A stretch of 64,000 nt of DNA from Flavobacterium sp. N1736 (GTDB lineage: Bacteria > Bacteroidota > Bacteroidia > Flavobacteriales > Flavobacteriaceae), in assembly GCF_025947065.1 (NCBI RefSeq), contig NZ_CP109994.1, positions 3,472,001 through 3,536,000 on the forward strand, written 5' to 3'. Positions 1-64,000 of this stretch are shown in pieces. A program made the translations under genes and the position numbers. The notes beneath the pieces were generated by a model. The model made no database searches. It saw nothing but the letters and a program-made list of their open reading frames with translations, and had not been told where the DNA came from. The number at the start of each line of letters is the position of its first letter. The stretch's first letter is position 1.

Positions 1-887
1 TGTGCCATTTCTTTTAAATCTTCTGCAGAAATTGCCTCTATTTTCAGCACATCGTTTTCTTCATAAAAAACACCATTTTTATAATTGGAATTTTTTACTT
101 TAAAAAATATCGCATTAATCTGCTCGAAGTTTTCATCTTTTTTGAGTTCGGCAACATTCAGTTTAGAACGTAAACCTATTACTTTTCCCTCTTTAATATG
201 AATTCCCCACGAATATATTGGCAGAGCAAAATCAAGATGTAGCGGATATTTTTTTAAACTTTCAAGATATCTTTCGGCAATCTTGTGGCTATATATCGAA
301 TTTAAGGAATCTGGTGCAATTAAACCCATATTATAAAACATTAAAACACCGGAATCCACATTTGGAATTTTGGTTTTCTTAAAATATTTTACCTGATGCA
401 ATCGTATTGTTGCAGAGAGTTTTTTATGCGAAAGTTTTTTAAATCGTTCAATAAACTTCAAATAATTGTCTTTGCTGGCAAGTGTCCAGTCGCAATCAAT
501 TTGAATTTCCTGAGATATAATTTTGTTTTTCGTGTTTATTTCTTCAACCAGTCGAAACGTTTTTTGAGCCAGATCTTCAATATCAAGATTGGTTTCGAGC
601 ATGACTTTGTTTTTGATAAAAACAACCGGGACAACATTAAAATTATCCATGTTTTCCTGAAAATGTATGGGACTTATCGGAATTGGTTCTTTAGATTCGG
701 GATGAAAACCAATATCAAAATAACGTATATAAAGTTTTGTAACGTTATTTTCTTTCAAAATCTCTTTCTCCGTTTGAGATAATTTGAAAACAGTTTTCCA
801 ATAATAAAAAGATACAATTGGTTCTTTGGTTTTATTACAGGAAAGAAACAGTAAAAATATAAAACCAATTAAAATATTATTTTTCAA
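1..887 (-). CDS. Predicted lipoprotein of unknown function (3' end outside window)
   Basis: The frame is open on the minus strand from a TTG at 887 to the window edge, about 295 codons. The N-terminus is a typical lipoprotein signal: LKNNILIGFIFLLFLSC, with the lipobox cysteine followed by NKTKEP. The body includes IQIDCDWT, then LSATIRLHQVKYF and VLMFYNMGLIAPDS, a succession of beta-strand-like segments ending in acidic or aromatic residues that resembles a TIM-barrel hydrolase. I cannot assign a family. The protein should sit in the envelope as a lipoprotein. The TTG start is chosen because it begins the signal peptide and I see no in-frame ATG nearby upstream. The C-terminus is missing because the window ends. 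Confidence 0.7.
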   Translation of the reverse strand, partial: MKNNILIGFIFLLFLSCNKTKEPIVSFYYWKTVFKLSQTEKEILKENNVTKLYIRYFDIGFHPESKEPIPISPIHFQENMDNFNVVPVVFIKNKVMLETNLDIEDLAQKTFRLVEEINTKNKIISQEIQIDCDWTLASKDNYLKFIERFKKLSHKKLSATIRLHQVKYFKKTKIPNVDSGVLMFYNMGLIAPDSLNSIYSHKIAERYLESLKKYPLHLDFALPIYSWGIHIKEGKVIGLRSKLNVAELKKDENFEQINAIFFKVKNSNYKNGVFYEENDVLKIEAISAEDLKEMA

Positions 888-1056
888 ACCAATTAAATTA
901 AATCCGAACTCAAAAGTAAGAAATTATAATCCGTTTCTTAATCTATCTTTAAAAAAAACGGCAAAAAACAAAAGCTGTAAATCCTAATAAATAGATAAAA
1001 AATTTCGATTAAAGCAAATATAATCGTTATTTTGTGCAATCAAATTTAAAACGGTT

Positions 1057-2745
1057 ATGTTGAAAAACAACTTCAAATATATTTCACTTCTACTTGTATT
1101 GTTCATGATGAGCTGCGCCAAAAGAGGCAGCATTACCGGCGGGTTAAAAGATACTTTAGCGCCTGTATTGACTTCGAGTTCGCCAAAAAACTATAACACT
1201 AATTTTAAAGGAGATCGAATCGTATTAAATTTTGATGAATACGTAAAGCTTAAAAACCTCAACAAACAGCTTATTATTTCACCTCCAATGAAACATGAGC
1301 CTATTATCACACCAACAAATGTGAGTAAGGTTCTGACTATTCGAATTCTGGATACTTTACAGCCAAATACGACGTACAGTTTTAATTTCGGACAAAGTAT
1401 TACGGATAATAATGAGGCAAATCCGATGAATCAGTTTAAATATATTTTCTCAACCGGACCATATATTGACTCGCTTTCAATTGGCGGAATTATAAAAGAT
1501 TCTTATGAAAAAAATGTCGATAATTTTGTTTCTGTTATGTTGTATGAAGCAAATGACAAATACAAAGATTCTGTTGTTTACAAAGAATATCCAAGATATA
1601 TCACGAACACGTTAGATAGTTTGAGAACATTTAAACTTGAAAATCTAAAAGCAGGAAAATATCTTTTGGTAGCCCTGAAAGATAAAGGTGCCAATAATAA
1701 ATTTAATCCTAAAGACGATAAAATTGGATTTATCAAGCACTTTATTACCGTACCAAACGACACTCTTTTTGAGTTGGAATTGTTTAAAGAAACATTGCCT
1801 TTAAAAACGCTAAAACCAATACAAGCTTCAGGAAACAGATTGCTTCTTCCGTATGAAGGAAAACAGAATTTTAAACTTTCAAAACCTACAATTGTTCTTA
1901 AACACAATAACGAAATTGTAGAAACTGTTGTAACGCAATTTCCTAAAAAAGATTCTTTGCAAGTTTGGTATAAACCTTTAAAAGCAGATTCATTATCAAT
2001 TGAAGTTACGAAAGATAAGTATGATAAAAAATTTACTTTTAGAGTTAAGGATCAAAAGAAAGACACTTTAAACATTACGGCTGCGCAAAACGGCGTACTT
2101 AATTTTAGAGACAGATTTACGTTAGAATCTGCAACGCCTTTGGTAAAATTCGATAAGTCGAAAATGAAATTAATCAACAAGGATTCTCTTGCCGTAGATT
2201 TCACGACAGAATACAATGAATTGGAACAAAAACTATATTTTGACTTTAAGAAAGAGCCTTTAGAAAAATATCATTTTACTTTTCTACCGGGCGCTCTGAC
2301 TGATTTTTTCGATAAAACAAACGATACTTTAGCCTATAAATTAACGACGAGGGAATATGCTGATTATGGGAATTTAATTTTGAATTTAAAGAATGTAAAA
2401 CGATTCCCGATTATTGTTGAAATAACGAATAAAAAAGGAGATATTGTACTTGCCAGCGACTATTCTGAAGGCAATACAAAAATTCAGTTTGATTTATTAC
2501 AGCCCGATTCATTTACTTTGCGGGTAATCTATGATGACAATAAAAACAAGATCTACGATTCAGGAAATTTCCTGTCGAAAACGTATGCCGAGGAAGTTTT
2601 TTATTATCAAAAAGAAATTGACGTTCGAACGAATTGGGATGTTGACGAAACTATTGATTTAAGCATTCCGTATAATCCCGAAATCGAGAAAAAAGAAACG
2701 GACAAGAAAAGAAAAGAAGATCAGAAAAAGAAAAAAGCTTTCTAG
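1057..2745 (+). CDS. Ig-like domain (Big_5-type) lipoprotein
   Basis: 562 residues. The N-terminal signal ends in the lipobox LFMMSC (Cys20), so this is a predicted outer-membrane lipoprotein. Residues of about 35-130 (starting LAPVLTSSSPKN) look like the bacterial Ig-like fold (Big_5/SbsA-like) found at the start of many Bacteroidota lipoproteins of this length. The remainder is beta-rich, with no catalytic motif that I recognise. The C-terminus is a run of Lys/Glu (KKETDKKRKEDQKKKK). Proteins of this type are common single genes in flavobacteria, and their role is unknown. The stop codon shares the tetramer CTAG (2742-2745) with the stop of the convergent nitrilase gene. Confidence 0.85.
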   Translation: MLKNNFKYISLLLVLFMMSCAKRGSITGGLKDTLAPVLTSSSPKNYNTNFKGDRIVLNFDEYVKLKNLNKQLIISPPMKHEPIITPTNVSKVLTIRILDTLQPNTTYSFNFGQSITDNNEANPMNQFKYIFSTGPYIDSLSIGGIIKDSYEKNVDNFVSVMLYEANDKYKDSVVYKEYPRYITNTLDSLRTFKLENLKAGKYLLVALKDKGANNKFNPKDDKIGFIKHFITVPNDTLFELELFKETLPLKTLKPIQASGNRLLLPYEGKQNFKLSKPTIVLKHNNEIVETVVTQFPKKDSLQVWYKPLKADSLSIEVTKDKYDKKFTFRVKDQKKDTLNITAAQNGVLNFRDRFTLESATPLVKFDKSKMKLINKDSLAVDFTTEYNELEQKLYFDFKKEPLEKYHFTFLPGALTDFFDKTNDTLAYKLTTREYADYGNLILNLKNVKRFPIIVEITNKKGDIVLASDYSEGNTKIQFDLLQPDSFTLRVIYDDNKNKIYDSGNFLSKTYAEEVFYYQKEIDVRTNWDVDETIDLSIPYNPEIEKKETDKKRKEDQKKKKAF

Positions 2746-3509
2746 ATTTTAATTTCGAAATTGTCTTTATCGCTTAAAAAATCAAGTTTTTTTCGGGTTT
2801 CCAACATTACATTTTTATCTAATTCGACCACAAAAACATCTTCTGTTTCTTGTGGTTCAACGATATAATGTCCTAAAAAATCAACCGCTTGCGAATGCCC
2901 GATATATTCATAATCATTCGCATCAAAACCTATTCTGTTTACACCAACAACATAACTCAGGTTTTCGACAGCGCGTGCTTTTAGTAAAATATCCCACGCA
3001 TTTGTGCGCACTTTTGGCCAGCTGGCAATATATAGGAGCAAATCATAATGTCCTACATTTCTGGCAAAAACCGGAAATCTTAAATCGTAGCAAACCTGCA
3101 GGCAAATTTTCCAGCCTAAATAATCTACTATCACTTTTTCTGTTCCGGCAGTATAGGTTTTGTCTTCGCCCGCAAGCGTAAACAAATGTCTTTTGTTATA
3201 ATATTGAATTTCTCCGGAAGGAAAAACAAACAGCATTCGGTTATAAAACGCATTGTTTTCGGCAATAATCAAACTTCCTGTAATGGCACAATTTTTCTCT
3301 TTTGCCATTTTTTGCATCCACAAAACTGTTTCCTCTTTCATGGTTTCGGCTACAGCCAAAGCATTCATAGTGAATCCTGTAGAAAACATTTCGGGCAGCA
3401 CGATCAAATTAACTTCAGAATCGATTTGATTTATTTTCGATTCAAAAGCAATTCTGTTTTTAGAAGCTTCTTCCCAATATAGATCTGATTGTATAAGTGC
3501 GATTTTCAT
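2742..3509 (-). CDS. Carbon-nitrogen hydrolase, omega-amidase (YafV/Nit2) type
   Basis: 255 residues, full length for the nitrilase superfamily. The catalytic triad is visible: Glu40 in VLPEMFSTGF, Lys106 in YYNKRHLF and Cys140 in LQVCYDLRFP. The motif CYDLRFP with LPEMFSTGF is typical of the YafV/Nit2 branch, which hydrolyses alpha-ketoglutaramate or alpha-ketosuccinamate to the keto acid and ammonia (omega-amidase, a metabolite-repair role). It has no signal peptide and should be cytoplasmic. It stands alone, convergent with the upstream lipoprotein gene. A CAAAAATA (minus-strand TATTTTTG) lies at 3514-3521, only a few bases before the start, which would give an almost leaderless mRNA. The subfamily assignment is by motif resemblance only. 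Confidence 0.9.
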   Translation of the reverse strand: MKIALIQSDLYWEEASKNRIAFESKINQIDSEVNLIVLPEMFSTGFTMNALAVAETMKEETVLWMQKMAKEKNCAITGSLIIAENNAFYNRMLFVFPSGEIQYYNKRHLFTLAGEDKTYTAGTEKVIVDYLGWKICLQVCYDLRFPVFARNVGHYDLLLYIASWPKVRTNAWDILLKARAVENLSYVVGVNRIGFDANDYEYIGHSQAVDFLGHYIVEPQETEDVFVVELDKNVMLETRKKLDFLSDKDNFEIKI

Positions 3510-3513
3510 ACTT

Positions 3514-3521
3514 CAAAAATA
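3514..3521 (-). promoter_or_regulatory. Candidate -7 promoter element of the nitrilase gene
   Basis: The minus strand reads TATTTTTG, matching the Bacteroidota -7 consensus TAnnTTTG. It ends 5 bases before the ATG, so transcription would start at or next to the start codon. No clear -33 TTG was found. Confidence 0.35.
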
Positions 3522-3638
3522 CGAATTTTAATATGAAAATTATTTTTTGCAAAAAAAGCATATTCTGCAAAATTTTCTCAAAACGCCTTTAATAATCATA
3601 CTTCTTTTAGAAATTAAAAACGAGTCGATAAATTATAT

Positions 3639-3673
3639 TGCAAAAAATATGCATTTTGTGCAAAAAATATGCA
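3639..3673. promoter_or_regulatory. Tandem 15-bp operator-like repeats before susC
   Basis: TGCAAAAAATATGCA occurs at 3639-3653 and again, identically, at 3659-3673. The copies start exactly 20 bp apart, so both lie on the same face of the helix. Each copy has TGCA at both ends. A degenerate relative, TGCAAAAAAAGCA, lies at 3548-3560. The downstream copy ends 19 bases before the TATATTTG element of the susC promoter. A near-identical site lies before the GH20 gene at 15556-15570, which suggests a common regulator. Confidence 0.55.
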
Positions 3674-3692
3674 ACTGTGAAAAATAAATATA

Positions 3693-3700
3693 TATATTTG
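3693..3700 (+). promoter_or_regulatory. Predicted susC promoter, -7 element
   Basis: TATATTTG matches TAnnTTTG and lies 42 bases upstream of the susC ATG. No good -33 TTG is found at the usual spacing. Instead that position is occupied by the second TGCAAAAAATATGCA repeat, consistent with activator dependence or with repression by occlusion. Confidence 0.5.
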
Positions 3701-3742
3701 ATCGCCAATAAAAACCAAAAAAACAACTAACCAAGAAAAATT

Positions 3743-6700
3743 ATGAAAGCAAAGCTAATTTCATTAGTGTTTATCGGAGGAATCATCTTCTCTATAAACG
3801 CCAAAGAGATTGCAATAAAAAAGCATCTTTTTGAACAAACAAGCAATCAGGTTGAAATTTCAGGTCAAATCCTCGGTCAGGATGACGGAATGCCAATTGC
3901 CGGAGCTACAATTTATGCCGAAAGCAATACTAAAAATGCCACCATATCTGATGAGAACGGAAAATTTAAATTAAACGTTCCTGAAAACGAAGCTCATATT
4001 ATTATTTCCTACATGGGTTACGAAACTTTATCATTTGCCTTAATTAAAACTACAAGTTTAACCATCAGATTAAAACCTGCAGAAAATGTTTTAGAACAGG
4101 TTTTGGTAACGGCACTTGGGGTTAAAAAAAGCAGTAAAGCAATTGCATACGCCGTAACAGAACTTAAAGGAACAGAATTTACAAAAGCAAAAGAAACCAA
4201 TATCGCCAATGCATTAGTTGGAAAAATTGCCGGTGTAAATGTAAGCAGCACCGCAACGGGACCAAACGGTTCAAGCAGGGTTGTTATTCGTGGAAATGGT
4301 TCGTTAAACGGAAATAACCAGCCTATGTATGTGGTAAATGATTTGCCCATTGATAATACGCAATTGAATTTACCGGGAATTGGAAACGGCGCGGGAGCAA
4401 CAAGAATAAATGTCGATCGGGGCGATGGAACTTCAGTCATAAATCCTGACGATATTAAAACTATTACGGTTTTGAAAGGCGGAACTGCTGCCGCTCTTTA
4501 TGGCGCAAATGCTGCAAATGGAGTAATTTTGATTCAGACGAAAAGAGGTTCAGCGCAACCAGGAATAGGCGTTGAATACAATACTTCGTTTACTTTTGAA
4601 ACGCCGTCGATTATTCCGGATTGGCAATATGAATACGGTTCCGGAGCGGGAGGAAAAAAGCCAACAACACAAGCCGAAGCTATTGCTGACGGACGCTGGT
4701 CGTGGGGTGCAAAAATGGACGGAACTGATGTTATTCAGTTTGACGGAGTTGCAAGACCTTATGTAGCGCAAAAAGATAATATCAAGAATTTCTACAAAAC
4801 GGGAACTACTTTTATCAATTCGATCGCTTTATCAGGCGGAAATGAAAAAGCAACCGGACGTCTTTCGTTTTCGAATATGGATAATGAAAGCATTTTGCCA
4901 AACTCCGGTTTTAACCGCAAAACTTTAAATATTGCCGGAAATGTGAATTTAACGGACTGGCTAAAATTTGATGTCGTTACCCAATATAATTTAGAAAAAT
5001 CAGAAAACAGACCTACCGTTTCTGATGCGGAAGCAAATGCCAACTGGGGAACTTACATGATTGCAAACACTGTCGACATTAGAAACCTTGCCCCGGGTTA
5101 TGATGCAAATGGTGTTGAGGAAGCATGGAACCCGGTTGCCGTTGCTACAAACCCGTATTTTGTGGTGAATAAAATTAAAAACCACGATACTAAAAATCGG
5201 TTTATCGGAATGGTTAATGTAAAATTGAATTTTACCCGCGACTTATTCCTTCAGGGAAGAATTGGTCAGGATTATACGGATTATGATTTCTTCGGATACA
5301 TTCCAAAAACAACTTTAAATAATCCGGTTGGATATGCGCAGGCTTCAAAAATGAAATTATCAAACCTAAATTCTGAAGCGATTCTTAATTATACCAAGAA
5401 AAATATTTACAAAGAATTCTCTTTAAATGCTTTGGTTGGCGTTAATTCAAGAACGACGCTTAGAGACGAAACTAAAGTCGAAGGATCAAATTTTGTATTG
5501 GATAATTTTTATGCTTTAACCAACTTATCGACGTTGACATATAGTTATCCGTACGGAAAAACAAAAACAAACTCTGTTTACGGAGCTGTAGATTTAGATT
5601 ATAAAAATATTGTTTTCTTAAACTTTACAGGTCGTCAGGATTGGTTTTCGACTTTATCCGCAGAAAATAATACTGTGTTTTATCCGTCTATCGGGACAAG
5701 TTTGATTGTTTCGGATATGATAACAATGCCTCAATTTATTTCATTTGCAAAACTTAGAACTTCCTGGGCTCAGGTTGGTGGCGCAACTCCGGATCCGTAC
5801 GCATTAAATCAATCTTATTCTATGATTCAGGGCGGACATAATGGTCAGCAATTGCAAGGTCCAACAAGTACAAGAGTTCCAAATTCGACTTTAAGCCCGT
5901 TAACATCAACAACATTTGAGATTGGAACTGATTTAGGATTTTTCAATAATCGTTTAAATGTTGATTTTGCATGGTACAATCGTGCCACTACAAATGATAT
6001 TGTTGAAACGACAATTTCTACCGCTTCAGGAGCAAACACTGCTTTACTGAATCTTGGAAAAATGAGAAATAAAGGTGTCGAACTTTTACTTACCGGAAAA
6101 ATCATCAACAATAAAAACTTTTCATGGGATGCTACTTTCAACGGATCCTACAATAAAAATACCGTTGAAGCACTTACAGATCAGCTAAACTCGATTACAA
6201 TGGCAACTTCTGTAAACGGATATGTAACCATTACCAGCGATGTTGGGCGCCCATACAGTATTATAAAAGGATACAAACCGCGTGTTGACGCAAACGGAAA
6301 CACTGTTTATAATGTAAGTGGCGGTTCTGCAACCGTAGCGCAAGGTCCGCTTGAAGAATTAGGACAGGGGGTTCATCCTTGGGGAGCCGGAATTAGCAAT
6401 GAATTCAAATACAAAAATATCTCATTCAGCTTTTTAATCGACGGGAAATTCGGCGGAAGCTTATACTCCGGAACTGATTTATACGGAACTCGTATGGGTT
6501 TAACCAAACTTACGCTTGATGGTCGTGAAACAGGATTACCAATTTCTGGTGTTGACACAAACGGAAATCCGGTAAATATGGTTATTGCTCCGGAAAACCT
6601 TAGAACGTATTATGATGGTTTAAGAAACATTTCATCAACTTTTGTTTACGATGCAAGTTTTATAAAACTAAGACAAATCATTTTGGGGTATCAATTGCCA

Positions 6701-6898
6701 ATAGAAAAACTAAAATCATTGTCTAAACTTCAGGGTGTTTCGGTTTCATTCGTAGCCAGAAACTTATTCATTCTTTACAAGAAAACACCAAACGTAGATC
6801 CTGAATCTGTATTTAGCGCAGGAAATGCTCAGGGAGTAGAACAATTTGGATTACCTAAAACAAGAAGTTTCGGTTTAAGTTTAAACGTTAAATTCTAA
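3743..6898 (+). CDS. SusC/RagA-family TonB-linked outer-membrane transporter
   Basis: 1051 residues. A signal peptide (about 1-21, ending SINA) is followed by a carboxypeptidase-regulatory-like beta-sandwich (about 38-115, GQILGQDDGMPIAGATIYAE). The plug domain (about 125-270) contains RGNGSLNGNNQPMYVVND and the conserved LKGGTAAALYGANAANGVI, and a long beta-barrel ends in a terminal aromatic strand (SFGLSLNVKF). This is the standard SusC architecture. With the SusD lipoprotein that starts 11 bases downstream it should form the outer-membrane complex importing an oligomeric nutrient. The substrate cannot be read from the protein; the downstream genes suggest an amino-sugar-derived compound. 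It is the first gene of the catabolic locus and has its own promoter with tandem operators. Confidence 0.95.
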   Translation: MKAKLISLVFIGGIIFSINAKEIAIKKHLFEQTSNQVEISGQILGQDDGMPIAGATIYAESNTKNATISDENGKFKLNVPENEAHIIISYMGYETLSFALIKTTSLTIRLKPAENVLEQVLVTALGVKKSSKAIAYAVTELKGTEFTKAKETNIANALVGKIAGVNVSSTATGPNGSSRVVIRGNGSLNGNNQPMYVVNDLPIDNTQLNLPGIGNGAGATRINVDRGDGTSVINPDDIKTITVLKGGTAAALYGANAANGVILIQTKRGSAQPGIGVEYNTSFTFETPSIIPDWQYEYGSGAGGKKPTTQAEAIADGRWSWGAKMDGTDVIQFDGVARPYVAQKDNIKNFYKTGTTFINSIALSGGNEKATGRLSFSNMDNESILPNSGFNRKTLNIAGNVNLTDWLKFDVVTQYNLEKSENRPTVSDAEANANWGTYMIANTVDIRNLAPGYDANGVEEAWNPVAVATNPYFVVNKIKNHDTKNRFIGMVNVKLNFTRDLFLQGRIGQDYTDYDFFGYIPKTTLNNPVGYAQASKMKLSNLNSEAILNYTKKNIYKEFSLNALVGVNSRTTLRDETKVEGSNFVLDNFYALTNLSTLTYSYPYGKTKTNSVYGAVDLDYKNIVFLNFTGRQDWFSTLSAENNTVFYPSIGTSLIVSDMITMPQFISFAKLRTSWAQVGGATPDPYALNQSYSMIQGGHNGQQLQGPTSTRVPNSTLSPLTSTTFEIGTDLGFFNNRLNVDFAWYNRATTNDIVETTISTASGANTALLNLGKMRNKGVELLLTGKIINNKNFSWDATFNGSYNKNTVEALTDQLNSITMATSVNGYVTITSDVGRPYSIIKGYKPRVDANGNTVYNVSGGSATVAQGPLEELGQGVHPWGAGISNEFKYKNISFSFLIDGKFGGSLYSGTDLYGTRMGLTKLTLDGRETGLPISGVDTNGNPVNMVIAPENLRTYYDGLRNISSTFVYDASFIKLRQIILGYQLPIEKLKSLSKLQGVSVSFVARNLFILYKKTPNVDPESVFSAGNAQGVEQFGLPKTRSFGLSLNVKF

Positions 6899-6909
6899 AA
6901 TTAAAAGAC

Positions 6910-8439
6910 ATGAAAAAGATAACCATTCTATATATAACAGGCGTACTTTTAGCAAGTATGACAAGCTGTACCAAAGACTTTGAAGAAATAAATACAAACC
7001 CGAATGTTGTTGAAAATCCAAACGCAAATTTCATTTTCAGTAAATCAATTTTAGACGGTTTAAACAATAATTATTTTTTTACCAATATTCTGGAATGCGG
7101 CGGAATGCTGCAGCATTATGCCACTTACAAAGAAGCATCGGGAGTTGGAGATAAATATTTAAGCAACGAAGTTTATTTTTCGGCTTACTTTAATCAGGCT
7201 TATCCAACGGCATTAAGTGAAACCGAAATTGTAATCGATGCGGTAAAAGACAACGCAAACGACAGCAACAAATTAAATATTACCAGAATCTGGAAAGTGT
7301 ATTTGTATCACAGAATTACAGATTTATACGGAGATATTCCGTACTCTGAAGCTGCAAAAGCAAACAGCACACAAATTTTTCTTCCAAAATATGATACTCA
7401 GGAATTCATCTACAAAGATTTATTGAAAGAACTGGATGAAGCTGCTTTGGCATTAGACGCAACGAAACCAAGTTTTGGCGGTGCCGATTTTATCTATAAT
7501 GGCGATGTCGCAAAATGGAAAAAATTCTCATATTCGTTAATGCTTCGTTTAGGAATGAGGCTGTCTAAAGTTGATCCGACATTGGCACAAACCTGGGTTA
7601 ACAAAGCAATTGCCGGAGGCGTAATTCTGAATACGGCAGATAATGCAATTATGAAATATACGGATGGACCGAATGACTTTAACAGAAATCCTTCAGGCTT
7701 TGATTCGAGAAAACAAGATTTTTCCGCAGGATCTTATGGCCAGAGAAATGTGGAAGGCGGAAAATTATCCAAAACATTTATTGATCTCTTACAAGCAACA
7801 GCCGATCCAAGAATTAGCGTTTACGCCGGAGTTTGGGAAGGAACAGTTCAAAACACAAGTCTTGCGGCACAAAAAGGTTTTCCTAACGGAATAAAAATAG
7901 CGCCAACACCAATAGAACAAGCCACTTATTCTGAACCAAATCAAAGTACCGTTTTTAAATACGATGCGCCGCTTATGATTTTAAGCAATGCCGAAACCAA
8001 TTTATTATTGGCAGAAGCCGCTGCAAGAGGCTGGTACGCTGGCGAAACTGATCAGGCTCTATATGAAAAAGGAGTAAAAGCTTCTTTTTTAAACATGGGA
8101 ATTTACGGAACAGCGTATACCATTGCAGATGCAACGCCATATTTAACCCTGAATCCATTTAATGCAGCCGGATCTTTTGAAGATAAAATGAATCAGATTC
8201 ATACTCAAATGTGGATTGCCCTTTTTGTAGACGAGCAGGAAGTTTATGCTAATTGGAGAAGAACAGGATATCCGGTTTTAGTTCCTGTAAACTTTCCGGG
8301 CAATGTTACAAACGGCACAATTCCAAGACGTTTCAAATATCCAACCAGCGAATATTCAGTCAATTCCGCTAACTTAGCAGAAGCAGTTAAACGTCAGGGC
8401 GAAGATAATTTCACAACAAGAATCTGGTGGGATAAATAA
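6910..8439 (+). CDS. SusD/RagB-family nutrient-binding outer-membrane lipoprotein
   Basis: 509 residues. The lipoprotein signal ends at LLASMTSC, followed by TKDFEEINTNPNVV, which is typical of the SusD-like family 2 (PF12771-like) branch. The TPR-type helices with KWKKFSYSLMLRLGMRLS and the late motif LLLAEAAARGW, then EQEVYANWRRTGYP, are family hallmarks. It covers the SusC pore on the cell surface and binds the glycan or other ligand. It is 11 bases downstream of susC and clearly co-transcribed. After it comes a 199-base gap holding a terminal-inverted-repeat element, then the permease gene. Confidence 0.95.
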   Translation: MKKITILYITGVLLASMTSCTKDFEEINTNPNVVENPNANFIFSKSILDGLNNNYFFTNILECGGMLQHYATYKEASGVGDKYLSNEVYFSAYFNQAYPTALSETEIVIDAVKDNANDSNKLNITRIWKVYLYHRITDLYGDIPYSEAAKANSTQIFLPKYDTQEFIYKDLLKELDEAALALDATKPSFGGADFIYNGDVAKWKKFSYSLMLRLGMRLSKVDPTLAQTWVNKAIAGGVILNTADNAIMKYTDGPNDFNRNPSGFDSRKQDFSAGSYGQRNVEGGKLSKTFIDLLQATADPRISVYAGVWEGTVQNTSLAAQKGFPNGIKIAPTPIEQATYSEPNQSTVFKYDAPLMILSNAETNLLLAEAAARGWYAGETDQALYEKGVKASFLNMGIYGTAYTIADATPYLTLNPFNAAGSFEDKMNQIHTQMWIALFVDEQEVYANWRRTGYPVLVPVNFPGNVTNGTIPRRFKYPTSEYSVNSANLAEAVKRQGEDNFTTRIWWDK

Positions 8440-8462
8440 TAATAAACAATTGGTGTAATTAA

Positions 8463-8606
8463 TTTAAACACATAGAAACATAGCTTAAAAATGTTAAAAA
8501 AAAACGTTTCACTTGCATTAACAAACATAGTTACTATGTGTTAAAAGCCAGCTTTTTTTTAACTCCTAATTGAAGTAAAAAAATCTATGTTTCTATGGTG
8601 TTTAAA
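8463..8606 (+). repeat. TIR-bounded noncoding element, copy 1
   Basis: A 144-bp palindromic-ended element between susD and the permease gene. The left end (8463-8483) contains CATAGAAACATAG and the right end (8585-8606) contains CTATGTTTCTATG. The ends are inverted copies over 21-22 bp with one inserted base. The core 8506-8530, beginning GTTTCACTTGCATTAAC, is repeated exactly but inverted at 10540-10564. It has no coding capacity, so it resembles a MITE or a large REP-type element. Confidence 0.75.
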
Positions 8607-8638
8607 ATTTTAGCTATAAGTTAATAATACAAAAATAA

Positions 8639-9958
8639 ATGAGCATATTAATTCTTACGGCATGCATTGCATTTTTAATCATTCAAATCGCCTGGTTTAA
8701 ACTCAATCCGTTTATTGCCTTTATCATAACAGCTTTACTGGCAGGTCTTTTTTTAGGTCTGCCAATAAACACCTTATCGCAAACGGTGCAAAAAGGTTTA
8801 GGCGAAATGTTAGGTTCAATTACGCTGATTATCGTTTTTGGAACCTGCATTGGTAAACTTACGGTTTCATCCGGCGCAGCCAATATTATTGCCAAAACAG
8901 TTATGGGATGGACGGGCGAAAAATATGTCCGCTTAGGCTTAATGATTACCGGATTTATTGTTGGGATACCGCTATTTTATAGTGTTGGATTTGTTTTGTT
9001 AGTACCTTTAATCTTTTCAGTAGCCCATCAATTTAAACTTTCAAAAGTATATTTGGGAATCCCTATGCTTGCGTCACTTTCAGTTGCGCACGGTTTTTTG
9101 CCTCCACATCCGTCTCCAATGGCGTTAAGCAGTATTTTAAATGCTGATATTGGTCTTGTTTTAGTGTACGGAATCATCATTGCCATACCAACCATTTTTA
9201 TTGCAGGTTTGTTATTTTCGAATTTGCTCAAAAACATCAAAACCGAATCTGATCATGAAATTTTAAATGTTGAAGAAGTAGCAAACGAAGGAAAATTGCC
9301 GAGTTTCTCCGTTAGTTTATTTTCAGCCTTGTTTCCGGTTTTCGGTTTAACCATAACTTCAATATTGCCGTTACTTTCAGACAATGAAACACTAATAAAT
9401 ATTTGCAAAACCGTTGGTGAACCAAGCATGATTATGCTGATTTCACTTCTTATTTGCACGTACACTTTAGGAATCAGAATGAACCGAAGCCTGACTTCTG
9501 TAATGGATGATTATGCCATTGCCATAAAAGATGTCGCACTGATTGTTTTAATTGTTGGCGGTGCCGGAAGTTTAAAAGAAGTGATGATCGTAAGCGGCGT
9601 AAACGAAACCATCGTGGCAGCTTTAACCCAAATCAACATTCATCCGTATTTACTGGCGTGGATTATGGCGGCAATTATCAGAGTTTGTGTAGGTTCTGCA
9701 ACTGCGGCAGGATTAATGACTGCCAGCGTTTTATTACCTTTGTTGCAAGCTAATAGTCTTGACCCCAATCTGTTAGTTTTATCTGTTGGAGCAGGAAGTT
9801 TGATGTGCTCGCATGTAAACGATCCAAGTTTTTGGATGTTCAAAGAATATTTTAATATCAGCCTGAAAGATACTTTTAAATCATGGACCGTAATGGAATC
9901 CCTGGTATCTGTTTTAGGAATTGTTTTCGTTTTTATTTTAAACTCAATTATACATTAA
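8639..9958 (+). CDS. GntP-family gluconate-type permease
   Basis: 439 residues, almost wholly hydrophobic with about 12 membrane segments. It is full length for the GntP/Gnt family of proton-coupled sugar-acid symporters. The segments SVAHGFLPPHPSPMALS and GSLMCSHVNDPSFWMFKEYF match the conserved family regions (HGFxPPHPxP; HVNDPxFW). Family members import gluconate, idonate, fructuronate and related acids. In this locus a 2-amino-2-deoxy-gluconic acid is an attractive substrate (inference). The next gene starts 5 bases after the stop. The gene and its ridA neighbour are bracketed by two inverted copies of a 142-144-bp repeat. Confidence 0.92.
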   Translation: MSILILTACIAFLIIQIAWFKLNPFIAFIITALLAGLFLGLPINTLSQTVQKGLGEMLGSITLIIVFGTCIGKLTVSSGAANIIAKTVMGWTGEKYVRLGLMITGFIVGIPLFYSVGFVLLVPLIFSVAHQFKLSKVYLGIPMLASLSVAHGFLPPHPSPMALSSILNADIGLVLVYGIIIAIPTIFIAGLLFSNLLKNIKTESDHEILNVEEVANEGKLPSFSVSLFSALFPVFGLTITSILPLLSDNETLINICKTVGEPSMIMLISLLICTYTLGIRMNRSLTSVMDDYAIAIKDVALIVLIVGGAGSLKEVMIVSGVNETIVAALTQINIHPYLLAWIMAAIIRVCVGSATAAGLMTASVLLPLLQANSLDPNLLVLSVGAGSLMCSHVNDPSFWMFKEYFNISLKDTFKSWTVMESLVSVLGIVFVFILNSIIH

Positions 9959-9963
9959 AAATC

Positions 9964-10431
9964 ATGAATTTATTACCACAAGAAAAATTTGAAACACTCG
10001 GCTTATCATTACCGCCAGCGCCTCAACCTCTTGGTATATATAAACCTTATTTAGTCGACGGAAAGTATTTGTACCTTTCTGGTCACGGTCCTGTTCGCGA
10101 CGACAAATCTTTAATTATCGGAAGAATTGGCGACGATATGGATATTGAAGAAGGAAAACTCGCCGCAAGACAAGTTGGTTTAACCATGCTTTCGACAATT
10201 GTAACCAATTTTGGAAGTCTGAACAAAGTAAAACGTGTTATAAAAGTATTGGGAATGGTAAATTGCAATGGCGATTTCCTCAGACATCCGTACGTAATAA
10301 ACGGCTGCAGTGAATTATTCGCTGAAGTTTGGGGACAAGAAAACGGAATTGGCGTAAGAAGCGCCGTAGGAATGGGATCTTTACCAGACAATATTCCTGT
10401 TGAAGTTGAAGCCGTTTTTGAATTATATTAA
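9964..10431 (+). CDS. RidA-family enamine/imine deaminase
   Basis: 155 residues from the ATG at 9964, which lies 5 bases after the permease stop. A longer reading from 9883 would overlap the permease gene and is not credible. Conserved RidA-like parts are LYLSGHGPVRDD near the N-terminus, the helix ARQVGLTMLSTI and the C-terminal VGMGSLPDNIPVEVEAVFEL. RidA proteins hydrolyse reactive enamines and imines released by PLP-dependent dehydratases. The presence of one here supports the idea that the PLP enzyme at 12371 is an eliminating (ammonia-releasing) enzyme. It lacks the usual Arg in the classical IPxxRS-type motif (the end reads NIPVEVEAVF), so it belongs to a divergent RidA subgroup. Confidence 0.88.
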   Translation: MNLLPQEKFETLGLSLPPAPQPLGIYKPYLVDGKYLYLSGHGPVRDDKSLIIGRIGDDMDIEEGKLAARQVGLTMLSTIVTNFGSLNKVKRVIKVLGMVNCNGDFLRHPYVINGCSELFAEVWGQENGIGVRSAVGMGSLPDNIPVEVEAVFELY

Positions 10432-10438
10432 AAAGTTA

Positions 10439-10657
10439 TGCCACAGATTAATATGATTAAAAAGGATTAAACGCATAGAAACATAGGTTTCTTGCCTGAA
10501 TACCAGAAGGAAGTAGAAAAAACTAGCTTTCACACATAGCTATGTTTGTTAATGCAAGTGAAACGCCTTTTTTCAGCACTTTAAAACTATGTTTCTATGT
10601 GTTTAAAAATTAACCGCTAAGTTTATAAAATCATTTTAATCTATATAATCTGTGGCA
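10439..10657. repeat. Outer palindromic repeat (TGCCACAGATTA arms) containing element copy 2
   Basis: TGCCACAGATTA at 10439-10450 is perfectly inverted as TAATCTGTGGCA at 10646-10657. The same arm ends the separate element at 59003-59137, and the adjoining stretch AAATCATTTTAATC is also shared. Between these arms lies a complete copy of the CATAGAAACATAG element, so one repeat family appears to be inserted in another. Confidence 0.65.
10466..10607 (-). repeat. TIR-bounded noncoding element, copy 2 (inverted)
   Basis: 142 bp with ends CATAGAAACATAG (within 10466-10486) and CTATGTTTCTATG (within 10587-10607). The 25-bp core at 10540-10564 is the exact reverse complement of the core of copy 1, and the flanking parts align when one copy is inverted. 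The two copies therefore form a roughly 2-kb inverted pair around the permease and ridA genes. Confidence 0.75.
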
Positions 10658-10672
10658 AAAAAAACAAAACAC

Positions 10673-11704
10673 ATGAATACAAATACGCCACAAACTAGAA
10701 TTGCAACTTTCGGAGAATTATTACTTCGGATGAATGTTGCCAATGGAGATCGGTTTACGCAGGCCAATGAAATAAAAGTACACGTTGGCGGTGCCGAAGC
10801 AAATGTTTGTGTTTTACTTTCTCAACTTGGCATTCAAACCGATTATATAACGAGATTACCCCAAAATGATTTGGCGCAACTGGCTTTAAACGAACTTCAG
10901 AAATACAAAGTAAATACTTCAAAATGTGTGTATGGCGGAGAACGTTTGGGTTTGTATTTTGTCGAAGTCGGAAATCAAATCAGGCAATCGCAGGTTATTT
11001 ACGATCGAAGCAATTCATCCTTTGCCACTATTCAAAAAGATCAAATTAACTGGGATATGGCTTTCGCCGATGTAACCCATTTTCATTGGTCGGGAATAAG
11101 TCCGGGAGTTTCTAACGAAGCCGGTTTGGTTTGTAAAGAAGCCATTCTTTCGGCACATAAAAAAGGATTGCCTATTTCTTCTGATTTTAATTACCGATCA
11201 AAATTATGGCAATACGGAAAACATCCGTCTGAAATTATGCCCGATTTGCTTCAATACAGCACCATTACGGTTGCAGATTTAGATGCGATTGAAATTTATT
11301 TCGGAATAAAAACCGACAAAAAGGAATCGGATGCAAATCGTTTTCAAAAGACTTTTGAATTATTAAAAGAGAAAATGCCTTATCTAAAAACCCTCGCAAT
11401 GAGTTTTAGAAAATCAGACGGGCTGGCGCATTTATATAAAGGAATGTTACTTCATGAAGGTCATTTTTATGAAACAAAAGAATACAAAATACATTTGGTA
11501 ACCGATCAAATTGGTTCCGGAGATGCCTTTAACGCTGGATTATTATACGGATTATCGAATAAATTATCAGCACAGGAATGTATCGACTGGGCAACCGCCT
11601 GCGGTGTAATCAAACAGAGTATTCACGGAGATTTTGCCATGAGCAATCCAACAGAAATAAGTCATTTTATTGCAAATGGCGCGAGTAACAGAATCAATAG
11701 ATAA
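10673..11704 (+). CDS. kdgK: PfkB-family sugar kinase, 2-keto-3-deoxygluconate kinase type
   Basis: 343 residues from the ATG at 10673. A GTG at 10652 is in frame, but it lies inside the repeat arm AATCTGTGGCA and would add a non-homologous MAKKTKH, so I reject it. The N-terminus ATFGELLLRM with VGGAEANVCVLLSQLG matches KDG kinases, and the C-terminal PfkB signature DQIGSGDAFNAGLLYG carries the catalytic Asp. The expected reaction is ATP-dependent phosphorylation of 2-keto-3-deoxygluconate to KDPG. This is strongly supported by the KDPG aldolase gene that starts 15 bases downstream. Confidence 0.9.
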   Translation: MNTNTPQTRIATFGELLLRMNVANGDRFTQANEIKVHVGGAEANVCVLLSQLGIQTDYITRLPQNDLAQLALNELQKYKVNTSKCVYGGERLGLYFVEVGNQIRQSQVIYDRSNSSFATIQKDQINWDMAFADVTHFHWSGISPGVSNEAGLVCKEAILSAHKKGLPISSDFNYRSKLWQYGKHPSEIMPDLLQYSTITVADLDAIEIYFGIKTDKKESDANRFQKTFELLKEKMPYLKTLAMSFRKSDGLAHLYKGMLLHEGHFYETKEYKIHLVTDQIGSGDAFNAGLLYGLSNKLSAQECIDWATACGVIKQSIHGDFAMSNPTEISHFIANGASNRINR

Positions 11705-11719
11705 ATTAGAATCAAGAAT

Positions 11720-12367
11720 ATGTACAGCATTTTAAAAGCACAAGGCGTACTTCCGTTAGTAACACAAATCAATATCGAAACAGCCAGAATTGTGCTGCAG
11801 TCTGCCAGTGATGCCGGCATAAAAATTATCGAGTTTGCCGCTCGTGCAACTGATGCTAAAGAAGTTTTTACGCAAATGGTTGCATTTAAAAAAGCAAACA
11901 ATTTAGATATTAAACTGGCGGTTGGTTCTATTTTAAGTGTTGATGATGCTAAAATATACCATCAATTGGGCGCAGATTGTATCGTTTGCCCGCATACAGA
12001 TTTTGAAATTGGTAATTATTGTATTAAAAATAATATTTACTGGATTCCCGGCGCAGCAACTTTAAACGAGGTGCTTCACGCCAATAAATTAGGTGCCGAT
12101 ATTGTAAAACTTTTTCCTGCTGATAAAATTGGCGGACCCGGATATGTAAAAGCGATTAGAGCGCCGTTTCCAAATTTAAAAATAATGCCAACCGGAGGCG
12201 TAACTTTAGAAGAAAGCAATCTGAAATCATGGTTCAAATCCGGCGTTGTTTGTGTTGGAATTGGTTCTAATTTATTTTCGAAAGAAATGCTTTTGGATTT
12301 AAATTATGAGCAATCATTTCAGGCTTTTCAAAATTTAATTGAAGTGGTAGAAAAAACAAGAAACTAG
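11720..12367 (+). CDS. eda: 2-dehydro-3-deoxy-6-phosphogluconate (KDPG) aldolase
   Basis: 215 residues, class I KDPG/KHG aldolase. The Schiff-base lysine is Lys130 in DIVKLFPADKIGGPGYVKA, Glu38 in IIEFAARAT occupies the usual catalytic Glu position, and MPTGGV is the phosphate-binding strand. It cleaves KDPG to pyruvate and glyceraldehyde 3-phosphate. It is 15 bases after the kinase gene and 3 bases before the next, so these three genes are surely one unit. The canonical E-V-T-L-R-T segment is replaced by E-F-A-A-R-A-T, as in some Bacteroidota homologues. Confidence 0.93.
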   Translation: MYSILKAQGVLPLVTQINIETARIVLQSASDAGIKIIEFAARATDAKEVFTQMVAFKKANNLDIKLAVGSILSVDDAKIYHQLGADCIVCPHTDFEIGNYCIKNNIYWIPGAATLNEVLHANKLGADIVKLFPADKIGGPGYVKAIRAPFPNLKIMPTGGVTLEESNLKSWFKSGVVCVGIGSNLFSKEMLLDLNYEQSFQAFQNLIEVVEKTRN

Positions 12368-12370
12368 ATT

Positions 12371-13486
12371 ATGCAAAACAATTGGTGGAAAATTAATTCC
12401 GAAATTCACGTTGATACACCGTTTTTAGCCGTTTACGAAGATCGTATCCGGTTTAATCTCGAACGCCTTATTGGCACAGTAAACGGTGACACTCAAAAAT
12501 TAAGGCCTCACATAAAAACACATAAAATAGGTGAAATTCTGGAGTTGTTTAAAATTTACAATATCAAAAAAGTAAAATGTGCTACGATTGCCGAAGCTGA
12601 ACTTGCGGCAATACATGAGATTCCTGACATTCTCCTCGCCTATCAGCCTGTGGGAGTTAAAAAAGAAAGATGGATTTCGTTGATTCAAAAATATCCAAAT
12701 ATCAATTTCTCGACTATTGTCGACAATCTGGAATCGGCGAAAGCCTTACATGAAATTGCCAAAAAAAACAATCTGATTCTAACTATTTATTTGGATTTAA
12801 ATTCGGGAATGAACAGAACCGGAATTTCAATTCATAAAGACTGGAGCATTTTAATAGATGAAATTGCTGCATTAAAAAACATGCATTTTGCAGGAATTCA
12901 TATTTACGATGGTCATTTAAAAGGCGATGCAGAAGAGAGAACCACCATAACTTCAAATATATTTTTTAGCATAAATGAACATCTTCAAACTATTCAGAAA
13001 AAGCTGGGTTACGATTTAAAAATTGTTGCCGGCGGATCTAATACATTTCCGTTTTATGCCACACAAAAAAATGTAGAATGCAGTCCGGGAACTTTTGTTT
13101 TTTGGGATTCTAATTACCAGATTCATTTACCGGAACAGGAATTTAAACCTGCTTTGGTTATTGTGGGAACCATAATTTCAAAACCCACAAATACAACAAT
13201 TTGTATTGATATTGGATACAAAGCCGTTTCATCAGAAAATCCGATTGACAAAAGATTAGTGATTTTAAATGATGAAAATCTAATCCCGATTTCGCATTCA
13301 GAAGAACATTTGATTGTAGAAAATCAGGGCAAAAACCAATATCAAATTGGCGATACCATTTATGCACTGCCGTATCATGTTTGCCCAACCTGCGCACTTT
13401 ACGATTCTGTTCAGGTAATCAATAAAGAGCAGCAAATTTGCGATCAATGGCTGGTTGCAGCGCGCGGCAGAAAAATTAATATCTAG
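12371..13486 (+). CDS. D-threonine aldolase/D-serine dehydratase-fold PLP enzyme
   Basis: 371 residues. It is a fold-type III (alanine-racemase-like) PLP enzyme of the DSD1/D-TA family. Lys49 in LRPHIKTHK is the PLP-binding lysine, and the C-terminal His336 and Cys338 in LPYHVCPTCALYDS form the divalent-metal site of this family. Known members act on D-serine, D-threonine, 3-hydroxy-D-aspartate and, to my recollection, D-glucosaminate (releasing ammonia and giving 2-keto-3-deoxygluconate). It directly follows KDG kinase and KDPG aldolase genes and lies near GntP and RidA genes. I therefore infer that its substrate is a 2-amino sugar acid, not a simple amino acid. It starts 3 bases after eda. 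Confidence 0.9.
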   Translation: MQNNWWKINSEIHVDTPFLAVYEDRIRFNLERLIGTVNGDTQKLRPHIKTHKIGEILELFKIYNIKKVKCATIAEAELAAIHEIPDILLAYQPVGVKKERWISLIQKYPNINFSTIVDNLESAKALHEIAKKNNLILTIYLDLNSGMNRTGISIHKDWSILIDEIAALKNMHFAGIHIYDGHLKGDAEERTTITSNIFFSINEHLQTIQKKLGYDLKIVAGGSNTFPFYATQKNVECSPGTFVFWDSNYQIHLPEQEFKPALVIVGTIISKPTNTTICIDIGYKAVSSENPIDKRLVILNDENLIPISHSEEHLIVENQGKNQYQIGDTIYALPYHVCPTCALYDSVQVINKEQQICDQWLVAARGRKINI

Positions 13487-13584
13487 CAGCAGAAAAAGGA
13501 GAATAAAGAAAAAGAATAGACCTCATAATAACACTTGTAGAGAACCTCTGAGCCTTTGGACTTTTGTCCATTAAAAAAAATACT

Positions 13585-14655
13585 ATGTTTATAATAGACG
13601 CCCATTTAGACCTGAGCATGAATGCGATGGAATGGAATCGAGATTTAAGAAATGACGTACCAACTTTGCGCCATTTAGAAAAAGGAATGACGGATAAACC
13701 GGATCGTGAACGTGCTACGGTTTCGTTTCCGGATTTGCGACGCGGCAATATCGGGATTGTAGTCGCTACGCAAATTGCAAGATTTGTAAAACCAGACAGT
13801 ATTATTCCGGGTTGGAATTCTCCTGAGCAAGCCTGGGCGCAAACACAAGGACAGCTTGCGTGGTATAAAGCGATGGAAGAAGCCGGAGAAATTACAGCAA
13901 TTACCGATAAAAAATCGCTCCAAAAACAAATTGATTTATGGAATGACGGAACACCAAACGATAAAAAACCAATTGGATATATTTTGAGTTTAGAAGGTGC
14001 TGATTCTATTATTGATATTTCGTATTTAGAAAAAGCATACAATTACGGATTACGCGCCATTGGTCCTGCACATTATGGACCCGGACGTTACGCAAACGGA
14101 ACTGATGCAACAGGAAAAATGAATCAGAACGGTCTGGATTTGTTGAAAGAAATGGAACGATTGAATATTATTCTCGATGCCACACATTTGTGCGACGATG
14201 CTTTTTGGCAGGCTTTAGACCATTATAACGGACCCGTTTGGGCAAGTCATAATAATTGCAGAAGCCTGGTTGATCACAATCGTCAATATAGCGACGAAAT
14301 GATCAAAGCTTTGATTTCGAGAGGCGCAGTTATTGGCGGTGCTTTAGATGCGTGGATGTTAGTTCCGGATTGGGAACGAGGCGTTTCGACTCCGAAAGGT
14401 ACAAATTGCGATCTTGAAACGGTTTTTAAACACATGGATCATATTTGCCAATTGGCAGGAAATGCAAATCATATTGGCGTAGGCTCAGATCTTGACGGCG
14501 CTTTTGGCACAGAGCAATCTCCGTATGATTTAAATACGATTGCTGATTTACAAAAACTCGTTCTTATCTTTAAAAGCAAAGGTTATTCTGATGAAGATTT
14601 AAACAAAATCTTTCACCAGAACTGGATTAATTTTTTAATGAAAAATTGGGATTAA
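13585..14655 (+). CDS. M19 (membrane/renal dipeptidase) family zinc hydrolase
   Basis: 356 residues from the ATG at 13585. An in-frame TTG at 13564 would add only seven residues. M19 metal ligands are visible: His7 and Asp9 in IIDAHLDLS, Glu137 in LSLEGADS, His201 in LDATHLCD and His222 in WASHNNCRSL, with GVGSDLDGAFG near the end. Family members cleave dipeptides, often with a C-terminal D-residue, and some hydrolyse N-acyl-D-amino acids. It has no signal peptide, so it is probably cytoplasmic. Being in the amino-sugar-acid locus, it may deacylate an N-acyl precursor (inference). It is 98 bases after the PLP enzyme, and its stop overlaps the convergent regulator stop at TTAA. Confidence 0.88.
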   Translation: MFIIDAHLDLSMNAMEWNRDLRNDVPTLRHLEKGMTDKPDRERATVSFPDLRRGNIGIVVATQIARFVKPDSIIPGWNSPEQAWAQTQGQLAWYKAMEEAGEITAITDKKSLQKQIDLWNDGTPNDKKPIGYILSLEGADSIIDISYLEKAYNYGLRAIGPAHYGPGRYANGTDATGKMNQNGLDLLKEMERLNIILDATHLCDDAFWQALDHYNGPVWASHNNCRSLVDHNRQYSDEMIKALISRGAVIGGALDAWMLVPDWERGVSTPKGTNCDLETVFKHMDHICQLAGNANHIGVGSDLDGAFGTEQSPYDLNTIADLQKLVLIFKSKGYSDEDLNKIFHQNWINFLMKNWD

Positions 14656-15428
14656 ATAAAGACTAAACTTGGAACTGCCTTCTTATACGATTGTAATTTT
14701 TCGTCGTTTGGATCAACTTCCGTGACAACGTAATCAACCTCAGATAAGTTGGCAATTTTCATTTTTAAAACCGTATCGAGTTTTTCAGAAATAGTAAGAA
14801 TCGCGGTTTTTTCAGAAGCCTGAATCATTGCTTTTTTAACCTGAACGGTTTCCCAGTCAGAATCTGAAAATCCGCCTTCGATATCTAAAGCATTTGTTCC
14901 TAAAATTAATAAATCGACTTTAATATTTGCCAACTGATTATAGACATCGCCGCTCACACACATTTGGCTGTAGGATGAAATACTGCCGCCAATCATGATA
15001 ATTTTAACGTTGGGTTTATCCAAAAGTTCAACCGCAGATAAAACGGTAACCGTAAAAATAGTAAGATTTAAATCATTAGGAATTAAGCGAATGAATTCGC
15101 GAATTGTAGTTCCGCCGCCAATTAATAAAACCATTCCGTCGTGAAGTAAACCTAAAGTTTTTTGTGCAATGATTTGTTTTGATTCGCCTGCATAAGTTTG
15201 ATTTGATGAAGAATGATGGTACGCTTTTGTCATCGCACCGCCTTTTACTTTAATCAATAACGATTCTGATTCAAGTTCATTAATATCACGTCTCACCGTA
15301 TCTTCTGAAACAAATAATTTAGCCGAAAGTGTTTCAAAACTGACGCGGGTATGCAAGTTAATCTCTTTTAAAATAAGATTTTTACGCTCTTCCTTGCTAT
15401 AGTTTACCACTTCATTATCGTTGTTCAT
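14652..15428 (-). CDS. DeoR/GlpR-family transcriptional regulator
   Basis: 258 residues. The N-terminal winged helix-turn-helix reads LSAKLFVSEDTVRRDINELE followed by KGGA, the DeoR signature. The C-terminal DeoRC sensor domain contains LLIGGGTTIREFIRLIP and LLILGTNALDIEGGFSD, and normally binds a phosphorylated sugar metabolite such as KDPG. The gene lies between the two halves of the locus, convergent with the dipeptidase gene and divergent from the GH20 gene. It is the natural candidate regulator for both. Two perfect palindromes lie just upstream of its start (15434-15448 and 15469-15481). Confidence 0.93.
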   Translation of the reverse strand: MNNDNEVVNYSKEERKNLILKEINLHTRVSFETLSAKLFVSEDTVRRDINELESESLLIKVKGGAMTKAYHHSSSNQTYAGESKQIIAQKTLGLLHDGMVLLIGGGTTIREFIRLIPNDLNLTIFTVTVLSAVELLDKPNVKIIMIGGSISSYSQMCVSGDVYNQLANIKVDLLILGTNALDIEGGFSDSDWETVQVKKAMIQASEKTAILTISEKLDTVLKMKIANLSEVDYVVTEVDPNDEKLQSYKKAVPSLVFI

Positions 15429-15433
15429 GCAAA

Positions 15434-15481
15434 TTCAATTTTATTGAAAGCAAATGTAAACAATAAATGCAATATTATTGC
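15434..15481. promoter_or_regulatory. Paired palindromes upstream of the DeoR gene
   Basis: TTCAATTTTATTGAA at 15434-15448 has 6-bp arms with a TTT centre. GCAATATTATTGC at 15469-15481 has 6-bp arms around a single T. Both lie within 55 bases of the regulator start codon and could be autoregulatory operators. They differ from the TGCA-ended motif found before susC and the GH20 gene. Confidence 0.35.
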
Positions 15482-15553
15482 GAAGTGAATTATAACTCAA
15501 AGTAATAAAAAAGTTAACGAGCCTATTTTAAAGACATTTATATACAATTTAGT

Positions 15554-15595
15554 GCTGCAAAAAAAATGCAGCTTCATTTACAAAACCTACATTTG
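15554..15595 (+). promoter_or_regulatory. GH20 gene promoter with operator-like site
   Basis: TACATTTG at 15588-15595 matches TAnnTTTG. Seventeen bases upstream, TGCAAAAAAAATGCA at 15556-15570 (extended to GCTGCA/TGCAGC arms at 15554-15572) differs by one base from the tandem repeats before susC. In both promoters the site occupies the place where the -33 element would be. Confidence 0.55.
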
Positions 15596-15617
15596 TTTAA
15601 CAAACCAAAAAATAACC

Positions 15618-17921
15618 ATGCAAAAAAGTATATTTCTCTTTTTGATATTCTGTTATTCGTTCGGAAATGCACAAACTTCTCTAACTAATAATTCCATCAT
15701 TCCTGCTCCAAATTCATACAAAGCAACCGGAGACAGTATTACTATAAATGGACAAGTAAAAGTTATTTTTGAAAATAATAAGTTCAGCATGAAAGAACTT
15801 AAAACAGCGCAAATTTTTGAGTCGGCTATTAACAAAAATGTGTCTTCAAAAAAGAGCAATATTGCCATTTTGTTTATTACCAAAAATCCATCAGCTTCAT
15901 TAAAAAAAGAAGCATATACAATTAATATTACTGCAAAAAAGATCACCGTTACCGGAAGTGAAGAAGGATTATTTTATGCGGTTCAGAGTTTAATGCAGCT
16001 TTTTCCGAACAAACCTAAAAATCAGGAAATAAAATTGCCTTTTGTAACCATCGAAGACGAGCCCAGATACGGTTACCGCGGGCTTCACCTCGATGTTTGT
16101 CGTCATTTCTTTTCTGTTGCTGTTATAAAAGATTTTATTACACAAATGTCCAGTTATAAATTAAACAACTTTCACTGGCATTTAACAGACGATCAGGGCT
16201 GGAGAATTGAGATAAAAAAGTATCCAAAATTAACCGAAATCGGATCTAAAAGAGCACAGACTTTAGTGGGAAATAAATTCGAAAGATCACCGTATTTTTT
16301 TGACGGAAATCCGTACGGAGGTTTTTATACGCAGGAAGAAATTAAAGACGTTGTAAAATTTGCCGAGGAACATTATGTCAATATAATTCCCGAAATCGAA
16401 ATGCCCGGACATGCAACGGCAGCGGTTACGGCATATCCAAATTTAGCTTGTTTTCCGGATCGCCAATATAAAGTTGTAGAATATTGGGGTGTTTTTGAAG
16501 ATATTTTTTGTGCGGGAAAGGAAGAAACCTTTACTTTTCTTGAAGATGTTTTAACTGAAGTTATGGCTTTGTTTCCGAGTAAATATATTCATATTGGCGG
16601 AGACGAATGTCCGAAAACAAGATGGAAAGAATGCCCGAATTGTCAAAAACGAATCAAAGAATTAGGTTTAAAAAACGAACATGAATTACAAAGTTATTTA
16701 ACTACAAGAATCGAGAAATTCCTGAATGCAAACGGAAGACAAATTTTAGGTTGGGATGAAATGCTCGAAGGCGGACTTGCACCAAATGCCGCTGTAATGT
16801 CATGGCGAGGTGAAGCCGGCGGAATTAGTGCCGCAAGACAAAAACATAACGTAATCATGAATCCGGAACAGGTTCTTTATTTAGATTACAACCAAGGATA
16901 TTCTCCACAAGAACCTTTAACAATTGGAAGATTGACGACGGTTGAAAAAATATACAATTACAACCCAACTCCTGTCGATAGTTTAACTGTTGACGAGCAA
17001 AAATACATTATGGGCGTGCAGTCGAATCTTTGGTCAGAATATTTGACAAGTCCCGCAAAATTAAATTACATGATTTATCCGCGAGTATTTGCTTTAGCAG
17101 AAATTGCCTGGACAGAACCTAAAAACAAAGATTACGATCATTTTATTTTAAATCAAATTCCGTATCATTTAGAAAAACTAGAAGCACAAAAAAGATTGTA
17201 CAAAGTTCCAACTCCTTTTGGCGCTAATGAAACGGCACTAATAGCATCACAATATGTTTTAGATTTAAAACCAACGATCAAAAATAGTCAAATTTTCTAC
17301 ACAATTGACGGTTATAATCCTGATGAAACGGCAGAACTTTACACAAAACCTGTAACGATAAATATCCCAAAAGGAGAATTTAGAATCATAAAAACGGTTC
17401 AGATTAGTGCAAGCGGAAGAAGAAGTTCTATCAGTAAAATATTGGTTCGGAATCCCGATTTAAAATCGGCTTTAACCATAAAACCAACTAAGAAAGGTTT
17501 AAAGTTTGATTATTTTACAGGAACATTATTTCAGCAAGCGCAAGATTTAGAATTATCAAAACCTGTTAATTCCGGCATTTTTGAAGGTGCAATAAGCAGC
17601 GAAAAATGGAAAACGAAAACAGAGCGCTATATCGGCTTAAAATTCGACGGATACATCTATATTCCTGAAACTGCAAATTATACAATTTCGACGCTTTCAG
17701 ATGACGGATCGAAGCTTTTTATCGACAATGAATTAGTAGTTAATAATGATGGCATTCATTGGCTCAACGAAGCGTATGGAGCGGTGAAACTCGAAAAAGG
17801 TTTTCACAAAATCAATATCAGTTATTTTGACCAGATTGGCGGAACTACTTTAACTTGTTTTATTCAGCAGGAAGGAAAAGAAAAACAAGAAATTAGCGCT
17901 TCGCAATTGTATTATGAATAA
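15618..17921 (+). CDS. Secreted GH20 beta-N-acetylhexosaminidase with PA14 domain
   Basis: 767 residues from the ATG at 15618, where a clean signal peptide begins (MQKSIFLFLIFCYSFGNA). A longer GTG reading from 15552 runs through the operator and is rejected. Domains in order are a GH20b-type N-domain (about 30-140), the GH20 barrel (about 150-500) with RGLHLDVCRHFF and catalytic Asp329-Glu330 in IGGDECPKTRW, a chitobiase C-like beta domain (about 545-610), and a C-terminal PA14 domain (about 630-767; GYIYIPETANYTISTLSDDG). It removes terminal GlcNAc or GalNAc in the periplasm or at the cell surface. It is divergent from the DeoR gene and shares an operator-like site with susC. Confidence 0.94.
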   Translation: MQKSIFLFLIFCYSFGNAQTSLTNNSIIPAPNSYKATGDSITINGQVKVIFENNKFSMKELKTAQIFESAINKNVSSKKSNIAILFITKNPSASLKKEAYTINITAKKITVTGSEEGLFYAVQSLMQLFPNKPKNQEIKLPFVTIEDEPRYGYRGLHLDVCRHFFSVAVIKDFITQMSSYKLNNFHWHLTDDQGWRIEIKKYPKLTEIGSKRAQTLVGNKFERSPYFFDGNPYGGFYTQEEIKDVVKFAEEHYVNIIPEIEMPGHATAAVTAYPNLACFPDRQYKVVEYWGVFEDIFCAGKEETFTFLEDVLTEVMALFPSKYIHIGGDECPKTRWKECPNCQKRIKELGLKNEHELQSYLTTRIEKFLNANGRQILGWDEMLEGGLAPNAAVMSWRGEAGGISAARQKHNVIMNPEQVLYLDYNQGYSPQEPLTIGRLTTVEKIYNYNPTPVDSLTVDEQKYIMGVQSNLWSEYLTSPAKLNYMIYPRVFALAEIAWTEPKNKDYDHFILNQIPYHLEKLEAQKRLYKVPTPFGANETALIASQYVLDLKPTIKNSQIFYTIDGYNPDETAELYTKPVTINIPKGEFRIIKTVQISASGRRSSISKILVRNPDLKSALTIKPTKKGLKFDYFTGTLFQQAQDLELSKPVNSGIFEGAISSEKWKTKTERYIGLKFDGYIYIPETANYTISTLSDDGSKLFIDNELVVNNDGIHWLNEAYGAVKLEKGFHKINISYFDQIGGTTLTCFIQQEGKEKQEISASQLYYE

Positions 17922-17926
17922 GGTAT

Positions 17927-17959
17927 AAAAAAGGATCAGCATAAACTGATCCTTTTTTT
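17927..17959. terminator. Bidirectional terminator between GH20 and sdhB
   Basis: AAAAAAGGATCAG at 17927-17939 pairs with CTGATCCTTTTTTT at 17946-17959 around a six-base loop. It has A/T tracts on both sides, so it serves both convergent genes. Confidence 0.85.
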
Positions 17960-17983
17960 ATTTAAAATTAAAAGTCTTTTAAA

Positions 17984-18730
17984 TTATCCTTTTAAGCTTG
18001 CTGATAAATACTCACGGTTCATACGTGCGATATTTTCAAGAGAAATTCCTTTAGGACATTCTACCTCACAAGCTCCGGTGTTGGTACAGTTACCAAAACC
18101 TTCGTGATCCATTTGGTGTACCATGTTTAATACACGATCAACCGCTTCAATTTTACCTTGAGGCAATAAAGCATATTGAGAAACTTTTGCAGCAACGAAC
18201 AACATTGCCGATGAGTTTTTACAAGTTGCAACACAAGCTCCACAACCAATACAAGCAGCAGCATCAAATGATTTATCTGCGTCGTGTTTGTTTATCGGAA
18301 TTGTATTTGCATCAATTGTATTTCCTGAAGTATTTACCGAGATAAATCCTCCTGCATGTTGAATTCTGTCAAAAGAACTTCTGTCAACAACTAAATCTTT
18401 AATTACAGGGAAAGCTTTTGCTCTAAATGGCTCGATAAAAATCGTGTCACCATCTTTAAACATACGCATGTGTAATTGACAAGTTGTAACTCCTCTGTCT
18501 GGTCCGTGTGCTTCTCCGTTGATGAATAAAGAACACATTCCGCAGATTCCTTCACGACAATCGTGGTCAAATGCTACCGGCTCTTCTCCTTTGTTGATTA
18601 ATTGTTCGTTAAGAACATCAAGCATTTCAAGGAAAGACATATCTGGTTCGATTCCGTCAATTGGGTAATCAACGATTCCTCCTTTATCCTGGGCGTTTTT
18701 CTGACGCCATATTTTTAATGTAAGTTTCAT
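17984..18730 (-). CDS. sdhB: Succinate dehydrogenase iron-sulfur subunit
   Basis: 248 residues. The [2Fe-2S] site is CREGICGMC, the [4Fe-4S] site is [11 protein letters not shown], and the third cluster uses [14 protein letters not shown], all in the order expected for SdhB/FrdB. It passes electrons from the flavoprotein to the membrane cytochrome b in the respiratory chain. It is last in the sdhC-sdhA-sdhB operon, 92 bases after sdhA. Confidence 0.97.
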
Positions 18731-18822
18731 ACTGTTTTAGTTTGAAGGTCATAAAGTCGAAAGTCGAAAGTCACTTAGCATTTAGCCATTAAACTTTAAG
18801 ACTTTTGTCTTTTGACTAATTG

Positions 18823-20823
18823 CTATTTGTAGCTTCTTTGTACTAATTTAATGTTTTCGTAAACCAGAGGTTCTTTGTGTAATACTGCATCACTTGGTTT
18901 TCCTTTGTATTCCCAAGCTGCAACATATGCAAAGTTTTCGTCATCACGAAGTGCTTCTCCTTCTTCTGTTTGGTATTCTTCACGGAAGTGACCTCCACAA
19001 GACTCATTACGGTGCAATGCATCTTTCGCGAACAATTCTCCTAACTCTAAGAAATCGGCAACACGTGTCGCTTTCTCTAATTCCTGATTAAATTCGTTAG
19101 CGCTTCCAGGAACTTTTACATCTTTATAAAACTCTTCACGTAAAGCGGCAATTTCTTCGATAGCTTCAGTTAAACCTTTAGCGTTACGAGCCATACCAAC
19201 TTTATCCCACATGATTTTTCCTAATTTCTTATGGAAATAATCTACAGAATGAGTTCCTTTATTATTGATAAATCTGTCGATTTGATCTTTTACTTCTTTT
19301 TCTGCTGCTGCGAATTCTGGTAAATCTGTAGAAATTTCTCCCATTTTAATATCCGGAGCTAAATAATCTCCAATAGTATAAGGTAACACGAAATATCCAT
19401 CAGCTAAACCTTGCATCAAAGCAGAAGCTCCAAGTCTGTTTGCTCCGTGATCAGAGAAGTTAGATTCTCCAATTGAGAAACAACCCGGAATTGTAGTCAT
19501 TAAGTTATAATCAACCCAGGTTCCACCCATTGTGTAGTGAACCGCAGGGTAAATCATCATTGGTGTAGTATAAGGATCTTCGTCAACGATTTTGTAATAC
19601 ATCTGGAATAAGTTTCCGTATTTACTTTTCACGATTTCAGCTCCTAGTTTAGTTACCAAAGCCGCATCGTTAGCATCTAAACCTTTTACGAAAGCTTCTT
19701 CAGTTCCGTAACGTTTAATTGCTGCTGCGAAATCCAAGTAAACCGCTTCTCCTGTTTTGTTAACTCCAAAACCGGCATCACATCTTTCTTTTGCAGCACG
19801 AGACGCTACGTCACGAGGTACTAAGTTACCAAAAGCAGGATATCTTCTTTCTAAGAAATAATCTCTCTCAGCTTCAGATAAATCTGTTGCTTTTTTCTTT
19901 CCTTCACGAATTGCCTGTGCATCTTCTTGTTTTGCAGGAACCCAAATACGACCGTCATTACGTAACGACTCAGACATCAAAGTCAGTTTTGACTGGTGAT
20001 CTCCAGAAACCGGAATACAAGTTGGGTGAATTTGTGTGTAACAAGGATTTGCGAAAAACGCTCCTTTTTTATGAATTTTCCAAGCTGCTGTTGCGTTACT
20101 TCCCATAGCATTTGTTGACAGGAAAAATACGTTACCATATCCTCCCGAACCAACTACTACAGCGTGAGCAGAATGTCTTTCTATTTCTCCTGTAACTAAA
20201 TTACGAGCGATAATACCTCTTGCTTTTCCGTTCACGATAACAATGTCAAGCATTTCGTGACGGTTGTACATTTTTATTTTTCCACGACCAATCTGGCGGT
20301 TCATTGCAGAATAAGCTCCTAACAATAATTGTTGTCCAGTTTGTCCTTGTGCATAAAAAGTACGGGAAACTAAAGTTCCTCCAAAAGAACGGTTATCTAA
20401 TAATCCGCCATATTCACGAGCCAATGGTACACCTTGCGCCACACACTGGTCAATAATATTAGCAGAAACTTCGGCCAAACGGTGAACATTTGCCTCACGT
20501 GCACGGTAATCTCCTCCTTTTACAGTATCGTAAAATAATCTGTAAACCGAGTCACCGTCACCTTTATAATTTTTTGCCGCATTGATACCACCTTGTGCAG
20601 CAATAGAGTGCGCACGACGAGGTGAATCCTGAAAACAAAATGCTTTTACGTTATATCCCTGCTCAGCCAAAGTAGCCGCAGCTGAACCTCCAGCCAAACC
20701 TGTACCAACAATAATAATATCTAAATTACGTTTGTTTGCAGGGTTTACTAAATTAATATGATCTTTATAATCTGTCCATTTGTCCGATATTGGGCCGTGT
20801 GGAATTTTTGAATCTAATGCCAT
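18823..20823 (-). CDS. sdhA: Succinate dehydrogenase flavoprotein subunit
   Basis: 666 residues. The N-terminal dinucleotide fold ([22 protein letters not shown]) is followed by [18 protein letters not shown], whose His is the covalent FAD site. The family substrate region [13 protein letters not shown] and the C-terminal flavin motif [20 protein letters not shown] are also present. The length and sequence fit the Bacteroidota type-B enzyme. It oxidises succinate to fumarate at the inner face of the membrane. It starts 11 bases after the end of sdhC. Confidence 0.97.
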
Positions 20824-20834
20824 TATAATTTATA

Positions 20835-21500
20835 TTAATTATTGAAATGATGAAATAATGCGATAATTACGAAAAGTGCCGGTACTACAACTGCAAAACC
20901 GTAACCCACTTTACTTAAAAATCTAGAATATTTATTGTGCATTCCCATTGATTGTAGAGAAGACCCGAATCCATGCCAAAGGTGAAATCCTAATAACACA
21001 AAAGCTACACAATATAATCCCGTACGAATTGGATCGTGAAATTTATGAACTAACTCTCCATAATATCTTGTAGCGTCAGGCGTGTTACCTTCTACATATT
21101 TATACGCAATTTCAGGAACCCAAAAATCATAAAAGTGCAATACAAAGAAAGCCAATACAACAGCTCCCGAAATAATCATATTTCTTGAAGTCCATGAAGC
21201 GTTAGCAGCTCCGTTGTATTTTGCATAAGCAATAGGTCGTGCATTTCTATTTTGTATTGTCAGAACAAATCCAAATACAAAATGGAAAATTACACCAAAT
21301 GCTAAAACAGGTTGCATTACATATTGAATTAGCGGATTGTATCCCATAAAATGAGAAACTTCGTTAAAAACGTTTTCACTAAAAATAGAAACTAGATTTA
21401 AGGAAACATGCAGCGCTAAAAACGAGATTAAGAACAGTCCTGAAAGAGCCATTGCAACTTTCTTTAAGATGGACGCGTTCAATAGTGCAGATTGTGCCAT
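20835..21500 (-). CDS. sdhC: Succinate dehydrogenase cytochrome b subunit (type B, five-helix)
   Basis: 221 residues with about five hydrophobic helices and several helix-embedded histidines (FLALHVSLNL, FGVIFHFVFG, FFVLHFYDFW, GFHLWHGFGSS), consistent with a di-heme single-subunit anchor. It anchors SdhAB and reduces menaquinone. It is the first gene of the operon, preceded by a well-formed promoter. Confidence 0.95.
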   Translation of the reverse strand: MAQSALLNASILKKVAMALSGLFLISFLALHVSLNLVSIFSENVFNEVSHFMGYNPLIQYVMQPVLAFGVIFHFVFGFVLTIQNRNARPIAYAKYNGAANASWTSRNMIISGAVVLAFFVLHFYDFWVPEIAYKYVEGNTPDATRYYGELVHKFHDPIRTGLYCVAFVLLGFHLWHGFGSSLQSMGMHNKYSRFLSKVGYGFAVVVPALFVIIALFHHFNN

Positions 21501-21533
21501 AAGAGTTTAAGTAGTTTGTTTTAAAAAATTATA

Positions 21534-21564
21534 CAAAAATAAAGCAAATACAAATGAACTACAA
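21534..21564 (-). promoter_or_regulatory. Promoter of the sdhCAB operon
   Basis: On the minus strand, TTG at 21564-21562 is followed after 20 bases by TATTTTTG at 21541-21534. This matches the Bacteroidota -33/-7 pattern, 34 bases before the sdhC start. The rest of the 320-base gap to mvaS (21501-21820) is AT-rich and shows nothing else I can name. Confidence 0.6.
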
Positions 21565-21820
21565 CCATTTCGCTGTTATTTATAATGATTTTAAAGAGCT
21601 TTTAAGACTATTATACAAAATATTAGAAAACAACTAAATAAGCTAATTTCATGAAGCATTTTAACGAAATCCTGACATTTATACAATTACCAAATTATTA
21701 TTTTTTTTAGGTTTTTGACTTATTTTCCTCAAAAATAAAGCCTCACCGAATTTTAATGAGGGAAAACGAATGAATTTTAATAGCATAATTTTACCTTTAT
21801 CGGCTTCAAAAAAAATCAGA

Positions 21821-23182
21821 ATGAAAACAGGAATTGACGCTATTTCTTTTGACGTAGCCAACATACATTTACCCATCAAAACTTTGGCTGTTGCCAGAAA
21901 TATAGAACCAGAAAAACTAGAAAAAGGTCTCGGATTAATTAAAATGACTTTGCCGGATGTTCATCAGGATGCGGTTGTTTTTGGAGCAAACGCTTTAACA
22001 AAACTTATTCTTGAAAACAAAATAAACCTAAACGAAATAAGCCGGATTTATGTTGGAACCGAAAGCGGAATCGACAGTTCGAAACCAATTAGTTCTTTCT
22101 TAATCAGTTTAATGGAGCAAAAATTTGGCGAAGATTCTCTTTCCGAATGTGATGTTGTCGATTTTACTTTTGCCTGTATTGGCGGTGTCGATGCTTTGCA
22201 AAACTGTATTGATTTTGTAAAACTAAACCCAACCAAAAAAGCAATTGTCGTTACGACAGATTTTGCAAAATATGATTTAAATTCAACCGGAGAATACACA
22301 CAAGGCGCCGGAGCTCTGGCAATGCTTGTCACTTCAAACCCAAGAATTATTGCTTTTGATGAAAATTGGGCAACATCTACAAAAGGTGTTTTTGATTTTT
22401 TCAAACCTTACAGAACTATCTCAAAAGAAACGATTACGCAAAACGAAAACAACGATCCTTGGTTTGACAATTTAGAAGCCGAAATCGAGATCCACAAAGA
22501 TCAACCGGTTTTTGACGGTCAATATTCGAATCAATGTTATATGGATCGTACGCGAAATGCTTACTTTTCGTTCAAGAAATTAAAAAATACAACCGAAACT
22601 TTATATAATTCATGGAACAGTATTATTATGCACCTTCCCTACTCTTTTCAGGGACGCAGAATGTTGTCTGAAATTTATGCTTTAGATCATGCTGATAAAA
22701 TTATTGCAGAAAATATAGAATCGGCAGATTATCAAAACAAAATTAAAGAAGTCGGAAAATCTGACGAATACAAAAAGTTTGTAACCGAGAAATTACAACC
22801 CGCAGAATTGGCTTCATCTTTAATAGGAAACTTATATACCGGTTCCATTTTCATGGGATTATTATCGACTTTGGCTCATTATTATGATACTAAAACTGAA
22901 GTTGCAGGAACTAAATTCGGTTTTCTGGCGTATGGAAGCGGATCTAAATCGAAAGTTTTTGAAGGAACAATTCAAACAAACTGGCAATTGGCTTTAGCCA
23001 AAACCAAACTTTTTGAAAATCTGGAAGAAAGTGTAGAAATTGGTTTTGAAACTTACGAAAGTCTTCACAAAAAAGAACAAAAACAAAGCATTCGAACTCC
23101 TAAAAACGAATGGATTTTAGATCGAATCGAAAAAGAAATCCCTGTTTTAATTGGAGCGAGATATTATAAATGGGTTGAATAA
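21821..23182 (+). CDS. mvaS: Hydroxymethylglutaryl-CoA synthase
   Basis: 453 residues from the ATG at 21821, where family similarity begins (MKTGIDAISFDVANIHLPIK). An earlier ATG at 21770 adds 17 residues unlike the family. Cys119 in DFTFACIGGVDALQNC is the catalytic thiol. It condenses acetoacetyl-CoA and acetyl-CoA to HMG-CoA in the mevalonate route to isoprenoids, which Flavobacteriaceae use in place of the MEP route. It is a single gene with a strong hairpin terminator after it. Confidence 0.95.
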   Translation: MKTGIDAISFDVANIHLPIKTLAVARNIEPEKLEKGLGLIKMTLPDVHQDAVVFGANALTKLILENKINLNEISRIYVGTESGIDSSKPISSFLISLMEQKFGEDSLSECDVVDFTFACIGGVDALQNCIDFVKLNPTKKAIVVTTDFAKYDLNSTGEYTQGAGALAMLVTSNPRIIAFDENWATSTKGVFDFFKPYRTISKETITQNENNDPWFDNLEAEIEIHKDQPVFDGQYSNQCYMDRTRNAYFSFKKLKNTTETLYNSWNSIIMHLPYSFQGRRMLSEIYALDHADKIIAENIESADYQNKIKEVGKSDEYKKFVTEKLQPAELASSLIGNLYTGSIFMGLLSTLAHYYDTKTEVAGTKFGFLAYGSGSKSKVFEGTIQTNWQLALAKTKLFENLEESVEIGFETYESLHKKEQKQSIRTPKNEWILDRIEKEIPVLIGARYYKWVE

Positions 23183-23215
23183 ATTCTAATAGAAAAATTC
23201 CAATTAAATACGATT

Positions 23216-23256
23216 AACCTTTGTCAAAGTTTTGAACTTTGACAAAGGTTTTTTTA
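23216..23256 (+). terminator. Terminator of mvaS
   Basis: AACCTTTGTCAAAGTT at 23216-23231 is perfectly complementary to AACTTTGACAAAGGTT at 23235-23250, with a three-base loop and a following run of T. Confidence 0.85.
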
Positions 23257-23268
23257 TTAAGCCCAATC

Positions 23269-23349
23269 GTCATTGCGAGGAACGAAGCAACCACACTAAC
23301 AAAATCAACCAATGTTATATACAAGATGAGATTGCTTCGTTCCTCGCAA
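23269..23349. repeat. Dispersed GTCATTGCGAGG palindromic repeat, copy 1
   Basis: It begins GTCATTGCGAGGAACGAAGC and ends GATTGCTTCGTTCCTCGCAA, with CCACACTAAC in the middle. A second copy lies at 48870-48943. The outer parts are inverted copies of each other. It is noncoding; short frames through it are repeat artefacts. Confidence 0.75.
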
Positions 23350-23381
23350 AGACTTTGCAGTCGTACCAAAATAAGTTCAAA

Positions 23382-24137
23382 TTATTCTTTTTTAAATTTT
23401 CTCTTTTCGATCAAATATTCTTTATTTTCGATAATCCAGTATTTCTTTATCCATAAATTATCTTTATTATAAACATACCGGTATTTCTCCTCTTTATATT
23501 TAGATCTTCCTCCTGCAATTATTATTGGATAAGTTTCTTCTGGAATTGATTTTCGTTTTACTTCGATTACATTTTTAAAAACATCATAAACATAGTTATT
23601 GATTTCAATATTGCTTTTACCTTCATATTTTGAAAATACTTTTTGTTCCAAAACAGCACCAAAAGAATTGTATAGTAATTCTACTTTATAAGAAGTTAAA
23701 GAGTCCATTTTTGTTTTTGGAAATTCTATAGTTTGTGGTAAATTTTGAGAATTAAAATTAGAGTAATATTCTCTGGACAAACATTTTTTTTCAATTAACT
23801 GATTACTTGAATTGTAAACATATGAGTATTTTATAGTGTCATTAATCTGACCTTTATTGATATTGAATTTTATAATTTCAGAAACAACATTCTTTTTTAA
23901 ATCGTAATTGTATTCAGATTTATAAACTAAGCTAGATTTGTTAAAAGTCTCTACTTCTTTTATTTTTCCATCTTCTAAAATATATCTGCTTGAAAAGGCA
24001 CTTTTTTTATTATTAAAATATTTTTTATTTTCAACACTTCTGTATTTCTTTAGGTTATCATTATTTTCAAGTCGATAAAAAGATTGACTTAATAAAGATA
24101 TTGGAAATAAAAAAAGATATAGATAAACAATTTTCAT
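23382..24137 (-). CDS. Secreted protein of unknown function with YD-like repeats
   Basis: 251 residues with a signal peptide (MKIVYLYLFLFPISLLSQ). The body is Lys/Tyr/Asn-rich and has repeated Y-x-Y-(8-12)-N units: YKSEYNYDLKKN, YSYVYNSSNQ, EINNYVYDVFKN, YRYVYNKDN. These recall the short beta-hairpin units of RHS/YD-type or MORN-like proteins, but no family can be named. It is probably periplasmic or surface-located. Its very high AT content, compared with pepP beside it, may mean recent acquisition or relaxed constraint. It is monocistronic. Confidence 0.7.
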   Translation of the reverse strand: MKIVYLYLFLFPISLLSQSFYRLENNDNLKKYRSVENKKYFNNKKSAFSSRYILEDGKIKEVETFNKSSLVYKSEYNYDLKKNVVSEIIKFNINKGQINDTIKYSYVYNSSNQLIEKKCLSREYYSNFNSQNLPQTIEFPKTKMDSLTSYKVELLYNSFGAVLEQKVFSKYEGKSNIEINNYVYDVFKNVIEVKRKSIPEETYPIIIAGGRSKYKEEKYRYVYNKDNLWIKKYWIIENKEYLIEKRKFKKE

Positions 24138-24227
24138 ACTTATATTTTCACTTGTTGATATGATAATCTCCTAGAGTTTAATTTTTTCACCAATATACAA
24201 AATTTAATATATGGTAATTTCTTCGAC

Positions 24228-24260
24228 AAACCCAACAGGTTTTAAAAACCTGTCGGGTTT
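24228..24260. repeat. Hairpin repeat between divergent genes
   Basis: AAACCCAACAGGTTT pairs with AAACCTGTCGGGTTT across a short TAA-containing loop, with one mismatch. It lies between two divergently transcribed genes, so it cannot be an ordinary 3' terminator. It looks like a dispersed palindromic repeat. Confidence 0.6.
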
Positions 24261-24330
24261 AATTGTTACGCGTACCAAACAAATAAGAAAACTTTAATAA
24301 ATCAATTATATCATCTTCTCTAAAAAATAG

Positions 24331-24338
24331 TAATTTTG
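24331..24338 (+). promoter_or_regulatory. Predicted pepP promoter, -7 element
   Basis: TAATTTTG matches TAnnTTTG and lies 28 bases upstream of the pepP ATG. No convincing -33 was seen. Confidence 0.4.
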
Positions 24339-24366
24339 AAAATTCGAAGTTCAAAAATTAGTTATT

Positions 24367-25659
24367 ATGAAATATCATCAAATAAACAGCGCTCTTTTTG
24401 TAAAAAATCGCAGAAAATTTACGGCAGAAATGAAACCTAATAGTGTTGCCGTTTTCAACTCAAATGACATTTACCCAATTAGTGCCGATAGTACTTTGCC
24501 ATTTGCTCAACACCGGGATATTTTTTATCTGAGTGGTGTTGATCAGGAAGAAAGTATTTTGCTTTTGTTTCCGGATGCACCTTTTGAGAATCAAAAAGAG
24601 ATTCTTTTCTTAAAAGAAACCAACGATCATATTGCCGTTTGGGAAGGTGAAAAACTAAGCAAAGAACGCGCTTTTCAGGTTTCGGGAATCAGAACTGTTT
24701 ATTGGCTGCAGGATTTTCATAAAATTTTGAACGAAATGATGACGTACGCTGATACGATGTACATTAATACAAACGAACATTATCGCGCAACTGTAGAAAC
24801 AGAAACTCGTGAAGCTCGTTTTGTAAAATGGTGGAAAGAGCGTTATCCTGCGCATAATGTTGCGAAAAGTAACCCAATTTTACAGCGCATTCGTTCTGTA
24901 AAAGAAAGTGAAGAAATCGATTTGATCCAGCAAGCTTGTGATATTACAGAAAAAGGTTTCCGCAGATTATTGTCGTTTGTAAAACCAAATGTTACGGAAT
25001 ATGAAATCGAAGCTGAATTGGCACACGAATTCATCAGAAACCGTTCTAAAGGTTTTGCTTATACACCAATTATTGCTTCAGGAAACAATGCGAATGTTTT
25101 GCATTACATCGAAAACAATCAGCAATGTAAAGCCGGAGATTTAATTTTATTGGATGTTGCGGCAGAATATGCGAACTATTCAAGTGATATGACAAGAACA
25201 ATTCCGGTTTCGGGAAAATTCTCTGAAAGACAAAAAGCGGTTTACAATGCAGTTTTGAGAGTGAAAAATGAGGCTACAAAAATGTTGGCTCCGGGAACGC
25301 TTTGGAAGCAATATCATGTTGAAGTGGGTAAAATTATGACGTCTGAATTACTTGGTTTAGGTTTAATTGATAAAGCCGATGTTCAAAACGAAAATCCGGA
25401 TTGGCCAGCTTATAAAAAATATTTTATGCACGGAACTTCTCATCACATGGGACTTGACACGCACGATTATGGTTTGCTTCACGAACCTATGAAAGCGAAT
25501 ATGGTTTTTACGGTTGAACCGGGAATTTATATTCCGGCTGAAGGTTTTGGAATTCGTCTGGAAGATAACGTTGTGGTTCAGGAAAAAGGAGAACCTTTTA
25601 ACTTAATGCGCAATATTCCGGTTGAAGTTGATGAAATCGAGAGTTTAATGAATTCATAA
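24367..25659 (+). CDS. pepP: Xaa-Pro aminopeptidase (aminopeptidase P, M24B)
   Basis: 430 residues. An N-terminal creatinase-like domain (about 1-165) is followed by a pita-bread metallopeptidase domain. The metal-binding residues are in LLDVAAEYANYSSDMTRT (two Asp), MHGTSHHMGLDTHD (His), FTVEPGIYI (Glu) and GIRLEDNVVV (Glu). It releases N-terminal residues that precede proline. It is cytoplasmic, with no signal peptide. The next gene, a predicted secreted alpha/beta hydrolase with proline-iminopeptidase-like motifs, starts 7 bases later, so the pair may act on proline-containing peptides. Confidence 0.95.
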   Translation: MKYHQINSALFVKNRRKFTAEMKPNSVAVFNSNDIYPISADSTLPFAQHRDIFYLSGVDQEESILLLFPDAPFENQKEILFLKETNDHIAVWEGEKLSKERAFQVSGIRTVYWLQDFHKILNEMMTYADTMYINTNEHYRATVETETREARFVKWWKERYPAHNVAKSNPILQRIRSVKESEEIDLIQQACDITEKGFRRLLSFVKPNVTEYEIEAELAHEFIRNRSKGFAYTPIIASGNNANVLHYIENNQQCKAGDLILLDVAAEYANYSSDMTRTIPVSGKFSERQKAVYNAVLRVKNEATKMLAPGTLWKQYHVEVGKIMTSELLGLGLIDKADVQNENPDWPAYKKYFMHGTSHHMGLDTHDYGLLHEPMKANMVFTVEPGIYIPAEGFGIRLEDNVVVQEKGEPFNLMRNIPVEVDEIESLMNS

Positions 25660-25666
25660 TTTCAAG

Positions 25667-26566
25667 ATGAAAAATATTTTTCTATTTGTTTTTTTGATGA
25701 TTTTAGGAAACTCTTTCGCTCAAACCGAAGGCTATTCTAAAAACAATGATTCCAGTAAAACCTATTACAAAATATTCGGAAAAGGAGAACCGCTTTTAAT
25801 TATTAACGGCGGACCCGGAATGAACAGTAATGGTTTTGAAGGCATGGCGAAAACTTTGGCAGAAAATCAGGAGACTATTATTTACGATCAAAGGGGTACG
25901 GGAAAATCGAAATTGAAGGAATTAAATTCTAAGACAATTTCGATGCAATTAATGGCCGATGATATCGAAGCGCTGAGAAAACATCTTAAAATAGAAAAAT
26001 GGAGTATTCTTGGACATTCTTTTGGCGGAATGCTGGCTTCGTATTATGCAACTGTTTATCCTGATCGCATTAAAAAGTTGGTTTTATCTTCTTCCGGCGG
26101 AGTTGATTTGACTTTATTAAGCAGTCCGAATTTGATTGAAGCCGGTTTAACAAAAATCGAAAAAGATTCTTTAAATTATTGGAATGATAAAATAGAAAAA
26201 GGCGACACGACTTACGCAGCAAGACTTGGAAGAGGAAGAGCGATGGCGCCGGCTTATGTTTATAATTCAAAATTTATTCCCATTATTGCAGAACGATTAA
26301 CGCAGGGGAATTCGGAAATAAACGGATTATTATGGGATGATATGCAAAAAATTCATTTTGACTGCAAGAACAAACTCAAAAACTTTAAAAATCCTGTTTT
26401 GATTATTCAGGGAAAACAAGATATTATCAGTAACGAAATTGGCGAACTTGCTCGCAAAACGCTACCAAATTCAAAATTGATTTTGCTTGAAAACTCAAAA
26501 CATTACGGATGGCTGGATGCAAAGGAAAAATATTTTACAGAAATAAATTCTTTTTTAAAATCATAA
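25667..26566 (+). CDS. Secreted alpha/beta hydrolase, proline-iminopeptidase-like
   Basis: 299 residues with a signal peptide (MKNIFLFVFLMILGNSFA-Q). Motifs LLIINGGPGMNSNGF (oxyanion GGPG), IYDQRGTGKS and nucleophile Ser in LGHSFGGMLAS are those of the S33 prolyl aminopeptidase group. The likely acid and base are Asp in IQGKQDIIS and His in NSKHYGWLD. It is predicted to be exported, unlike the adjacent PepP, with which it is co-transcribed (7-base gap). The peptidase role is by motif similarity; an esterase role cannot be excluded. Confidence 0.88.
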   Translation: MKNIFLFVFLMILGNSFAQTEGYSKNNDSSKTYYKIFGKGEPLLIINGGPGMNSNGFEGMAKTLAENQETIIYDQRGTGKSKLKELNSKTISMQLMADDIEALRKHLKIEKWSILGHSFGGMLASYYATVYPDRIKKLVLSSSGGVDLTLLSSPNLIEAGLTKIEKDSLNYWNDKIEKGDTTYAARLGRGRAMAPAYVYNSKFIPIIAERLTQGNSEINGLLWDDMQKIHFDCKNKLKNFKNPVLIIQGKQDIISNEIGELARKTLPNSKLILLENSKHYGWLDAKEKYFTEINSFLKS

Positions 26567-26571
26567 AAAAC

Positions 26572-26602
26572 AAAAACGGCTTTCAAAATGAGAGCCGTTT
26601 TT
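26572..26602 (+). terminator. Terminator after the pepP-hydrolase pair
   Basis: AAAAACGGCTTTC pairs with GAGAGCCGTTTTT around a short AT loop, followed by a T-rich stretch. Confidence 0.8.
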
Positions 26603-26696
26603 GTTTATAACCCATATTTCTAATTTAAAATTGACCCTAATAAATACTATTTTTAACTTGAATGAAGTTATGTTTCTTATATGATATCTCAATTAC

Positions 26697-26704
26697 TATT
26701 TTTG
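26697..26704 (+). promoter_or_regulatory. Predicted promoter of the second alpha/beta hydrolase, -7 element
   Basis: TATTTTTG matches TAnnTTTG and lies 25 bases before the TTG start at 26730. This spacing supports that start. Confidence 0.45.
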
Positions 26705-26729
26705 TACTTACCACTTTAAAAACATCATT

Positions 26730-27506
26730 TTGAAAAACATTCTATATAAAAACACTAAAATATCTTTTACTGATTCTGGCGAAGGAAATGCAATTGTACT
26801 GCTTCATGGATTTCTGGAAAATAAAAAAATGTGGAAGGAATATGTTACCCTGTTTTCAGAAAAAAATCGCATTATTACAATTGATTTATTAGGACATGGC
26901 GAAACAGAATGTTTGGGTTACGTACATTCGATGGAAGAAAATGCAAATGCTGTTCACGAAGTTTTAGAACATTTACATATTGAAAAAGCTATTATCGTTG
27001 GCCATTCTATGGGAGGCTATGTTGGTTTGGCTTTCGCCGAATTATTTCCGAAAAGTATTCAGAAATTAGTTTTATTAAATTCGACTTCAAAAGAAGACAG
27101 CTCTGAAAAAAAACTAAACAGAACCCGTGCTATAAAAGCAGTAAAACAAAATTATGTAGGGTTTGTTAGTCTTGCAATTGCAAATTTATTTAGCGAAAAC
27201 AACAGAACCCGTCTTGAAAAAGAGATTGAAGAAGTAAAAGAACAGGCTTTACAAACACCTTTACAGGGAATTATTGCTTCGCTTGAAGGCATGAAAATCA
27301 GAAAAGACAGGGAAAGTCTTCTGAAAAAAAACCTATTTCCGGTTTTATTGATTTTAGGAAAAAAAGATCCTGTTTTAAACTATGAAGAAGGTATTGAACA
27401 AATCGAAGACACAACAGCAGAACTTGTTTCTTTTAATGACGGACATATGAGTGCAATTGAAAACAAGGAAGAACTTAAAGTTGTATTAACAGATTTTTTT
27501 CAATAA
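26730..27506 (+). CDS. Cytoplasmic alpha/beta hydrolase (MenH-like)
   Basis: 258 residues starting at a TTG (26730). There is no usable ATG nearby and the reading MKNILYKNTKISFTDSGEG is a normal family N-terminus. It has the oxyanion-hole VLLHGFLENKKMW, nucleophile Ser in VGHSMGGYVGLAFAE, acid Asp in LGKKDPVLNYE and His in NDGHMSAIENKE. It has no signal peptide. The family includes MenH, carboxylesterases and lactonases; the substrate cannot be deduced. It is single, with a shared terminator downstream. Confidence 0.88.
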   Translation: MKNILYKNTKISFTDSGEGNAIVLLHGFLENKKMWKEYVTLFSEKNRIITIDLLGHGETECLGYVHSMEENANAVHEVLEHLHIEKAIIVGHSMGGYVGLAFAELFPKSIQKLVLLNSTSKEDSSEKKLNRTRAIKAVKQNYVGFVSLAIANLFSENNRTRLEKEIEEVKEQALQTPLQGIIASLEGMKIRKDRESLLKKNLFPVLLILGKKDPVLNYEEGIEQIEDTTAELVSFNDGHMSAIENKEELKVVLTDFFQ

Positions 27507-27524
27507 TTGCCATATTATAGAATC

Positions 27525-27562
27525 AAAAAAGGCTGTTCAAAAAAATTTGAAACAGCCTTTTT
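27525..27562. terminator. Bidirectional terminator
   Basis: AAAAAAGGCTGTT (27525-27537) pairs with AACAGCCTTTTT (27551-27562). It separates the convergent hydrolase gene and roadblock-like gene. Confidence 0.85.
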
Positions 27563-27581
27563 CTCATTGTTGGGGGCAAAA

Positions 27582-27956
27582 CTATAGTTTTGAGATGATG
27601 TCTTTTTTAAATTTAGCCAAAGTCGCTCTTGTCAAACCTAAATTTGCTTTACTAGAGTCAACTGCTAAATAAATAAAGTATTTTCCATCTTCAGAAACAT
27701 CTAAAATATGTATTTGATCAGTTAATGTAATTAAGATATCATTGATTTTTTGATCTAATCCTAAAGCTTTAATAGCGCTTAATTTTGCTTTTACAACTTC
27801 TAAATTATAAGCAGATGCTAATTCCGGGTCAAAATTTGGATTTAAAGAAAGTGAACAATAAGACATTCCTGTCTCAACCTCAGTAACAGATACCGCAATA
27901 AATCCGTTGATATTCTCTTTTAAATCGTTTTGAAAATCTTGTAAAAAATCTGACAT
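27582..27956 (-). CDS. Roadblock/LC7-like protein, type b, module A
   Basis: 124 residues, no signal peptide. The alternating pattern NGFIAVSVTEVETGMSY ... ELASAYNLEVVKAKLSAI ... DILITLTDQIHIL ... FIYLAVDSSKANLGLTRATL fits the alpha/beta roadblock/LC7 fold, with the terminal NLGL-type strand and helix. It is about 60 percent identical by eye to the protein at 39584-39964. Roadblock proteins dimerise and act as regulators or scaffolds of small Ras-like GTPases (MglB acting on MglA, for example). It is 19 bases downstream of a classical roadblock gene, and the two proteins probably form a heterodimer. No GTPase gene lies nearby. Confidence 0.7.
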   Translation of the reverse strand: MSDFLQDFQNDLKENINGFIAVSVTEVETGMSYCSLSLNPNFDPELASAYNLEVVKAKLSAIKALGLDQKINDILITLTDQIHILDVSEDGKYFIYLAVDSSKANLGLTRATLAKFKKDIISKL

Positions 27957-27975
27957 GTTTTAATTGAATTTTAAA

Positions 27976-28296
27976 TTAATTGTTGAAAACGGTATCCATT
28001 TTGCGTAGCAAAAGTCCCATTTTACTTATATCTTTAGAAAGCAGCGCCACACAATTATCATCCTGATCTTTATTTGCAACCACAATTCCATCATTATTCT
28101 TGATCATGATTTGTTTAAGATCTCCGTTGTTCAAATCTTCAGACATTTCTAAACTCATCTTCAATATCATCCCAATCATTGCTGCTACATTTCCATCATA
28201 TTCTAAATTAACAGATTTAAGCAGAATTCCATCTATGTTAAAAACCAATCCAGATTCAGCGCCAGTCTCCTCAACTAATGTATTTATATCAATCAT
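27976..28296 (-). CDS. Roadblock/LC7 domain protein, type a, module A
   Basis: 106 residues from the ATG at 28296. A TTG at 28320 is also in frame, but it would sit at the predicted transcription start, so the ATG is preferred. The fold pattern is clear: SGLVFNIDGILLKSVNLEYDG, AAMIGMILKMSLEMSEDLNNG, LKQIMIKNNDGIVVANK, NCVALLSKDISKMGLLLRKM. It is paralogous to the protein at 39194-39550, and the order a-then-b is the same in both modules. It is a likely protein-protein interaction or GTPase-regulatory component. A -7 element (TATCTTTG, minus strand) lies at 28325-28332. Confidence 0.75.
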   Translation of the reverse strand: MIDINTLVEETGAESGLVFNIDGILLKSVNLEYDGNVAAMIGMILKMSLEMSEDLNNGDLKQIMIKNNDGIVVANKDQDDNCVALLSKDISKMGLLLRKMDTVFNN

Positions 28297-28324
28297 GTTG
28301 TCTATTATATTGTTTATCAATAAT

Positions 28325-28332
28325 CAAAGATA
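28325..28332 (-). promoter_or_regulatory. Predicted promoter of roadblock module A, -7 element
   Basis: The minus strand reads TATCTTTG, matching TAnnTTTG, 29 bases before the ATG at 28296. This would place the transcript start around 28318, downstream of the alternative TTG start. Confidence 0.45.
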
Positions 28333-28538
28333 TTTGAACTAAACAGAACTGTTTGATAAACACTTGTTAAAAAAACAGCGCTTTATAACCATCTGACTTA
28401 CTTTTGTTTATCCCGTAGTTTTTGCCAATCTTTAAAGAAAGATTAGCAAAAAAAAATAACTGAAAAAAAGAATTTATTCAAAAAAGCAACATTTCCTTCC
28501 GTATAATTCATTTATAAATTTATACTGCAATGCAAAGT

Positions 28539-28567
28539 TTGTTTACGAGAAGTTTTTCATAAATTTG
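28539..28567 (+). promoter_or_regulatory. Promoter of the 47-residue small-protein gene
   Basis: TTG at 28539-28541 is followed after 18 bases by TAAATTTG at 28560-28567, a good -33/-7 pair. The ATG is 17 bases downstream of the -7 element. Confidence 0.5.
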
Positions 28568-28583
28568 CAAAAAATTTAGAAAG

Positions 28584-28727
28584 ATGAAAACTGTAGAAGA
28601 ATTAAGATTTGATCTGAATGTAAAGCTAATGAAGTTCAGAAGATTTCGCTTTGAAAACGGAAGCATAAACAATATTGCCCCAGAGGAAACTGCGAAAAAA
28701 GGATTCTTCAAAAAAATATTCAGTTAA
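28584..28727 (+). CDS. Small basic protein of unknown function
   Basis: 47 residues: ATG at 28584, stop TAA at 28725-28727. It begins MKTVEELRFDLNVKLMKFRR and ends TAKKGFFKKIFS, rich in Lys, Arg and Phe. It would form a basic helix with an amphipathic hydrophobic tail that could associate with membrane. Support comes from a good promoter immediately upstream, a strong terminator 12 bases downstream, and a normal codon pattern. It is divergent from roadblock module A, just as another small protein gene is divergent from module B. I recognise no family. Confidence 0.6.
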   Translation: MKTVEELRFDLNVKLMKFRRFRFENGSINNIAPEETAKKGFFKKIFS

Positions 28728-28738
28728 AAACTACTTAC

Positions 28739-28788
28739 AAAAAGGCTAAAAATTTTAGATGTAAATTTCAAAAAATTTTAGCCTTTTT
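28739..28788 (+). terminator. Terminator of the small-protein gene
   Basis: AAAAAGGCTAAAATTTT-like left arm pairs with AAAATTTTAGCCTTTTTC, ending in a T run. After it, 28790-29137 is about 350 bases of very AT-rich DNA with no frame, hairpin or promoter that I would defend. Confidence 0.75.
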
Positions 28789-29137
28789 CTTTTAAATGAA
28801 GAAATTTACATTTTAATCAGAACTAAATCCTGCAAAAATGAGGATTACATTTTGAAAGTTCATCAATAATTATTTCTTCAACTTTTATAACTATTTCTTC
28901 TTTTCAAATTCAATTATTGAATTATAAATTTTACGAAAATAGATTTTAATACAAATCCTTATAAACTATTTTTACTAAAAACTAAACAGCTTTTATTACA
29001 TTATAAGAATAATAAAATTCTTACCGGGTTATTTTATATTTCTTCTTTTAAAAAACTTTAAATACACCGAAAATTTTAAAAACTGTTTATTCTTTCATTT
29101 TCAGCTATTAATAAAATCGTCTGATTTTAAAAAAATG

Positions 29138-31903
29138 TTAAACAATTTTTTCCTCGAAAGGGATATTAACATCAAAAATCTCTTTTAAAAGTATAGCAAT
29201 TTCTTCCAGATAATTATTCAGTATTTCAGAAGACACCGTAATAGTAAGCTCTTTGTCTTCTTTGAAGCCAAATGGCAGAAATCCGGATTTTAAATTTTTG
29301 AATGAAATAATTCCAACTTCAATCGGAACACCTTTTGCTTCATTCTCAAACATAAATGCATAAGCCAAAACCTGAATTATTTTATCATTTTTAAGCTCCT
29401 GCGTTAATCCGTTCCAGGATTTCAGTATAACATTTGTCTTTTCGACTTTTCCGGTCTTATAATCAATGATTCTTATTTTTCCGTTGCGTAGTTCAATTCT
29501 GTCCACATTTCCTTTAATTAAAACCGGAAAAGGCAAACCCGGATGATTAAATTCCCGACCGTACGTTTGCTCCAAAGCAATAATCTGAACCGCATCTCCA
29601 TTTTCTATAAGATCCAATTCTATTTTCAGAAAATTAGAAACATTACGTTTTGCAACTTCGAAAGCCAAAAGGTTACGGCCTTTTTTAATTTCACCTTCTT
29701 TATAAACCAGCTTAAATTGTTTTAAAACTTCATCATCCAGCAATTTAAAGCAGTTTGAAATATCAGTTTTCGAAATAAACTTACCAATAAAAGGTTCGTA
29801 TAATGCTTTTAAGGTTTCGTGAATTATAGTTCCAAGCGTATTCAGCGCTATATTTTCCTCAACTTCTTCAACCTCGCGAATACGCAGGATTTTTTGAAAA
29901 TAAAAATCAATCGGATTTCTAATATAACTAGTCAAAGCCGAAGGAGAAAAACCTGTTAAAGCAATCTCTTTTAAACGCTCCATAACTGCTTCTGATTTTG
30001 GAATCACCATTGGCTGATAAGCAGTTGCAGGCAAAGCAGGATTATAAATATCAAAACTAAGATTGTGTTTTGGCTGTTTTTCAACCTCCAATTGCGTGAT
30101 AAAACGACTGCGCTCACCGGCATCGAGACCATCATTTTCTGTATTATATATCAGATAGATATTTTTTGCTCTTTGCAGCAAATGATAAAAATGATAGGTA
30201 TAAATAGCATCTTTTTCTTTAAATGTTGGCAAACCTAACTCTTTCTTTACATCATACGGAATAAATGAATTTTGAGATTTTCCGGCAGGAAATTTACCCT
30301 CATTCATAGATGTTACAATTACGGTATCAAAATCTAAAACACGACTTTCTAGAACTCCCATAATTTGTAATCCACGCAAAGGTTCTCCTTCAAAGGAAAC
30401 CTCTGCAACATCTATAACCTGTTTATAGATGGCATACAAAGTATCAATATTATCAATATGCTTGTGCTTAGAATAATAATTGATCAATTTATTAATTACC
30501 TTAAAGATGGCGTAAACAAAAGCTTTTGCTATTTTTTCTTCTTCATTATCATTGCTGAAATTTTCTTTTATCAAAAGCAAAAGTGCCGAAATATTCTCTA
30601 AAACCGCAACTGCGCCGCTTTCCCATTTCTGAAATAATAATTGAAATAGATCTGAAGAATTAGACCCCAATTCAATAAGTCTGTTATGCGTAATAAAAGT
30701 ATAATTATTCTCTTTGATAATTTTTACCAGGTTATTTGCTTTCGCATAAGGCTCTATCAATGGATGCGTTAAGACATCGAGTACATCTTTATAATAAAAC
30801 ACATAACTCTCGCCTTTTCTTGAAAGCGCATTTGTATGCATTTTAAACAATTTTGCAATCAATATTTGCGAAGGATTATTTTTACCTGAATAACCCATTG
30901 TTATATTTAATGCTCCTACCGAAGATGGCAATGCATACAAAACTGGCATTAATAAATTTTCTTCACCCAGAACAATTGCCACTTTATCGAGAGATGTGGT
31001 TGGATTTTCTTTTATTATTTGATCTATAATATTACCTGCTAATTTAGCCTGCCCAATAGTTTTGGGAGTTCCTATTACCTGAATATTTTTAGATTGTGAA
31101 AAATCATCAACAATCCACTCAAAATGATTTGATTTATAATGTTTCCAATTCTCTTTAAAACGTCTCACAAATAAACCTGCATCATGATAGGGATCATTCA
31201 AAAAGGTTTGATCTGCATCCCAATAAATTTTAGCCTGATCAAGAGCCAAAAGATGCTGCACAATTTTTTCTTCTGCAGCATTTAAAGCATTAAAACCTGC
31301 AAAAACAAAAGTTTGATTTGAAATGGTATTCGAAAAATGATTTAAATTATTTACGGCTTCGCGATAAATTAATCCTTGATAACCAATTGCTTTATTTAGC
31401 AAATGATCGTATAATGAATTATAATACATTGGAAGAAGTTTCCAAAAATCAATATAATTCTCTAAAAGTTTTGTTTTGTTTTCTACCTCTATTCCCCATT
31501 TTTTTATGTCTTCAATATCTTTCAAGTAAGATAAAACGTGGGAAGGTTCTAATAAATAGCGATCAATTTCATTAAAATCCTGCAAAAGAGTTTTCGCCCA
31601 ATTAGCAAACAATTCAAAAGATTGCTGGTTTTGTTTTTCTGTAACAGAAAGATAGACTTCATAAAATTCAAATAGAAGTTCAATAGAATCAACGGATCTG
31701 ATTGACGCAACATCTTGCACAAATTCTTCAATACTTATAATTACCGGAGAAAGAATAGTATGTTTTATTTCTTTTTTCAGGGCTTCTATTAAAAAAACTT
31801 TCGCTCTTTTATTAGGGAGAATAATAGTTGTTTCAGCAAGTTTTGCTGAGTAATCCTGAATTATAACATGGGCTATTTTTTCGAGAAAAGAAGAATTTAT
31901 CAT
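29138..31903 (-). CDS. addB: AddB-like PD-(D/E)XK nuclease/helicase-like subunit
   Basis: 921 residues from the ATG at 31903. A longer reading starting MNGFFYFYT runs through the ompA terminator hairpin and is rejected. The N-terminal half is an inactivated SF1-like helicase (ETTIILPNKRAKVFLIEAL). VIVTSMNEGKFPAG is a motif VI-like segment. The C-terminal part (from about SPSALTSYIRNPIDFYFQKI) is a RecB-family nuclease with GTIIHETLKALYEPF and the catalytic IRIIDYKTGKVEK. It pairs with the AddA-like protein at 34786-37944 to process double-strand breaks for recombination. The two genes are separated by ompA and kbl, an unusual spacing for the pair. Confidence 0.85.
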   Translation of the reverse strand: MINSSFLEKIAHVIIQDYSAKLAETTIILPNKRAKVFLIEALKKEIKHTILSPVIISIEEFVQDVASIRSVDSIELLFEFYEVYLSVTEKQNQQSFELFANWAKTLLQDFNEIDRYLLEPSHVLSYLKDIEDIKKWGIEVENKTKLLENYIDFWKLLPMYYNSLYDHLLNKAIGYQGLIYREAVNNLNHFSNTISNQTFVFAGFNALNAAEEKIVQHLLALDQAKIYWDADQTFLNDPYHDAGLFVRRFKENWKHYKSNHFEWIVDDFSQSKNIQVIGTPKTIGQAKLAGNIIDQIIKENPTTSLDKVAIVLGEENLLMPVLYALPSSVGALNITMGYSGKNNPSQILIAKLFKMHTNALSRKGESYVFYYKDVLDVLTHPLIEPYAKANNLVKIIKENNYTFITHNRLIELGSNSSDLFQLLFQKWESGAVAVLENISALLLLIKENFSNDNEEEKIAKAFVYAIFKVINKLINYYSKHKHIDNIDTLYAIYKQVIDVAEVSFEGEPLRGLQIMGVLESRVLDFDTVIVTSMNEGKFPAGKSQNSFIPYDVKKELGLPTFKEKDAIYTYHFYHLLQRAKNIYLIYNTENDGLDAGERSRFITQLEVEKQPKHNLSFDIYNPALPATAYQPMVIPKSEAVMERLKEIALTGFSPSALTSYIRNPIDFYFQKILRIREVEEVEENIALNTLGTIIHETLKALYEPFIGKFISKTDISNCFKLLDDEVLKQFKLVYKEGEIKKGRNLLAFEVAKRNVSNFLKIELDLIENGDAVQIIALEQTYGREFNHPGLPFPVLIKGNVDRIELRNGKIRIIDYKTGKVEKTNVILKSWNGLTQELKNDKIIQVLAYAFMFENEAKGVPIEVGIISFKNLKSGFLPFGFKEDKELTITVSSEILNNYLEEIAILLKEIFDVNIPFEEKIV

Positions 31904-31918
31904 TGTATAAAAATAAAA

Positions 31919-31945
31919 AAAGCCATTCAATTAAGAATGGCTTTT
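31919..31945 (-). terminator. Terminator of ompA
   Basis: AGCCATTC and GAATGGCT form a hairpin with a TTAATT-type loop, followed on the minus strand by a long T run, directly before the addB start. Confidence 0.8.
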
Positions 31946-31966
31946 CAGTATTATTTACAAAGTAAA

Positions 31967-33409
31967 TTATAGTTTACCTTGGTATTTAGAACCAACATGT
32001 TTGATTTCAGTTCTTCTGTTTTGTGCTTTACCTGCAGCAGTTTTGTTACTTGCAACTGGTTGAGAAGATCCAAATCCTTTAGACTCTAAGTTTTCTGGAT
32101 TAACACCTCTTTCGATTAATGCATTTTTCACAGCGTCAGCTCTATCTTGAGATAGTTTGTCGTTGATTTTTGCAGAACCTGTACTATCTGTGTGTCCTTC
32201 AATAGAGAATTTCGCGTTTGGATAGTTTTTAAGGATTTCTTTAATTGCATCTAATCTAGCTGGAGTTTCTTTGTCTCCTGTTTTGAAAGTAGCTTTTCCT
32301 GAGTTGAAGTAGATTGCTCTAGCTTGAACTTTAAGATCTTCTAATGCCTCAGAAGTTACTTCTGGACATCCTCTGTTTGAAGCAGGACCAGCAACTGTAG
32401 GACAATCATCATCTTTATCTAAAACACCATCTTTATCAGCGTCTAAGAAAGGACAACCACCATTTTCTTTAGGACCAGCAACTGTAGGACATTTGTCATC
32501 TTTATCAGCGATTCCGTCTCCGTCAGCATCTGGACAACCTTTTAAAGCAGCTAAACCAGCAACATCTGGACAAGCATCATCTTTATCAGCAATTCCGTCT
32601 CCGTCAGTATCAGGACATCCGTTTAATGCAGCTAAACCAAATACATCTGGACAAGCATCACTAGCGTCAACGATTCCGTCTCCGTCAGTATCAGGACATC
32701 CGTTGAATTGTTTTAAACCAGCAACATCTGGACAAGCATCGTCTTTATCGTAGATTCCGTCTCCGTCAGTATCTTTACCTCCGAATTTGAAAACTAGACC
32801 TGCAGTGTGTTGGAAAACTGAACGATCTCCAGTACCATCAGCAACAGCCCATTTGTATTTTGTAGCAAGTTCAAGACCAATAGCATCTGTAAACCAGAAA
32901 GTAACTCCAGCACCTGGATTAACAGTTCCGAAGCTTTCGTCTCCGAAGAAAGTGTAACCTCCACCAACAGTTAACGAAGGATCGATTACTTTAGATTTGA
33001 TTAATTCCTGGAAGCTATATTTAATAGTAGCATCAATTCCATAATACATCAAATCACCAGGATTACTAACAACGTTACCTCTTGAATCATGCCCTGGAGC
33101 AGTTGGAGCAAAAGTAACCAATTTATCAATTTTGTTTACAGAACCTTGTAAACCTACAGAGAAACCAGCTCCTACATATTTAGACACACCAATGTAAGAT
33201 AGAGATGGAAGAATATTCCAGTTGTCTTTAACAGCGAAAGGCTGAGAAAAATGTTGATCAAAGAATCCATGTCCAGCACCAGAACTGGTTCTAGTGTCAA
33301 CGGCATTAACTCCAAAAGAGATAGCCCATGGATTGTTACTGTCTTGCGCGTGAGAAGTTAAACCCATCACCATCATCACAGCAACTAAAAGTTTGTTAAG
33401 ATGTTTCAT
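31967..33409 (-). CDS. OmpA-family outer-membrane protein with TSP3 repeats
   Basis: 480 residues. A signal peptide (1-21, ending SHA) is followed by a porin-like N-terminal barrel (about 22-205), five thrombospondin-type-3 calcium-binding repeats of the form DTDGDGIxDxxDxCPxVxGxxxxxGCP (about 213-350), and a C-terminal OmpA peptidoglycan-binding domain with [12 protein letters not shown] and [13 protein letters not shown]. It tethers the outer membrane to the cell wall. This is one of the most abundant flavobacterial proteins, which fits its near-perfect promoter. The repeats make long antisense frames that are not genes. Confidence 0.96.
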
Positions 33410-33446
33410 ACTTAATTTTTTTAATTACAATTTAGTTAATTACAGA

Positions 33447-33476
33447 CAAAAGTAACACCAAATTTTTTAAATACAA
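33447..33476 (-). promoter_or_regulatory. Promoter of ompA
   Basis: On the minus strand, TTG (33476-33474), 19 bases, then TACTTTTG (33454-33447). This is a textbook Bacteroidota promoter 38 bases upstream of the ompA start. Confidence 0.65.
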
Positions 33477-33521
33477 AATGAAATGTTAAAAAAAACCTAC
33501 AAAAATTATTTAAAATGGGAA

Positions 33522-34715
33522 TTATATAACTTTTAACATTTTTCCCACTGATATAAAAGCATTTATTGCTTTATCCAAATGTTCTTTACTATGCGCTGCT
33601 GATAACTGCACTCTTATTCTTGCCTTATCCTTTGGAACAACCGGAAAGAAAAATCCAATTACATAAACACCTTCTTTTAAAAGTTCGTTCGCCATTGTTT
33701 GAGATAACTTCGCATCATATAACATAACAGGTACAATAGCCGAATCTCCATCTATAATATCAAAACCTGCTTTTTTCATTCCGGCTTTAAAATAATTAGT
33801 GTTCCATTCTAATTTATCTCTTAGAGAAGTATCTTTTTCAAGCAATTCAAACACCTTTATTGACGCGCCTACAATTGCCGGAGCAAGTGAATTTGAAAAC
33901 AAATAAGGACGTGAACGCTGACGCAATAATTCGATGATTTCTTTTTTAGCTGTTGTATAACCTCCCATTGCGCCGCCAAGTGCTTTACCAAGTGTTCCGG
34001 TTATAATATCAACTCTGCCCATAACCCCTTTTGCTTCAAGTGTTCCTTTGCCTGTGGCGCCAATAAATCCTGCGGCATGACATTCATCAACCATTACCAT
34101 TGCATCATATTTATCTGCCAGATCACAAATTTTATCCAAAGGCGCAACAAGGCCATCCATAGAGAAAACCCCATCAGTAACAATTAATTTAAAACGCGCA
34201 CCAGCTTCATTAGCTTTGATTAATTGCTGTTCTAAATCTTCCATGTTACTATTTTCATAACGATAACGGGCAGCTTTACACAAACGAACACCGTCAATAA
34301 TCGAAGCGTGGTTTAAACTATCAGAAATAATAGCATCATTTTCTCCTAATAAAGGTTCGAAAACGCCGCCATTAGCATCAAATGCAGCAGCGTAAAGAAT
34401 TGTATCTTCTGTATCATAAAATTCTGCAATCTTTTTTTCTAATGTTTTATGAATATCTTGTGTACCACATATAAAACGTACCGAAGACATTCCGAAACCA
34501 TGCGTATCCATTGCATCTTTTGCAGCCTGAACGACTTCAGGATGTGAAGAAAGACCTAAATAATTGTTGGCACAAAAATTCAAAACCTTCTCTCCTGTCG
34601 AAATGGTGATTTCAGCATCCTGAGCCGAAGTTATAATTCTTTCTTTTTTGAAAATCCCGTTTTCTTCAATTGTCTGCAGCTCACTTTGCAGATACTCTTT
34701 AATTTTACCGTACAT
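33522..34715 (-). CDS. kbl: Glycine C-acetyltransferase (2-amino-3-ketobutyrate CoA ligase)
   Basis: 397 residues, the usual length for the alpha-oxoamine synthase family. [43 protein letters not shown] and the PLP lysine in [14 protein letters not shown] are all present. It converts 2-amino-3-ketobutyrate and CoA to glycine and acetyl-CoA in threonine breakdown. Other family members (KBL, SPT, BioF) are similar; length and motif wording favour Kbl. No threonine dehydrogenase gene is in the window. Confidence 0.92.
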
Positions 34716-34785
34716 TTTTATATATTTAATATGTTAAAAATTAACAAGTTAACCTTATTAATCCTTTAACATCTGATTAATTTTA

Positions 34786-37700
34786 TCACAAATTTACCAC
34801 ATCGATTTCGGTTCCAATATACACCAAAGCCCTTTTTAACACTTTGTATCCTAAATCCTCAATTGCATCCTGATATTCTTGAATTTGCCTTGTATATTTT
34901 GAATTTATTGCGCCAGTTTTATAATCTAACAAATACGCTTCTTTATTTTGAGTCAGAACAATTCGATCCGGTTTTAAAATTCTACCTTCTTTTTGTACAA
35001 TAGTCTGCTCATTGAAAATACTGTTTTTTCCATCAAAACAAATATTTAATTCAGGATGATTCACTATTTCAAGAAGTGTCTGCAGTACTTTTTCGCTCTG
35101 ATCAAAAGTTATCAAGCCATTTTCCAGAGCTTTTGTCACCGCCAGATCAACATCTGATTTATCTTTTATAAAAGCTAAAATCTCATGAACAATATTTCCA
35201 TAAGAGATTGCTTCCTGCTGATGCGTTCCCCACATTAAAGCTTCTCTTTGAGCAATTTTGATGTTTTTAGGATTTAAAACTTCTGAAACAACAGGAATTG
35301 TTTTTACCAAATTCAATGTTTCGCCGGGAACAGAAAGTCTCTTTTTATTTCCAAATTCATAGTCTAATTTCTCCGAATCATAAACTCCTTTATGCATTAG
35401 ATATTTAATAAAAAAAGAAGCCATATTATTCGGAAATTCTCCGTCTTTTTTCTCAAGTAATGACTGAGAAATAACATACAATTGTTCTTCGGCGCGTGTT
35501 AACGCAACATACAAAACATTAATATTATCGAGTAATTCTTCTTGTTTTTTTAAATTAAAAACCGCCGAAGCACTTTCTCCAAAACCTTCCACAGCGCTGC
35601 TATTATCTATCAATGCTTTTGGAACACCTAAATCAGCATCTTCTGCATCGAGCCATAATTTATCTTTTGGTTTTCTGCTGTAATCTTCTTCGGCAAACGG
35701 CATAATCACAACAGGAAATTCCAAACCTTTCGATTTATGAATGGTCATAATTCGAACTGCATTATTTCCTTCCGGAGACGGAATACTGAACTTGTGTGCA
35801 TTTTTATCCCAATAACTCAAAAAATCAGCGATTCCGGCCTGATTACGAATGTCACGTTCCAAAACGATATCCAGAAAATATTGTACATAAGCATTTCCTT
35901 CTGAAGGAAGAACAAATTTAGAAATGATGATTTCTACAGCTTCATACAACGATTTTTTTCGAATATCTTCAAAAGAAAGCGAAACATCAAACGATAAAAG
36001 CCATTTTTCGAAATCATTCTCAAATTTCTGCGCCATTCCCTGCGCAATAAAATCATGAATTGGTATTTCGATTTCTTTGGTATTTCCTAAAAAATGGAGG
36101 AAATTAGCTTTTGCTTCCAGATCGATACTATTGTTGAGATATTTAAGCAAATGAACAATCAAACGAACTTCGGTCGCGTTTTGAATCATCAAAGTTTCTG
36201 ACGATAAAAGCGGAATGTTTTGCTCTGTCAAATAATTTGCAATTGCAATTCCCTGATCTCTTTTACGGGTTAAGATGGCAATATCTCTATATTCGAAACC
36301 TTCACGAACAACATTTTGAATTGTATTTAAAGTAGCCAAAACATATAAATCTGATTTTTCGACTACATCTTCTTCATCTGCAAAATCATTTTTTTCGATT
36401 ATTGGAAGAAACGAAATATTTACATAACCTCCTTTTTTAGCATTTGAATTTTGATGGCTGTGATTTTCATACAAATCTTTATAATCTTCATTAGAAAATT
36501 CAGTCGAAATCAATTTAAAAAAAGCATTATTAAAATCAATTACTTCGCTATAACTTCGGTAGTTAGTATCTAAATGCCTGATTAATTTATCCGGGTTATT
36601 GAACGGATTTATGTCTTTACTCAATTCAATAAATTGTTCTGCTTTTCCTCCGCGCCAGCGATAAATAGATTGTTTAGGATCGCCGACAATCATTAATGTT
36701 CCTTTATTTCCTAAATCATCCTGTCCGGAAAGCGCATTATCGATTAGCGGAATTAAATTTTGCCATTGCATCTCAGAAGTATCCTGAAATTCGTCTATAA
36801 AAAAATGACGGTATCTTTCGCCCAAACGCTCATAAATAAAAGGCGCAGGCTGGTTTTGAATTTCACGGTGAATAATGGCATTAAATTCTGAAATCGACAA
36901 AATATTTTGTTCGGACTGTATTTTAGCCAATTCATTACTTACGGTATTTAGCAAAGAAAGCGGGGTAATATTTTTTAAGAATGCTTTATAAAAATCTCGT
37001 TTTTCAAAATTTTTATAGACTTTGCCTAAACTTTGAAGCAACTCCGGAATTAAATTTTCGATTAACGCTCTGTCTTTAGCCGTTTTATTAATGGCGATAT
37101 CATGAAATTCATGAAAAGTTTTATTTCTCGGATTGAATTTACCATCACGAATGCTTTCTAAATGATTTGGAAAAGTTCCTCTTGAAAATGATTTCAAGTC
37201 AATTCCGTTTTTTTCAATTAACAAAAGAAGCTTTAAAGCATATTCTGCATTTTCTTTTTCTATATCGGCACATAAAAGCGTCATTTTCTTTTTTATGACA
37301 ACAAATTCTTCAATTGTTTTATCATGAAAATGCGAGATTTCATTTCGGTTGTTTTCGTTCAAAACTAATCTTCCGGTTTCAAGAATTTCACGCGAAACAT
37401 CCCAACTTTTATCGTCGTCGGTTTTTTCCATCGTAAAATCGATGAGCAGTTTAGTCAGCGTTTCATCCTGTCCGGCTTGTGCAATAATGGCATCAACTGC
37501 TTCGACCAATAAATTTTCGGTATCTAAAGTAACCTCAAAAGTCATGGGTAAATTAAGATCATGCGCAAAAGCACGAATCACTTTGTGTGTGAATTTATCT
37601 ATGGTAGAAATATCAAAAGCAGCATAATTATGAATAAGATGCTTTATGATGTTTTGAGATTTTGTCTTGATTTTAATTAATGAAAGTCCTGTTTCACGCG

Positions 37701-37944
37701 ACAAATCCTCCATTAAATCCATGGCTTTCGCCGAAGGTTCGTCTTTTGTAAATTCAGATAAACTGCCAACAATACGGCTTTTCATTTCATGAACCGCTTT
37801 ATTGGTAAAAGTTATAGCCAGAATATTACGATATGCATCGTTTTTAGGCGACGAAAGAATGATTTTAAGATATTCTCTGACCAAAGTATAGGTCTTTCCC
37901 GAACCGGCAGATGCATCATAAATAGAGAAAGACGGACTTTGCAT
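34786..37944 (-). CDS. addA: AddA-like UvrD-family helicase-nuclease
   Basis: 1052 residues from the ATG at 37944. An upstream start at 37977 adds an odd MYYFYNTKTKL. Walker A is YDASAGSGKTYTLVREYL. Further helicase motifs are LAITFTNKAVHEMKSR, FIDEFQDTSEMQWQNL (motif II), MIVGDPKQSIYRWRGG (motif III), VRIMTIHKSKGLEFPVVIMP and LYVALTRAEEQLYVI. The C-terminus carries a RecB-type nuclease (HEILAFIKDK and YLLDYKTGAINSKY). It unwinds and resects broken DNA with AddB. Confidence 0.92.
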   Translation of the reverse strand: MQSPSFSIYDASAGSGKTYTLVREYLKIILSSPKNDAYRNILAITFTNKAVHEMKSRIVGSLSEFTKDEPSAKAMDLMEDLSRETGLSLIKIKTKSQNIIKHLIHNYAAFDISTIDKFTHKVIRAFAHDLNLPMTFEVTLDTENLLVEAVDAIIAQAGQDETLTKLLIDFTMEKTDDDKSWDVSREILETGRLVLNENNRNEISHFHDKTIEEFVVIKKKMTLLCADIEKENAEYALKLLLLIEKNGIDLKSFSRGTFPNHLESIRDGKFNPRNKTFHEFHDIAINKTAKDRALIENLIPELLQSLGKVYKNFEKRDFYKAFLKNITPLSLLNTVSNELAKIQSEQNILSISEFNAIIHREIQNQPAPFIYERLGERYRHFFIDEFQDTSEMQWQNLIPLIDNALSGQDDLGNKGTLMIVGDPKQSIYRWRGGKAEQFIELSKDINPFNNPDKLIRHLDTNYRSYSEVIDFNNAFFKLISTEFSNEDYKDLYENHSHQNSNAKKGGYVNISFLPIIEKNDFADEEDVVEKSDLYVLATLNTIQNVVREGFEYRDIAILTRKRDQGIAIANYLTEQNIPLLSSETLMIQNATEVRLIVHLLKYLNNSIDLEAKANFLHFLGNTKEIEIPIHDFIAQGMAQKFENDFEKWLLSFDVSLSFEDIRKKSLYEAVEIIISKFVLPSEGNAYVQYFLDIVLERDIRNQAGIADFLSYWDKNAHKFSIPSPEGNNAVRIMTIHKSKGLEFPVVIMPFAEEDYSRKPKDKLWLDAEDADLGVPKALIDNSSAVEGFGESASAVFNLKKQEELLDNINVLYVALTRAEEQLYVISQSLLEKKDGEFPNNMASFFIKYLMHKGVYDSEKLDYEFGNKKRLSVPGETLNLVKTIPVVSEVLNPKNIKIAQREALMWGTHQQEAISYGNIVHEILAFIKDKSDVDLAVTKALENGLITFDQSEKVLQTLLEIVNHPELNICFDGKNSIFNEQTIVQKEGRILKPDRIVLTQNKEAYLLDYKTGAINSKYTRQIQEYQDAIEDLGYKVLKRALVYIGTEIDVVNL

Positions 37945-38006
37945 AAGTTTGGTTTTAGTATTGTAAAAATAGTACAATAAAATATTAAATCACAATAAAC
38001 AAAAAA

Positions 38007-38057
38007 TCCAAATTCCAATATCTGCATGCAATGCACGCTCAAATATTGGAATTTGGA
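38007..38057 (-). terminator. Terminator downstream of lspA
   Basis: TCCAAATTCCAATAT (38007-38021) is exactly complementary to ATATTGGAATTTGGA (38043-38057) around a 21-base loop that itself contains GCATGC. The minus-strand exit is followed by a T run, consistent with lspA termination. Confidence 0.7.
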
Positions 38058-38083
38058 ATTTTATTTTTGAATTTAAAAAAATC

Positions 38084-38680
38084 TTAGTGTTTTGGAAATG
38101 CTCGTTTATTGAAAACAAGCAAAATACCAACTCCTGTAGAAATCGCCATATCAGCTACGTTAAAAATAGCATTGAAAAACATAAAGTGTTTCCCTCCAAA
38201 AATTGGAAGCCAGGCTGGAAGATTACCTTCCCAAATAGGGAAATAAAACATATCAACCACTAAACCATGAAACCATGTTCCGTAAGGATGTGGCGAAAAA
38301 AGTGTTGCTAAGTTGTGTGTACTGTCGTCAAAAATTACTCCGTAAAAAACAGAATCTAAAATATTTCCGGCTGCTCCGGCAAAAATCAATGCAATTGCAA
38401 CGATCAAATAAGTTGAATGACGTTTTTTAATAGCATCAGATAACCAATATCCAATTCCGAAGACAGCAAAAATTCTAAAAACAGTCAGAATAAGTTTTCC
38501 GTATTCCCCGGGAATTTTTGTTCCCCAAGCCATTCCTTCATTTTCTATAAAATGGATTTTGAACCAGTTAAAAACAGGCACTTCTTCTCCAAGAATAAAG
38601 TTGGTTTTTACATAGATTTTTGAAATCTGATCGACAAGTAGAACTAAAAATATAAGGAAATACGCTTTTCGTAATGACAT
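38084..38680 (-). CDS. lspA: Lipoprotein signal peptidase (signal peptidase II)
   Basis: 198 residues with four membrane helices. Catalytic aspartates lie in AGAAGNILDSVFYG and FNAIFNVADMAIS, the two conserved LspA boxes, and VDQISKIYVKTN is the N-terminal signature. It cleaves prolipoprotein signals. The window encodes several lipoproteins that need it. In flavobacteria lspA often follows the ileS and DksA-like genes; here the roadblock module B and a small gene intervene. Confidence 0.95.
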   Translation of the reverse strand: MSLRKAYFLIFLVLLVDQISKIYVKTNFILGEEVPVFNWFKIHFIENEGMAWGTKIPGEYGKLILTVFRIFAVFGIGYWLSDAIKKRHSTYLIVAIALIFAGAAGNILDSVFYGVIFDDSTHNLATLFSPHPYGTWFHGLVVDMFYFPIWEGNLPAWLPIFGGKHFMFFNAIFNVADMAISTGVGILLVFNKRAFPKH

Positions 38681-38724
38681 TTTATGAATTTTTGTTGCGC
38701 AAAAGTAACAATTTAATCAAAAAA

Positions 38725-38744
38725 AACGCTCCTTATGGAACGTT
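38725..38744 (-). terminator. Terminator of the 71-residue small-protein gene
   Basis: AACGCTCC (38725-38732) pairs with GGAACGTT (38737-38744) with a TTAT loop and, on the minus strand, an eight-base T run. Confidence 0.75.
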
Positions 38745-38801
38745 AATTCTTTTGCAATAAAATGAACTATTGCAGCTTAATTGTTAAACAAAATATAATA
38801 T

Positions 38802-39017
38802 CTATTTTTTGGCTGCAGGTTTGGTAGCTGTTTTCGGGCTGTCAGCAAAAAAACCGGAGATAGATTTAAGCAATCCTTTGCCCTCTTTTCCTGCATTGCC
38901 TTTTTTTGTTGCGTCTTTATCAATTTGAGATTTTAGTTTAAGTCTCATCTTTTCAAACTCTTTCATTCTATTTTCAACATCAGAGTTCACATCTTTGAAT
39001 TTCAGCACTTTAGCCAT
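38802..39017 (-). CDS. Small Lys-rich protein of unknown function
   Basis: 71 residues. Residues 12-35 form a charged, probably coiled-coil helix (DVENRMKEFEKMRLKLKSQI). A Gly/Lys linker follows, then LLKSISGFFADSP, a short amphipathic segment, and a Lys/Ala tail (ATKPAAKK). It is cytoplasmic. It has its own terminator and is divergent from roadblock module B with a 176-base gap, mirroring the small gene beside module A. Function unknown. Confidence 0.7.
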   Translation of the reverse strand: MAKVLKFKDVNSDVENRMKEFEKMRLKLKSQIDKDATKKGNAGKEGKGLLKSISGFFADSPKTATKPAAKK

Positions 39018-39088
39018 AATGTAAGTTTTTTATAGTAAAAAAATAAAATTATTATTGGTTTTGTCATACAATGATACATAAAAAAATT

Positions 39089-39096
39089 TATATTTG
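39089..39096 (+). promoter_or_regulatory. Candidate promoter of roadblock module B, -7 element
   Basis: TATATTTG matches TAnnTTTG, 97 bases before the ATG. If it is used, the leader would be about 90 bases long. Confidence 0.35.
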
Positions 39097-39193
39097 TTAA
39101 TAAAATTAACACTTGTTTAAGCGGAATAAGCATGTTTCTTTTAAATAGATTGTTGATATGAGCAATTTTTAACAACTTCTCAATTTTACCAAA

Positions 39194-39550
39194 ATGAATG
39201 AAATCACATCTACTCTCAACGATTATTTGGTTACAACAAAATCTACAGCTGCCTTGATTTTAAACGGAAAAGGAAAACTTATCACATCTCTGCATATTGA
39301 TTATGGTGATAGTATTGCCGCAATGAGTGCTGCAATTTTATCTATGAGTGAAAAATTCTTACTGGATTTAGAAAAAGGTTCTTTAAAACAATTGTTTTTA
39401 AAGACAAATGAAGGAGTTGTGATCGGCAATAAAATAAACAGCACAAATTTTATAGTTGCCTTTTCAAAAGACGGAAGTAATCTCGGATTATTAATGCGAA
39501 CGACGGATGAGCTTTCAGCAGAACTCAGTAAAAATTCCCTATTAAAATAA
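39194..39550 (+). CDS. Roadblock/LC7 domain protein, type a, module B
   Basis: 118 residues. The pattern TAALILNGKGKLITSLHIDYGD, IAAMSAAILSMSEKFLLDLEKG, LKQLFLKTNEGVVIGNK, NFIVAFSKDGSNLGLLMRTT is a clear roadblock/LC7 (MglB-like) domain. It corresponds to the type a gene of module A but is much less conserved with it (roughly a third identical by eye) than the type b proteins are with each other. It is followed after 33 bases by the type b gene. No Ras-like GTPase gene lies nearby. Confidence 0.78.
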   Translation: MNEITSTLNDYLVTTKSTAALILNGKGKLITSLHIDYGDSIAAMSAAILSMSEKFLLDLEKGSLKQLFLKTNEGVVIGNKINSTNFIVAFSKDGSNLGLLMRTTDELSAELSKNSLLK

Positions 39551-39583
39551 ACATACATCTATTAACAACAAACCCCACAAACT

Positions 39584-39964
39584 ATGAGTAACGACTTTTT
39601 AAATGTGTTTTTAAATGAAATGAAAACCAACGTAAATGGTTTTATAGCTGTAGCTGTAACAGAAATTGAAACCGGATTAAGTTTTGGTAACTTAACAGTT
39701 GATCCTGCATTTGATCCTGAACTGGCAGCAGCTTACAACCTGGAAGTAGTAAAAGCTAAATTAAATGCTGTAAAAGCCTTAAATTTAAATCAGGATATCG
39801 AAGATATTTTGATTACTCTTTCAAATCAAATACACATTATCGACATTTCTCCAAACAAGAAATTCATGATTTATCTTGCAGCAGATGCTTCTAAAGCTAA
39901 TTTAGGAATGACAAGAGCTGTTTTAAGAAAACATAAATTAGATCTGGAAAAAAACCTTGCCTAA
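39584..39964 (+). CDS. Roadblock/LC7-like protein, type b, module B
   Basis: 126 residues, strongly similar along its whole length to the 124-residue protein at 27582-27956: shared NGFIAV-VTE-ETG, FDPELA-AYNLEVVKAKL, DILITL--QIHI-D-S and SKANLG-TRA-L. The stronger conservation of type b suggests that it holds the shared functional surface. It is co-transcribed with the type a gene 33 bases upstream and ends in a perfect hairpin terminator. Confidence 0.72.
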   Translation: MSNDFLNVFLNEMKTNVNGFIAVAVTEIETGLSFGNLTVDPAFDPELAAAYNLEVVKAKLNAVKALNLNQDIEDILITLSNQIHIIDISPNKKFMIYLAADASKANLGMTRAVLRKHKLDLEKNLA

Positions 39965-39975
39965 GCAAGCAAGAT

Positions 39976-40020
39976 AATTTAGAACTATCCATAAAATTAA
40001 GATAGTTCTAAATTGTTTTT
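39976..40020 (+). terminator. Terminator of roadblock module B
   Basis: AATTTAGAACTATC (39976-39989) is exactly complementary to GATAGTTCTAAATT (40001-40014), then GTTTTT. Confidence 0.8.
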
Positions 40021-40110
40021 GCATTTACTTCAAATTACTTCAGTCTGAAAATTTCCTTTTAAAGCAGACTTTTCCTCAAAAGCAATTCTTTCTTTTTAAT
40101 ACAATAAAAA

Positions 40111-40132
40111 AACGCCCCTAAAAAGGAGCGTT
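40111..40132 (-). terminator. Terminator of the DksA-like gene
   Basis: AACGCCCCT pairs (one G-T) with AGGAGCGTT around AAAA; the minus-strand exit is a T run. Confidence 0.75.
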
Positions 40133-40140
40133 CTTATATG

Positions 40141-40521
40141 TTATCGTTGTAGATTTTTTGCTTCGATACTCATAGTTGCGTGAGGTACAATTTTCAATCT
40201 TTCTTTACTGATTAATTTACCTGTTACTTTACAAATACCGTATGTTTTATTTTCTACACGGAATAATGCATTTTTAAGATCACGAATGAATTTTTCCTGT
40301 CTGATAGCCAACTGTGAGTTTGCTTCTTTAGACATAGTTTCACTTCCTTCTTCAAAAGCTTTGAATGTTGGTGAAGTATCATCTGTTCCGTTATTTAAAT
40401 CATTCATGTAAGCACTTTTTATTAAATCCAGATCGGCTTGTGCTTTTTGTATTTTATTTTGAATTATTTCTTTGAACTCCGCTAAATCAGCGTCAGAGTA
40501 TCTTGTAATTTCATCTATCAT
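40141..40521 (-). CDS. DksA/TraR-like protein lacking the zinc cysteines
   Basis: 126 residues. An N-terminal coiled-coil (about 10-90) is followed by the C-terminal globule YGICKVTGKLISKERLKIVPHATMSIEAKN, which aligns with the DksA zinc-finger region. Only one cysteine (Cys97) remains in the whole protein; the other three ligand positions are Val or other residues, so zinc binding by the classical four-Cys site is not possible. It probably binds the RNA polymerase secondary channel like DksA (inference). It starts 10 bases after ileS ends, so it is in the ileS operon. Loss of cysteines is, I believe, usual in Bacteroidota members. Confidence 0.87.
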   Translation of the reverse strand: MIDEITRYSDADLAEFKEIIQNKIQKAQADLDLIKSAYMNDLNNGTDDTSPTFKAFEEGSETMSKEANSQLAIRQEKFIRDLKNALFRVENKTYGICKVTGKLISKERLKIVPHATMSIEAKNLQR

Positions 40522-40531
40522 GGTATTTATA

Positions 40532-43500
40532 TTATTTTGAAATTAATATCACTGTTTTAATGTCATCAAACTCAATTTCTGTGCCGTTTTCTAAAGCGTC
40601 TACAAAAACCAAATTGTCTGTTAATGTCTCAGACTTTATATAGTCTTCATTTTTAAGAATCGCCTCTTCTAAAAGACCGCTTCTTTGTATTTGAACCTTA
40701 ATTTTATCGGTAACCTCAAATCCTGAATCTTTACGGATATTCTGAATTCTGTTTACCAATTCCCTTGCGATTCCTTCGTTTTTTAATTCTTCAGAGATTG
40801 TAATATCAAGCGCAACTGTAATTCCGTTTGAATTTGCAACCAGCCATCCTTCAATATCCTGAGATGTTATTTCGACATCTTCTAATGATAAAGTTACATT
40901 ATTTCCAGCAATAACAATATCTAGCGTTCCTTGCTTGTCTAACTCATTGATCTGATCTGCCGAAAAAGCTTGTATTTCCTTAGAAATCAATCCCATATCT
41001 TTTCCAAAGCGTGGTCCTAAAGTTTTAAAATTAGGTTTGATCTGTTTTACCAAGATTCCTGAATCATCATCCAAAAGCAAGATTTCTTTTACATTTACTT
41101 CTGCTTTTACTAAGTCGGAAATAGCTAAAATTTCAGCTCTCTGATTCTCGTCAAGTACCGGAATCATTACCTTTTGCAATGGTTGACGTACTTTAATCAT
41201 TTCCTTTTTACGAAGCGAAAGAACCAAAGATGAGATCGTTTGCGCTTTCTGCATTTTGCTTTCTAACGTTTTATTAACAAAGTTTTCGACAAATTTTGGA
41301 AACTCAGCCAAGTGAACACTGGCATATTGCTCAGATTGCGTTGAACTTGTTAAATCGCGGTACAATTTATCCATGAAAAAAGGAGCTATTGGAGCGCTTA
41401 ACTTGCTTATCGTTAATAGACAAGTATAAAGCGTTTGATAAGCTGCAATTTTATCGTGTGCATATTCGCCTTTCCAGAAACGACGACGGCATAAACGAAC
41501 GTACCAGTTACTCAGGTTTTCCTGAACGAAATCAGAAATAGCTCTTGCTGCTTTTGTAGGCTCATAATCTTCATAACATTCATCAACAAATTTTATTAAT
41601 GTATGTAATTCAGATATAATCCACTGATCGATTTCCGGTCTTTCGTTTAACGGAATTTCCGCTTCAGCATATTTAAACCCATCGATATTGGCATATAACG
41701 AAAAGAATGAATAAGTGTTGTATAAAGTTCCGAAGAATTTACGGCGAACCTCAGCAATTCCTTCAAGATCAAATTTTAAGTTATCCCACGGATTTGCATT
41801 TGAAATCATGTACCAACGTGTGGCATCAGGACCGTATTCTGCAATTGTTTCAAAAGGATCTGTTGCATTTCCTAAACGTTTCGACATTTTTTGTCCGTTT
41901 TTATCCAAAACCAAACCATTCGAAACTACATTTTTATACGCTACTTTATCAAAAACCAAAGTTCCGATTGCGTGTAAGGTATAAAACCATCCACGAGTCT
42001 GATCAACACCTTCGGCGATAAAGTTCGCAGGAAAATCTTTATTCTCGTCAATTTTATCTTTGTTTTCAAAAGGGTAATGCCATTGCGCATACGGCATTGC
42101 TCCAGAATCAAACCAAACGTCAATTAAATCACTTTCGCGTTTCATTGGTTTTCCTGAAGCCGAAACTAAAGTAATTTGATCCACTACATTTTTATGTAAA
42201 TCGATTAAATCATAGTTTGACTCAGACATATTTCCGATTTCAAAACCTTTAAATGGATTTTCTTTTTGAAAACCGGCTTCTATAGATTTCTCGATCGCAT
42301 TGTATAATTCTTCAACAGAACCAATAAGAACTTCTTCTTTTTTATCTTCAGTTCTCCAAATTGGCAACGGAATACCCCAATATCTAGAACGAGATAAGTT
42401 CCAGTCGTTGGCATTTTTCAACCAATTTCCAAAACGTCCCTCACCAGTAGACTTAGGCTTCCAATTGATAGTTTCGTTCAGGTCGAACATTCTATCTTTT
42501 ACATCGGTTACTTTAATAAACCATGAATCTAGTGGATAATATAACAACGGTTCATCAGTTCTCCAACTGTGTGGATAACTATGTACGTATTTTTCAACCT
42601 TAAAGGCTTTATTTTCTTCTTTTAATCGAATAGCGATTTCAACATCAACAGAACGTTCCGGTGCTTGTCCTTCGTCGTAATATTCGTTTTTAACATATTT
42701 ACCGGCAAGTTCTCCTAAATGCGAAGTAAATTTTCCTTGTAAATCTACTAATGGAACTGCGGTTCCGTTTTCGTCTAAAACCAACATTGGCGGAATTTCC
42801 GGCGTTGCTTCTTTGGCAACTTTAGCATCATCTGCACCAAAAGTTGGCGCGGTATGCACAATTCCTGTTCCGTCTTCTGTAGTTACAAAATCTCCTGCGA
42901 TTACTCTAAATGCATTTTCAGCATTTTGATAAGGCAATACATATGGTAATAATTGTTCGTAACGAATTTCAACTAAATCAATTCCTTTTGCTTCTGCTAA
43001 AATTTTATACGGAAGTTGTTTGTCTCCGTTTTTTACTTTTTCGAAATCAGCATCGTCTTCGCTTGCAAAAAATCCTTTCCCGAATTGTTTTCCAACTAAA
43101 TTTTTAGCTAAAACAACATTTACAGGTTCAAAAGTATATTGATTGAATGTTTTCACTAAAACATAATCGATTTTTGGACCAACTGTCAAAGCTGTATTCG
43201 ATGGCAATGTCCAAGGCGTTGTCGTCCATGCTAAAATGTGAATATCTCCAAAACCTTGCAAAAATGAAGGCAATGTTTCCGGCAATGTTTTAAACTGTGC
43301 TACAATCGTAGTATCAGTAACATCACGATACGCTCCAGGCTGATTTACTTCGTGTGAAGACAATCCTGTTCCTGCTTTTGGAGAATACGGCTGAATTGTG
43401 TATCCTTTGTACAACAAACCTTTATCGTAGATTTGTTTTAAAAGCCACCAAACCGATTCCATATATTTTGGTTTATAAGTAACATACGGATCTTCCATAT

Positions 43501-43933
43501 CTACCCAATACCCCATTTTTTCGGTCAAATCATTCCATACGTCCGTATAACGCATTACGGTTTTTTTACACGCTTCGTTATATTCTTCGATAGAAATTGT
43601 TTTACCAATATCTTCTTTTGTAATTCCTAATTCTTTCTCGGTACCCAATTCTACAGGTAAACCGTGTGTATCCCAACCTGCTTTTCTTTTTACCTGAAAA
43701 CCTTTTTGAGTTTTATATCTGCAAAAAATATCCTTAATCGCACGTGCCATCACGTGGTGAATTCCCGGTAATCCGTTTGCCGAAGGCGGACCTTCAAAAA
43801 ACACATAAGGCTCAGCACCTTCACGGGTTGTTACACTTTTTTCAAATATATTTTCTTTCTTCCAAAAATCAAGAACTTCTGACGCTACTGTTGGCAAGTC
43901 AAGTCCTTTGTATTCAGTAAATTTTGTACTCAT
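40532..43933 (-). CDS. ileS: Isoleucyl-tRNA synthetase
   Basis: 1133 residues, the long (eukaryote-like, type II) form. The HIGH-type motif is GLPGIHHVMARAIKD, the class I KMSKS motif is KNGQKMSKRLGNATDP, and the editing domain (about 180-420) includes LAWTTTPWTLPSNTAL. The C-terminal anticodon-binding region and a tail domain complete it. It charges tRNA-Ile in the cytoplasm. It is first in an operon with the DksA-like gene. Confidence 0.97.
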   Translation of the reverse strand: MSTKFTEYKGLDLPTVASEVLDFWKKENIFEKSVTTREGAEPYVFFEGPPSANGLPGIHHVMARAIKDIFCRYKTQKGFQVKRKAGWDTHGLPVELGTEKELGITKEDIGKTISIEEYNEACKKTVMRYTDVWNDLTEKMGYWVDMEDPYVTYKPKYMESVWWLLKQIYDKGLLYKGYTIQPYSPKAGTGLSSHEVNQPGAYRDVTDTTIVAQFKTLPETLPSFLQGFGDIHILAWTTTPWTLPSNTALTVGPKIDYVLVKTFNQYTFEPVNVVLAKNLVGKQFGKGFFASEDDADFEKVKNGDKQLPYKILAEAKGIDLVEIRYEQLLPYVLPYQNAENAFRVIAGDFVTTEDGTGIVHTAPTFGADDAKVAKEATPEIPPMLVLDENGTAVPLVDLQGKFTSHLGELAGKYVKNEYYDEGQAPERSVDVEIAIRLKEENKAFKVEKYVHSYPHSWRTDEPLLYYPLDSWFIKVTDVKDRMFDLNETINWKPKSTGEGRFGNWLKNANDWNLSRSRYWGIPLPIWRTEDKKEEVLIGSVEELYNAIEKSIEAGFQKENPFKGFEIGNMSESNYDLIDLHKNVVDQITLVSASGKPMKRESDLIDVWFDSGAMPYAQWHYPFENKDKIDENKDFPANFIAEGVDQTRGWFYTLHAIGTLVFDKVAYKNVVSNGLVLDKNGQKMSKRLGNATDPFETIAEYGPDATRWYMISNANPWDNLKFDLEGIAEVRRKFFGTLYNTYSFFSLYANIDGFKYAEAEIPLNERPEIDQWIISELHTLIKFVDECYEDYEPTKAARAISDFVQENLSNWYVRLCRRRFWKGEYAHDKIAAYQTLYTCLLTISKLSAPIAPFFMDKLYRDLTSSTQSEQYASVHLAEFPKFVENFVNKTLESKMQKAQTISSLVLSLRKKEMIKVRQPLQKVMIPVLDENQRAEILAISDLVKAEVNVKEILLLDDDSGILVKQIKPNFKTLGPRFGKDMGLISKEIQAFSADQINELDKQGTLDIVIAGNNVTLSLEDVEITSQDIEGWLVANSNGITVALDITISEELKNEGIARELVNRIQNIRKDSGFEVTDKIKVQIQRSGLLEEAILKNEDYIKSETLTDNLVFVDALENGTEIEFDDIKTVILISK

Positions 43934-44041
43934 TTTATCCTTTTCTTAAACGAGGTGCGAAAGTAAGAAATTTTGAATTATTGACCATCTATTTCTTGAA
44001 ATTTCACAAACTTTTGTTGAGATAATAAGTACAAAAACAAA

Positions 44042-44107
44042 AGAATCGATTAGTTTCTGATATTATTCTCAAAATTCTGAGCAAATAAACCAAAACCAAT
44101 CGATTCT
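44042..44107 (-). terminator. Terminator-like hairpin upstream of ileS
   Basis: AGAATCGATTAGTTT and AAACCAATCGATTCT (one mismatch) flank a loop that holds a second small hairpin (CTCAAAATTCTGAG). It lies downstream of the gene ending at 44135 and exits into a T-rich stretch on the minus strand. Confidence 0.55.
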
Positions 44108-44134
44108 AAATATTGTTTAATACAATGGTAACAA

Positions 44135-46054
44135 TTACTTAAATCCGCCGAAATATACTTCTTTCATGAAAATTCGATTTCCAAACACAGGATTTACTTC
44201 GATTTTTTCTCTTTGTTCCTGAAAAATAGTTTCACCATTAAAATCTTCAATTTCATAATTTATCTTATATGGAATTTTTCCTGAATTTAATGCTGCAACC
44301 GGACGATAATCGCCAAAAAGTTTTCTTTCGAAGAAACTCTTGTTTCCGTTATCAAATTCTGTTTTCTCGGTAGAAACGATGTTAAAATTTTCTTTGTCAA
44401 TAAAAACATGATAATCTGTTTTAGGAATTGTTCTGTTTCCGGTACTTAATGTTTTTTCAAAATAATTCAAATGATAACACATTCTTCCTTCGTACATTTC
44501 ATCTGGTAAAACTTCAAAATTATTCCACAAATCAAGTCTTAAATCAGTAAGAAAGTTTATTAAATCCACATTTTTAGACAAATTACTAAAATCATAAGCT
44601 GTTAATTTTGTCCATTTTGCATTTAAACCGCTTTCACGATCGTCATGACTCCATGCTTCGGCTCCATTTACAATCTCATAATAACTTTCCGGTAGTTTTT
44701 TTCTAAGAAGATAATTAGAGTTCGTTGCCCATTTTTCTTCTGTTTGAGGCACATTATTTCCTTCAATTTTAAGTTTAGAAAACAAATGTGCTTTTTCGAC
44801 TTTCTTTAATGCATCGCTTCCGCCTAAATTAGCAACTACCTGTGCCAATAAATGAGCATTTAACTGATAAGGAATCGAATCGAGCATATTAAATCTTTGT
44901 ATTCTCGCTTTCTCTACACTTGCTTCTCTATTCGATTTTTCAATTTCCCATTCTGCATCCTGTTGTTGGATTTTTTCAAAGAAAGCCAATCTTTTCTCCT
45001 CTTTTTCTTCGGCAATTTTAAGACCTAACTTTTTAAGATCGGCAAAACGGGTCGTGTGGCTTCTTATTTTTTTATCAGCAAAAAAACCTTTATTTACTTT
45101 TTTAATAATTGTAGATCCTCTCGAATCCTGCTTATCGTTTTCGACTAATAAATTGGCATACATTAATGCTTTTTCTGTGTTTTCAAGTAAAAAATAAGTC
45201 TCTGCCAAATTGTTGGTTACAATAAACCGAATGTTCTCGTTTAAGGGCGAAGGAGGATATTTTACCAATAAACTTTCCAGATATTGCAAATGTGGCGTTA
45301 GCAGCTTTTCATCTAAACCTTTTTCAAGAGTTACTTTTCCCATCTGAGCTGTAATTTCATTCTCAAAGGCGAGCATCTGATTGTATTCAGAATGTCCTTT
45401 AGAAGTTACAAATTCAAACTTTATTTTAGATTCATCGATGTAATAACCTAATTTATAATTTAGAAAACTCTCAATTCGATCTACAGAATGGTAAATGACA
45501 TTGTCAATCCCTAACTCTTGTGCAGAATAATCATTATCCTTTTCGGCTTGTGCGCTTCTTTTATTACTTAACTCAACAGCAACTTTTACATTGCCTTTTT
45601 CGTATGTACCTCCAACGATATGTGATTCTATGCTATTAAAATCCTGAGTAAATAACATTTTATCTCCACATCTGGCATCAACTTTTATTCTTACATCATA
45701 ATTAGAATAAACCTGAAATTGCCAGTTATTCTTTTTCTTATCAAACGTACTATCTACTTTTGTTGCATTAAACTTAGGCAATGCAATGGTTAAGTAAATT
45801 TTTAGTTTTCCATTTGCAGGATCTTTTATAAAGCCCTCTATGTTAAAATACTTTTTCTTTAAAATAATTTCCTCTTGTATCAACTCTTTATCCATTTGAT
45901 AAAAAGTAGTTTGCGTTAAGGCATTATCAAGAGCAGGAAATTCTGAATATTTAACTACGGGGATATAAAATTTCTTCTTTTTTGAGCTTATTTTTTCTTG
46001 CGCCTGAATTGAGGTAATTGCAAGCAAAACAATAAGGAGTAAAGTTTTTTTCAT
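44135..46054 (-). CDS. Secreted protein with C-terminal LolA/LolB-like region, function unknown
   Basis: 639 residues from the ATG at 46054, where the signal peptide MKKTLLLIVLLAITSIQA-Q begins. The longer MAFFLP reading crosses a terminator hairpin. The middle (about 190-400) is helical and TPR-like (NNLAETYFLLENTEKALMYAN), followed by a charged coiled-coil. The C-terminal 240 residues open with NLGGSDALKKVEKAHLFSKLKIEG and read like the lipoprotein-sorting (LolA/LolB-like) fold found in many Bacteroidota envelope proteins. It probably acts in the periplasm. It lies downstream of the PQQ-propeller gene, from which it is separated by a terminator. Confidence 0.78.
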   Translation of the reverse strand: MKKTLLLIVLLAITSIQAQEKISSKKKKFYIPVVKYSEFPALDNALTQTTFYQMDKELIQEEIILKKKYFNIEGFIKDPANGKLKIYLTIALPKFNATKVDSTFDKKKNNWQFQVYSNYDVRIKVDARCGDKMLFTQDFNSIESHIVGGTYEKGNVKVAVELSNKRSAQAEKDNDYSAQELGIDNVIYHSVDRIESFLNYKLGYYIDESKIKFEFVTSKGHSEYNQMLAFENEITAQMGKVTLEKGLDEKLLTPHLQYLESLLVKYPPSPLNENIRFIVTNNLAETYFLLENTEKALMYANLLVENDKQDSRGSTIIKKVNKGFFADKKIRSHTTRFADLKKLGLKIAEEKEEKRLAFFEKIQQQDAEWEIEKSNREASVEKARIQRFNMLDSIPYQLNAHLLAQVVANLGGSDALKKVEKAHLFSKLKIEGNNVPQTEEKWATNSNYLLRKKLPESYYEIVNGAEAWSHDDRESGLNAKWTKLTAYDFSNLSKNVDLINFLTDLRLDLWNNFEVLPDEMYEGRMCYHLNYFEKTLSTGNRTIPKTDYHVFIDKENFNIVSTEKTEFDNGNKSFFERKLFGDYRPVAALNSGKIPYKINYEIEDFNGETIFQEQREKIEVNPVFGNRIFMKEVYFGGFK

Positions 46055-46065
46055 AGGCAAAAAAA

Positions 46066-46094
46066 AAGCCATCAGAAGTAAATCCTGATGGCTT
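46066..46094 (-). terminator. Terminator of the beta-propeller gene
   Basis: AAGCCATCAG (46066-46075) pairs with CTGATGGCTT (46085-46094), with a T run on the minus strand. It lies between two minus-strand genes. Confidence 0.8.
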
Positions 46095-46108
46095 TCTGTG
46101 TTTTAGTA

Positions 46109-48001
46109 TTATTTCTTATTGAAAATTTGAATAGACTTGTCAGACACATAAAAAATGTTTTGTGTTGCAGGATCTATTTCATAAAGTGGTTTGTTGTTGT
46201 TGAAAATAATTTTATCAACTTCAACTCCATCAGATTTACTTACTTTAACAAGGATTTTTTCTCCGGTATCTGCTTTTGCAAAAATATAAGAGTAATCTCT
46301 GTTTTGTTTCATTGCGTTGAAACGAGAGTTAAATTTAGCTGCTACCAATCCTAAAGCTGCAGAACCTGCTGCCATATTATCAGATTGTTTCATTTTAGAT
46401 TTATTCTCTTCTTTAAGAACTGTAGATCTCATGTTTCCTTCAGAATCGCGGTATGTCATTGTTAATTCAGAACCTTGTACAGCACTTGCTGCAGAACCAA
46501 TTCCTAACCCAATGCTACCTACAATTGCAGCACTTTTAATTAAACGTCTTGTTCCTTCACCTGGTTGTGTATATACGTGGTGGTATTTTACAGTTCCGTC
46601 TAAGTTAACTCCCATAACCTCAACCGGTCCAGAAAGTACAACTCCCCAAGGAAATAATTCGATGCTGTTTAATTCTTTTTCTTTTTTGATGTTTACTTTA
46701 GCGAAAGGCTCTGGTTTATCATTGATGCTTGGATCAAATTTGTATAACTTCTCGTCATTGTAAACTAAGTAAGCATTTGCTGCTTCATCATAAGCTGGCA
46801 AAACCGGACGGCTTTTATCAAAATTGATGTTACGTTTCCAAAGTTTAACTCCGGTTTTATAATCAACCATGTTTCCGTAAGTACCCGTTAAGTACATTAC
46901 TTTTTCACCTACTTTTCCTAAATAATAAATTGGATCTTCTTTGTCATCAGAAATTTCGATGAATTTTTTCCAAAGTTTTTCTCCATCTTTATTAATCAAC
47001 ATCATTTCATTTTCTGCAACATACAAGAAATCCTGATCGATAGGAATTACTCTTTTCAATCCATCTCCACGTGCATCTTTTTTCCAGATTTTTTCTCCTG
47101 TTTTTAAATCAAAAAAGTTGAAACCACTATTGTGAGCCACTAATAATTTTGTTCCCCAATCTTCTAAATAAACAACTTGTTTAGTTTTGATAGATTCTTT
47201 CCAGATACTTTTTCCGTCATCTGTACTTAAAACATTTAAATATTGTTTATTCGAAAATAAACCTGCAGCGTTAACTACAACAATATTTTTATCGTTTTGT
47301 GTTTCATAGAATTTTGTGTATTCCTCAGCAGCTTTCCAGTTTAATTTTCCGGTCGTTTTATCAAAAGAATATAAATTACCGTAAAGTAAATAATAAACAG
47401 TGTTTCCGTTAATTTTTGCTTTATTTGTATTAGCAGATAATTTCAAAGAAAAACTAATCATTGCTTTTGCTTTGTCAACAGTTGTAGTCCATTTTAATTC
47501 TCCTGTTGCCATATCTAATAAAGCGATTGCCATATCTCCGTCTTTTTTCAAAGTAAGAAGGTATTCATTTGTTTCAGGAATAAAATCTGATTGAAATACC
47601 CAAAAAGATTCTTTAGAAGAATTGTATACAACTTTACCTGTATCAGTATTGATAATTAGATATTTTGAATTGATGTAAGCTTCAACATAAGGACTTCCTG
47701 AAACGGTTGTTAAGTCTCTTTTGTCTTTGAACATATTTCCAAAATCAGGATCAGTTAATATGTCTTTAGAAGTAATTGTACCGAAATCTTCTTTAGTCAA
47801 AGTCCAGACAATTTTTTTTGTTTCCGGATCTAAACCTTTTACAGTTCCACCTTCTTTAAAAACAACAATTCCTGTTATTTCGTTTTGAACAATATCCTGA
47901 ACATTGTTCTCTGTGGTGATTATTTCGTCATATTTCCTTTGAGCAGTTACCGAAAAGGCAACCAGGAAAAGCAGAATAATCGAAAATGTAATTTTCTTCA
48001 T
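46109..48001 (-). CDS. PQQ-like beta-propeller secreted protein
   Basis: 630 residues with a signal peptide (MKKITFSIILLFLVAFSVTA-Q). Repeated blades of the form (L/D)D-x-x-TG-x-x-x-W are plain: GLDPETKKIVW, LLDMATGELKW, DKTTGKLNW, DLKTGEKIW, DYKTGVKLW. This is the PQQ/BamB-type propeller, though nothing shows that it binds PQQ. Around residues 500-570 a Gly/Ala-rich segment (AAIVGSIGLGIGSAASAVQG) interrupts the propeller and may be a membrane-active or glycine-zipper helix. It probably acts as a periplasmic or outer-membrane scaffold. Confidence 0.85.
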   Translation of the reverse strand: MKKITFSIILLFLVAFSVTAQRKYDEIITTENNVQDIVQNEITGIVVFKEGGTVKGLDPETKKIVWTLTKEDFGTITSKDILTDPDFGNMFKDKRDLTTVSGSPYVEAYINSKYLIINTDTGKVVYNSSKESFWVFQSDFIPETNEYLLTLKKDGDMAIALLDMATGELKWTTTVDKAKAMISFSLKLSANTNKAKINGNTVYYLLYGNLYSFDKTTGKLNWKAAEEYTKFYETQNDKNIVVVNAAGLFSNKQYLNVLSTDDGKSIWKESIKTKQVVYLEDWGTKLLVAHNSGFNFFDLKTGEKIWKKDARGDGLKRVIPIDQDFLYVAENEMMLINKDGEKLWKKFIEISDDKEDPIYYLGKVGEKVMYLTGTYGNMVDYKTGVKLWKRNINFDKSRPVLPAYDEAANAYLVYNDEKLYKFDPSINDKPEPFAKVNIKKEKELNSIELFPWGVVLSGPVEVMGVNLDGTVKYHHVYTQPGEGTRRLIKSAAIVGSIGLGIGSAASAVQGSELTMTYRDSEGNMRSTVLKEENKSKMKQSDNMAAGSAALGLVAAKFNSRFNAMKQNRDYSYIFAKADTGEKILVKVSKSDGVEVDKIIFNNNKPLYEIDPATQNIFYVSDKSIQIFNKK

Positions 48002-48090
48002 AGTTGTTTGTTTATAAAATTAATAAATTAAGTATGGGCAAATTTTTGATCTCACTAATCGTTTGCGAATATATATAATTTATCATTTAA

Positions 48091-48804
48091 TTAAGAAAAA
48101 ATTTCCCTCAAAACATCTAGTGATTTTGGTCGCTTAAATCCCTCTAAATGAAAACTATAGTAGTCAATTAGTATCTTTAGTAAGATTTGTCTTTCAATGA
48201 CATGAAATACCTTTTGATCATTGTCAAATTTTAGGTCAATTAATTTTTTAAACAGGTTTGTTTCATGTTCTGTCAGAGCGCTTATACCATGAAACAAGGT
48301 AAAAACGCCTTCGTTCATTTCAAAATAAGGCGAATCAATCTCAGAACTATCCGGATAAAAACCCAAATATTTTGTCGCTTCTAAAAGTAATATTAAGTGA
48401 AAATTTGAAACTTCATCATGATGATCAAACCATATTAATGCACTTTCTAAAAAATTAAATAAAGATTCGTTTTTTTCTTCTTCCTGAATAGAATAATGCA
48501 GCATTTCTGACAGAAACATTACGATGGTACTTTTTACAATATCGGTATGAATGGTTTGAAAAGGAACTGCCGTTTTAATCTCTTTGAAACTTTCTAAAGT
48601 TCCTTTATTTTTATGAACGGCTTCGATTTCTAATATTGAAAATGGTTGAAAATAAGCAATCTTCTGACTGGTTTTCCGACTCGAAAAAGCGTCACGCACA
48701 AAATAAGATTTCAGTCCGTTTGAAAGTGTAAAACATTTTACAATCAAGCTTTTTTCCTGAAATTTTAGTGCCGAAATAACGATTGCTTTGGTTTTGACTA
48801 ACAA
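48091..48804 (-). CDS. recO: DNA repair protein RecO
   Basis: 237 residues. The N-terminal OB-fold (MLVKTKAIVISALKFQEKSLIVKCFTLSNGLKSYFV) is the RecO signature, followed by a helical C-terminal domain. It loads RecA with RecR and anneals single strands. It is immediately upstream of a dispersed repeat and then porZ. The recO-porZ neighbourhood is, as I recall, frequent in Bacteroidota. Confidence 0.92.
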   Translation of the reverse strand: MLVKTKAIVISALKFQEKSLIVKCFTLSNGLKSYFVRDAFSSRKTSQKIAYFQPFSILEIEAVHKNKGTLESFKEIKTAVPFQTIHTDIVKSTIVMFLSEMLHYSIQEEEKNESLFNFLESALIWFDHHDEVSNFHLILLLEATKYLGFYPDSSEIDSPYFEMNEGVFTLFHGISALTEHETNLFKKLIDLKFDNDQKVFHVIERQILLKILIDYYSFHLEGFKRPKSLDVLREIFS

Positions 48805-48869
48805 AATAGAATTTTAGATTTTAGACTTGAGATTTTAGATTTTAGATTTTTTGAAAACTTATGACACTT

Positions 48870-48943
48870 GTCATTGCGAGGACCGAAGCTACCACACTAA
48901 CAATTGATTCAGCAACTGAGATTGCTTCGTTTCTCGCAATGAC
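48870..48943. repeat. Dispersed GTCATTGCGAGG palindromic repeat, copy 2
   Basis: It runs from GTCATTGCGAGG to CTCGCAATGAC, perfectly inverted at the ends, with CCACACTAAC in the centre as in copy 1 (23269-23349). It lies between recO and porZ. Just before it, 48816-48850 is a simple run of TTTTAGA units. Confidence 0.75.
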
Positions 48944-48988
48944 AAACACTGAAAACTGTGACTGAGACTGAAAACTGCGACTAAAATA

Positions 48989-51271
48989 CTAACGAATAAT
49001 CATCACTTTTTTAACTTTAGTTTCCCCTCCGTCCTGCGCCGAAATAAAAATCATATACACGCCGGTTGCCACTTTATATCTTCCAAAAGCTGTAGTGTCC
49101 CATTCGATTGTTCCGCCTGCCGAAGTAGCTTCATAAACTAAACTACCGGTAATATCTGTAATTTTTACATTTGCTTTATCTAATAAACCTGCAATTTTCA
49201 CCGTTCCGGTAAACTCAGGACGAACGGGATTTGGGTATACGTAAACGCTGTTTAAATCTTCATTGGCTCCGGTTGCAATTCCTTTAAAAGAAATTAAGCC
49301 TTTATTGGTTGCAATAAAAACTTCGCCGGTTGCGCTGTCAATTTTAATATCGTTAATGTTATTACTTGGCAAAGGAGAATTATTTATTGTAAAATGATAT
49401 TTAGTTTCCTGACCGTTTGGCGAAACCATAAAAACTCCTGAATCTGACGTTCCAATCCATTTATTATTGGCACCGTCCACTACAATCGAAGTGATAAACT
49501 GCTCATACAATAATTCCTGAGCCAGATTATCGTCTATAATAATAATTGGATTTGCTTTTAACTGGCTTTCGTTTTGAAAATTATTCACACTTGACAGCAC
49601 TCTTAATCCTTTTGTAGTACCAATCCAAAGCTGGTTTTTAGTATCAATTGCTAATGCGCGAACATCTATACTGGGCAAATTTCCGGCATCTTCGCCAAAA
49701 GTCATTTTTTTAAATGTATTTGTACTTTCATTATAGCCAATTACTCCGTCTCTGTTGGTGCCCATCCATTTGATATTGTTTTTGTCAATAACAATACTCC
49801 CAAAATCGCTGTCTTCATCATTATCAAGAATTACTGTAGTGGAATAACTTCCCCATTGCCCATTGCTTTTTAAAACTTTCAATCCGTTTTTAACACGACT
49901 GTTGGTAATCCAGAGATTTCCTGATTTATCAAAAGCAGTAGCATTTATACGAATATCTATCAGATTGTAGTTGTCGGCTTTTAAACTTTCCAGGCTGCTA
50001 TTTTTTTCAGTATATAAAATGGACGGCGTATCGTTTTCTAATTTTAATAAACCGGAAAAGTAAGAACTTGCATAAACCTGATTTTCATTGTTTGGATTAA
50101 CAATAATACGAGCGATTGATTTTGCATCAAAAACATTTTCGTAAGGAATATTTAACCAGCCTGTGGCTGTGTATTTGCTAATACCATAACTATCTAAAGG
50201 ATATGGATTGTAAGTCAAATCATAATCTCCATAAACTGCCCAAACACTATTTGGAGTTACACCTAATGAAAAAATATTATTTCGGGTTGGACCTGTTGGC
50301 GTGATGTTATCAAAAGAGGATCCACCAGAAAGAGATGACGTAAACAAACCATTTTCTTTTGTTCCGATGTAAATTAAATTTCCAACAGCTGTTGCACAAG
50401 TAAGAGTTAAAGTATTATCAAAAACCTCTGTATTCGTAATTTGGCGAGTTAGCATCATTTTATTATTGTATACATAAACTGCGCTTGCTGTTGTAATAAA
50501 CAAATTATGGTTTTTTGCCTTCATATCTGTTGAAAGCTGCGGAAGTTGTGAAAACCCCACAAAAGTATTCGAATTAAATCGGTGAATATATCCAACAGAA
50601 TTAATGGCAATAAGTTCTGTATCGAGCGTTTCAACACTTGACCAATTGCCTGAATTTACAATTGACCATTGATTAAAATCAATTAAATTAGTACTTGTAC
50701 TATTGGCTCGTCTAATACCGCTTGAAGTGGCCGCATAAATAAATCCGTTAAAAAAGGCAGTTTGTTTTACGCTAATTTCAGCTCCGTTATCGCCAATAAA
50801 ATAAGTATCGCCAAATTGCAAAGTGGTTAAATTAAATTGTACAATACCAAAATCACAAGAAACATAAACCAAACCGTTTTGCTCCATAAAATGATTGACT
50901 TTTTTAATACTGGGAGATAATTGTTTGTTAATGATATCTACCTTTTTTAACATGCTGCCGTCGGTTTCATTGATGACAATGATCATCCCGTTTTCGTAAC
51001 CAACAATGGTTTTTTTAAAGGCTTCACTATGATATACTGCCGAAACTGTTTGTCCTGAAAGTCCATCAACCGTAGTGTACGTTTTAGTGCTGTTTGTTGC
51101 ACTATTTCTAGAAAACAAAGCGTTCTCTGAAGCAGCGAAAACAGTGGTAGAACTTTCTGAAATATCTTTTATTTCGTTAAACGAAAAATAGCCTTGCCAG
51201 GATAAATTATTCTGTGCAAAACTGAACTGCATTAAAAGAAAAAACAAAATATACAGAAACCTTCTCATCAT
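48989..51271 (-). CDS. porZ: PorZ-like type IX secretion system protein
   Basis: 760 residues with a signal peptide (MMRRFLYILFFLLMQFSFA-Q). Two seven-bladed propeller regions are expected; two-component-regulator-propeller blades are visible (NLWITNSRVKNGLKV, IKWMGTNRDGVIGYN, QLWIGTTKGLRVL, NKWIGTSDSGVFMV). The C-terminal 85 residues (VYVYPNPVRPEFTGTVKI ... VKKVMIIR) are a T9SS-type beta-sandwich sorting domain. This arrangement matches PorZ, the surface component of the secretion attachment complex. The position next to recO supports this. The symbol is by architecture, not by alignment. Confidence 0.8.
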   Translation of the reverse strand: MMRRFLYILFFLLMQFSFAQNNLSWQGYFSFNEIKDISESSTTVFAASENALFSRNSATNSTKTYTTVDGLSGQTVSAVYHSEAFKKTIVGYENGMIIVINETDGSMLKKVDIINKQLSPSIKKVNHFMEQNGLVYVSCDFGIVQFNLTTLQFGDTYFIGDNGAEISVKQTAFFNGFIYAATSSGIRRANSTSTNLIDFNQWSIVNSGNWSSVETLDTELIAINSVGYIHRFNSNTFVGFSQLPQLSTDMKAKNHNLFITTASAVYVYNNKMMLTRQITNTEVFDNTLTLTCATAVGNLIYIGTKENGLFTSSLSGGSSFDNITPTGPTRNNIFSLGVTPNSVWAVYGDYDLTYNPYPLDSYGISKYTATGWLNIPYENVFDAKSIARIIVNPNNENQVYASSYFSGLLKLENDTPSILYTEKNSSLESLKADNYNLIDIRINATAFDKSGNLWITNSRVKNGLKVLKSNGQWGSYSTTVILDNDEDSDFGSIVIDKNNIKWMGTNRDGVIGYNESTNTFKKMTFGEDAGNLPSIDVRALAIDTKNQLWIGTTKGLRVLSSVNNFQNESQLKANPIIIIDDNLAQELLYEQFITSIVVDGANNKWIGTSDSGVFMVSPNGQETKYHFTINNSPLPSNNINDIKIDSATGEVFIATNKGLISFKGIATGANEDLNSVYVYPNPVRPEFTGTVKIAGLLDKANVKITDITGSLVYEATSAGGTIEWDTTAFGRYKVATGVYMIFISAQDGGETKVKKVMIIR

Positions 51272-51291
51272 ATTAAACGTATTCGGATAGA

Positions 51292-51299
51292 CAAATATA
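51292..51299 (-). promoter_or_regulatory. Candidate porZ promoter, -7 element
   Basis: The minus strand reads TATATTTG, matching TAnnTTTG, 21 bases before the porZ start. No matching -33 was found. Confidence 0.35.
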
Positions 51300-51414
51300 C
51301 TACAAACGAAAGTATTTGATTTTTGTTCTGCTTTAAATAAAGTTCTTTTTTAAACCATTAAACAATTAAGAAAAAAATCTCTTAATTACGATTAACCACA
51401 AATTTGCGGCAAAA

Positions 51415-51453
51415 AAAAGCCTCCATTTTTCTTTACGAAAAATGAAGGCTTTT
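51415..51453 (-). terminator. Terminator of gdhA
   Basis: AAAAGCCTCCATTTTTC pairs with GAAAAATGAAGGCTTTT (one mismatch). On the minus strand it exits into eight T residues. Confidence 0.85.
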
Positions 51454-51470
51454 AAATTTTTTTATTGAAA

Positions 51471-52814
51471 TTATACTACACCTTGTGCAAGCATAGCATC
51501 GGCAACTTTAACAAATCCGGCAATGTTTGCTCCTTTTACGTAGTTTACATAACCATCTTCGCCCATACCGTATTTTTTACATTGGTTGTGAATTCCAACC
51601 ATGATATCTTTTAATCTCAAATCTACCTCTTCACTTGTCCAGTTTAAACGAATTGAGTTTTGTGTCATTTCAAGACCAGATGCAGCAACACCACCGGCAT
51701 TTGCCGCTTTTCCTGGTGCGAATAAAACTTTATTATCTAAAAATAATTTAATAGCATCTAATGTCGAAGGCATATTTGCAGCTTCAGTTACACATAAAAC
51801 ACCGTTGTCAATTAATTTTTTAGCATCTTCTCCGGTCAATTCATTTTGTGTTGCACACGGAATAGCGATATCTACTTTTACTTCCCAAGGGCTTTTTCCT
51901 TTATGAAAAACAGCATTTGGATATTTCTTAGTATAAACTTCGGCTCTGTTATCACCTGTAGCTCTCATTTCGACCATGTGCTCGATTTTTTCTCCAGAGA
52001 TTCCTTCTTCATCATAAATATAACCATCAGGACCAGAAATAGTAACTAATTTTCCGCCTAATTCATTTATTTTTAAAGCTACTCCCCAAGCCACATTTCC
52101 AAATCCTGAAATTGCTACTCTTTTACCTTTAATTTCATGCCCGATTGTACGCAACATTTGATCTGTAAAATAAACAACTCCGTATCCTGTAGCTTCAGGA
52201 CGTATTAGTGAACCACCATAAGCAAGTCCTTTACCGGTTAAAACACCTGTAAATTCATTTCTGATTCTTTTATATTGACCAAATAAGAATCCAATTTCTC
52301 TTGCACCAACACCAATATCTCCGGCAGGTACATCTAAATCAGGACCAATATGGCGGCATAATTCAGTCATAAACGATTGACAGAAACGCATGATTTCACC
52401 ATCAGACTTACCTTCCGGATCAAAATCAGAACCTCCTTTTCCACCACCCATTGGAAGTGTTGTCAAACTATTTTTAAAAACTTGTTCAAAAGCAAGAAAT
52501 TTTAAAACAGACAGATTTACAGTATGATGAAATCTAATTCCACCTTTGTAAGGACCAATTGCAGAGTTCATTTGAATTCTAAAACCTCTGTTTACAATTA
52601 TTTCTCCTCGATCATCTACCCATGGAACTCTAAAAATTATAGAGCGTTCTGGCTCAGCAATTCTAAGAAGTAAGTTTTTTCCATCATATTTTTTTCGTTC
52701 TGCAATAAATGGAATTACCGTTTCTGCAAATTCTCTAACGGCTTGAAGAAATTCTGGCTCGTTTGGATTTTTTGACTCAACAAGAGCCATAAACTCATTA
52801 ATTTTTTGTTCCAT
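51471..52814 (-). CDS. gdhA: NADP-type glutamate dehydrogenase
   Basis: 447 residues, the usual hexameric GDH length. LPMGGGKGGSDFDPEGKSDGE contains the catalytic lysine region, and the Rossmann motif is VAISGFGNVAWGVALKINELG. It makes glutamate from 2-oxoglutarate and ammonia. The ammonia-releasing locus at 3.7-17.9 kb would feed such an enzyme, but no direct link is shown. A palindrome near its predicted transcription start suggests local regulation. Confidence 0.96.
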   Translation of the reverse strand: MEQKINEFMALVESKNPNEPEFLQAVREFAETVIPFIAERKKYDGKNLLLRIAEPERSIIFRVPWVDDRGEIIVNRGFRIQMNSAIGPYKGGIRFHHTVNLSVLKFLAFEQVFKNSLTTLPMGGGKGGSDFDPEGKSDGEIMRFCQSFMTELCRHIGPDLDVPAGDIGVGAREIGFLFGQYKRIRNEFTGVLTGKGLAYGGSLIRPEATGYGVVYFTDQMLRTIGHEIKGKRVAISGFGNVAWGVALKINELGGKLVTISGPDGYIYDEEGISGEKIEHMVEMRATGDNRAEVYTKKYPNAVFHKGKSPWEVKVDIAIPCATQNELTGEDAKKLIDNGVLCVTEAANMPSTLDAIKLFLDNKVLFAPGKAANAGGVAASGLEMTQNSIRLNWTSEEVDLRLKDIMVGIHNQCKKYGMGEDGYVNYVKGANIAGFVKVADAMLAQGVV

Positions 52815-52878
52815 TTTGAAATAAATTATTCAAGTAAATATTTAAATTTTAGCACTATAAATAAGGAAATACGTTTAA

Positions 52879-52909
52879 GAAAACGTTTTCGTTTTAACAG
52901 ACAAAGATA
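52879..52909 (-). promoter_or_regulatory. gdhA promoter with palindromic operator candidate
   Basis: The minus-strand TATCTTTG (52909-52902) matches TAnnTTTG. Immediately downstream, GAAAACGTTTTC (52879-52890) is a perfect 12-bp palindrome overlapping the expected transcription start, where a repressor could bind. The rest of 52815-53136 is AT-rich with no other feature I can support. Confidence 0.45.
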
Positions 52910-53136
52910 TAACAAAATGCTTACTGAATGTTATTTTTTTTCATTCTAAAGAATGAATTGTATTTTTTGCAAACATTCCTAAATATAGCATTTACCACCA
53001 GTCTATTTAGTTCAAAACATTATAATTAAAGTTAACAAATTAAGTATTTTGTTACTAATTTTTTAATACGTTAATTTAATATTTTGAATCGTGCATGTTT
53101 TTTATATATTTGCCAAGATTTGAAAGCCCAAATACC

Positions 53137-53928
53137 ATGCTTAAACCTATAATACTCACATTATTCGCCTTTTTTGCGATCACTTCTACCGTATCTGCCC
53201 AATCAGACTTAGCACAAGAAGTAGGAATAATATTCGGACCCGTATCTTTTCAATCTGATTATGGAGAACGACACGATATGGACACCAATGTTGGAAACAC
53301 TGGTTTCGGTATAGGAATAGTTCACTTTATTAATTTTTCTGCCAATAATAACAGAGAAAGTTTCTTTACGGAACATTTTAAAGTTAGATCAGAATTATCC
53401 TTCAACAAAACAAATTTGCATCATTTTGGTGAATGGGTTAAAAGAGAAGAACAAAAAGGAGTTGTCCAACATCTTAGAGCGATGACCGGAAGCTCAACTT
53501 TAGTAAATCTTGGATCTCAATTAGAATTTTCTTTTATAAAAATTCATGATTACGAAAACTCGGTTGGCAGCTTTAGCCCGTACCTAAGTTTAGGATTTCA
53601 GGTAAGTTACTATTCAACGAAAGTAGGCTCAAAATTAGGTCCGTTAGGACTTCCTGCAACCACTTTTGGAAAATACCTTACTCCTTCTGATGGACGTGCC
53701 CATGGTTTTTCAAGTGAAAACGGAGTTGTATTATCTGTAGTTACAGGAGTTGGGGTTCATTATAAACTATCTGAAATGAGTGATTTAATGTTTGATATCC
53801 GTTATCAGGGATTCAACTCTGACTGGGTTGACGGATTAAATCCAAACAAAGATCTTTACAAAGAAAATAAATCGAACGATTCGCAAGTTTGGTTCAACGT
53901 AGGATATATTTACTACTTAGAATTTTAA
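53137..53928 (+). CDS. THC0290_0291-type secreted protein of unknown function
   Basis: 263 residues from the ATG at 53137, where a signal peptide begins (MLKPIILTLFAFFAITSTVSA-Q). The earlier in-frame start at 53095 would bury that signal. It is beta-rich with Gly/aromatic alternation (GNTGFGIGIVHFINFSA, SPYLSLGFQVSYYSTKVG, DSQVWFNVGYIYYLEF), ends in an aromatic strand and has the look of a small outer-membrane barrel. It resembles a conserved flavobacterial family annotated THC0290_0291; function unknown. Confidence 0.8.
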   Translation: MLKPIILTLFAFFAITSTVSAQSDLAQEVGIIFGPVSFQSDYGERHDMDTNVGNTGFGIGIVHFINFSANNNRESFFTEHFKVRSELSFNKTNLHHFGEWVKREEQKGVVQHLRAMTGSSTLVNLGSQLEFSFIKIHDYENSVGSFSPYLSLGFQVSYYSTKVGSKLGPLGLPATTFGKYLTPSDGRAHGFSSENGVVLSVVTGVGVHYKLSEMSDLMFDIRYQGFNSDWVDGLNPNKDLYKENKSNDSQVWFNVGYIYYLEF

Positions 53929-53947
53929 AGAAATTACAACATAAAAG

Positions 53948-53990
53948 AAATCCCAAATTCCAATATAAAGATTGAAATTTGGGATTTTTT
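53948..53990. terminator. Bidirectional terminator between the barrel gene and metB
   Basis: AAATCCCAAATT (53948-53959) pairs with AATTTGGGATTT (53976-53987), followed by T residues. Confidence 0.8.
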
Positions 53991-54006
53991 ATTTGAGAAC
54001 TATTTT

Positions 54007-55149
54007 TTATGCCAAAGCCTGTTCTAAATCGGCTATTAAATCTTCTGCATCTTCAATACCTACACTCAATCGAACTAAATCATCGGTAATACCAACCTCA
54101 GCTCTTTTATCTGCCGGAATAGAAGCATGTGTCATTAAAGCCGGGTGATTGGCCAAAGATTCCACTCCGCCCAAAGATTCTGCCAGAGTAAAAACTTTTA
54201 ATTTTTCTAAAAATGAAATCGAATCTTCTTTTTTGCCTGAAACAAAAGTAAAAGAAACCATTCCGCCAAAAGCCTTCATTTGTTTCTTGGCAATTTCATG
54301 AAACGGATGATTTGGCAATCCGGGATAATAAACCGTTTTTATCTTTGGATGTTTTGTTAAAAACTCAACCACTTTTTCTCCGTTTTCACAATGTCTCTGT
54401 ACACGTAACGAAAGTGTTTTAATTCCTCTTAAAACCAAAAAACTATCCATTGGTCCAAGTGTTGCGCCTGTAGCAAATTGCTGAAAATGCAATTGCTCTC
54501 CTAAAGCTTCATCTTTTACAATTAAAGCTCCGGCAATAACATCAGAATGTCCTCCTAAATATTTTGTTGCAGAGTGCATTACAATATCAGCTCCTAAATC
54601 AAGAGGTTTTTGCAAATAAGGCGTCGCAAAAGTATTATCTACAGCAAACCAAATTTTATGTTCCTTGGTAATTTTTGCAATTTCGGCAATATCAGCTAAT
54701 TTCATTAACGGATTTGTTGGCGTTTCAACCCAAATCAGTTTTGTGTTTTCGTTAATTAATGATTTCAGTTTTGCAATATCGGTCATATCAACAAAATGAA
54801 ATTTAATTCCTGAATCTTTATAAATTCTCGAAAACATTCTATATGTTCCGCCATATAAATCATCCATCGCAATAACTTCGTCTCCGGCTTTAAACGATCT
54901 TAAAATACAATCTGTCGCTGCTAATCCAGATGAAAAAGCCAATCCGCGAGTACCGTTTTCAATACTCGCCAAAGCATTTTCTAATGCCGTACGCGTTGGA
55001 TTCGATGCCCGGCTATATTCATAATCACCCAAAGGCTGCCCCGGACTTGTCTGAATATAAGTTGAAGTTTGATAAACCGGAGGCATAACAGCTCCCGTAC
55101 TTGGATCATGATGCTGACCACCATGTATTACTTTAGTATTGAATTTCAT
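54007..55149 (-). CDS. metB: Cystathionine gamma-synthase/lyase family PLP enzyme
   Basis: 380 residues, the usual length. FNTKVIHGGQHHDPSTGAVM is the N-terminal signature, the PLP lysine is in MHSATKYLGGHSDVIAG, and TLAESLGGVESLANHPALMTH is the C-terminal signature. It belongs to the Cys/Met trans-sulfuration family. CGS (MetB) and CGL (MetC-like) are hard to separate by eye, so the symbol is provisional. It is monocistronic with its own -7 element (TAAATTTG, minus strand) at 55183-55190. Confidence 0.88.
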   Translation of the reverse strand: MKFNTKVIHGGQHHDPSTGAVMPPVYQTSTYIQTSPGQPLGDYEYSRASNPTRTALENALASIENGTRGLAFSSGLAATDCILRSFKAGDEVIAMDDLYGGTYRMFSRIYKDSGIKFHFVDMTDIAKLKSLINENTKLIWVETPTNPLMKLADIAEIAKITKEHKIWFAVDNTFATPYLQKPLDLGADIVMHSATKYLGGHSDVIAGALIVKDEALGEQLHFQQFATGATLGPMDSFLVLRGIKTLSLRVQRHCENGEKVVEFLTKHPKIKTVYYPGLPNHPFHEIAKKQMKAFGGMVSFTFVSGKKEDSISFLEKLKVFTLAESLGGVESLANHPALMTHASIPADKRAEVGITDDLVRLSVGIEDAEDLIADLEQALA

Positions 55150-55182
55150 ATAGTTACGATTTTTAAACTCTGTTTTAGATTA

Positions 55183-55190
55183 CAAATTTA
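55183..55190 (-). promoter_or_regulatory. Candidate metB promoter, -7 element
   Basis: The minus strand reads TAAATTTG, matching TAnnTTTG, 34 bases before the metB start. Confidence 0.4.
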
Positions 55191-55224
55191 CCGTTTAATT
55201 TATTTTAATCCTGATACAACTTCT

Positions 55225-55232
55225 TACCTTTG
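55225..55232 (+). promoter_or_regulatory. Candidate promoter of the DUF3298-type gene, -7 element
   Basis: TACCTTTG matches TAnnTTTG, 22 bases before the ATG at 55255. Confidence 0.45.
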
Positions 55233-55254
55233 TATATAATTAACACTTTTAGAT

Positions 55255-55998
55255 ATGAAACAGTATACTTTTCTAGTCTTTTTGTTTGTAATATTCATTA
55301 GCTGTAACAAAGAGCTTTCGTTTGATAATGAAACATTTGAAAAAAAATCTACCATTCCATGCAAAATTGATTGCCCGCAAATTACGATCGAAATTCCTGT
55401 GGCAAAAAATATTCCTGTAGTTGCCGACAGCATTAATAAAAAACTTTTTTTAGTCATCAAAGAAATTGCTTATTTTGGAGAAGAACCTTTAAAACTCAGT
55501 GATTATAATACATTAGCAACATCTTTTATTGCTTCATACGAAGAAATGCATAAAAAATTTCCGAGCGAGACATTTGGCTGGGAAGGAAAAATTAAAGGAG
55601 ATGTCGAATTCGAATCAGAGCAAATTATAAATATAAAATTAGATCATTATACGTTTACCGGCGGCGCTCACGGTTATCAGGGTTATCGTTCTTTATTATT
55701 TAATCCCAAAACAGGAAAAACCATTTTTACCGATCAGATTTTTAAAAACGAGAAAGAATTTATGGCTTTCGCCGAAAAAGAATTCCGCAAAAAATATAAA
55801 ATCCCACCAAAAGCAAATATTAATGCAACAGGCTTAATGTTTGAAAACGACAAATTTCACTTACCACAAAATATTTTTTATACCGAAGAAGGTTTGCTTC
55901 TTTATTACAACTCTTACGAAGCCGCATCATACGCTGATGGTCCAAAAGAAATTTTATTTCCTTATGAGCAAGTTAGTAAATATTTGAAATATCAATAA
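55255..55998 (+). CDS. DUF3298/DUF4163-type lipoprotein
   Basis: 247 residues with a lipoprotein signal (VFLFVIFISC followed by NKELSFDNE). The C-terminal half holds YTFTGGAHGYQGYRSLLFNP, the glycine-rich motif of DUF3298 (RsiV/PdaC-like) domains, and FPYEQVSKYLKYQ closes it. Some relatives bind lysozyme or sit on polysaccharide deacetylases; here there is no catalytic domain, so only an envelope location can be claimed. It is divergent from metB. Confidence 0.8.
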   Translation: MKQYTFLVFLFVIFISCNKELSFDNETFEKKSTIPCKIDCPQITIEIPVAKNIPVVADSINKKLFLVIKEIAYFGEEPLKLSDYNTLATSFIASYEEMHKKFPSETFGWEGKIKGDVEFESEQIINIKLDHYTFTGGAHGYQGYRSLLFNPKTGKTIFTDQIFKNEKEFMAFAEKEFRKKYKIPPKANINATGLMFENDKFHLPQNIFYTEEGLLLYYNSYEAASYADGPKEILFPYEQVSKYLKYQ

Positions 55999-56068
55999 AT
56001 CTCAAGAACATTTACACATCAAAACACAAAACCTTTTCTTACATTTGGTGCTATTTTAATTTTCCCAT

Positions 56069-56545
56069 ATGTTAACCTTTAATCATTCAGGGTTGTTAGT
56101 GCCCGATAATAAAATTACCTCAACAATTCAAGAATTGGAAAATGAATTTGTTCTAAAAATTCCTTCCACTAAAAGAAGAGAAATTTTTGAAGCTTATGTT
56201 AAATATAACGAGGATTTCAAAAAAGTATGTAATTTAGACGAGTTGCATCAATGGATTAACGGATCTTATGTAACACAAAAGAACAATCCGGGAGATATTG
56301 ATTTAGTAACATTTTTAGATTATTCAATTGTTTCAAAATTAGGTTCGAAGTTAGATAATTTCAAATATCCTAACTCAGAAATTATTTATGGTGTCGATGC
56401 TTATATAATTGAGATTTATCCCCAAAATCATATTAATAATTTTAGATATGTAAGTGACAAAGCATATTGGCTGGATAGATTTACAAAAACAAGAAGAATT
56501 AGAGGAAATAGGTTATCAAAAGGCTTTTTGGAAATAAAATTTTAA
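56069..56545 (+). CDS. DUF6932-type nucleotidyltransferase-like protein
   Basis: 158 residues. FNHSGLLVPDNK at the N-terminus and NGSYVTQKNNPGDIDLVTFL in the centre are the hallmarks: a GS motif followed by D-x-D (DID), the catalytic pattern of minimal nucleotidyltransferases. The end is FTKTRRIRGNRLSKGFLEI. Members are often found beside a small helical partner, as here (102 residues, 10 bases downstream), an arrangement resembling nucleotidyltransferase-type toxin-antitoxin pairs. Toxicity is speculation. The pair is more AT-rich than the neighbouring genes, suggesting acquired DNA. Confidence 0.72.
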   Translation: MLTFNHSGLLVPDNKITSTIQELENEFVLKIPSTKRREIFEAYVKYNEDFKKVCNLDELHQWINGSYVTQKNNPGDIDLVTFLDYSIVSKLGSKLDNFKYPNSEIIYGVDAYIIEIYPQNHINNFRYVSDKAYWLDRFTKTRRIRGNRLSKGFLEIKF

Positions 56546-56555
56546 TTTACATCAA

Positions 56556-56864
56556 ATGAAAGATAACAAATTATATCATATTTTAGACTTAATAGAAGAA
56601 ATAGACAAGGTTGATAAAATGCTTATTTTACACAAAGATTCTGACTCTGCTTTGATGTTAAATCAATATAGAAATCAAAAGCTAAAACTAAGCAATTATT
56701 TAGTCAAAGAACTTTTGAGTAATAGTGATAACAGATCTGAAGTTATGTACATTATTAAGCTTTTTATAGAGAAATTTTATAATAATGAAATGAGTCATTT
56801 GCAATTTGAAGAAAATGATAACTTAAAAAAAATTGAAAACGTATTTATTGAAAATTATGCTTAA
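56556..56864 (+). CDS. Small all-helical partner protein of unknown function
   Basis: 102 residues, nearly all predicted helix (YHILDLIEEIDKVDKMLILH, NQYRNQKLKLSNYLVKELL, VMYIIKLFIEKFYN), acidic, no signal peptide. It starts 10 bases after the DUF6932-like gene, so the two are co-transcribed. It could bind that protein. I recognise no family. Confidence 0.65.
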   Translation: MKDNKLYHILDLIEEIDKVDKMLILHKDSDSALMLNQYRNQKLKLSNYLVKELLSNSDNRSEVMYIIKLFIEKFYNNEMSHLQFEENDNLKKIENVFIENYA

Positions 56865-56869
56865 TAAAT

Positions 56870-56887
56870 CTCCAGCTAAAGCTGGAG
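56870..56887. repeat. CTCCAGC/GCTGGAG mini-hairpin
   Basis: CTCCAGCTAAAGCTGGAG is a perfect hairpin with a TAAA loop, just after the helical-protein gene. The exit lacks a T run, so it looks more like a dispersed short palindrome than a terminator. Confidence 0.5.
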
Positions 56888-56941
56888 GGCAATTCAAAAA
56901 ACCTTAGGGCTTCTAAACCTTTGCCTCTTTGAACCTCCCTT

Positions 56942-58081
56942 TCACTGAACATCATATTTCATTTTCCTCAAAATCCTAAGTGCTTCTTTAAAAGACAAAT
57001 AAACTTGTGGAAAAGGTTTTAAAAGCAATTTTGAATCAATTAGTTTTTGTTTGGCATCATCGAAACCATTTAAATGGCAAATCATAAAAGTTGAAGGAAG
57101 ATTTTCCAGATCTTTTTGTTCCCGTTCCGATAAAACAGAACCTTTTTGCAGTTTTTGAAGCAATGCCATATTCGAATTATAAATATGGTATAACATTGGC
57201 CTGTTAAATTCCGGCGGTTCAAAAAGTATTTTACGGTCAATTTTATAGTAGCCGTTATCAAAAAAACGAATTGTTTGTTCTTCTAGAGGATAATAACTCG
57301 TTTTGTCATTTAACCCCAACGGAACATATTCCGTTATCGTAAAACTATCATCATCAAAAAGAATCGTAACAACATCCAGAGCCGAATAAAAAAGTTTAAT
57401 TTGTTCGTTTATTAATTCAATATCAACACGGGAAAGAAAAGTTTTATCACGGGATTTTTTGGGAACTCCAGCCCAGCAAATCACAAATAATTCTTTAAAA
57501 ACATGATATTTAGGCGACATATCTTTATGCCTGAAATTCATAAAATCGATAACGCCGTCTAATGTATACTGAATACTATTTCGGGAACTATTCTCAATTC
57601 CAATTACGGTTTCTGTATTCTGATAATTTTTCTCGACGTTACCTTCAACAGGAATCGAATTACTGCCGCGCCTCACAAAAACGCTATTGGCAACAATTGT
57701 ATGAATTCCTTTTTTAAAATACGAGACTTTGTTTTTTGGTTTAATCGTCACCAATCCAATTACTTTATCTTTGGGAAGATTCGGAAATGGCACATTCTCG
57801 TATTGAATTTTAGGCGGATTTTCTAAAAAAGCATTAACCAGATTCTGAATTCGGCTATCATCAAAAAAATCATCGCCTACAATTTCATTATCCTGATCTT
57901 CAACACCAACTACAATATAAGAATTATTGGTTGGATTTGAATTTGAAAGTGCACAAATGTGTTTCAGGAATTTTCCTTTTCCTTCACGCGTGTGAAGATT
58001 CAACTGTCTTTTTTTATCATAAAAACTGCTCTCGTCATTATGAGCGAGTAAGTTTTTGATTAAAAGACGTTTGTTGATCAT
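56942..58081 (-). CDS. AlbA_2 (Schlafen-like) domain protein
   Basis: 379 residues, cytoplasmic. The N-terminal about 150 residues (KRQLNLHTREGKGKFLKHICALSN ... SYIVVGVEDQDNEIVG ... NSVFVRRGSNSIPV) are the AlbA_2/divergent AAA-4 type domain, nucleic-acid-binding in related proteins. The C-terminal 220 residues are unlike anything I can name. Such proteins appear as regulators and in some phage-defence loci. The context (next to a DUF6932 pair) makes an accessory or defence role possible, but the evidence is thin. Confidence 0.75.
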   Translation of the reverse strand: MINKRLLIKNLLAHNDESSFYDKKRQLNLHTREGKGKFLKHICALSNSNPTNNSYIVVGVEDQDNEIVGDDFFDDSRIQNLVNAFLENPPKIQYENVPFPNLPKDKVIGLVTIKPKNKVSYFKKGIHTIVANSVFVRRGSNSIPVEGNVEKNYQNTETVIGIENSSRNSIQYTLDGVIDFMNFRHKDMSPKYHVFKELFVICWAGVPKKSRDKTFLSRVDIELINEQIKLFYSALDVVTILFDDDSFTITEYVPLGLNDKTSYYPLEEQTIRFFDNGYYKIDRKILFEPPEFNRPMLYHIYNSNMALLQKLQKGSVLSEREQKDLENLPSTFMICHLNGFDDAKQKLIDSKLLLKPFPQVYLSFKEALRILRKMKYDVQ

Positions 58082-58085
58082 TTAA

Positions 58086-58191
58086 TTAGACTTCTTAGAT
58101 TATTGGATTTTTAGACTTCTTAGAATTTAGCTGTTTAGATTTTTATATCTTCAAATGTCTTAGATTAAATGTTCAAATCTAAGAAGTCTAA
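58086..58191. repeat. Long-range inverted repeat of TTAGA units
   Basis: TTAGACTTCTTAGATT (58086-58101) is exactly inverted as AATCTAAGAAGTCTAA (58176-58191). The intervening DNA and the stretch to 58221 are degenerate copies of the same unit. Confidence 0.65.
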
Positions 58192-58225
58192 GTTAGTCTA
58201 AAAATCTAAGAAATCTAAAATCAAG

Positions 58226-58978
58226 TTAATCTCTTTTAACAATAGTTGATGACGCTTGCGCTGTACTCATAACCATTAAATCGGCAATATTAACGTGATA
58301 TGGTCTTGAAACCACAAAATGAATAATATCTGCAATATCTTCTGCCTGCAGCGGATCAAATCCTTTGTATACATTCGAAGCTCTTTCTGCATCGCCTTTA
58401 AAACGTACTTCGCTAAATTCAGTTTCCACCATTCCGGGATGAATTGCGCCTACGCGAATTCCAAACGGATTCAAATCTATTCGCATTCCAGCAGTAATCG
58501 CGTCAACAGCATGTTTTGTTCCGCAATATACATTCCCGTTCGGATACACTTCTTTTGCAGCAGTTGAACCAATATTAATTATATGTCCTGATTTTCTCGC
58601 TGTCATTTGCGGAATCACGGCTTTTGAAATATACAAAAGTCCTTTTACATTAATGTCAATCATCGCATCCCAATCGTCTAAATCCCCCGTTTGAATTGGA
58701 TCTAAACCATGCGCATTTCCGGCATTATTAATTAAAACGTCAATTTCTGAAAATGCTGCCGGTAATGAACTGATACTTTCAAAAACAGCTTCTTTATCAC
58801 GAACATCAAAAGACAAAGAATGTACTTCTGTAAAAGCTGAAAGATCTTTTTCAAGTTCCTCTAAACGTTCTTTACGTCTTCCGCAAAGGATAATTTTATA
58901 GTTGCTTTTTGCCATTATTTGTGCGGTTGCTTTTCCAATTCCGCTTGTGGCACCAGTAATTAAAACTGTTTTTTTCAT
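58226..58978 (-). CDS. Short-chain dehydrogenase/reductase (YdfG-like)
   Basis: 250 residues. The nucleotide-binding motif is TGATSGIGKATA, the NNAG motif is LINNAGNAHG, and the catalytic Tyr and Lys are in NVYCGTKHAVDA. The length and the ending (VNIADLMVMSTAQASSTIVKRD) match YdfG-type NADP-dependent 3-hydroxy-acid/serine dehydrogenases. The exact substrate is not deducible. It is transcribed alone on the minus strand, with a repeat element upstream. Confidence 0.92.
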   Translation of the reverse strand: MKKTVLITGATSGIGKATAQIMAKSNYKIILCGRRKERLEELEKDLSAFTEVHSLSFDVRDKEAVFESISSLPAAFSEIDVLINNAGNAHGLDPIQTGDLDDWDAMIDINVKGLLYISKAVIPQMTARKSGHIINIGSTAAKEVYPNGNVYCGTKHAVDAITAGMRIDLNPFGIRVGAIHPGMVETEFSEVRFKGDAERASNVYKGFDPLQAEDIADIIHFVVSRPYHVNIADLMVMSTAQASSTIVKRD

Positions 58979-59002
58979 TATGATATTTTTATTTTTTTTT
59001 AT

Positions 59003-59137
59003 TTTGCCACAGATTAAAGGATTTTCACTGATAAAAATCTGCTAAATCTGCGTGAAAAAATTACTCTCGCAGATTTAGCAGATTACGGAGATAAAAAAAA
59101 TCATTTTAATCATTTAATCATTTTAATCTGTGGCAAA
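59003..59137. repeat. Nested palindromic element (TTTGCCACAGATTAAA ends)
   Basis: 135 bp with perfect 16-bp ends (59003-59018 and 59122-59137). An inner 17-bp inverted pair, AATCTGCTAAATCTGCG (59036-59052) and its complement (59068-59084), makes a cruciform-like structure. The end arms match the arms around 10439-10657, and a fragment of the inner part, AATCTGCTTAAATCTGCG, recurs at 62321-62338. It fills most of the 196-base gap between the SDR and aldo/keto reductase genes. Confidence 0.75.
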
Positions 59138-59174
59138 TATTTTTAACTGAATACTTAAAAAAACTGCGGCTGCA

Positions 59175-60050
59175 TTAAGGCACGTCATCTCCCATACTTT
59201 CTGTCCAGATTGCAAACCAGTCTTCTTTATCCATTTTTAATTCAACAGCTTTCATCAATGATTGAATTCTGGCAACATTAACTGTTCCGGCAATTGGAAT
59301 AACTCCTGCAGGATGTTTTAAAATCCAGGCTAATAAAAGTGTATCCGAACCAAAGCTATATTTCTGAACCAAATCGGCCAATAATTTTTTCAAACGGCGT
59401 GTTTTTTTGGTATCTTCTCTAAAAACAGTTCCAAGTGGATTCCATGACAACGGACGAATTCCGTGTGTTTGCATATAATCCAAACTTCCATCAACCATTG
59501 CTTCATAATGTGTTGCTGAAAATTGCACCTGATTGTAACTTACTTCTGTTTTCTGACGAATTAATTCGGTCTGTGAACTGGTAAAATTCGAAAGTCCGAA
59601 ATCGATAATTTTTCCTTCTGATTTTAATTTTTCAACCGCTTCAGCAATTTCATCGGCCTGCATTAACGGACTTGGTCTGTGTAATAAAAAAACATCAACG
59701 TAATCTGTTTTCAATTTCTTTAAAGATTCTTCAACAGACCAAATGATATAATCTTTAGAATAATCGTAGTGTTTGATTTTGTTTTCGGGACGTTTTTCAG
59801 CTATCATCTGAATGCCGCATTTGGTAATTAACTGTAATTTTTCTCTCGAAATTTTACTTGCGTGAAATGCTTTTCCAAAATCTGCTTCTGTGGTATAAGA
59901 TCCGTAAATATCGGCGTGATCAAAAGTGGTAATTTTGTTTTCGATACTAATTTGTATCATGTTTTCCATTTCTTTAGTTGTAAGGTTTTTATCCCATACT
60001 CCCCAATTCATAGTGCCCGAAATTATAGGCGATAATGTTGTTTTGCTCAT
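59175..60050 (-). CDS. Aldo/keto reductase
   Basis: 291 residues. The catalytic tetrad is visible: Asp and Tyr in TTFDHADIYGSYTTEADFG, Lys in LITKCGIQM, His in VFLLHRPSPLMQAD. The YdhF-like branch is likely (IPIAGTVNVARIQSLMKAVEL). It is an NADPH-dependent oxidoreductase of unknown physiological substrate, single on the minus strand. The gap 60051-60274 to moxR shows no clear promoter to me. Confidence 0.92.
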   Translation of the reverse strand: MSKTTLSPIISGTMNWGVWDKNLTTKEMENMIQISIENKITTFDHADIYGSYTTEADFGKAFHASKISREKLQLITKCGIQMIAEKRPENKIKHYDYSKDYIIWSVEESLKKLKTDYVDVFLLHRPSPLMQADEIAEAVEKLKSEGKIIDFGLSNFTSSQTELIRQKTEVSYNQVQFSATHYEAMVDGSLDYMQTHGIRPLSWNPLGTVFREDTKKTRRLKKLLADLVQKYSFGSDTLLLAWILKHPAGVIPIAGTVNVARIQSLMKAVELKMDKEDWFAIWTESMGDDVP

Positions 60051-60274
60051 GGTTTTATTGCGTTATTTTTGGTAATAAATATGCTTTTCTAAAACATATT
60101 GACCAAAGTTCTTAAAAATATAAAAATAGATTCACAATTCGTCCTTAAAATTAGGTCTTTGGTCGAAGTTTTAACCATTCTTTAACATCTTACTTCTCAA
60201 AAAATATTCAATTTGCACTCTCAAAAGTTAGACATAAAAATCAGCGTTTTAAAAAAGGTTTTAAAAATATTTAT

Positions 60275-61279
60275 ATGGAAGAAAATACAACGACTTTAGA
60301 CATTAGAGCGATAAATGAAAAAATTGAAAGAGAAAGTGCTTTTATAGACCTTCTTACAATGGAAATGAACAAAGTTATTGTGGGCCAGAAACACATGGTC
60401 GAGCGTTTATTAATCGGGCTTTTAGGACAAGGGCACATTTTGTTAGAGGGTGTTCCGGGATTGGCTAAAACTTTAGCGATAAATACGTTGTCTCAGGCAG
60501 TGCAAGGTTCTTTCAGCCGTATCCAGTTTACTCCTGATTTATTACCAGCCGACGTTGTTGGAACGATGATTTACAACATTAAAGCAAACGAATTCTCTAT
60601 TAAAAAAGGACCAATCTTTGCTAACTTCGTCCTTGCCGATGAAATTAACCGTGCTCCTGCCAAAGTACAATCAGCACTTTTAGAGGCGATGCAGGAAAAA
60701 CAAGTTACTATTGGCGATACCACTTTCAAGCTAGATCGTCCGTTTTTAGTACTTGCAACTCAAAACCCTGTTGAGCAAGAAGGAACATACCAACTTCCGG
60801 AAGCGCAGGTTGACCGTTTCATGTTAAAAACCGTAATCGACTACCCAAAAATTGATGAAGAGCGTTTTGTAATTCGTCAAAACTTAAAAGGAAGTTACGA
60901 AAAAGTAAATCCTGTAGTTTCTGTAGAACAAATTTTGCGTGCGCAAGAAGCTGTTCGTGAAGTTTATATGGATGAAAAAATCGAAAAATATATCTTAGAT
61001 ATCATCTTTGCTACTCGTTATCCGGAGAAGTACAAACTTGCCGACTTAAAACCTCTTATTAGTTTTGGAGCATCGCCACGTGGAAGTATCAATTTAGCCA
61101 ATGCGGCAAAATGTTACGCTTTTATCAAACGTCGTGGTTATGTAATTCCGGAAGATGTTCGTGCCGTTGTACATGATGTTTTACGTCACAGAGTTGGGAT
61201 AACGTATGAGGCTGAAGCCGAAAACATAACTTCTGTAGACATTATCAACAAAATCGTAAACGAGATTGAAGTACCTTAA
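60275..61279 (+). CDS. moxR: MoxR-family AAA+ ATPase
   Basis: 334 residues. Walker A is LLEGVPGLAKTLAINTLS, Walker B is FVLADEINRAPAKVQSALLEAM, and sensor and helix motifs follow (VLATQNPVEQEGTYQLPEAQ; SFGASPRGSINLANAAKCYA). MoxR proteins act as chaperone-like ATPases with VWA-domain partners. It begins the conserved moxR-DUF58-Bat series of Bacteroidota. Confidence 0.95.
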   Translation: MEENTTTLDIRAINEKIERESAFIDLLTMEMNKVIVGQKHMVERLLIGLLGQGHILLEGVPGLAKTLAINTLSQAVQGSFSRIQFTPDLLPADVVGTMIYNIKANEFSIKKGPIFANFVLADEINRAPAKVQSALLEAMQEKQVTIGDTTFKLDRPFLVLATQNPVEQEGTYQLPEAQVDRFMLKTVIDYPKIDEERFVIRQNLKGSYEKVNPVVSVEQILRAQEAVREVYMDEKIEKYILDIIFATRYPEKYKLADLKPLISFGASPRGSINLANAAKCYAFIKRRGYVIPEDVRAVVHDVLRHRVGITYEAEAENITSVDIINKIVNEIEVP

Positions 61280-61283
61280 AAAA

Positions 61284-61374
61284 TTTTAGATTTTAGATTG
61301 CTGATTTTAGATTTAAAATTAGCAATCTGAAAAATAATCTAAAATCTAAAAATCTAAAATCTGCAATCCGAAAA
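61284..61374. repeat. AGATTTT/AATCTAA palindromic repeat
   Basis: A run of TTTTAGATTT units followed by AATCTAAAAATCTAAA units, making an imperfect palindrome that fills the moxR-DUF58 gap. A related tract is at 62247-62278 after the next gene. Confidence 0.55.
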
Positions 61375-62238
61375 ATGGATACAAAAGAGCTTTTAAAAAA
61401 AGTACGGAAAATAGAAATCAAAACCAAAAGACTGAGCAATCATATCTTTTCGGGAGAGTACCATTCTTCATTTAAAGGACGCGGGATGACTTTTAGCGAA
61501 GTGCGTCAATACCAATATGGCGATGATATTCGTAACATCGATTGGAATGTAACCGCACGTTATAACGAAGCCCACGTAAAAGTTTTTGAAGAAGAACGCG
61601 AATTAACCATGATGTTAATGGTGGATATTTCGGGCTCTGAAGGTTTTGGTTCAAAAAGTCAGTTTAAAAAAGACATCGTCACCGAAATTGCGGCAACGAT
61701 GGCTTTTTCAGCTACACAAAATAATGATAAGATTGGTTTGATATTATTTTCTGATAATGTTGAATTGTATATTCCACCAAAAAAAGGGCGTTCGCATGTT
61801 TTAAGAATCATTCGTGAATTGATCGAATTTGAACCAAAAAGCAATAAAACAGATCTTGCAGCTGCCTTAAAATTTCTATCAGGAACTCAAAAAAAGAAAG
61901 CGATCGTTTTTGTTATTTCCGATTTCATGTCTGAAAATTACGAGCAGACTTTAAAAATTGCTTCTAAAAAACACGACATTACAGGTGTTCGGGTTTATGA
62001 CATTCGTGAAGAAAAAATCCCAAATTTAGGAATGGTCAATATGCTGGATGCCGAAACAGGAAAAATTCAGCTGGTAAATACGGGTTCAAAAACAGTGCGA
62101 ATGAATTACGAAAAACATTATCAGGAAAGAGTCAATTATTTCAAAGATATTTTTAGTAAATCTGGCGCCGGAGTTGTAAACACAAGAGTCGACGAAAATT
62201 ACGTAACTAAGTTATTGGGATATTTCAAGTCAAGATAA
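61375..62238 (+). CDS. DUF58 domain protein (Bat operon)
   Basis: 287 residues. FSEVRQYQYGDDIRNIDWNVTARYNEAHVK is paraphrased by its key parts FSEVRQYQYGDD and RNIDWNVTARY, the DUF58 signature. A VWA-like segment with the MIDAS-like DISGSEG follows, and LKKVRKIEIKTKRLSNHIFS opens the protein. It has no membrane helices, as in the short Bacteroidota form. It is expected to work with MoxR and the VWA proteins BatA/BatB on the membrane. Confidence 0.93.
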   Translation: MDTKELLKKVRKIEIKTKRLSNHIFSGEYHSSFKGRGMTFSEVRQYQYGDDIRNIDWNVTARYNEAHVKVFEEERELTMMLMVDISGSEGFGSKSQFKKDIVTEIAATMAFSATQNNDKIGLILFSDNVELYIPPKKGRSHVLRIIRELIEFEPKSNKTDLAAALKFLSGTQKKKAIVFVISDFMSENYEQTLKIASKKHDITGVRVYDIREEKIPNLGMVNMLDAETGKIQLVNTGSKTVRMNYEKHYQERVNYFKDIFSKSGAGVVNTRVDENYVTKLLGYFKSR

Positions 62239-62320
62239 AGTACAATTTTAGATTGCAGATTTTAGATTTTAGATTTTTTGAAATTGAATAATTTATATTT
62301 CTGCATTACACACAAATAAA

Positions 62321-62338
62321 AATCTGCTTAAATCTGCG
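62321..62338. repeat. Fragment of the AATCTGC repeat family
   Basis: AATCTGCTTAAATCTGCG differs by one inserted base from the inner arm of the element at 59036-59052. It lies in the 161-base gap upstream of the last gene. Confidence 0.45.
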
Positions 62339-62399
62339 TCATCCGCGTTTCAATTTAAGCATTCGTTTTAGAATAAAATCTGAAATCAAAAAAATCATA

Positions 62400-64000
62400 A
62401 TGAAATTAAAGTTTTACATATTTTTATTTTTACTTTCCTCCGCTATTTTTGCCCAGCAAAAACAAGTAGAGACGAGCATTGATACTACAAGAAATAAAAT
62501 TGGAACCGAATTTAAGTTAACACTTAAAACGGTAGTAAGTTCAAAATCGAAAGTTGTTTTTCCTAAACTAAAAAATATTGGTCCGCTTGAAGTTATCGAG
62601 TCATATCCAATAGACACAGTAAAGAAAAATGATACGTATGAACTTATTAAAAAATATGGTTTAACACAATTTGATTCAGGAAAATATACAATTCCGAGCA
62701 TTAAGATTCTAATTGACAAAAAACCTTTCTTATCAGATTCTATTCGTGTTGAAGTTGCCAATATAAAAGTAGACACTTTACAGCAAAAAATGTACGATAT
62801 TAAAGATATTACAACTGTTGACAGTGGTATTGGCGATTGGTGGATTTATGTTTTAATTGTACTTGTTATTATTGCAATTGGCGCTTTTGTATATTGGTTT
62901 GTAAAAAAACGTCAGCAGAAAAAAATTGAAGAAGAAGTTTATAAAACACCTATTGAAAAAGCAACAAGCTTATTAAACAACTTAGAGCAAAAAGAACTTG
63001 TTCAAAAAGGTGAAATAAAGGAATATTATAGTGAATTAACGGATATTGCCCGAAATTATATTGAAGAAGCAATTCATATTCCGGCAATGGAAAGCACAAC
63101 TTCTGAATTGATTCAGGCAATACGATTGGCTTCTACAAAAAAGAAGATGACTTTAACTCCAGAAACCGTTGAGAATTTAGAACGCGTTTTACGTCAGGCC
63201 GATTTAGTGAAATTCGCAAAATCTAAACCGCTTGATTTTGAAATTACCGATGATAGAAATAAAATTCAGAAAGTAATTTTAACGCTGGATAATGCAATTC
63301 CAACAGAAGTTCCTGCCGAAGAAGAAGATCAGTTATTGAATGAAGCACAAAGACAAAAACAAATTAAACAGCAATTACTGAAAAAACGCAACAAACGTAT
63401 TGCAATTGCTGTTGGAACCGTTGTTTTTTTACTGGCTGCAACCACAACTTTTTTTATTGTTACCAAAGGTTTCAACTACGTAAAAGATAATGTTATCGGA
63501 CATCCAACCAAAGAATTATTGGAAGGTGAATGGGTAAAAAGTGAATACGGAAATCCGGGTGTTTTAATTGAAACTCCAAAGGTCTTAAAACGTATGGATG
63601 CTCAAAAAGTACTTCCGAAAGAAGCAATGGCGCTAATTAAAGAAATGCAGATTTTTACCTACGGAAGCATAATTGACAATTTTTACATTACCGTTTCGAC
63701 AAGCAAATTCAAAAATCCGGTAGATCTTGATTTAGCGAAAACTTTAGAAGGAAACTTAAAAATTATTGAAGCTCAGGGCGGACAAAATATCATTGTAAAA
63801 CAAGAAGATTTTCAAACCAATGAAGGGGTTCAGGGATTAAAAGGATACGGAACAATGTCTATTTTAAATCCGGTTGATAAAACCAGCACTAAAGCATATT
63901 ATGAAATTTTATTATTCAAACAAGATCAGGGATTACAACAAATTATGATTTTGCATGAAGAAGGCGACACATACGGAAATGATATTGCAACCCGAATTTT
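62400..64000 (+). CDS. Two-TM Bat-operon protein (3' end outside window)
   Basis: The frame is open from the ATG at 62400 to the window edge, about 533 codons. A signal peptide (MKLKFYIFLFLLSSAIFA-QQ) precedes a periplasmic beta domain (GTEFKLTLKTVVSSKSKVVF) resembling BatD-like domains. A first membrane helix follows (WWIYVLIVLVIIAIGAFVYW), then a cytoplasmic charged stretch (KKRQQKKIEEEVYKTPIEKA). A second helix (IAIAVGTVVFLLAATTTFFI) is followed by a soluble domain. Its place after moxR and DUF58 matches the DUF4381-type member of the Bat aerotolerance operon. The truncated end prevents a full assignment. Confidence 0.82.
   Translation, partial: MKLKFYIFLFLLSSAIFAQQKQVETSIDTTRNKIGTEFKLTLKTVVSSKSKVVFPKLKNIGPLEVIESYPIDTVKKNDTYELIKKYGLTQFDSGKYTIPSIKILIDKKPFLSDSIRVEVANIKVDTLQQKMYDIKDITTVDSGIGDWWIYVLIVLVIIAIGAFVYWFVKKRQQKKIEEEVYKTPIEKATSLLNNLEQKELVQKGEIKEYYSELTDIARNYIEEAIHIPAMESTTSELIQAIRLASTKKKMTLTPETVENLERVLRQADLVKFAKSKPLDFEITDDRNKIQKVILTLDNAIPTEVPAEEEDQLLNEAQRQKQIKQQLLKKRNKRIAIAVGTVVFLLAATTTFFIVTKGFNYVKDNVIGHPTKELLEGEWVKSEYGNPGVLIETPKVLKRMDAQKVLPKEAMALIKEMQIFTYGSIIDNFYITVSTSKFKNPVDLDLAKTLEGNLKIIEAQGGQNIIVKQEDFQTNEGVQGLKGYGTMSILNPVDKTSTKAYYEILLFKQDQGLQQIMILHEEGDTYGNDIATRI

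What the first reader, a model, noticed from the sequence alone, without database searches (positions are those of the whole stretch)
3743..17921. A candidate locus for catabolism of amino aldonic acids, perhaps from oxidised chitin
Sequence shows one gene run: susC, susD, GntP permease, ridA, KDG-kinase-like PfkB kinase, KDPG aldolase, D-TA/DSD1-fold PLP enzyme, M19 hydrolase, then convergent deoR and divergent secreted GH20. Established: kinase plus aldolase turn 2-keto-3-deoxygluconate into pyruvate and glyceraldehyde 3-phosphate; GntP imports sugar acids; RidA cleans up after PLP dehydratases; GH20 releases GlcNAc-type ends. I recall an oxidative chitin pathway in Pseudoalteromonas in which N-acetylglucosaminate is deacetylated, deaminated to KDG and split through KDPG by D-amino-acid-like enzymes. 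Inference: this is a Bacteroidota version, with SusCD in place of the marine transporters.
Basis: partly seen in the sequence, partly recalled or inferred. Interest (0 to 1): 0.8.

Follow-up and report, generated by a model that had tools for sequence, protein, structure and literature searches.

The report
Flavobacterium regulon for amino-sugar acids
A Flavobacterium carries a conserved gene set, linked by a repeated DNA motif (likely a regulator's binding site) that also precedes a predicted amino-sugar gene elsewhere in its genome, and the set is predicted to take up and break down an oxidised amino sugar, likely scavenged from chitin cut by other microbes, with mostly different protein families from those of the pathway described in marine bacteria.

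Summary
The gene run is real: SusC, SusD, GntP, RidA, KDG-kinase-type PfkB, KDPG-aldolase family, fold-III PLP enzyme and M19 hydrolase on one strand, then deoR and GH20. Of 22 Flavobacterium loci, 15 keep all parts; two Pedobacter split them between two loci.

A 15-bp palindrome, TGCA-W7-TGCA, unites them. It stands twice before SusC and once before GH20, precedes the catabolic operon in 22 of 22 Flavobacterium loci (up to one substitution), recurs at both Pedobacter loci, and in four Flavobacterium genomes precedes a NagB/PIG-L (glucosamine-6-phosphate deaminase) gene. The PLP enzyme has the His-x-Cys metal motif of dehydratases, not the His-x-Asp of D-threonine aldolases.

An amino aldonic acid substrate is favoured (0.55) over plain D-amino acids. 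This would be a Bacteroidota analogue of the gammaproteobacterial ong pathway from other parts: no OngB, no close OngC, no OngIT relative, and no AA10 LPMO in any of the 38 sampled genomes with the PLP gene, this one included, so oxidised chitin would be scavenged. M19 as deacetylase is inferred. A simpler GntP-RidA-PLP-M19 module is widespread in Bacteroidota; a D-amino-acid role there is not excluded.

The parts
3639..3653 (.). operator-like site 1, TGCAAAAAATATGCA, SusC promoter region
   Evidence: twin spacing of 20 bp in 17 of 22 loci
3659..3673 (.). operator-like site 2, TGCAAAAAATATGCA, SusC promoter region
3743..6898 (+). SusC/RagA TonB-linked outer-membrane transporter
   Evidence: TIGR04056 603 bits; Pfam
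6910..8439 (+). SusD-like lipoprotein
   Evidence: PF12771 292 bits
8639..9958 (+). GntP-family sugar-acid:H+ symporter
   Evidence: TIGR00791 459 bits, cut-off 293
9964..10431 (+). RidA (YjgF) family protein
   Evidence: PF14588 55.5 bits; start by sequence
10673..11704 (+). PfkB kinase of KDG-kinase type
   Evidence: best solved relative 2afb, 2-keto-3-deoxygluconate kinase, 202 bits; below all NCBIfam cut-offs
11720..12367 (+). KHG/KDPG aldolase family protein
   Evidence: PF01081; NF005499 215 bits, under its cut-off of 275, and below the cut-offs of all eight models listed; solved KDPG aldolases
12371..13486 (+). fold-type III PLP enzyme, D-TA/D-Ser dehydratase family, His-x-Cys metal motif at residues 336-338
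   Evidence: PF01168 + PF14031
13585..14655 (+). M19 amidohydrolase (dipeptidase family), proposed N-deacetylase
   Evidence: PF01244 162 bits; alignment A4; fold
14652..15428 (-). DeoR-family regulator, candidate reader of the operator-like sites
   Evidence: PF00455 + PF08220; orthologue only in the PLP+ genomes of a 60-genome set
15556..15570 (.). operator-like site 3, TGCAAAAAAAATGCA, deoR-GH20 divergent region (before the GH20 ATG at 15618)
15618..17921 (+). secreted GH20 beta-N-acetylhexosaminidase with PA14 domain
   Evidence: PF00728 399 bits; solved relatives; signal peptide judged from the sequence

Best explanation
These genes likely form one regulon that is predicted to import and break down an amino aldonic acid, most likely N-acetyl-D-glucosaminate (GlcNAc1A) at the end of oxidised chito-oligosaccharides that other microbes would make. 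Shown: gene content, its conservation in Flavobacterium, the shared palindrome TGCA-W7-TGCA before the operon, before GH20 and before a distant nagB/PIG-L gene, and the dehydratase-type metal motif of the PLP enzyme. Inferred: SusCD brings the oligosaccharide into the periplasm, GH20 trims it to GlcNAc plus GlcNAc1A, GntP imports the acid, M19 removes the acetyl group, the PLP enzyme (with RidA dealing with the enamine/imine) eliminates ammonia to give 2-keto-3-deoxygluconate, the kinase and aldolase turn that into pyruvate and glyceraldehyde 3-phosphate, and NagB handles the released GlcNAc. DeoR is the likely reader of the palindrome. It would work like the ong pathway of Pseudoalteromonas, but with other protein families at deacetylation, inner-membrane uptake and regulation, a SusC/D pair at the outer membrane, and a different PLP subfamily at deamination.
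For: Palindrome: 3 exact sites in the window, all in this locus. Over 22 Flavobacterium loci (window included), with up to one substitution, 22 of 22 have a site upstream of the first operon gene (SusC, or GntP where SusCD is missing), 17 of 22 as twins exactly 20 bp apart, and 17 of 22 between deoR and GH20; elsewhere 22 sites in 448 kb. Exact sites only: 17, 10 and 14 of 22, with 1 elsewhere. Pedobacter: P. caeni has kinase-PLP-DeoR-GH20-GH20-GntP at one locus and SusC(62%)-SusD(60%)-RidA(85%)-M19(79%) at another, both with the site. Own genome: 8 sites in 5.1 Mb (reversed control 0; in the other five genomes 5-8 sites against 0-2); three stand in tandem before a 642-aa NagB+PIG-L protein, and a site precedes it in G006, G008 and G015 too. 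DeoR orthologues (79% or more) occur in 5 of 60 genomes, exactly the five with the PLP gene, own included. PLP: HxC as in 3anu and OngC, HxD in 4v15 and 6qkb (PMC4401734 passages). OngC turns glucosaminate into KDG (PMC9537276). KDG-kinase-type gene in 37 of 38 PLP+ but 110 of 357 PLP- genomes (not controlled for genome size or kinship).
Against: No AA10 LPMO, so the supposed substrate must be made by others. Six of 21 related Flavobacterium loci lack kinase and aldolase (and SusCD) while keeping GntP, RidA, PLP, M19, deoR and GH20, though all six genomes have another KDG-kinase-type gene. Outside the Flavobacterium/Pedobacter group only 2 of 98 PLP loci have a kinase and 1 of 98 a GH20 nearby. 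None of the five further sites in the two Pedobacter genomes lies at nagB/PIG-L, so that link rests on four Flavobacterium genomes. M19's nearest folds are dipeptidases. OngC also deaminates D-Ser and D-Thr. GH20 is nearer to 6q63 than to 6yhh. No expression or enzyme data.
Confidence: 0.55

Rival explanations
1. D-amino-acid or dipeptide utilisation: GntP imports (as the D-serine carrier DsdX does), M19 cuts L-Xaa-D-Xaa dipeptides, the PLP enzyme deaminates D-Ser/D-Thr, RidA clears aminoacrylate; kinase and aldolase are passengers.
For: The GntP-RidA-PLP-M19 core is common without sugar genes: of 98 loci outside the GH20/DeoR group, RidA 68, M19 67, GntP 40, kinase 2. Solved M19 relatives include one bound to an L-Ala-D-Ala mimic. 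GntP also scores on the DsdX model, 238 bits, under its cut-off of 618. OngC itself takes D-Ser and D-Thr.
Against: The palindrome puts the operon together with GH20, SusCD and, in four genomes, NagB/PIG-L. A KDG-kinase-type gene nearer to the window's own (51-55% identity) than the Flavobacterium paralogues (34-42%) stands in the operon in Pedobacter and, in a separate part of the tree, between PLP and M19 in L052.
Confidence: 0.23
2. Same pathway end, but M19 is not the acetyl-removing step: free glucosaminate is the substrate or the PIG-L domain deacetylates, and M19 cuts another amide of the imported glycan.
For: The regulon also holds a PIG-L (GlcNAc-PI de-N-acetylase family) domain fused to NagB. 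In Pedobacter N36a and P. caeni M19 is not in the PLP operon.
Against: Outside Flavobacterium M19 is more conserved (56-71% to the window in A4) than the PLP enzyme (36-48% in A3), and in Pedobacter it stays downstream of the same palindrome, which suggests one shared substrate.
Confidence: 0.14
3. A glycoprotein (N-glycan) or plain GlcNAc utilisation locus: GH20 and SusCD serve such glycans, and the PLP module treats a side product.
For: Nearest solved GH20 is 6q63 at 531 bits against 229 bits for 6yhh (that 6q63 is a Bacteroides N-glycan enzyme and 6yhh the F. johnsoniae chitobiase is recalled). The Flectobacillus relative has an alpha-L-fucosidase in the cluster.
Against: GH20 is the only glycosidase among the ten proteins of the locus. 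GntP, kinase and aldolase are families for acids, not for GlcNAc.
Confidence: 0.08

Closest known systems
ong cluster of Pseudoalteromonas prydzensis (oxidative chitin utilisation; Jiang 2022, PMC9537276)
   Same: outer-membrane TonB-type uptake, GH20, inner-membrane symporter, RidA, fold-III PLP enzyme with HxC motif, sugar kinase to KDPG, regulator; some ong clusters add a KDPG aldolase
   Different: SusC/D pair in place of a lone receptor, GntP for SSS, M19 for the D-aminoacylase OngB, a different PLP subfamily (25% identity), DeoR for MurR/RpiR, no AA10 LPMO
D-serine dehydratase / D-threo-3-hydroxyaspartate dehydratase (3anu, 3wqc)
   Same: fold; HxC metal ligands (alignment for 3anu; for 3wqc from PDB titles of the H351A and C353A mutants)
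   Different: 17-21% identity in structure alignments; substrate unknown
D-threonine aldolase and BhcC hydroxyaspartate aldolase (4v15, 6qkb)
   Different: HxD metal ligands; aldol cleavage, not deamination
M19 renal-type dipeptidases (3fdg, 3ly0, 3id7)
   Different: 22-23% identity; gene context with a PLP enzyme, RidA and GntP; substrate unknown
Chitin utilisation locus of Flavobacterium johnsoniae (PMC5127042)
   Same: genus, SusCD, GH20, chitin theme
   Different: that locus is hydrolytic (GH18, GH20, NagB); none of the acid-pathway genes is named in the passages I saw

Membership tests
ong oxidative chitin pathway | OngB-type (D-aminoacylase family) GlcNAc1A deacetylase | tested here: not met
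   0 matches at E 1e-20 in G000 and in the other 23 same-genus genomes of a 395-genome search; no blastp hit of the M19 protein to OngB at E 1
ong oxidative chitin pathway | OngC orthologue | tested here: not met
   25% identity over 226 aa, E 1e-9; OngC rows on their own branch, SH-aLRT 100, in a quick tree with long branches
ong oxidative chitin pathway | SSS carrier OngIT and MurR/RpiR regulator OngR | tested here: not met
   none of 13 window proteins (the locus and its flanks) hits OngIT or OngR at E 1; the rest of the genome was not searched for them
ong oxidative chitin pathway | accompanying AA10 LPMO | tested here: not met
   PF03067 absent in G000; 1 of 395 phylum genomes, not a PLP+ one
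ong oxidative chitin pathway | GH20, RidA and KDG kinase with the PLP gene | tested here: met
   but only GH20 aligns well with OngA (36% over 304 aa), kinase 21% (E 5e-4), RidA no hit to OngD
ong oxidative chitin pathway | growth on GlcNAc1A | not testable with these tools
   needs culture
D-TA / D-Ser dehydratase fold-III PLP family | Ala_racemase_N plus D-ser_dehydrat domains | tested here: met
dehydratase type within that family | His-x-Cys metal ligands instead of His-x-Asp | tested here: met
   HVC 336-338, invariant in 21 aligned sequences; paper passages
D-threonine aldolase | His-x-Asp metal ligands | tested here: not met
   Cys at the Asp position
M19 dipeptidase family | PF01244 domain and invariant candidate metal residues (H7, D9, E137, H201, H222, D302; their role is recalled) | tested here: met
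M19 dipeptidase family | dipeptidase activity | not testable with these tools
   needs assay
KDG kinase | substrate residues (G, Y, Y-x-R, R, D) of known KDG kinases | tested here: inconclusive
   G, Y, Y-x-R and R seen by eye in the alignments with 2afb and 1v19, residue list from PMC5334617 passages; the two Asp were not mapped by number; all NCBIfam scores are below cut-off
polysaccharide utilisation locus | SusC/SusD pair with glycoside hydrolase under shared control | tested here: met
   control is inferred from the shared palindrome

The most novel reading that the evidence does not exclude
Bacteroidota assembled their own amino-aldonate pathway. An M19 'dipeptidase' is a sugar-acid N-deacetylase, a D-threonine-aldolase-like enzyme with a His-x-Cys site is a D-glucosaminate ammonia-lyase, and GntP is the carrier. 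The plain GntP-RidA-PLP-M19 module, whose PLP gene occurs in 38 of 395 sampled phylum genomes, is a widespread way to eat oxidised amino sugars made by other microbes' LPMOs or oxidases, without any LPMO of its own.
Probability: 0.36. Interest if true: 0.78.

Novelty: new variant of a known kind. Interest (0 to 1): 0.6.

Why it matters
Jiang 2022 found the oxidative chitin route in Gammaproteobacteria and one Betaproteobacterium, by searching for ong homologues. If this regulon does the same chemistry with other protein families, such a search would miss it, and a phylum known for polysaccharide breakdown would gain a route for LPMO products although only 1 of 395 sampled genomes encodes an AA10 LPMO: a testable case of cross-feeding. 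It would also give functions to three loosely named families (GntP permease, 'D-TA family PLP enzyme', 'membrane dipeptidase') that sit together in many Bacteroidota, and it supplies a concrete operator and inducer test.

Tried and rejected
An OngB hidden elsewhere in the genome: of the 4 PF07969 matches of G000, the 3 with a locus give only weak, partial matches to a D-aminoacylase (best 1.5e-7 over 94 residues; the fourth was not examined), and OngB itself finds nothing at 1e-20. Vibrio hits L008/L009 as ong clusters: rejected, HxD aldolase-type; real ong clusters are in L125, L126 and L127. Kinase next to PLP as phylum-wide evidence: rejected as weak; 2 of 98 loci outside the group is close to chance for 2-5 kinase-like genes per genome, and only the in-operon case L052 counts. 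The palindrome in Paraflavitalea L049 and Flectobacillus L072: SusC, SusD, DeoR and GH20 are homologous (44-61%) but no TGCA-W7-TGCA is there. Further palindrome sites: own 1381412 and 2781910, and in relatives those examined, match none of the locus or amino-sugar queries apart from the nagB/PIG-L and NagP cases and may be chance. Of G004's six sites, two are in the cluster, one other was examined (no nagB/PIG-L) and three were not; two of G008's eight were not examined either. The five further sites of the two Pedobacter genomes were examined: no nagB/PIG-L within the loci (nagB/PIG-L queried on the 3-kb loci and on L240). k-mer counts of promoters gave mostly A/T runs; the palindrome was seen by eye in the sequences and then tested. 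Fold search: no OngB-type or sugar-deacetylase chain was among the rows shown for M19, which excludes nothing. The kinase co-occurrence table uses counts that I read by eye. The search for homologous proteins and the PHROGs and PADLOC libraries were not used.


Full report
What is there. The window lies in a single-contig 5.1-Mb genome (G000, position 3472001-3536000). By PLP identity (83%) its nearest named relatives are Flavobacterium sp. Root186 and F. johnsoniae CI04, so I call it Flavobacterium. Upstream lie a Big_5-domain protein and a carbon-nitrogen hydrolase, downstream succinate dehydrogenase-type genes; most related Flavobacterium loci share at least part of these flanks, so the locus sits at a fixed chromosomal place.

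Conservation. A phylum sample gave the PLP gene in 38 of 395 genomes (E 1e-60 or better, own included); the other 37 loci were fetched. With four same-genus and five plasmid loci added and two identical rows dropped, 124 locus rows were compared for gene neighbours within 9 kb. In 23 rows (21 same-genus, 2 Pedobacter) GH20 and DeoR stand with the PLP gene: GntP 23, RidA 22, M19 21, kinase 17, aldolase 15, SusC 14, SusD 14. Among 98 other rows (3 distant plasmid rows, L008-L010, set aside): RidA 68, M19 67, GntP 40, SusC 7, SusD 5, kinase 2, aldolase 1, GH20 1, DeoR 0. The rule undercounts a little: Paraflavitalea L049 and Flectobacillus L072 do have a DeoR homologue (59-61%) more than 9 kb away, and L072 a GH20 split over two ORFs. 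A quick tree of 133 rows puts the window with the 23 in one clade of 24 (SH-aLRT 99). So a common core, GntP-RidA-PLP-M19, has in one lineage become part of a polysaccharide-type locus with GH20, DeoR, SusCD, kinase and aldolase.

The palindrome. Promoter regions of the locus share TGCA-N7-TGCA (seen by eye; 3 exact matches in the window, all here; 9 of 100 shuffles reach 3). That count alone is weak; conservation makes it strong. Over 22 Flavobacterium loci with an A/T spacer and up to one substitution, all 22 have a site 79-213 bp before the first gene of the catabolic operon, 17 as twins exactly 20 bp apart; 17 have one between deoR and GH20; outside these places there are 22 sites in 448 kb. 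With exact sites only the figures are 17, 10, 14, and 1 elsewhere. Where SusCD is missing, the sites stand before GntP instead. Five of the six loci that lack kinase and aldolase also lack the GH20 site. Gene starts in this count are starts of aligned stretches. Some of these loci are close relatives, so they are not 22 independent cases. In the window and in Pedobacter the GH20 site lies inside the longest possible ORF but before the likely start.

Pedobacter is the more independent test. P. caeni and Pedobacter N36a keep kinase, PLP enzyme, DeoR, two GH20 and GntP together but have no M19 there. M19 was then found elsewhere in both genomes at 79-80% identity, the only match at E 0.001. In P. 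caeni it ends a run SusC(62%)-SusD(60%)-RidA(85%)-M19(79%) with two palindromes upstream; in N36a RidA (matching in two pieces) and M19 have two upstream. The main loci carry the palindrome before the kinase genes and at the 5' end of GH20. The same set of genes is thus found with the same motif at two separate places.

Link to amino sugars. The own genome has 8 sites of TGCA-W7-TGCA against 0 for the reversed control pattern; the other five genomes tested have 5-8 against 0-2. [quoted passage not shown] G006, G008 and G015 also have a site there, and G006 and G015 another before a NagP-like carrier. Against this: in the two Pedobacter genomes none of the five further sites is at nagB/PIG-L, and for G004 the question is open (3 of 6 sites not examined). 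With a narrower pattern, 7 of the 55 genomes without the PLP gene in the 60-genome set have a site (9 sites, with the loci), none of them with nagB/PIG-L within the 3-kb locus. DeoR orthologues (79% or more) occur in 5 of those 60 genomes, exactly the five with the PLP gene, own included; the rest have none or at most 37% paralogues at E 1e-20. That DeoR reads the palindrome is an inference from this and from the site in its own promoter region.

Comparison with the ong pathway. In P. prydzensis GlcNAc1A goes through OngB (deacetylase), OngC (deaminase) and KdgK, then by hypothesis a KDPG aldolase, with RidA (OngD) essential but of unknown role (sections 13, 14, 17 and 40 and passages of PMC9537276 seen). 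The steps match here, the proteins do not: PLP 25%, kinase 21%, no RidA hit, GH20 36%, and no hit to OngB above E 0.2, nor any to OngIT or OngR, among 13 window proteins (the one OngB line is a chance match of GH20). In the phylum sample, close OngB (54-55%) occurs in 2 of 395 genomes (93 have some match at 1e-20), where it stands with OngD (81-83%) and OngIT (57-58%): ong-type genes do exist in a few Bacteroidota, as a separate system.

Against the reading. No AA10 LPMO; the 2016 F. johnsoniae paper also says none were known in Bacteroidetes then (passage of PMC5127042). Six of 21 related loci lack SusCD, kinase and aldolase together; all six genomes have another KDG-kinase-type gene (G006, G015; G079, G227, G278, G372). 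The widespread core mostly has no sugar genes nearby. A KDG-kinase-type gene is present in 37 of 38 PLP+ genomes against 110 of 357 PLP- ones (E 1e-35), which fits, but genome size and kinship are not controlled. GH20 is closer to 6q63 than to 6yhh, which I recall as the F. johnsoniae chitobiase.

Print. Eight searches of the held library listed no paper on a Bacteroidota version, and 'bacteroid' does not occur in the main text of the two ong papers. Of PMC12017989 I saw outline, abstract and passages; of PMC4401734, PMC5127042 and PMC5334617 passages only. Supplementary files were not open to me.

Verdict. A real, conserved gene set with a shared motif. Amino-sugar-acid catabolism is the best reading at 0.55 (lowered from 0.58 on re-check, because the nagB link is absent in Pedobacter and open in G004). 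The exact acid, the M19 step and DeoR as reader are inferred.

Noticed in passing
window 8465-8605 and 10468-10606: Two related intergenic hairpin elements of about 140 bp with terminal inverted repeats around CTATGTTTCTATG (4 matches against 0.05 expected; fold z-scores -4.9 and -5.6); the SusD-GntP gap is only about 14 bp in L011 and L015, so perhaps a mobile palindromic element.
   Followed up: partly
L204 and L205 (genomes G392, G228): Two Bacteroidota of one genus carry ong-type genes OngB (54-55%), OngD (81-83%) and OngIT (57-58%) side by side, outside the groups named in print; no OngC or OngA match at E 0.5 within the fetched 11-20 kb.
   Followed up: partly
L238 (genome G006) 8571-12096: A NagP-like MFS carrier next to nagB/PIG-L, with the same palindrome upstream, and NTP-transferase plus GHMP kinase genes beside them: a possible extension of the amino-sugar regulon.
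   Followed up: partly
L072 7837-9195 and 15001-16746: The Flectobacillus relative has an alpha-L-fucosidase inside the cluster and a GMC oxidoreductase downstream, a possible source of sugar oxidation; its GH20 is split over two ORFs.
   Followed up: no
L214 10594-10880: RidA next to M19 in Pedobacter N36a matches only in two pieces, so it may be decayed; a second RidA lies in the main locus L024.
   Followed up: no
window 29138-55149: Ten further ORFs scanned are mostly housekeeping or surface genes (UvrD helicase, tRNA synthetase, glutamate dehydrogenase, PorZ-like type IX secretion protein, PDDEXK nuclease); 44135-46072 has no Pfam match.
   Followed up: no
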